Shown: positions 1-23,223 of the stretch, piece after piece
Layout of the letters: the number at the start of each line of letters is the position of its first letter
Numbering within the stretch: the stretch's first letter is position 1
Origin: a virus
DNA length: 23,223 nt
Reading direction: 5' to 3' (one strand)
IMG/VR virus record: IMGVR_UViG_3300009159_000336
Span: 1-23,223 of that record
The notes under the pieces: model-generated
What the model saw: the letters and a program-made list of their open reading frames with translations, nothing else
Told to the model about the DNA's origin: nothing
The model's database searches: none
Translations under genes and position numbers: made by a program

Positions 1-3000
1 CACTTGCCGTGTAAGTCCTGATCCACGTTCTGCTGTTGCGATTGCTGTGTCGAGTTGTCCATCTGTAATTCCTTCGTTCTTCAGGATCTTCCTGATTGCC
101 CCGGAGTAATCCTGACTGGTGACCTTGAGTTTAACACCATGTGACTTGTAGAGTTCCTGCTCTGGATACCAGATCATCGCTTGGAACGCAGCGTTTGCAA
201 TATCTTCCCCGTAAATTTCACTGACATTTGCTACGGCAAGTTTGACAACCTTACGCAACAATCGGCGTTCGCCACCAGACTTAGGACTATCGCGTGGCTT
301 ATCCAACGATTGGATGATTGCCTTTGAAGCAAGAACCATCTTGCTTTGAACGCGATCCTTGTTGTCATAATCCTTACGGTTGTCCTTGAAATCCTTTTCA
401 TGCAATTTGATTACTGCACGTGCTAGTTTGACTAGCCCAGAATCATCAGTGGCATTGTTGGCTTCATCAATGAGTGCCTGATCAATAGTTGATGGGAAGA
501 TTCCATTGCTTCCCTTCTCAGCCAAACTGGCTTTCAACTTCACAATCTGCTTGTCGTATTTATTCTGATCAAACGCAGGCAATTTGCCAGTCAATCGACC
601 AATGGTTCGCATGAACCACATATCCATTGTCACTGGATCAAAGTTGCCATCGAGATTGGAATAGAAACCAAAGCCGATCTTCGGTCCAAAGATCGCACTT
701 CCAAGCACCTCTTCAGATTTTAACTCGCCGCCAATATTCAACCCAGCGTTTGACAATTGACCAGCAGTAAATTTAGTGCGCAAGAACCTAATCATCTGAT
801 CCGGTCCGAGTGTGCGCAACATCACATTGGCAATGCGGAAGTTGTTCGCTTGCGCACCCGCGTTCTTACCCTTACCAGCCAGTTCAAATTGTCCGATGCC
901 AGTAACAGGATCTACTGTATCTCGATACTTACCGTATTGAACCATGCTGAACGCAAGGTTGTCCTCAACATTCATCGTCTGTGATGTAATTGCCATCGAC
1001 AGGATGAACGCCATACGCGCCCGTGGATCAGTTTCCAACTCAGGGTATTTGATGGCGGCTTGCGCAAGAGTATTTCTAATAGTCTTGTCGTACCACTGCA
1101 AGGCATCGCCAGCACTATTGATTGCACCGATTGCTTCCGCAGCCAGCAACTTGGCAAGCGTGATCTGATCTTCTTCTTTGGTGATGTCGAGTATGCGCAG
1201 CCCGGACGCAAGTCTGCGTTCGTGGATGTACTTCACAACATCTGGAACCTTGCCAATCTTGTTAGCAACAAATGCCTTTGTCTTTGGAAGTCCCGTCATC
1301 AAGTCGATGACAGTGGCTTTGACTTCTTCTTCGGTCAGACCAAGAGTTTTGATAGCGTCCGCAACTAAACGCCGACCAACCGTGCTCGTTGTCTCAGCAG
1401 TTGGACCTGTTTGAACTTGTCCTGCTTGAGCAAGCGCAGGCGCAACCCGGGCAGGCGCAGGAATAGGCTCAGACAGTTCCCGGTCAGCCGTTGGGATGTC
1501 ACGGGCAAAGTCAACGTCCATGTCGGATGCCCACATCAGCGTCCGCGCTAATGGGGACAGGGTCGCGTCACCAGTCTTGCCACTGACAGCCTCAATTGCA
1601 GCCGACCGGGCGACCCGGTCAACCACCGCCATCGCCGCCAATGACTCCCGACCCATCAGCCCGGAACGTGCCGCTAGCCGGGTTAGGCTGCTCATGGCTC
1701 CCTTCGCCTTGATGCCTGCCATCGCACGGGCAAAGGCGTTCGCCTCGCCCTCCTGAGAGATTCTGGCGGCTCCAGCACGGGCAGCGTTGGGCGAGATGCC
1801 GGAGGTTTCACCCTCCAACGTAGCCGCCACGTTCTCAGCCTGCGCGAATGCCGCCTCGTCCTGCCGCTCAATCGCCGCTGTCTCCGCGCCCCCGCGAGAC
1901 ACGTATTCCAGTGCCGCGTCATAGACAGGCAGCAGACCAGCCTTGTCCACGAACGCCTGCGCAATGTCAGGGCGGAACATCTGGATGTCGTGAAACGCTT
2001 CTTCCAGTGCGACAGCCCGGACGCGCTGCTGATTAGACGCAGCGTTCAGGTAAATCACACCGGGTGTGCGCCGACTATGGAAGCCGGGATTGGAAGACTT
2101 CTTGTCAGCAGGCGTGTACCACACCACCTGAGTGCCAAGAGCCTCCATCTCGTTGGCGATTTTTTTCCCCCAGCGTGGAGCCTTCGTCTCTGTCAGTGCC
2201 ACGCCACTGCGTGTACCAACAGAGGCAAGCACCTCAACTGGGGTAGACCGCACCACCGTAGCAGGCATATCGGAGATTTTCTCCGCGACCGCGCCGTGCT
2301 CCGCAGTTGCAATCATGTGATCGGTATTTGCGAGTACCAGTTGCTGATCAAGTTCCTTTGCCTTTTCCTGCAAGACCAGCAGCGCAAACTCAGCCTCGTA
2401 GATATCTTGGTCAGCAGTTGGACTGGCTGTCCCGGCAGCAGCCCTCGCGTTATCTAGTACTTCTTGTGCGCCAGTCATGGCAACATCTACTTCTTGACGC
2501 TCTGCAAGTGTGGCTTCCGCGTTGGCAATGATTTCTGCCTTACGGTCAGCGAGAGCCATGACATACGTGCCGCGCTCGTCCGGGGTCATGCCCTCAATGG
2601 TGTCGAGTTTCGCAGCAATGCGGTCGCGCTGTGTTTGTTCTAGACCTTCGCTCCAGTTGGAGCGAGCCTTCATCGCATCGGAGTGGGTCTGTCGGACAAT
2701 ACGCTCGCGATCATTTTCCGGACGAAACGCATCATTGAGATTAACAACAGCCTCGCGCCCAGCAAGACCAACACTAGAAGCAGCACCACCAACACCACCA
2801 GCCACACCGCCAACAGCCATACTATAAAGACCATCACTGACATCCTTACTCCACGGTGCGTAAGTCATTGGTGCGTTTAATAAAGCCGCGTAACCTTCTT
2901 CGCCTGCTTCTTCAAGACCACCAATCAAGAAAATCTGACCACTTCGATAGATGAACCCCGGAGTGAAGTTCATTACACCTTCATTAGCAGCAGTGAACAA

Positions 3001-4020
3001 CTGACTAGCCTTAGAACCACTACGGCGAACAACTTCTGTTGCCGCTTTAACTGCGCCAGTCTTAGCGAACTTGTTGGTTGCAAACCTAGCAGCCGATGAC
3101 GTACCAACGCCTTTAGCAACCTTACTAATAAACTTTGCACCAAACGCTGCCCCACCCATTTCGGCAGTAGTTTCAATTACTGCGCCAATTTCAGCGCGTC
3201 TTCCCATTTCAACCGGATCAAACTCAGAAAGCGTTTCGCCTGCTAATGCTTGGTCGTAACGCTGCTGCTCAAGATCATCAATGTAAGCCAATTGGCTACT
3301 GGTATACGATGACATTGGAATAGTAACTTGTGATGCCAACATCATTGGCAACAACGTACCTCCGGTGGCAAGGGTTCCAGCCGTAACAGCAAGTGATGGC
3401 AATGACTGACCAATGCCACGTGATACGTCTCCGGCAAATCCTTCTTGTTGACCTTGAGCCAAACCCTGTTGGGTTCCTCTAAGGGCAATGATTTCCGATT
3501 GCAAGTCTTGTGGCGATGCAGTCAGACCAGATCCCTCTGGCTCAAAGACCATCGACAGTTTCTGAGACGCTTCACGCTTTGCCAAGTTACGAATGGCGAT
3601 TTCAAATTCACTTTGAGGTGGACTCAACCAATCAGCAATTGCAAAATACGGCTTCATCAGCGACTGCATGAATTCTGCTCGCAATGCCGGAGTTGCAATT
3701 ACAGAAGCAGCCTGACTCATTTGCTGCTGCGAGCCACGTGCTACCTCACGCAAGTTCAAACCTGCCCACGATGTGTCGGGCATCATGGTTTCAAATTTGT
3801 TGGACTTAGCCGCCGATGCAATCAGATCCTGATCAGCAGTCGAAGATCCCGGAGCAGCAGTTGCAGCAATTCCATCAGTTAATGCAGAACGCGCTTCCCT
3901 TATTAAATTACCAAAGTCATCAGTGATATTTATGCCGTCAGCAGGCGGTGGCTCTGCGGCGGCAATTGGTCTATCTAATAAGTTAGACCACCTATCAATG
4001 CTTTGTTGAAACGATGTCAT
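1..4020 (-). CDS. Giant internal virion / polyvalent protein, C-terminus cut by window edge
   Basis: The frame from ATG at 4018-4020 has no stop down to position 1, giving at least 1340 residues. I checked every in-frame triplet. The start overlaps the preceding stop as ATGA. Visible parts: a polar N-terminus; hydrophobic or glycine-rich segments near residues 207-237, 355-380 and 398-421; a helical region; then a segment resembling the metallopeptidase module of phage polyvalent proteins, with GVIYLN shortly before LEEAFHDIQ (EEAFH at 673-677). The first zinc histidine of HExxH is Glu here, so activity is doubtful. Near 976 to 1140 there is a WYDK block, later NVEDN, then SNLDG and VTMDMWFMR (1130-1138), which look conserved in large phage proteins, function unknown. 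As last gene of an ejection-protein chain it probably enters the host with DNA, as T7 gp16 does. The ejection role is inferred from position and size; no transglycosylase motif was recognised. Base composition is GC-richer around 1.4-2.4 kb. Confidence 0.85.
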   Translation of the reverse strand, partial: MTSFQQSIDRWSNLLDRPIAAAEPPPADGINITDDFGNLIREARSALTDGIAATAAPGSSTADQDLIASAAKSNKFETMMPDTSWAGLNLREVARGSQQQMSQAASVIATPALRAEFMQSLMKPYFAIADWLSPPQSEFEIAIRNLAKREASQKLSMVFEPEGSGLTASPQDLQSEIIALRGTQQGLAQGQQEGFAGDVSRGIGQSLPSLAVTAGTLATGGTLLPMMLASQVTIPMSSYTSSQLAYIDDLEQQRYDQALAGETLSEFDPVEMGRRAEIGAVIETTAEMGGAAFGAKFISKVAKGVGTSSAARFATNKFAKTGAVKAATEVVRRSGSKASQLFTAANEGVMNFTPGFIYRSGQIFLIGGLEEAGEEGYAALLNAPMTYAPWSKDVSDGLYSMAVGGVAGGVGGAASSVGLAGREAVVNLNDAFRPENDRERIVRQTHSDAMKARSNWSEGLEQTQRDRIAAKLDTIEGMTPDERGTYVMALADRKAEIIANAEATLAERQEVDVAMTGAQEVLDNARAAAGTASPTADQDIYEAEFALLVLQEKAKELDQQLVLANTDHMIATAEHGAVAEKISDMPATVVRSTPVEVLASVGTRSGVALTETKAPRWGKKIANEMEALGTQVVWYTPADKKSSNPGFHSRRTPGVIYLNAASNQQRVRAVALEEAFHDIQMFRPDIAQAFVDKAGLLPVYDAALEYVSRGGAETAAIERQDEAAFAQAENVAATLEGETSGISPNAARAGAARISQEGEANAFARAMAGIKAKGAMSSLTRLAARSGLMGRESLAAMAVVDRVARSAAIEAVSGKTGDATLSPLARTLMWASDMDVDFARDIPTADRELSEPIPAPARVAPALAQAGQVQTGPTAETTSTVGRRLVADAIKTLGLTEEEVKATVIDLMTGLPKTKAFVANKIGKVPDVVKYIHERRLASGLRILDITKEEDQITLAKLLAAEAIGAINSAGDALQWYDKTIRNTLAQAAIKYPELETDPRARMAFILSMAITSQTMNVEDNLAFSMVQYGKYRDTVDPVTGIGQFELAGKGKNAGAQANNFRIANVMLRTLGPDQMIRFLRTKFTAGQLSNAGLNIGGELKSEEVLGSAIFGPKIGFGFYSNLDGNFDPVTMDMWFMRTIGRLTGKLPAFDQNKYDKQIVKLKASLAEKGSNGIFPSTIDQALIDEANNATDDSGLVKLARAVIKLHEKDFKDNRKDYDNKDRVQSKMVLASKAIIQSLDKPRDSPKSGGERRLLRKVVKLAVANVSEIYGEDIANAAFQAMIWYPEQELYKSHGVKLKVTSQDYSGAIRKILKNEGITDGQLDTAIATAERGSGLTRQV

Positions 4021-5819
4021 TGTGGATATTTTTGTTCCGCTTTGGCGAGAATTCCAAGCCATTTATTTCGTTGAGTATTTGCAAGCATTCCCTTAGCACC
4101 ATCTAATCGCTTGATCGTGCTCATCACATCGTTCTTGATGTTGCCCGTATCTTCCATTTCAATACCAGCCTCTGCTGCTAGTGATCGAATGAAAGCCTCG
4201 CGCTCATCAGGAGAGCCAGATTGTGATTGTTGACTACTAGGGGCAGGTTTTGCGGTTTGGCTTGCTCGCGTTACATCACGCCGGAGTTTTGCTTCCTTTG
4301 CCTCTTCAGGTGTCAAACCAAGCAGCACATCAACCTCAGCAAGTTTGCGTTCTGATTCTGCATCGCCCTGCGCAGCCCGTGCTCGCATTTCAGCAATCCG
4401 TGCTTGCTGGCGTTGCGCTGCGTATTGTGCATCAACCTGTGCGGATGTAGCCCGTGCTTGTGTTAGGTCAGTGCTTGCCTGCGTCTGACCAGTCCTTGCC
4501 TGCTTGCTTTCAAGTTCAGCCTGCGACATGGCTGGCGCAAACTCAGCGCGGTTTTGCCCAAACAACGCACGTGATTCTGTTTCAGCAATCTTGGCTTGCG
4601 CCATTTGATTAGCCTGATCGCGAGCCTGCTGGTCGCGTTGCATCTGCGACATTGTTCCACGAATCTGCTGCGCTTCAGGTGCTTGATTGCCAGCCACTTG
4701 ATTAGGTTGCATCAGTTGTGGTGGACTCATTGCTTGCAGGCGGCGATCAAGCGCGTTTGAAACCATTGCAATGTCAGCCTGACCAAACGGCATTGACCAG
4801 CCAATCTCGCGGCTGATAGCCATTGATCGTTGCATCAAGAACTGGATTTGCTGCGGACGAGGCAACTGAGCAATGTTCTGATATCCGACATCCGTGATTG
4901 TCGTATCGGCAAGATCGTCAATTGCACCGGGGTTAGACTGGCTGGCGTACCACGATGGGAAACTAGCAGTGCGCCGAATGCCGCCAACTGGTGGAGCCAA
5001 CAACGCAAAGCGATTAGTGCTTGCCTGCTTACGCCGTAACTCTTGAAGATATTGTGCCTTGAACTCATCAGGGATTGAATCATCATCCATGATTCCTTCC
5101 GCCTGAGTAGTCATCAATTCATTCTTGTTCTTTGCCCAACTCTCTGCCTGCGCTTGCCCAACTTGCAACGAAGCCTGATCAGCAGCCTTAGCCATCTCGC
5201 GCATGACCTGTTTGTCACCAGCCTTAAACTTGTCGTACATCGACTGAACCATCGAGTACGTACCGCGTGGATCGTTCTCCATGTTCATTGCCGCGTAGTC
5301 CATGAAACCCGGTACTGATGATTCCATTTCCTGCGCCATCTTCTCAACCGCAGGCATGAGCCGTTGAGACTCCTGCTGATTGCGCATCTGCTTTGCCATC
5401 GCAATACGCGCCTGTGCGCGAGTCTGCAAGCCAGCCGACCACTGTTCCTGCGACATTCGAATGGCTTGCCGCTGTCCACGCTTGTCCGTAAACAGCGCAG
5501 CCGGAGTGCCATCAGGCAACGTGCCGAAGTCCAAAGCCTCAAGACCCGTGTAATACCCATGCTGAATGGCAGCATCGACCGCCTCATACGTGCCATACGG
5601 AGCGATCTGGCGCGAGCCACGGTGGTCGAGCGCAGCAGCCCTGAGAGCCTTATCGTCCATCAATGGATCAGGCTGTTGAGCCTGTTGAGCAGGACGCACG
5701 AAACCGTCAGCAGGCGGTTGAGCCATGCCCTCGTCCGGTCCAATCAATGCACTCTCAGGACTTGGCGGTCCGACAAGTTCTTCTGGAGTCATAGGACTTG
5801 GCTTAGGTAGTTGAGACAT
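4017..5819 (-). CDS. Internal virion protein, 600 aa, Gln/Ala-rich
   Basis: The start ATG at 5817-5819 overlaps the previous stop as TAATG, and its own stop overlaps the next start as ATGA, so translation is probably coupled on both sides. The first 60 residues are proline-rich and look disordered. Residues about 75-130 form a small domain with LPDGTPAALFTDKRGQR and MSQEQW, a DG...DKRG pattern I associate with phage internal proteins. Two long helical, Gln/Ala-rich stretches follow (about 130-250 and 375-480), with coiled-coil character in the second (QAKIAETESRA, ARIAEMRARAAQG). The C-terminus is a predicted helical piece ending in KYPQ. No enzyme motif is seen. Position after the nozzle and two smaller internal-protein candidates suggests an ejection protein, by analogy with T7 gp15. 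That role is inferred from gene order and composition, not from a recognised family. Confidence 0.85.
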   Translation of the reverse strand: MSQLPKPSPMTPEELVGPPSPESALIGPDEGMAQPPADGFVRPAQQAQQPDPLMDDKALRAAALDHRGSRQIAPYGTYEAVDAAIQHGYYTGLEALDFGTLPDGTPAALFTDKRGQRQAIRMSQEQWSAGLQTRAQARIAMAKQMRNQQESQRLMPAVEKMAQEMESSVPGFMDYAAMNMENDPRGTYSMVQSMYDKFKAGDKQVMREMAKAADQASLQVGQAQAESWAKNKNELMTTQAEGIMDDDSIPDEFKAQYLQELRRKQASTNRFALLAPPVGGIRRTASFPSWYASQSNPGAIDDLADTTITDVGYQNIAQLPRPQQIQFLMQRSMAISREIGWSMPFGQADIAMVSNALDRRLQAMSPPQLMQPNQVAGNQAPEAQQIRGTMSQMQRDQQARDQANQMAQAKIAETESRALFGQNRAEFAPAMSQAELESKQARTGQTQASTDLTQARATSAQVDAQYAAQRQQARIAEMRARAAQGDAESERKLAEVDVLLGLTPEEAKEAKLRRDVTRASQTAKPAPSSQQSQSGSPDEREAFIRSLAAEAGIEMEDTGNIKNDVMSTIKRLDGAKGMLANTQRNKWLGILAKAEQKYPQ

Positions 5820-6349
5820 TATTGCTTTCCAATCTTGAGTACGGCTTCAGATGCTGTCTTGCTTGGTGTCACCGGAATTCCACCTTGGAAACCAAAGGGT
5901 TCATCAATGACCTGCTTCGTTGGAGCCGACACACCAGTGGAAATACCAGACATATCTGGCATTTGCATACCAACTGCTCGATCTGCTTGTGATCGGTAGA
6001 TGTCTTCCTTGGTCTTCATCTTGGATTTCGTTTCCAAATCTTCTTGGGTACGTGCAAACTTTTGCTGCTCTGCCTGCATAGCGTTGTCCAATTGCTGTTG
6101 CATTGGGCGTGACGCGCCAAGAAAACCACCAGCCAATGAACTGTATTCATTGCCGGGTCGATAGGCTTGGATGCCACTGGCTACGCCAACAAGGAAGTTG
6201 CCAGCAAATGTCTTTGCTCCATCCATGAACGCATCCCATCCAGATGGAGATGGGGGCGTTAATGACTTGCCGACACCCTTCGATTGAACAGGGAAGTTAG
6301 AGATTGCTTGCAGCCCAGTACCCATACCAAACATTGTGTTGTCAGCCAT
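5819..6349 (-). CDS. Small internal virion protein candidate, 176 aa
   Basis: The start ATG at 6347-6349 follows a strong AAGGAA site, and the stop overlaps the next gene as TAATG. The protein has a flexible Ser/Pro/Gly N-terminus and then a GWDAFMDGAKTFAGNFLVG segment (about 37-55) that could be a short amphipathic or membrane-active helix. It continues with a Gly-rich patch, a charged helical Gln/Glu/Lys stretch (about 83-120) and a Pro/Thr-rich tail. No family is recognised. It lies between two other probable internal virion proteins, in the same coupled chain, so a virion-internal or DNA-ejection role is the best guess. It could instead be a chaperone or tail-assembly factor for its larger neighbours. 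Confidence 0.82.
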   Translation of the reverse strand: MADNTMFGMGTGLQAISNFPVQSKGVGKSLTPPSPSGWDAFMDGAKTFAGNFLVGVASGIQAYRPGNEYSSLAGGFLGASRPMQQQLDNAMQAEQQKFARTQEDLETKSKMKTKEDIYRSQADRAVGMQMPDMSGISTGVSAPTKQVIDEPFGFQGGIPVTPSKTASEAVLKIGKQ

Positions 6350-6361
6350 AGTGTTTCCTTA
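6350..6361 (-). promoter_or_regulatory. Ribosome binding site fused to upstream stop codon
   Basis: On the minus strand the leader reads TAAGGAAACACT directly before ATG. The TAA is the stop of the upstream gene and also begins the AAGGAA Shine-Dalgarno site. The same leader with one difference precedes the 174-aa gene (15627-15638). It fixes the start at 6349 and means ribosomes ending the upstream gene stop on the next binding site. Confidence 0.75.
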
Positions 6362-7165
6362 TCCGAGTGCTGCGCCTGCAAGACTGCTGCCGATCATTCC
6401 ACCTACTGGACCACCTACCAGTGTTCCAGCCGCTCCAGCAGCCGCGCCAACGAGCGCACCACCGATTTGATTTCCAGAGTTAATGCTCGCTTGAGCCGAT
6501 TGCATCTGCTGTTGATACTGACCAGAGATCGCAGCAGTGCCAAGTTGTTGACCAACGTTGTACCCGGTTTGCTGGGTTTGAAGAGCACCCTGCGTGTAGC
6601 CCTGATACTGGTTGCCAAGGTATTGCGCTGCTCCCAACCCGGCACTCAAGGTTGTCTGACCAGCCGCCGCTTCCATGTTTGCCATCGAGTTGGCGGTTGA
6701 CTGCTGTGCAGCGGCAAGGATCTGCGCGTACTGCTCGTTGACTGCGCCAGCCTGCAACGCACCTTGACGGGCAACAGCCTGCGTCTGAGCCTGACCGAAG
6801 GTGGTATTCGATAGCCCCATCATCAAACCCTGCGCTGTCGATTGACCAACAGCCTTGTCAGTGGACTGCTGCAACAATGCCAAGGTCGCATCGCGACCAG
6901 CAGACAGCGTCTTGAAAGACTCAGCAGATGCTGCGCCGAACGCTGCACGGCTTTGAGCCATCGTGTCGGCATACTGCTTGACGGATTCGTTGTATTGCTT
7001 GGAGTAGACATCGGCGTTGTTCGCTCGCTCGTCCTCAAACTTACTGATCAAGGCGGTGTAGTTTCCCTCTTGAGTAGTTCGTTCGGCTTGGTAAGCCTTC
7101 TTCATCTTCTTGGTAGCACGGCGCATTGCCGACTCGCCGCCGAATAGGTTTCCAAAGAGTCCCAT
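6359..7165 (-). CDS. Internal virion protein with C-terminal glycine zipper (gp14-like role)
   Basis: A 268-aa protein whose ATG overlaps the nozzle stop as TAATG. It opens with MGLFGNLFGGESAMRRATKK, a short Gly/Phe piece followed by a basic helix, and continues as a long Ala/Gln-rich helical region (about 20-235) without aromatic core motifs. The last 35 residues are a glycine zipper with repeated small residues (GGALVGAAAGAAG, LVGGPVGGMIG), of the kind that inserts in membranes. Small Ala/Gln-rich proteins just downstream of tail-tube genes are typical first ejection proteins of short-tailed phages, such as T7 gp14, which goes to the outer membrane. The family itself is not recognised from sequence; the assignment rests on composition, size and order. 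Confidence 0.85.
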   Translation of the reverse strand: MGLFGNLFGGESAMRRATKKMKKAYQAERTTQEGNYTALISKFEDERANNADVYSKQYNESVKQYADTMAQSRAAFGAASAESFKTLSAGRDATLALLQQSTDKAVGQSTAQGLMMGLSNTTFGQAQTQAVARQGALQAGAVNEQYAQILAAAQQSTANSMANMEAAAGQTTLSAGLGAAQYLGNQYQGYTQGALQTQQTGYNVGQQLGTAAISGQYQQQMQSAQASINSGNQIGGALVGAAAGAAGTLVGGPVGGMIGSSLAGAALG

Positions 7166-9654
7166 TAGTATGTTCCCTTCACGTTCTTTGTGTGTGGCAT
7201 TGGGTCGATCAGCGCAGCCATGCGCTCAACCGCCCAAGGCACTCCGTAACTATCGATGCGAGCGAAGACTGCTTGATCGCGGATGCGGCATCGAAGCGCG
7301 TCATTACGACCAGATTGCAACTCGCCAATCTGGATGTAGTTAGTATTGGTGTACGTGCCGCTACTCACGACAATGCGCGGAGACGGGGATGATCCGGGCA
7401 GGGTTGGCAATGGAAGTCCAGTTGCATTGCCATAGACATAAACACCGCCGGGAGTATCAAGTGAAACACCGGGCAATGATTCGTCACGAACGAATAGCGT
7501 TGCATAAGACGGACCAGTGTCATTCTGAATCGCCCAATTATTTGTTGGTGCAGACCCTAGATTATAAATTCTATTGTCACCAAATGAATATGTTCGTGCC
7601 GTTGGATCGGTGATCAGGGTATCGGTGGTTGTGTATGTATGAGGAGCAAGTGATTCTGGATACCCACACTCAATTCCAGTTGTCAATGCTCCAAACGCAG
7701 GAACACCAAAGATATATGGGCTTACTGGATCCCACGAAGAAGTACTAGGCAGACCACCATCCAGAACCACAGCCGGGAACGAATCATCGTATGTGACCGT
7801 GACGTTGACAATGGCTTCTCCAATTGCCTCTTCTGCTGTTTGACCAGACAGAACAGATAGGAATGGACCAGTCAATCGAACGTTTGGAACATTGAAGTTT
7901 GTTTGTTCCTGCGGCTCATCCATCGTCAATTCAACACGCATATCGCGCAACATGACCTGTGATAGATTTGGCGATATAACCGGACCAATGGTCAATGAAC
8001 TGACAATCTTCTGTGCAGCAGCAGTATTGTTGTCTACGGTGAATACTGTTCCTGATTTGTAACCAGTAGCGGCTTGACCATCAACACCCGATGTCAGGTC
8101 GCGATCAAACCAACCGACATAACCATCTTCACTCCCAAGAGCCAGCACTGGTGATCGAGCGTCACCAAACGGAAACTCGCCAATGCATGACGGTGCTTGG
8201 AAGGCTGTCCAGCCAGTACGAATTGTCCAGAACGAATCAGTTGCTTGACTGTAAACAAGATGCGTACTGCTTGACGGCAAGTCAGTACGAGACATGATGC
8301 AATAGATGTTCTGGATTTCAGGGTCGTAACCAAGCGAACAATTCAATTGGTCAAATTTCTGTGATTGGAAGAATGAATCGAGCCGACCGCCAGTGATTCG
8401 ACCAGACTGCGTAATTTGGAATTCGTTTGGGCGGACGCGATACAAACCGTCCTGCGCCATGACGTATACCGTCTGAGAGTCAGACACACACCACGCCTTG
8501 GCAGAGACAATGCCTACTGATCGCGACAACTCAATCATGCGAGCCTGCGTGTCAAACACCGGGTCAGCAGATAGATAGGTCATCGTGTGCCGACCAGCAA
8601 ACAACAGCCCACTCTCTGCCATTGGGATCAGCGCAATAATTGGCTCCCCGGGAATAGAGAACTTGGTTGACAAGTTGCCAGCAACAGCATCATCAGGGGT
8701 TGAGCCGGGAACCCAATCGTCAACGTCATTGATTTTGCTCAGGAACCAGTTGTTGGGCGAGGGCGTAAAGCCGCTCAACGCTAACCGACCACCAAAGCGA
8801 ACTAACAAACTCGCACGTTCGCCTGCTTCTGCTTTAGCAGTACCAATACTACTTGCAGTTGATGAAGGCTTAATGGTCATTTCAGGACCACTAGTAATAA
8901 ACGTGACTCCCGTGGTGCTTCCACTGCCAACCGTGGTTGCTATTGCAGGACCGGGAGTAGTTCCAGTAAATGTTCTTGTTAAATCAAACTGATAAGGGCT
9001 AGTTGAAATAATTGACCGTACATAAAATGTTTCATGGAATGAATAACCTGATATTGCAACACCAGAGGGAAATGATCCCGTGACTGTAATCGGTTGACCA
9101 GCCGTCAAGTTTGCAGCAGTGCATTGAAAGACCCCAGCGGAACTAACAACAGTAACGCTTGATAATACTGTTCCCCAAAATTCAACTGTTGCTGCCGAAG
9201 TCGCTGTTGTAATATTCATCCGGCGGTATTTTTTACCGTCAGCAAAGTAAGCGTAATTCCCAAAGATGGCAACAGAAATGTTGCCTGTTGAATTTAACTT
9301 AGAAGTTGATGGCGCGTAAGTTGCTGCAACTGGCGTGGTAATACCCGGATCAATGATGTACACCTCGCCACCTGCAACAACAATGCATCGTTGTTTAAGA
9401 ATTGTTGTTCCACTTACATCCACATACGCATCAGCACGGACAATGGCTTGCACCTCTCGCGTGAGCGCAGTTGGAATGGTGTTGAATTCAAACGCTCCAA
9501 GCAACGCTCTGCGCTGACCAAGTCGCTGCTTCCCTTTGTATGCGTCATACGGCAACACGTTCAACGAGTCGAGCGTGAAGCCGGGAGGCAATGACGAATA
9601 TGCACTGTCAACGTGCAATCCGCGTGAAGGAAGAGTGATTGGTAGGTATGGCAT
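7165..9654 (-). CDS. Tail nozzle protein (tail tubular protein B-like)
   Basis: An 829-aa, beta-rich protein. Its N-terminus holds LPSRGLHVDSAYSSLPPGF and then LNVLPYD and GKQRLGQR, resembling the start of nozzle or tail-tubular-B proteins of podoviruses (T7 gp12 role, P22 gp10 role), which are beta-propeller-like and close the short tail. Many blocks of alternating beta strands follow, such as GGEVYIIDPG, AQDGLYRVRP and GSEDGYVGWFDRDL, as expected for propeller blades. The start ATG at 9652-9654 overlaps the fibre stop as TAATG, tying nozzle synthesis to fibre synthesis. The stop overlaps the first internal-protein gene in the same way. Length is close to that of the family. I am confident that it is a tail structural protein and fairly confident of the nozzle role. 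Confidence 0.88.
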   Translation of the reverse strand: MPYLPITLPSRGLHVDSAYSSLPPGFTLDSLNVLPYDAYKGKQRLGQRRALLGAFEFNTIPTALTREVQAIVRADAYVDVSGTTILKQRCIVVAGGEVYIIDPGITTPVAATYAPSTSKLNSTGNISVAIFGNYAYFADGKKYRRMNITTATSAATVEFWGTVLSSVTVVSSAGVFQCTAANLTAGQPITVTGSFPSGVAISGYSFHETFYVRSIISTSPYQFDLTRTFTGTTPGPAIATTVGSGSTTGVTFITSGPEMTIKPSSTASSIGTAKAEAGERASLLVRFGGRLALSGFTPSPNNWFLSKINDVDDWVPGSTPDDAVAGNLSTKFSIPGEPIIALIPMAESGLLFAGRHTMTYLSADPVFDTQARMIELSRSVGIVSAKAWCVSDSQTVYVMAQDGLYRVRPNEFQITQSGRITGGRLDSFFQSQKFDQLNCSLGYDPEIQNIYCIMSRTDLPSSSTHLVYSQATDSFWTIRTGWTAFQAPSCIGEFPFGDARSPVLALGSEDGYVGWFDRDLTSGVDGQAATGYKSGTVFTVDNNTAAAQKIVSSLTIGPVISPNLSQVMLRDMRVELTMDEPQEQTNFNVPNVRLTGPFLSVLSGQTAEEAIGEAIVNVTVTYDDSFPAVVLDGGLPSTSSWDPVSPYIFGVPAFGALTTGIECGYPESLAPHTYTTTDTLITDPTARTYSFGDNRIYNLGSAPTNNWAIQNDTGPSYATLFVRDESLPGVSLDTPGGVYVYGNATGLPLPTLPGSSPSPRIVVSSGTYTNTNYIQIGELQSGRNDALRCRIRDQAVFARIDSYGVPWAVERMAALIDPMPHTKNVKGTY

Positions 9655-11015
9655 TAGGCAATACGTTTAATCGTGATATAGCCCCAGTTAACGTTCGGTA
9701 CTGCACCACCGCTAGATGCTGCAATAACAATAGTTGCAACTGTATAAGTTGAAGATGGTTGAAATACATACCCTGTATAAATTGGAGACTCTGAATATCC
9801 AAACGTAGCAGTGTTCAAACCAGTAGTTCCAGCACTATGTCGATATCCAGATTTATATTGAGCGTAAATTCCAGCGTTGGTGGTTATTTGTAAATTTGCT
9901 GCACGTGAACCGCCAGTTGTTGAATACGCCCCTTGCGACCAGTAGTAAACGTACTCGATACCAAGTAATTGAGTAGAAATATTGATGACGTAATTAGTTG
10001 GTCCTGTTGGAATAGTCGTAGTTACAACCCACGCATTTGTATTATCTATTACAGAATTTGATCCTGCCGTTACTGCGGTATCAACATACGACTTAGTTGT
10101 TAGATCAGTGACTGCTGTAGGAACACCATCGCCACGAATAGTTGTTACTACTGTTCCACCCGTGTTCTTCGTTGAAAATACACTTGTCCCAACGGCTGCT
10201 GCTGTTCCCAAGACAAGCGGAACAACAAGTGATGTAGTACCTGTTGTTACAGTTAATCCACCATCAACAGTAGTTGCTTTAAGCGCAGTTGTTCCAGAAG
10301 AAACAGTAATTCCACCACTTGATGTAAGACCAGTCGCACCAGCACCAACACCAACTGCGCTAAATGTGGTTGTTGAGGTGAGTGCTGAATCAGTGATTTT
10401 AAGACGGTTTACACCATTGGTGGTAAATCCAATCTCTTCTGCCGCAGATTGATATATTCCAGTATTAGTATCGCCACTAAAGGTTAATGACGGTGATGCT
10501 GCTGAAGCAACAGGAAGAAGCACCCTTAGGCTTAATGTGATTTGGGTAATCGACAGACTATCGGCTGCGGCTAACGTATCAATGCGCTTCCACGAAGTCC
10601 ATGTTGTTCCGTTGTATGCACGGAGAAATTGCTTTGCAGTTACCGATGTATTGATTTGTTGAATCACAATCCCATTTGATGGGACAGTTACTGTCAATAC
10701 TGAATTGCCATCGGTTGCACCCTGTACATATTCAGCAGCAGGAATTGCAGGCGTAGATGTGTAGGTGTTGGCAGATGAAAGTGGATACCGACCTTGCGCA
10801 AGTGCTAGGTTCAAATTTAAACTTGCATCAACTGGCAACTCTGGATACGTTGAGTTAACGTATGCAAGCGAGTTCCACACAGTTGATCCATCGCCAATCT
10901 TGAACGCTGTTGTACCAGCGTCAGTAACAAAGCCAAGTTCACCGGGTTCAAGAGTAGGATTAGCAGAAGCCCATGCTGCTGCAAGTCCGCGCCGAATTTG
11001 CATTTTAATCGCCAC
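9654..11015 (-). CDS. Tail fibre with Mtd_N and pyocin-knob domains
   Basis: The 453-aa protein starts at GTG (11013-11015), chosen because a strong AGAGGAGGA site lies seven bases upstream. The open frame extends to an ATG at 11081, but that would overlap the small upstream gene and lacks such a site. Residues 5-52 (IQIRRG-type start, here MQIRRGLAAAW, then LEPGELGFVTD and KIGDGSTVWNSLAY) match the Mtd_N domain of tail fibres. Residues about 66-147 (LNLNLALAQGRYPL, YNGTTWTSWKRID) look like a pyocin-knob domain. A GDTNTGIYQ block (181-189), two repeats of GG[IL]TV..GTT (18-residue period) and TKSYVD (307-312) make up a shaft. The last 130 residues are beta-rich and probably the receptor-facing tip. 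The gene is coupled to the nozzle gene by TAATG. Role: host recognition. Confidence 0.9.
   Translation of the reverse strand: MAIKMQIRRGLAAAWASANPTLEPGELGFVTDAGTTAFKIGDGSTVWNSLAYVNSTYPELPVDASLNLNLALAQGRYPLSSANTYTSTPAIPAAEYVQGATDGNSVLTVTVPSNGIVIQQINTSVTAKQFLRAYNGTTWTSWKRIDTLAAADSLSITQITLSLRVLLPVASAASPSLTFSGDTNTGIYQSAAEEIGFTTNGVNRLKITDSALTSTTTFSAVGVGAGATGLTSSGGITVSSGTTALKATTVDGGLTVTTGTTSLVVPLVLGTAAAVGTSVFSTKNTGGTVVTTIRGDGVPTAVTDLTTKSYVDTAVTAGSNSVIDNTNAWVVTTTIPTGPTNYVINISTQLLGIEYVYYWSQGAYSTTGGSRAANLQITTNAGIYAQYKSGYRHSAGTTGLNTATFGYSESPIYTGYVFQPSSTYTVATIVIAASSGGAVPNVNWGYITIKRIA
10224..10316 (-). repeat. Two 18-residue repeats in the fibre shaft
   Basis: Residues 234-246 and 252-264 of the fibre both follow GG[IL]TV[ST][ST]GTT[AS]L, spaced by 18 residues (54 bases). 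The similarity is at protein level; the DNA copies have diverged, so this is an old internal duplication fitting a repetitive beta shaft rather than a recent tandem repeat. Confidence 0.7.
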
Positions 11016-11021
11016 TGCTAA

Positions 11022-11030
11022 TCCTCCTCT
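11022..11030 (-). promoter_or_regulatory. Strong ribosome binding site deciding the GTG start of the fibre
   Basis: The minus strand reads AGAGGAGGA, one of the closest matches to the anti-Shine-Dalgarno sequence in the window, with about seven bases to GTG at 11015. It sits in the 19-base gap after the stop of the 36-aa gene. It supports GTG at 11015 over the upstream ATG at 11081 and the downstream ATG at 11003. Confidence 0.8.
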
Positions 11031-11034
11031 TGTA

Positions 11035-11145
11035 TTAGAACTGCTTCTTGCTGCGTAGGTAATACCCACCAACAACGCCAACTACCAACGCCAAGCCAAC
11101 TGCCCACACGCTGCCGATGAATGAACTTAGGTCTGCGAGAATCAT
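11035..11145 (-). CDS. Tiny single-span membrane protein, 36 aa, possible holin
   Basis: The frame from ATG 11143-11145 to TAA 11035-11037 encodes 36 residues. The N-terminus MILADLSSFIGSV is followed by one hydrophobic span (about 12-29, VWAVGLALVVGVVGGYY) and a basic end RSKKQF, which suggests the C-terminus stays in the cytoplasm. A strong AAAGGAGA site (11150-11157) precedes the start, and the start overlaps the upstream lipoprotein stop as ATGA. Such a good binding site makes real expression likely despite the size. In a block of three overlapping membrane-protein genes it could be a small holin or pinholin-like protein. It could also be an anti-holin or a membrane-anchored accessory; no family is recognised. 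Confidence 0.7.
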   Translation of the reverse strand: MILADLSSFIGSVWAVGLALVVGVVGGYYLRSKKQF

Positions 11146-11627
11146 GGTGTCTCCTTTACAGCCCGAGCGTTCTTAAACGCCGCGTTGAAGAATGGGTCAG
11201 AGGCTCTCCGGGCTGCTATAAATTCGCGAGCGTTCTCTGGTTTGTCTGGGTCGAGCATATTTGCCGCTAACTCCGCCTCTTGCCGAGGCTTACGTGGGAT
11301 CCAACCAATCGCAATTCTGATAGCAGTACCAAACCCTGTCTGGAACAGAATGATCACTACTGCTATCGCAACTACCGCTACTGCTATCCAACCTGCCAGT
11401 GCCATCCAAGGCGGGGTACGGTCTTCCACGCCCGGCAACTCCGCATGGATGCCTGCCGCCAGACCGTCAATACGGGTCGCGCCTGCGACCACCACCGTAT
11501 CACCTGTTGCCTGCCCATGATCAATGAGCAGTTGCGCCTCAGCCCTGATCTCGTTGCTGTTGGCACTGATACGGGCTACTGGGGAGCAGCCTGACAGCAC
11601 CAGCGCAACAACGAGCAGGCACTTCAT
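11142..11627 (-). CDS. Lipoprotein with internal membrane span, candidate unimolecular spanin
   Basis: A 161-aa protein with a lipoprotein signal at residues 1-14 (KCLLVVALVLSGC, lipobox LSGC, Cys14, then Ser15, which normally lets a lipoprotein go to the outer membrane). A roughly 58-residue polar stretch follows, then one strong hydrophobic span at 74-95 (WMALAGWIAVAVVAIAVVII) and a basic 65-residue tail. Lipid at one end and an inner-membrane span further on is the layout of unimolecular spanins such as T1 gp11, which join and fuse the two membranes in the last step of lysis. Both junctions are ATGA overlaps with small membrane-protein genes. Differences from T1 gp11: a shorter periplasmic part and a longer cytoplasmic tail. 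An alternative is a lipoprotein accessory unrelated to lysis. Confidence 0.82.
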   Translation of the reverse strand: MKCLLVVALVLSGCSPVARISANSNEIRAEAQLLIDHGQATGDTVVVAGATRIDGLAAGIHAELPGVEDRTPPWMALAGWIAVAVVAIAVVIILFQTGFGTAIRIAIGWIPRKPRQEAELAANMLDPDKPENAREFIAARRASDPFFNAAFKNARAVKETP

Positions 11628-11887
11628 GGGCGCGTTTCCATGCGCTCCAGCCGCTTCTCGACCTGCGAGACGCGCTCGCCAATCACACGGATCTGCGCAC
11701 TGGCATCAGCGTTCCGATCCTTGATCAGGTTAATGTCACCAGCAATGGTTTCCAATAGGCGTTGCTGGCGATCATCGGACTCCAACCGCCGACCAACGTA
11801 AACGACCGCGCCGAGAATGAGGAGGATGGTCAGAGTCAACTGGGCTTTTTCCAGATTGAACAGTTTGGTTGTAGATTGTGGACTCAT
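11624..11887 (-). CDS. Membrane-anchored coiled-coil protein, holin or inner-spanin candidate
   Basis: An 87-aa protein with a short polar N-terminus, one hydrophobic span at about 17-32 (LTLTILLILGAVVYVG) and two Arg directly after it. A charged helical stretch follows (about 35-85), including IRVIGERVSQVEKRLERME with heptad-like spacing. One N-terminal span plus a coiled coil is the layout of Rz-type inner spanins; small size also fits some holins. The charges flanking the span do not settle the topology. The stop overlaps the lipoprotein start as ATGA, as lysis genes often do. No clear Shine-Dalgarno site is visible in the 35-base gap upstream, so expression may be weak or depend on other signals. 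Confidence 0.78.
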   Translation of the reverse strand: MSPQSTTKLFNLEKAQLTLTILLILGAVVYVGRRLESDDRQQRLLETIAGDINLIKDRNADASAQIRVIGERVSQVEKRLERMETRP

Positions 11888-11922
11888 GTATTTAATTGCA
11901 AACTAAAGGCGAGAGGTTTGGT

Positions 11923-13875
11923 TTATGCGCTTGCGAGAAGGGTGCTAAAGATTGCTCCAGAAACTCCGTCATATCCATTTGATCGACTACTAGAACTTGA
12001 ATTCAAATGAATCTGATCTGTAGCGACAATGCTGTACATGGTTCCGTTAGGGGTAGATCCGTTTGTCAACTCAAAATAATCAAACGACACGCTTGTATCA
12101 ACAACGCAAGAACCATATCCATCATTTGCATTTGTAGTTGCCCATGTGTTTGCTGCTGGAGACACGGTTGCTCTTGCAGCAATCCACGAAGAACCCGATC
12201 CGCTATAGGTTGGTGCGAGTTGGTGAGTTACTGTAAACACAAATGCCAACTTAGCAGCATCGCCACCAGTAGAAGCCCATCGAGTAGCAATTCGATTTCT
12301 GATCCTCTCAGTTGCAGCGGTCCATGTCTCAGCAGTTTCTGCGCCGTTAACTCCAGAATTTACAAACACAACCAATCGACCCGAACCAGTAGCCGCAACC
12401 TGACGCTCGCGCAATTCTTTCAAAAGCGCATCAAGAACCTTGTCCATTCCTTCTACGCGGTCAGCAATTTGCGTTGTGGATCGACCATCTGATGTAGTCA
12501 AATTGGTGACGCTATAGCCCTTTTTAAGTGCTATGAATGAGTGGTATAAGCAAGAGAATGGTCCGGTCACAAGACGCGAGTTTGCCTGTGCGCTTGCCGC
12601 TCCATCCCAAGTACACCAAAGATCAGCCGGGGTGGATGGGCTTGTAACCGGAAGAATTTCAGTAGCGTATCCCGCTGATGCTGTTCCGTTGTTGGTACTA
12701 CGAAATGCACTTACAGCATATGTAGTGGTAGACGCATCTGTAATTGCTAATTTGAATTGCCCGGATCCGGTTGCATATGTTCCGTAAACCATTCGATATT
12801 GACACGCTTGCGCTCCGCTAAATGTAAGCGGACTATAAGAGCGAACGCGAATAGCATTTGAAGTGCCTGTTCCTGTCCACACAATTCCCGTTGGAATTAC
12901 TACAGGATCCCATTGGAAACGATTTGGCTGAGGCAGCATTGTGGTTGCTGTTGTTGCAAAATTGGTGGAATCAAAATTCAAATATGTCTTAAGGGCATCG
13001 TTTGGAGTTTCTGCTGGGCATTGAACCATGAGCCTTTGATTGCCAGTAAATCCAGTTCCTCCGGTTGTGTTGTCATCGTTGCTGTATTGAAATGCACCAG
13101 TACCAACCATTGCCTCATACAACGGTGTACTCGCAGCAGAGTAACTACTTGGCGCACCCCAAAAGCGACCACCTGCCATTACAGCGGTTGCGTACATATC
13201 AATTCCATACTGGTAGCCAAGGACACGATCAATACCAACCGTGTAGCCGTACTCGTTACTCCCCGCGTTGCTATCTCCAATCATAAGAACGTCTATAGAG
13301 TCTGTCCCTACTACTGCATCGCGTAAGAAAGAAGAAGCGCGGCGCGATCCGTAGAAACCGGGGACTGATGAACTCACTGAACCAAACGTGTATTCGGTTG
13401 GAATATAAACACGCTTCAGCGCAGTCCCATCAGCAACAGCGGCATTATCCATAAGCGTGACCGAGTAACCACCGGGTGTCATGGTGCTGACGGAGTTTGT
13501 CAGAACACCAGCAGTGCTCGATACACCAAGAAGCGTTCCCGAATTCACAGTCGCGTTCACAAGAACCTTGACAGAGCAGATGCCGCCGAATTGCACCTGC
13601 ACCTCACGACCGTTGTCGCCTGCTCCAGTCATCAGACCCGTAACCACGCCAAGGTAGCCAGTGTTGCCAGTCTCTGTAGACACAGCCTTGCGGATGCAGT
13701 TAAACACGTAGCCTGTGTTGGCAGCCTGCTGCGGATCAACGACCGCACCAGCATGGATGAACGAGGTAATGACCAGATCGCCAATGGCAACTGATGTACC
13801 AGACTTGTTCACGCAGGTAACAGTTGTTCCTACTGGTTGAACGCCAAGGCGATTTTGAATCGGTGCAAATGTCAT
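11923..13875 (-). CDS. Decoration-like domain fused to SGNH hydrolase, virion surface esterase candidate
   Basis: The protein has 650 residues from ATG 13873-13875. That start was chosen over TTG at 13881 because MTFAP then aligns with MIFTP of the 167-aa decoration gene. Residues 1-165 align with that protein nearly without gaps: Cys21 in both, IGDLVITSFIHAGAVVDP against VGDVVATSFLHGSAVIDP, YVFNC, GY[LI]GVVT and VQFGGI. From about 190 comes an SGNH-hydrolase pattern: IDVLMIGDSN with Ser202 in GDS, VNSGVNG (506-511) as the Asn block, and TDQIHLN with Asp620 and His623. Roughly 200 residues between the first and Asn blocks form a beta-rich insert. SGNH enzymes remove acetyl or other ester groups from sugars; in a phage this would modify surface polysaccharide. 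The paralogous N-terminus suggests attachment to the capsid, or a shared trimer fold used elsewhere on the virion. Confidence 0.9.
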   Translation of the reverse strand: MTFAPIQNRLGVQPVGTTVTCVNKSGTSVAIGDLVITSFIHAGAVVDPQQAANTGYVFNCIRKAVSTETGNTGYLGVVTGLMTGAGDNGREVQVQFGGICSVKVLVNATVNSGTLLGVSSTAGVLTNSVSTMTPGGYSVTLMDNAAVADGTALKRVYIPTEYTFGSVSSSVPGFYGSRRASSFLRDAVVGTDSIDVLMIGDSNAGSNEYGYTVGIDRVLGYQYGIDMYATAVMAGGRFWGAPSSYSAASTPLYEAMVGTGAFQYSNDDNTTGGTGFTGNQRLMVQCPAETPNDALKTYLNFDSTNFATTATTMLPQPNRFQWDPVVIPTGIVWTGTGTSNAIRVRSYSPLTFSGAQACQYRMVYGTYATGSGQFKLAITDASTTTYAVSAFRSTNNGTASAGYATEILPVTSPSTPADLWCTWDGAASAQANSRLVTGPFSCLYHSFIALKKGYSVTNLTTSDGRSTTQIADRVEGMDKVLDALLKELRERQVAATGSGRLVVFVNSGVNGAETAETWTAATERIRNRIATRWASTGGDAAKLAFVFTVTHQLAPTYSGSGSSWIAARATVSPAANTWATTNANDGYGSCVVDTSVSFDYFELTNGSTPNGTMYSIVATDQIHLNSSSSSRSNGYDGVSGAIFSTLLASA

Positions 13876-13877
13876 AG

Positions 13878-15101
13878 TCAAGATCCCGTATAAGTTTGAA
13901 GTTCAATGTCTGAAAGAAGGCGTGGATAGAACACCACGGAATGGACACCGTTATTGAGGTGACCTTCAAAGTCTCCAATCCCTGTAATCGCGTCAGTACC
14001 AATATTCATCCACCCAATAGTGGATGGGCTGACATCAGATGTTCCACTCGTCACCGTCCCACCATTCGTACACATCCGGATCGCAGCGTTAGACGATCCA
14101 CTAATAGTGAACGCTGTGGCATTCAATGCACTTGTCAATGATGTTGCTGTGATTGATCCAAGTGTCCAAAGCAAACTGCTAGTAGCCGAACCATTGGCGT
14201 GTTTCAGGTGAAGATGTTTAGTTGCCGCAATATCAAACGCCAGCACTGATCGATCACCAGCACCAACCGCTCCACGGAAGTACTTGACAACAAACGTACC
14301 GGGCTGTGTGAACCACGAAGTGAAATTCGTTCCACTCATGGTCAGTTGATCATCACCACGGGTATCAGGTGTCAATGTGACGGGGACATATGAAGAGGCA
14401 ACGGTTCCGTTTTCTAGTTGCACACCCCAAATTTCTACCGAATCGTTAATATCAACAATCCGAAATGCAATTTGTTGTTGACTAGCCGCTGTCAACCCTT
14501 GATATCGAACCCATTCACTAGTAATAGTTACGGTTGTCCACGTTGGACTAGTAATCGTGGTAGAAACTTGGAATGCTCCAGTACCACTTACACGCCGAAT
14601 CCATGCCGACCAAACTCGCTGCGTATTTGGCTTTGCCGTAGCAAGACCATGCGTAATAGTTGCATTGGCAGCACTCGCAGTGAAACGAACAGCGTTTGTA
14701 GTTCCGTCCGGAGATACTTGATCAGTGGCTCTGGTGATATTTACGTCAGTCCATTGAAAGTCTCCACCAACAGTGGAGAATGTTTGGCTATGCGTGAGTC
14801 GATTGGTGACGGCGGCTTCAATAAGCACACCTTTTGATGTCATTATGCCGCCAATTGATTCATAAGTGAATCGAGGATAGCCACTATCAACGTATCCAAC
14901 TAAACCATTTGAACGAATGTACGTGGCTGCACCAGCACGTGCAAATGTCAATCCATAGGTAGATAGATCAACCTTTCCACCCATCCTGCTGAAATCAAAC
15001 TTCCTTGTGCCAACCGTTTGACCGTCAAGAGACAGAGTTCGATTGCGCTCTTGACGCAATGTGGGTGGGGCAACAGACCATGTTCGATTTGATGACATCA
15101 T
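13878..15101 (-). CDS. Spike/fibre protein with carbohydrate-binding-like and lectin-like domains
   Basis: A 407-aa protein whose ATG directly follows the stop of the 174-aa gene. Residues 51-80 (LTFARAGAATYIRSNGLVG, then YPRFTY) and 91-109 (GVLIEAAVTNRLTHSQTFS) match a pattern found in many phage head- or tail-spike proteins, which read like FTRAS.ATRV...G, PRF.Y and GLLIE..RTNLL. Residues about 115-250 have the beta-rich look of a carbohydrate-binding module (WTDVNITRATDQVSPDG, VWSAWIRR, WVRYQG). The last 150 residues look like a concanavalin-type lectin domain ending in VVFYPRLLSDIELQTYTG, a common end of such domains. It most likely binds surface glycans. Its neighbour is the SGNH protein, so the two may bind and trim the same glycan. 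Whether it sits on head or tail is not shown. Confidence 0.85.
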   Translation of the reverse strand: MMSSNRTWSVAPPTLRQERNRTLSLDGQTVGTRKFDFSRMGGKVDLSTYGLTFARAGAATYIRSNGLVGYVDSGYPRFTYESIGGIMTSKGVLIEAAVTNRLTHSQTFSTVGGDFQWTDVNITRATDQVSPDGTTNAVRFTASAANATITHGLATAKPNTQRVWSAWIRRVSGTGAFQVSTTITSPTWTTVTITSEWVRYQGLTAASQQQIAFRIVDINDSVEIWGVQLENGTVASSYVPVTLTPDTRGDDQLTMSGTNFTSWFTQPGTFVVKYFRGAVGAGDRSVLAFDIAATKHLHLKHANGSATSSLLWTLGSITATSLTSALNATAFTISGSSNAAIRMCTNGGTVTSGTSDVSPSTIGWMNIGTDAITGIGDFEGHLNNGVHSVVFYPRLLSDIELQTYTGS

Positions 15102-15626
15102 TTAGATAAACGAAACGAGTGCGTTAGCAGCCGCTGCGGTTCCAGTGAAATACAACTCAATAAGTTCGCTACCGCAGGTATCAACAATAATGAAACCAGA
15201 TGTGCAACTTGTGGTTCCATCAAATTTCTTGTAGTCACCAGCACCACTAGCCGAGAAAGTTATTGCTGGAAATAGGGCTGTTCCAGCAACAGTAATTGCA
15301 CCACCAGTCGCAGCCGTTGCTGTGGTCTGCGCAAGATTGACTGGAATCCACCGACCAGCAACCTTTGAGAATGACCAACCAATGACGTTCAGAACGATTG
15401 CACCGCCGCTTGTGAGGTACAATGGACACACCTTGATGTAGTTCATTGAAGGAGTTACAACAATTGACCCACCGCCCGTAGCAGGTTGAGTAGATGTTTG
15501 TACTCGCGCAGTCAAACTACCAGTAGCAACGACAGTAATGTTTGCTAACGATGCAACTTCCATTGCATCTGGAATCGTTTGTAGTGCGGTGACAGTTCCA
15601 GCGCGTCCTGATAGGTCTACTAACAT
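15102..15626 (-). CDS. Unknown beta-rich virion protein, 174 aa
   Basis: The start ATG 15624-15626 follows AAGGAAA built onto the upstream stop. The protein is rich in Thr, Ala, Val and Gly with alternating hydrophobic residues (TVVATGSLTARVQ, IVLNVIGWSF, AITVAGTALFPAITF), which suggests an all-beta structural protein. There is no signal peptide or membrane span. Two Cys pairs near the C-terminus (TTSCTSG and VDTCGSE) are the only notable residues. I do not recognise a family. Between the adaptor and a spike protein it may be a tail or head surface component, or the base that holds the following spike. Confidence 0.82.
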   Translation of the reverse strand: MLVDLSGRAGTVTALQTIPDAMEVASLANITVVATGSLTARVQTSTQPATGGGSIVVTPSMNYIKVCPLYLTSGGAIVLNVIGWSFSKVAGRWIPVNLAQTTATAATGGAITVAGTALFPAITFSASGAGDYKKFDGTTSCTSGFIIVDTCGSELIELYFTGTAAAANALVSFI

Positions 15627-15638
15627 AGCGTTTCCTTA
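15627..15638 (-). promoter_or_regulatory. Ribosome binding site fused to adaptor stop codon
   Basis: The minus-strand leader TAAGGAAACGCT precedes ATG at 15626; TAA ends the adaptor gene and overlaps the AAGGAA site. Eleven of twelve bases match the leader at 6350-6361, over 9 kb away. Confidence 0.75.
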
Positions 15639-16361
15639 TGATGGGCTTGGGACGGTGTTTGTCATTACAAACCCGCCGTTGTTTCGATAGTTGTTTATCC
15701 AAACGTTTGGTCGCAACTGACCAAAGTGTGCTTGCAGCATCCCGTCCTTGCGCTGCGCAGTACCAAAGAGTGTTCCAGCCTCAATCTCTGCAAGACGCTG
15801 TGACTGTTGTCCATCTTCGTACGATTCCGTAATCGCACGGACGTAGAGAACGAGCAAACCCTCTAGATAAAGCGGGATTGAGATGACATCCGTTGGCAAG
15901 TTTGCAGTCGATACACGCTGCCAGCCCGTGCGATACGTGATCTTGATCTTGTTTACTTCAGAACTGTCAGGAGTTGGATAGATTTGCAACTGATACGTCT
16001 GTGTAGGAGCAGCATTTGTAGGCACAACCGCCTTCACGTACCCTCGCGTACCGTAACTATCAAAGTCAGACGAACGAGTGTTCTCTACCTCATCCTGATT
16101 GGTGATCAACAGCGGCAATGTTCCGCTCCACGCGGCAATCAGTTCAGAAAAGTCAGCAGGAAGCAGCACATACTGTAGACCAGCAGTCGTTGACAGCAGT
16201 GCAGTGGCTTGCCTGAACGTCCACTGGTAGCCAAACAGATGCTCACCAGCCTGATTAATGATCTCAGCCTGTCGTTCTGCGACAGTCTGACCAGCGGCGG
16301 TCGATGGGCGACCACCAATGGCGAGCAACACATGGTTCGTCAGGTCTTTGTAGTACAGCAT
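15636..16361 (-). CDS. Head-tail adaptor (tail tubular protein A-like)
   Basis: A 241-aa protein. MLYYKDLTNHVLLAIGG opens a helical N-terminal part; the centre is beta-rich (YQLQIYPTPDSS, KIKITYRTGWQ), followed by ISIPLYLEGLLVLYVRAITESYEDG and a helical end. The arrangement YR.GW, then P..LE.LL..YVRA and a YED motif is what I know from podovirus adaptor or tail-tubular-A proteins (T7 gp11 role), which sit under the portal and start the tail. Gene order after the capsid genes agrees. Oddly, the ATG at 16359-16361 has no Shine-Dalgarno site: a 12-bp hairpin ends only six bases upstream. It could also be named a connector; a tail-completion role is the alternative. Confidence 0.85.
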   Translation of the reverse strand: MLYYKDLTNHVLLAIGGRPSTAAGQTVAERQAEIINQAGEHLFGYQWTFRQATALLSTTAGLQYVLLPADFSELIAAWSGTLPLLITNQDEVENTRSSDFDSYGTRGYVKAVVPTNAAPTQTYQLQIYPTPDSSEVNKIKITYRTGWQRVSTANLPTDVISIPLYLEGLLVLYVRAITESYEDGQQSQRLAEIEAGTLFGTAQRKDGMLQAHFGQLRPNVWINNYRNNGGFVMTNTVPSPS

Positions 16362-16367
16362 TGAAAT

Positions 16368-16395
16368 CCACTGGACGGGTTTCCCCGTCCAGTGG
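16368..16395 (-). terminator. Perfect 12-bp hairpin with GAAA loop between decoration and adaptor genes
   Basis: On the minus strand the arm CCACTGGACGGG is followed by the loop GAAA and the exact complement CCCGTCCAGTGG. The six bases ATTTCA then lead to the adaptor ATG. GAAA is a GNRA tetraloop, so the RNA stem should be very stable. There is no run of U after it, so it is not a standard intrinsic terminator. It may cut or slow transcription, protect the upstream capsid messages from 3' decay, or limit ribosome access to the adaptor start. Confidence 0.75.
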
Positions 16396-16413
16396 TATGG
16401 GTTTAATCAATCA

Positions 16414-16917
16414 TCAAGAAATCTGATCACGGAACCAATACTGGAGCGGAATGAAGACGCGGCGTTGCACGGTCGATGCACCAGCAATTGCTTCCATAAG
16501 CACGGCTGCTGCATTTACACCAGTAGCAGTACCACCTACGTCAACAAACGAACCAGCAGTATCGCCGGGTTCAAGCAATGCACCAATAGTTACTGCACCG
16601 CTGGCAATGACCTTGGCAGTAACAATTCCACCAAACTGAACAGTGACTGTTGAACCAACAGCACCCGAAGTACCAGCCAAATCAGTAACAACTCCAATGT
16701 AACCGTTGAAGTTGGTAAGGTCACCGTCTGCTGGAGCAACGCAGTTAAAGACATAGAGCGGATCATAGCCCAAACTTGGATCAATAACTGCACTGCCATG
16801 CAAGAACGAAGTAGCAACAACATCACCGACTGCAACAGTTGCAGTACGGACTACGCACTTGGTCGTGTAGTTCACGGGGTGTGCGCCGAGAGGACCAGCC
16901 GATGGGGTAAAAATCAT
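16414..16917 (-). CDS. Capsid decoration / head surface protein candidate
   Basis: A 167-aa protein from ATG 16915-16917, chosen because AAAGGAA lies at a proper distance and the paralogous domain in the SGNH fusion starts at the same residue (MIFTP against MTFAP). The frame is open further upstream to 17031, but that part runs into the capsid gene. The sequence is all-beta in look (VGDVVATSFLHGSAVIDP, YVFNCV, GYIGVVTDL, VTVQFGGI, RRVFIPLQYWF). It follows the major capsid gene and is fenced by two hairpins. Small beta proteins next to the capsid gene commonly bind the outer shell and strengthen it, hence the call. That call is inferred from order and size; no named family is claimed. The gene ends in a double stop, TGATGA. 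Confidence 0.8.
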   Translation of the reverse strand: MIFTPSAGPLGAHPVNYTTKCVVRTATVAVGDVVATSFLHGSAVIDPSLGYDPLYVFNCVAPADGDLTNFNGYIGVVTDLAGTSGAVGSTVTVQFGGIVTAKVIASGAVTIGALLEPGDTAGSFVDVGGTATGVNAAAVLMEAIAGASTVQRRVFIPLQYWFRDQIS

Positions 16918-16938
16918 GTGATTTCCTTTGTGAGAGAA

Positions 16939-16960
16939 GGGGGTGGGATGACCCACCCCC
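16939..16960 (-). terminator. GC-rich 9-bp hairpin after the major capsid gene
   Basis: On the minus strand GGGGGTGGG, loop TCAT and CCCACCCCC form a perfect stem 7 bases after the capsid stop. It is followed by TTCTCTCAC and then the AAAGGAA site of the next gene. No uridine run follows, so full termination is unlikely; partial termination, processing or mRNA stabilisation of the capsid message is more likely. Confidence 0.7.
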
Positions 16961-16967
16961 CGTTGTA

Positions 16968-18245
16968 TTAGGAGACAGCAATAGGGGCAACGATTCCGTG
17001 ACGCTGACGGCTGTTGCAGAACACGTTCCACCAGCAGTCAACAGGCTGAACCCAAGTAAACGGCTGATTTGGGTGACGCATGACATCATGCTTCTTCATG
17101 TAACGAGTCGAGTGATAGATAGGAGTGATGTACTGACCGTTCACGAAGAAGAATCGAGCACCCTTATCGATGGTGTTCGCTGCAAATTCGGTTGAATTGG
17201 CAACCATAGTCTGAGCCTGCCGACCACTGAGATCGTCTGTACGTGAAGAACCAGCAGCAATAGCAGGATAAATTGCAGCCGTGTCCATGTTGGCGCAGTA
17301 TTCAACAGGAATACCACTGAAGGTAGGCGTGTTGTACGCCGAATCTTGCTGACTGACCAACATATTGTTGCTGGAACGGAGTGTGCGCTTGTAAAGGTTC
17401 AAACCTTCCTTGGAGCACAAGATCATTTGGCGATTGAAGTTTGTTTCTTCAAAGTACTGCTTCTGAGTAAGCGGAGACTTGAATTGAACCTTTAAGAACA
17501 TATCGTCAAATGCGCCAAACAGACTATAAACAGATCGTGCAATCGATGCGTTTGCGTTGTGACCTGTGTAAGTAACGTTGGTCGTAGCAGCAGTGTTGAT
17601 TAAAGCAGACTTGTTGTAGAACGAAATCTGATTTGACCAACGTGGATCATTTGCTGGGTTAATGCCCAAGATATTTGGAGCACTTGACTGTGTTGCAAGC
17701 CATGCCGAACCACCGCGTTCACCAAAGGTGAGATCGCTATTGACGGTTTCAGTGATGAAAGCAGGAATCGAGTACGGCTCCTTGCCACCAGTTTCCACGT
17801 TGCCGTAGTTATTGAATGGTGATGCCCACAGATCGTTTTCCATGCCGTTGAGCATGGAAGTCCACATACGCATTTCCTTGATGCGCTTCACGCGCTTGTA
17901 CATGACCTTGGCATCGCCTTCGTTCAGTTCGATTTCCTGATCGGTCCACGACATATGGTCCATGCTGAAACGCCAAGGAGCAGACAGTGTGTCAGTGACC
18001 TGCGGGTTGCGCCAAGTGAATACTTCATTCGGCTCATACTTCTGGTAGGTGGACGAATCGTCAAAGACGATGACATCCTTGATGGAAGTACCACCCTGAA
18101 TAGTCGTTTCGCTTGCCTTCTCCTTGAGGAGACGCGAGAGAACGTAGTTATTCTTGACGGCTTCGTTAATAACGGCATCCGCACTCTTCAGATATGAAGG
18201 TCCGGTTGACTGCATGAAGTCATTGAATTGTGTAATTGAAGGCAT
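16968..18245 (-). CDS. Major capsid protein
   Basis: A 425-aa protein from ATG 18243-18245, with AAAGGAA upstream. It directly follows the scaffold gene and precedes a hairpin, as expected for the most abundant virion protein. Features: a helical N-terminus (MPSITQFNDFMQSTGPSYLK), then GGTSIKDVIVFDDSSTYQKY and FTWRNPQV, then WRFSMDHMSWTDQEIELN. I know this pattern from capsid proteins of short-tailed phages with a P22/HK97-type shell. The middle is mixed alpha/beta, and the end carries HDVMRHPNQPFTWVQPVDCWW. Length is normal for the HK97 fold. There is no N-terminal protease-processed delta domain and no protease gene nearby; the separate scaffold fits this. The fold assignment rests on position and pattern, not on a structure search. 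Confidence 0.88.
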   Translation of the reverse strand: MPSITQFNDFMQSTGPSYLKSADAVINEAVKNNYVLSRLLKEKASETTIQGGTSIKDVIVFDDSSTYQKYEPNEVFTWRNPQVTDTLSAPWRFSMDHMSWTDQEIELNEGDAKVMYKRVKRIKEMRMWTSMLNGMENDLWASPFNNYGNVETGGKEPYSIPAFITETVNSDLTFGERGGSAWLATQSSAPNILGINPANDPRWSNQISFYNKSALINTAATTNVTYTGHNANASIARSVYSLFGAFDDMFLKVQFKSPLTQKQYFEETNFNRQMILCSKEGLNLYKRTLRSSNNMLVSQQDSAYNTPTFSGIPVEYCANMDTAAIYPAIAAGSSRTDDLSGRQAQTMVANSTEFAANTIDKGARFFFVNGQYITPIYHSTRYMKKHDVMRHPNQPFTWVQPVDCWWNVFCNSRQRHGIVAPIAVS

Positions 18246-18259
18246 AGCCTATTCCTTTA
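18246..18259 (-). promoter_or_regulatory. Capsid ribosome binding site overlapping scaffold stop
   Basis: The minus strand reads TAAAGGAATAGGCT directly before the capsid ATG. TAA ends the scaffold gene and AAAGGAA is the binding site, a third case in this window of a stop codon merged with the next Shine-Dalgarno site. Confidence 0.7.
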
Positions 18260-19129
18260 ACGTTTGGTGCGGGACGAACTCTTGTGCGTCCCAGAGAGGA
18301 TTTGATCAAGAACATCATCATCAGCATCGCGAACAGGAGCCTTCACAGGCGGACTTGACGCACGTGGCGCGGTTGGCTGTGAGTTCTTGATCGATGGTGC
18401 AGACGTTTTGGTTCCAACTAGTTCCGTGTAGGCGGCTCGCGTGAGTTCATCAATGCTCGCGTACCCACCCGGCTTTGCCGCACCCATTGCAGACATCTTT
18501 GCTACGACTACGTCAAAGGTTGGAGCCTTCGCCCCATACTGAACACGTATCGAAGCATCCGATGCACGGGCTTCGGCAAGCAGCATTCTTTCCTGCATTT
18601 GCTGCTGTTGCATCTGAAAGGCTGAACGGACTGGCGCAACAACGTCTTCGCCATACATTTCCGCCATTTGCTCAAAGGGATCAGCCGCCTTTGGAGCCGC
18701 ATTCGTAGGCTTGTTAGCCTCGACCGCCGCATCCGGTGGTGACTTCGTCTGCGCAAGTTGCTCCTCCATCTGCTTCACTCGACCGCCGTATGAATCGACA
18801 TCCTTCTGTCGCTTCTCAGCCTTTGCAGCCCATTCGGCTAGCACAGCATCGGAAGCAGAAGAAATGATTGCATCCGGTACGCCATCCCGTTTAAGGATCT
18901 TGGCGACCACTTCACGGTCAAAGGCGGGTGTGGATGGTACAGACTCAGGAGCGGGTGCAGACGAATCTACATCGGCTTCATCATCATCGGATTCCACACT
19001 TCCAAGCAATTGATCAAGTATCGAATCATCGTCATCTGGTTGTGATGATTCAACTTCGATACCAGTGTCTTGCTCCGTTGTCCCGCTGGGCAACGTTTCG
19101 ACATCAATGGGTTCAGCGGTGCTGTCCAT
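18257..19129 (-). CDS. Scaffolding protein, acidic with repeated end motif
   Basis: A 290-aa protein from ATG 19127-19129. This start has AGAGGAC at the right spacing; the frame runs on to 19222, but that lies inside the FmdB-like gene and reads as basic, unlike the rest. The N-terminal 70 residues are strongly acidic (PDDDDSILDQLLG at 31-43). Helical coiled-coil stretches follow (about 70-130 and 150-195, with FQMQQQQMQERMLLAEARA). The C-terminus has a Pro/Ser linker, then DADDDVLDQILSG (268-280) and a basic tail HKSSSRTKR. Acidic front, coiled centre and basic end before the capsid gene is the usual scaffold plan; the basic tail is where P22 scaffold binds the coat. The DD.[IV]LDQ[LI]L motif occurs at both ends. 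Confidence 0.88.
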   Translation of the reverse strand: MDSTAEPIDVETLPSGTTEQDTGIEVESSQPDDDDSILDQLLGSVESDDDEADVDSSAPAPESVPSTPAFDREVVAKILKRDGVPDAIISSASDAVLAEWAAKAEKRQKDVDSYGGRVKQMEEQLAQTKSPPDAAVEANKPTNAAPKAADPFEQMAEMYGEDVVAPVRSAFQMQQQQMQERMLLAEARASDASIRVQYGAKAPTFDVVVAKMSAMGAAKPGGYASIDELTRAAYTELVGTKTSAPSIKNSQPTAPRASSPPVKAPVRDADDDVLDQILSGTHKSSSRTKR

Positions 19130-19131
19130 AG

Positions 19132-19434
19132 TTAGTCCTCTGCTCGCATATAGCCGTGCTCTGACGCAACGTTGCGTTCGTGCCTGCGGCTTGAGATGAT
19201 TGGTTGACCCTTCGCATTGCAAGGAACTCCCGGCATATTGCGCGGGAGTGTCACACTTACATAGGGGTATGTGCCTGTAGTGAAGTTAGGCGACAGTTGC
19301 GCACTACTTAGAATGCGTGTCAACGTGCCGCGTTCCGGATGCTGCACCACTTCGCCTACCGAAGGCACAGTGGACATGGGGTAATAAACCTCCACGACTT
19401 GCCCTGCTTGATTGGTAAATTCGTAGTTCGGCAT
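19132..19434 (-). CDS. FmdB-like small protein lacking the zinc cysteines
   Basis: A 100-aa protein whose ATG overlaps the portal stop as TAATG. The start MPNYEFTNQAGQVVEVYYPM, then VPSVGEVV and TLTRILSS, follows the plan of FmdB-type zinc-ribbon proteins (MP.YEY.C..C...E...M....P...R). The N-terminal cysteines are absent, and the only Cys in the protein is in GVPCNAKGQPI. Phages often carry such a gene near portal or packaging genes, role unknown. The C-terminal half is basic and possibly disordered (SSRRHERN). The 3' end holds the binding site of the scaffold gene. The similarity is a pattern match by eye; the protein could also be a small head-assembly factor. Confidence 0.78.
   Translation of the reverse strand: MPNYEFTNQAGQVVEVYYPMSTVPSVGEVVQHPERGTLTRILSSAQLSPNFTTGTYPYVSVTLPRNMPGVPCNAKGQPIISSRRHERNVASEHGYMRAED
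19135..19141 (-). promoter_or_regulatory. Ribosome binding site deciding the scaffold start
   Basis: The minus strand reads AGAGGAC, then TAACT (stop of the FmdB-like gene) and ATG at 19129. It supports the internal ATG for the scaffold rather than the longer open frame. Confidence 0.7.
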
Positions 19435-21206
19435 TACATCCTCGAAGCAGCCGCTGCAATTGCGCCTTGTGATCGCGCCGATATTGCAGGTTGCTCGCCA
19501 GTAGGAGACGGGGAAGGAGGACTTTGTGGAACACCCCCTACCCCCCCTTGTGGTGCTTGCTGTGGTTGGGTTGCTTGTTTCAGGATCGACTCATCAATGA
19601 AGTCAGCCATCTGCGGGACGTTCTGGGCATCGCCAAGGAAGGACATCAGGTCGCGCCAGCGGATCCACGGCATGGCTGGCATTGCCTGCGCAGCCTGAGT
19701 TACAACCGTAAATGTCTCCACAGCACGCTTTTGCGCCAGCATTTCGCTGGTTCGCTCCATTGAATAGGCATCCACATCGATCTGCATATCCTCCCAAGCA
19801 CCCACCTTCAGACCGCCTTGGAAGATCGGATCCTCCATCGGTAAACCCTTGGTGTCCTCGCCGCCGACCGGGATGACGATGCGCTGATCGTGCCACATAT
19901 ACCAGCCGACATTGCGCATGATCGTGTCTACCGACTCTTGGAAGCCGCGCTTGAGGTGGGCAATGCGCATCGTGGAGGCACTTTCAGCAACCGCCACCTC
20001 AGTAGCCGATGCTCCACCTGAGATGTTTCCACGCATCGCATCGGACATCCCCAGTGCTCGATCCAAACGCTCCTTGGCGGTTTCGACCGACTGAATATGT
20101 TGATTTGTAGTGCCACCAACTTCGATGGGGACAATGCTTTGCGCCGTGATTCCTGCTTCTGCAAAGACGTAAAGATCCGGCGCACTGACAATGTCTTGTA
20201 GCAACTTGGGGTTCTTGGCATCGCCGACCAGAATTCTCTTGTACCGCTTGGTGTTCTCTTGCTGACGGACAGCAAGTTCGTTTGCATAGTTGATCTGATC
20301 GCGGCAAGCCACAATCGGACTCAGCGGGTATGGGTCATTGGGAACAGTGAACGCACCGAACATCACGTATGGACCGTTCGGAGCACCATAGTAAGGGCGC
20401 GGGGCGCGGACGTATTCGTATCGCGGTGCTGGTGCGCCAGAATTCCCCTGATACTTGGCAATGGTGTAGATCGTCCCATTGAACAGTGCCTGATCAGTTG
20501 CCTCATCGATCAGTTCGGCAGCAGCCTCATCCAATTCTGGAACCCACACTTCGTAGATAGCGAGTTCCTTGCGCTCTGGGATGTCACGATAGTCACGTAA
20601 TTCGTCAACACCGTTGTTGCAGGCGAGGCTTTCGATGACCTCCCTGTTCCAAGTCTCATCAATCTCAGCCAAACGCAACAGGTCTTCTTTGTCACTGATC
20701 CACACGTGACCCATGAAGCGAGCCTCTTCCCAGTGCTGCGCTGCCGGATCAATGAAGAACCGCTCTGGATCAATGCGGTACAGGCGTGGAAGATACGGAC
20801 CGTCAGCATCCCACTTGCGCTCCGCCCCCTTTGGCTCGTTGACAACCATGCCAACTCCCCAGCCCAACAACATATCGGTGGCAATGCGCTCCAACGTCCC
20901 GCGCACCCGGGTCATCTTCGACCAACGATTGATACCAGCCTTCATCGCTACGCAGGCTGTCTTCTGAATGCCTGGGCGCGAACTGGTCACTCGCACCTTC
21001 GGGTTGTCATGCACGATGCGGGGGAGCACCATCGAAATATACGCATGGACTGCGTTCTCCGGCTGCTCCGTCCCCCGACCGCTTCGGTACGCCGCACCTG
21101 AGAACGCCTCGCGGAGTTCCTTCGGGGTTTCCATGTGCTCATTGCGAAAGTATTCCGCCCGTTCGATCTCGTCACGAATGGCGTTGATATTACTAAAGTC
21201 AATCAC
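19434..21206 (-). CDS. Portal protein
   Basis: A 590-aa protein starting at GTG (21204-21206), which overlaps the preceding stop as GTGA; the stop overlaps the next start as TAATG. The portal ring sits at one capsid corner and passes DNA in and out with the terminase. Signs: helical N-terminal domain, then MLLGWGVGMVVNEP and YRIDPERFFIDPAA (the D.E.F..DP.A pattern of podovirus portals). Later come PLSPIVACRDQINYANELAV and the helical RLDRALGMSDAMRG with SATEVAVAESAS (SATEVA at 400-405), typical of the portal stem and crown. The C-terminal tail is rich in Gln/Pro/Ser. Length fits the 500-750 aa seen for these portals. Its position between terL and scaffold agrees. Confidence 0.92.
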   Translation of the reverse strand: MIDFSNINAIRDEIERAEYFRNEHMETPKELREAFSGAAYRSGRGTEQPENAVHAYISMVLPRIVHDNPKVRVTSSRPGIQKTACVAMKAGINRWSKMTRVRGTLERIATDMLLGWGVGMVVNEPKGAERKWDADGPYLPRLYRIDPERFFIDPAAQHWEEARFMGHVWISDKEDLLRLAEIDETWNREVIESLACNNGVDELRDYRDIPERKELAIYEVWVPELDEAAAELIDEATDQALFNGTIYTIAKYQGNSGAPAPRYEYVRAPRPYYGAPNGPYVMFGAFTVPNDPYPLSPIVACRDQINYANELAVRQQENTKRYKRILVGDAKNPKLLQDIVSAPDLYVFAEAGITAQSIVPIEVGGTTNQHIQSVETAKERLDRALGMSDAMRGNISGGASATEVAVAESASTMRIAHLKRGFQESVDTIMRNVGWYMWHDQRIVIPVGGEDTKGLPMEDPIFQGGLKVGAWEDMQIDVDAYSMERTSEMLAQKRAVETFTVVTQAAQAMPAMPWIRWRDLMSFLGDAQNVPQMADFIDESILKQATQPQQAPQGGVGGVPQSPPSPSPTGEQPAISARSQGAIAAAASRM

Positions 21207-21520
21207 GTGGATACCTTCTGCTTGGCTTTACCTTCAAGTTCAATCGCTGCCAACTTCGCCTTCATATTTGAAAGCGTGTTCTCCAGCGAAGACAATCGAT
21301 TCACAAGAATCGCAATCGATGAGTTGTCAAATCCCTTGGCTTGAGTCAAACCATGATCCTCCAATTGCTTGGCGATCTTCTCACCCTCAATGGGGTCAAG
21401 GTCTAACTTCAGACCAGTGGACAGCATGACACGCATACGACCACCGAGATCGTCAATCTGTAGTACCTCGTCAGCGTGATACCACGTAGCACGGATCTTG
21501 ATGAATCGATGTCCAAGCAT
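21203..21520 (-). CDS. Small protein with beta front and coiled-coil end, unknown
   Basis: A 105-aa protein whose ATG immediately follows the stop of the 36-aa gene. The first 50 residues are beta-like (FIKIRATWYHADEVLQIDD, RVMLSTGLKLDLDP) and could form a small barrel. Residues 70-95 (LVNRLSSLENTLSNMKAKLA) are a coiled coil. The stop overlaps the portal GTG start as GTGA, so portal translation probably depends on this gene. No family is recognised. Being before the portal it may help portal or terminase assembly; a small-terminase function cannot be excluded but lacks a helix-turn-helix. Confidence 0.8.
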   Translation of the reverse strand: MLGHRFIKIRATWYHADEVLQIDDLGGRMRVMLSTGLKLDLDPIEGEKIAKQLEDHGLTQAKGFDNSSIAILVNRLSSLENTLSNMKAKLAAIELEGKAKQKVST

Positions 21521-21631
21521 TTAGTAACCCTTCATCTTCGTGACCTTCTTACCAGTCTTCTTTGCCGCGACTGCCGCAGCAGCCTTTCCCTTAGCGGTGT
21601 ATGGGAACGTTTTCTTTCCTACCTTTGGCAT
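21521..21631 (-). CDS. Tiny lysine-rich protein, 36 aa
   Basis: ATG at 21629-21631 overlaps the stop of the 38-aa gene as TAATG; TAA ends directly before the 105-aa gene. The sequence opens MPKVGKKTFPYTAKGKAAAA and ends in KKVTKMKGY, with very high Lys and Ala and no acidic residue. I have seen proteins beginning MPKVGKK.FPYTAKGKA in many short-tailed phages near packaging genes, always without a known role. The strong positive charge suggests nucleic-acid contact or virion packing. The tight coupling and the GGGTGGGAAG upstream support translation. Confidence 0.75.
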   Translation of the reverse strand: MPKVGKKTFPYTAKGKAAAAVAAKKTGKKVTKMKGY

Positions 21632-21747
21632 TACGACTTCCCACCCTTTCGCATTTCCTTCATCTTCATTGCCATGCTTTCCTTCTTCTCATGCTTCTTC
21701 TTCGCCATTGAAGACTTGTAAGTCTCCTTCTTTGCTGCCTTCTTCAT
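21631..21747 (-). CDS. Tiny lysine/methionine-rich protein, 38 aa
   Basis: The ATG at 21745-21747 overlaps the previous stop as ATGA, and its stop shares one base with the next ATG (TAATG). It starts MKKAAKKETYKSSMAKKKHE and ends KEMRKGGKS: about 40 percent Lys/Arg and six Met. It looks like one charged helix. No family is recognised. It lies between two other tiny basic proteins, all coupled, which argues that it is a real gene rather than a chance frame. Confidence 0.68.
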   Translation of the reverse strand: MKKAAKKETYKSSMAKKKHEKKESMAMKMKEMRKGGKS

Positions 21748-21878
21748 TTACTCTTCTTCTTCCAGCCGCTCTTCATGGCGGCAAATGACTTCGCGCTGAC
21801 AGTAGATGCAGACTTGGGGCGCGAGATCCCAAGAGCCTTACGCTTATTGATGTTTCCAACCAATGAGTTCTTTGCCAT
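21744..21878 (-). CDS. Tiny basic protein, 44 aa
   Basis: The ATG at 21876-21878 overlaps the stop of the 93-aa gene as TAATG, and the stop overlaps the next ATG as ATGA. The start MAKNSLVGNINKRKALGISR, the central PKSASTVS and the end AMKSGWKKKSK resemble small basic proteins common beside packaging genes of podoviruses (a plan like NINRRK.AG.SRPKS.STVS). Their role is unknown. Basic charge suggests DNA or RNA binding. The protein is too small for an enzyme. Confidence 0.75.
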   Translation of the reverse strand: MAKNSLVGNINKRKALGISRPKSASTVSAKSFAAMKSGWKKKSK

Positions 21879-22159
21879 TAGTTCTCCTCTGGGAGAAACG
21901 CCCAGATCGGGGTCATCTCACCAACATAGGCGTTGATGATGTTGTGCTCCATGTGCTCATACGCCTCATCTTCTTCCATGCCCTGATCGTTGATCAAGAC
22001 CTGAACGATACGGGCTACGTCATACACCACCCGGTACTTCCCTGTCAGGGAATCACGCGAAATAGCAATAATCGCATCATCGAGTCCATCAGCGAAGACC
22101 GTCTCTTCTTCGTTGTCCTCGACCCACTTGCGTACTTTGTCACCATTAGCAATCATCAT
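21878..22159 (-). CDS. Acidic 93-aa protein of a recurrent phage family, role unknown
   Basis: ATG 22157-22159 overlaps the terminase stop as ATGA, so it is translated with terL; a second ATG follows at once. The protein is acidic (WVEDNEEETVFADGLDDAI) and ends DQGMEEDEAYEHMEHNIINA then YVGEMTPIWAF. The plan DGM..EEA.EY...N..GAYVGE.TP is one I know from many phage genomes near packaging genes, without a known function. Here it is one of a chain of small genes between terL and portal. No catalytic residues or membrane span are seen. Confidence 0.82.
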   Translation of the reverse strand: MMIANGDKVRKWVEDNEEETVFADGLDDAIIAISRDSLTGKYRVVYDVARIVQVLINDQGMEEDEAYEHMEHNIINAYVGEMTPIWAFLPEEN

Positions 22160-23223
22160 CTGTTGACCTCCCAGTGTTTCAGCAAGTCACCCGCACTGCC
22201 CGGAGCGTAAGTCTTCTGGTCGTACTGCGGAACAGGTGCGTCCGACATCGCCATCCACGCCAACGCCAGAGCAATCACTCTATCCCCGTGATTCTCCCGC
22301 GCCCCCGTGCTCTCATCCCGCAACCGACCAGCCACCACCCGACCGTTACTGTCCAACACGTAAGCCAACATCTCATCCATCGTCCCCGTGCATGGCACAA
22401 TCATCTCGCCCTGCTGCACTGATCTACTTAAATTGCCCAGCAGCAAGCGTTTATTTTGCTCAGTGCTCAACCAGCCCACTCGTTCGGTCGCGCCGTGGTT
22501 GGTCATACCCTCCCTCCGTTGCTTCCATACCCGATGGAACCGCTGTGCCTCAAAGTCTCTCTGCATACTTTGACCCGGACCATTCACTTCCCATGCCACA
22601 ACCGCCTCTTTGAACGCTCCACGGCACACACCCACCACCTCAGCAGCCAGATCCGCCGGGGTAATCGTGGCATCCACCATGCTCGCGACCATCCGCTTCG
22701 CCTCCGCATCAATCACACACACCGCACTCGCATGGTTCCCCGTCCCGTATGCCGGGTCAACGCCCACTGAGTAACTGCCCAGCGGCTCCAACTCACCCCA
22801 CAACCGCCACCTTCCCGTTGGACTATCGACAAACCGACCACCCACCCAGTTTGCCCGTCTTGGCTCCGACCCGAACTCGCGCCTGTGCTGTGTGACCGAC
22901 ACACTGGGGAAGAACGCAGCACCCGCACCCATCGCCTCAGCGAACACGTTCTGTGCTAAGTCAACCTTGTCGCGCTTACGCAACTGGTCAGCCAACCAAG
23001 GTGTCCACACATACGTTCCACCACTCACGCCCGTCACCACGCCCGACTGATCTACCCGGTACTCCGCACCCACACCCTTCTCTGGGTGTTGCCAATACAA
23101 CATCTCCAACAAAATCGGCTCGCCCGTACTCCGTGCCTCAGCCACCAACTTGTCATACCGCGTACCAAATCCAATGGGTGTTGACAAAGCAACTCGACAT
23201 GATGTCGTATCCGAAGCAGATCG
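22156..23223 (-). CDS. terL: Terminase large subunit, 5'-truncated at window edge
   Basis: The frame is open to the window end, so the N-terminal ATPase part (Walker motifs) lies outside. A TTG at 23187 is only an internal codon. The visible start RVALSTPIGFGTRYDKLVAE matches the end of the ATPase domain, where terminases have STP.G (coupling region). The nuclease domain follows, with an RNase-H-like acidic set: GVDPAYGTGNHAS, AWEVNGPG and RENHGDRVIALALAWMA, giving Asp144, Glu200 and Asp302 when counted from the codon at 23187. These cut concatemeric DNA during packaging into the portal. The stop overlaps the next ATG as ATGA. The gene is GC-richer (38 of 60 bases at 22261-22320) than the structural genes. 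No small terminase is visible; it may lie beyond the edge. Confidence 0.92.
   Translation of the reverse strand, partial: RSASDTTSCRVALSTPIGFGTRYDKLVAEARSTGEPILLEMLYWQHPEKGVGAEYRVDQSGVVTGVSGGTYVWTPWLADQLRKRDKVDLAQNVFAEAMGAGAAFFPSVSVTQHRREFGSEPRRANWVGGRFVDSPTGRWRLWGELEPLGSYSVGVDPAYGTGNHASAVCVIDAEAKRMVASMVDATITPADLAAEVVGVCRGAFKEAVVAWEVNGPGQSMQRDFEAQRFHRVWKQRREGMTNHGATERVGWLSTEQNKRLLLGNLSRSVQQGEMIVPCTGTMDEMLAYVLDSNGRVVAGRLRDESTGARENHGDRVIALALAWMAMSDAPVPQYDQKTYAPGSAGDLLKHWEVNR

Follow-up and report, generated by a model that had tools for sequence, protein, structure and literature searches.

The window analysed here is a 23,223-bp stretch of viral DNA from IMG/VR, and it represents the structural module of an uncultivated short-tailed phage in which nearly all genes lie on the minus strand. 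The genes run in the order terminase, portal, probable scaffold, major capsid protein, a free 167-aa protein, an SU10-type adaptor, a 174-aa protein of unknown function, a tail protein, and a 650-aa fusion protein. Beyond the fusion gene, two small ORFs of 161 and 87 aa resemble lysis genes, and they are followed by genes for an Mtd-type tail fibre and for sizeable tail or ejection proteins. An open-ended ORF of more than 1,354 aa occupies positions 1 to 4062 on the minus strand and leaves the window at its left end; it is probably an internal ejection protein. The features discussed below are as follows.

22156–23187, minus strand: terminase large subunit, C-terminal part (family match).
19434–21206, minus strand: portal protein, SU10/phrog_156-like (family match).
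18257–19222, minus strand: probable scaffolding protein, from position and composition.
16968–18245, minus strand: major capsid protein (phrog_9953).
16939–16960, minus strand: perfect 9-bp hairpin, GGGGGTGGG-TCAT-CCCACCCCC, between the capsid and free decoration genes, conserved across the lineage.
16414–16917, minus strand: free decoration/cement protein P0002, 167 aa, directly downstream of the major capsid gene.
15636–16361, minus strand: SU10-type head-tail adaptor (PF24175).
13878–15101, minus strand: tail protein (phrog_5939).
11923–13875, minus strand: fusion gene P0001, predicted decoration-fold domain plus SGNH hydrolase, 650 aa (ORF call, BLASTP).
13381–13875, minus strand: predicted decoration/cement domain, residues 1–165 of the fusion, 42% identical to the free protein and 77–92% conserved across the lineage.
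11926–13362, minus strand: SGNH module, residues 172–650, with a probable β-sandwich insert at about 235–455; stand-alone relatives begin at the same junction.
13270–13272, minus strand: codon of Ser202 in block I (GDSN), candidate nucleophile by sequence motif.
12346–12348, minus strand: codon of Asn510 in block III (GxN), by sequence motif.
12007–12018, minus strand: Asp620-Gln-Ile-His623, block V (DxxH), in which the His is invariant and the Asp varies among relatives.
9654–11081, minus strand: tail fibre with an Mtd N-terminal domain (PF18454).

The fusion ORF runs from an ATG at 13875 to a stop at 11923, with an in-frame TTG 6 nt upstream of the ATG, and the stop of the tail protein gene lies 2 nt ahead of that ATG (TGACTATG). 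The free ORF runs from an ATG at 16917 to a stop at 16414. Both ORFs had been correctly placed by the initial annotation, which gave no strand for them. Its proposal of a nearly gap-free N-terminal alignment is borne out, as residues 1–164 of the fusion align with residues 1–162 of the free protein at 42% identity with two one-residue gaps (BLASTP 106 bits, E 1e-31), and all of the common motifs that it had named are present in both proteins (Cys21, SFxH..AV.DP, YVFNC, GYxGVVT, VQFGGI, and RVxIPxxYxF). The local alignment score is 292, compared with a mean of 43 for 500 shuffles (s.d. 7, maximum 76), and these alignment statistics rule out a chance resemblance of the two domains.

The shared domain is predicted to have a capsid decoration/cement fold. 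An AlphaFold2 model of the free copy, built from a 51-sequence alignment (pLDDT 80.6, pTM 0.81), matched cement proteins of Pam3 (E 3e-4), HFTV1 (5e-4), and TW1 (5.5e-4) in a Foldseek search of the PDB, each with a probability of 1.00. The leading ranks were nearly all capsid decoration chains or head-fibre bases, from Pam3, HFTV1 (its capsid stabilisation protein), TW1, T1, FCWL1, Sf11, phi29 (head-fibre base, gp8.5, 6QYY; E 8.9e-3), and BB1, with weaker matches to lambda gpD and SHP. Some matches in viral structure libraries bear the names preneck appendage or tail protein, and long proteins with a decoration fold domain are present in these libraries as well. At the sequence level, the matches are weak but recurrent: PF09956 (Phage_cement_2) matches 21 of the 51 family members at E ≤ 0.1 (best 4e-5) and phrog_122, "head decoration", matches 12 of the 51 (best 1.3e-3). 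P0002 itself scores 16.4 bits against PF09956 (E 0.013), short of the gathering score of 24 bits, and for this reason we describe it as a decoration-fold protein and not as a PF09956 member. Neither half of the fusion had a match in a sequence search of the PDB, and the free protein and the fusion of the window both fall short of every Pfam cut-off and of all PHROG families. AlphaFold2 modelled the full fusion poorly at residues 1–169 (pLDDT about 30) because the 13 sequences available are nearly identical there, so that Foldseek hits of the whole-fusion model are unreliable and the fold of the fused domain rests on its 42% identity to the modelled free copy.

Genes for cement proteins usually lie right after the capsid gene. 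In all 70 loci that show both genes, the free gene comes immediately after that of the major capsid protein, with a gap of 27–83 nt. In part of the lineage, a third decoration-fold gene separates the capsid gene from the free copy (L003:1304-1894, L044:2125-2715, L028:4710-5300, L018:1010-1654, and L025:3197-3898), and these third copies have two unrelated origins in the tree. Strong conserved hairpins are present in the intergenic regions as well. The one at 16939–16960 and its equivalents lie in the gap that separates the capsid gene from whichever decoration gene comes next, and a different one (CCACTGGACGGG-GAAA-CCCGTCCAGTGG) follows the third copy and precedes the free copy in L044, L018, L003, and L028. 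These are perhaps sites of mRNA processing or attenuation. The strength of the ribosome-binding sites, considered as a clue to copy ratio, showed no clear difference between fused and free genes (median −5.8 and −5.6 kcal/mol, respectively). The free protein is itself variable, being 60–100% identical among phages whose portals are 98–100% and capsid proteins 83–99% identical, which suggests that this protein is likewise subject to diversifying pressure or to exchange.

The C-terminal part of the fusion is, judging by its motifs I, III, and V, a diverged SGNH hydrolase. The blocks that had been pointed out earlier are present, with GDSN at residues 200–203, VNSGVNG with the GVN of block III at 508–510, and TDQIHLN spanning D620 to H623. 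The block I motif with Ser202 is found in all SGNH-type fusions, and in nine aligned C-terminal parts that are otherwise only 27–49% identical to the first, GDSN, the block III Asn, and the His belong to the small number of invariant positions. Block II reads GG(A/L)N in several relatives and SDGR in the window protein, although the alignment is uncertain here. Residues 235–455 or so, between blocks I and II, probably form a β-sandwich insert according to the model, and lectin- and CBM-like structural matches to this insert come from a low-confidence region and are suggestive only. In L020:2390-5098, the insert region (residues 270–446) matches the family of the tail protein encoded next to it (phrog_5939), which suggests domain exchange between adjacent genes. 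Pfam gave no match for the C-terminal part of P0001. The SGNH core of a relative, with the insert removed, scored 23.8 bits against PF13472 (E 7e-5; cut-off 32.9), and as a calibration, the structurally solved SGNH enzyme G7C gp63.1 scored 15.6 bits (E 0.023) against the same profile. No similarity to G7C gp63.1 was detected when the SGNH parts were compared with it by profile.

An entire lineage of phages carries the fusion as a fixed trait that arose once. About 20 further IMG/VR contigs carry it, and the 16 distinct copies rule out an assembly chimera as its source. Among the 40 loci that span the region from the adaptor to gene 7, it is present in 11 of 11 within the lineage and in 0 of 29 outside, and the nearest sister phages (L060 and L061) are without it. 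In the tree, all fused domains fall into a single clade (bootstrap 97, SH-aLRT 100) whose sister is the free copies from the same phages (91/84), and a single duplication and fusion therefore accounts for all of them. The fused domain has remained under purifying selection (dN/dS about 0.12), with the same start Met and the conserved N-terminal arm retained. Conservation reaches 90% or more at 35 positions in the free copies of other phages; of these, the fused domain keeps 27, compared with 30 for the lineage's own free copies. A tblastn search of 50,697 GenBank phage records, a set from which records very near the window's genome may have been left out, detected no relatives of the fusion, the free copy, the capsid protein, or the portal. 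With capsid and portal having no relative at the protein level in these records, the lineage is known from metagenomes only. Bacterial and archaeal genomes (query A4) yielded no relatives either and thus offer no clue to the host.

While the N-terminal mount is held constant, the payload that it carries is not. Identity among the fusions drops from 70–100% to 10–35% past about residue 200, and the enzyme parts, up to 70% different, are mostly 27–58% identical in phages whose portals are 98–100% identical. Payload exchange is independent of the tail fibre: the fibres of L048 and L059 are 98% alike and their payloads 29% alike, and L059 and L046 have payloads that are 100% alike and free copies that are 60% alike. 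Payload size ranges from about 425 to 740 aa. In one fusion (L022:444-2372), some ten [AGS]T(I/V)xGGxxN repeats (GTIxGGxxN) take the place of the SGNH domain; they had no match in Pfam and, by eye, are reminiscent of trimeric YadA-type heads. The SGNH module itself changes mounts, since both stand-alone and connector-fused relatives exist. The stand-alone relatives in other phages (L111:5854-7377, L112, L113:5965-7365, and L114:2880-4277) are 58–78% identical to the module of L015, have a short N-terminus in place of the decoration domain, and begin exactly at the fusion junction. The connector-fused relative, seen on a single contig (L115:598-2427), is a 609-aa ORF right behind a fragment of a capsid gene, and it combines a 39% identical SGNH relative with a head-tail connector of the gp6-like type (PF05135, E 3e-11).

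We consider it probable that the 650-aa protein is a head-fibre-like decoration paralogue that displays an active, host-facing esterase on the capsid, and not on the tail or neck. An ancestral podovirus would have duplicated its cement/decoration gene, and one copy would have been joined to an SGNH hydrolase module with a junction near residue 170. Capsid binding is the simplest reading of the fused domain because it combines a cement fold with cement-like constraint, and the domain most likely attaches, probably in trimeric form, to the capsid lattice, where it would share or divide the lattice sites with the plain protein, either mixed in or at special sites. The C-terminal SGNH domain may project outward and remove ester groups (e.g., O-acetyl) from a polysaccharide of the host surface or matrix during adsorption. 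With a constant mount and an outward-facing payload, the latter could be exchanged or diversified between near-identical phages in the manner of a tail receptor-binding protein. In that case, the head of these viruses, and not just the tail, would probably bear a surface-modifying enzyme. A broader and more tentative proposition is that the head shell serves as a second, tail-independent adsorption surface, with a mixed lattice from a duplicated cement protein showing exchangeable glycan esterases, and that SGNH modules move between mounts (cement domain, connector, or none) as receptor-binding domains do between tail anchors.

Alternatively, the duplicated decoration domain may have taken on a new role and now anchor the fusion to the tail or neck, close to the adaptor or the adjacent tail protein. 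The fusion would then be an appendage comparable to the preneck appendage of phi29 or the tail spikes of G7C, and its enzyme would deacetylate the receptor there. In every relative, the fusion gene follows the adaptor or tail protein gene and precedes the tail-fibre gene instead of lying beside the capsid gene, a position that speaks against the capsid, although gene order is weak evidence. The preneck appendage of phi29 has the same fold (PMC7602432), in keeping with the names found among the viral structure matches, yet the strong PDB fold matches are all to capsid-bound proteins. Phage SGNH deacetylases described in papers sit on tails (PMC9569702, PMC11654681), and a relative of the SGNH module is joined to a head-tail connector in another phage. 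Co-divergence did not single out a partner of the fused domain among capsid or tail proteins, as its divergence is uncorrelated with that of the capsid protein (rho −0.06, 55 pairs) and weakly correlated with that of the adaptor (rho 0.25, p 0.04, pairs non-independent). Against a tail anchor, the fused domain is sister to the free, capsid-adjacent copies and keeps most of the constraint of the decoration family, including the N-terminal arm and core motifs. We regard the tail or neck placement as rather unlikely, its main grounds being that the fusion gene lies among tail genes and that the fold occurs in phi29-type preneck appendages. The initial reading is partly supported, the decoration domain by the predicted fold, the weak family matches, and the capsid-gene adjacency of the free copy, and the SGNH hydrolase by its motifs; the tail organelle that it gave as an alternative keeps a smaller share of the probability.

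It is improbable that the fusion sits on the capsid as a glycan-binding adhesin whose SGNH fold has weak or no catalysis. Known capsid fibres and Hoc-like proteins do work in adhesion (PMC7602432), several relatives do not keep the block V Asp, and the insert, which was modelled with low confidence, looks like lectin/CBM sandwiches, but invariance of the Ser, Asn, and His amid 27–49% identity is expected of an active site and not of a binding surface. That the N-terminal domain is just a trimerisation or folding domain of a soluble or internal protein is very improbable, for while gene position alone does not prove presence in the virion, the conservation pattern of a binding domain, the location in a structural operon, and the swapping of a seemingly host-facing C-terminal part all argue otherwise.

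Host-range enzymes are usually sought on tails. If the fusion is borne on the capsid, its enzyme would explain the rapid diversification of a head-side gene, and it would be natural proof that a cement lattice tolerates large payloads (about 425–740 aa), which is the aim of hand-made capsid display. Because near-identical phages of the lineage differ mainly in payload and tail fibre, they would also allow a clean test of how capsid enzymes affect host range. Annotation pipelines miss both the decoration and the SGNH halves of such proteins.

Head fibres, capsid turrets, and long proteins with a decoration fold domain are already known, and no description of a decoration domain fused to an SGNH hydrolase was found in the open-access literature. 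The free copy shares its fold and capsid-gene adjacency with the cement proteins of Pam3, TW1, HFTV1, and T1 (PF09956), which are single-domain proteins, although its sequence falls below the Pfam cut-off. A paralogous decoration pair in one lattice is known from PhiM1, in which the plain alpha-claw and the alpha-paw with its extra arm occur at a fixed 5:2 ratio (PMC11440229), but these proteins are α-helical, form dimers at two-fold axes, and carry no enzyme. G7C gp63.1 (4QNL) and the enzymes of Moo19, B2, and Possum are SGNH O-acyl esterases/deacetylases that act on O-antigen-type polysaccharide (PMC11654681, PMC9569702) and differ in being mounted on the tail via tail-spike N-domains. The turret protein gp31 of HFTV1 places trimeric deacetylase-like and galactose-binding-like domains on the capsid of a tailed virus (PMC12494034), but its deacetylase has a Zn-type polysaccharide deacetylase fold and stands on a separate hexameric base protein, whereas the fusion has SGNH motifs on a duplicated cement domain. 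The head fibre gp8.5 of phi29 is the precedent for a cement-fold base bearing an exposed domain (PMC6542822), with a β-tulip base on the capsid followed by an exposed C-terminal domain (6QYY; PMC6542822, PMC7602432), an exposure that we infer for the fusion. The exposed part of gp8.5 is a helical fibre (a helix-turn-helix supercoil), and phi29 has no enzyme there and no free plain copy, whereas the fusion has an SGNH payload and a separate plain paralogue. Because its C-terminal part is of the SGNH type, the fusion is not a member of the gp8.5 family, though it may work like a head fibre.
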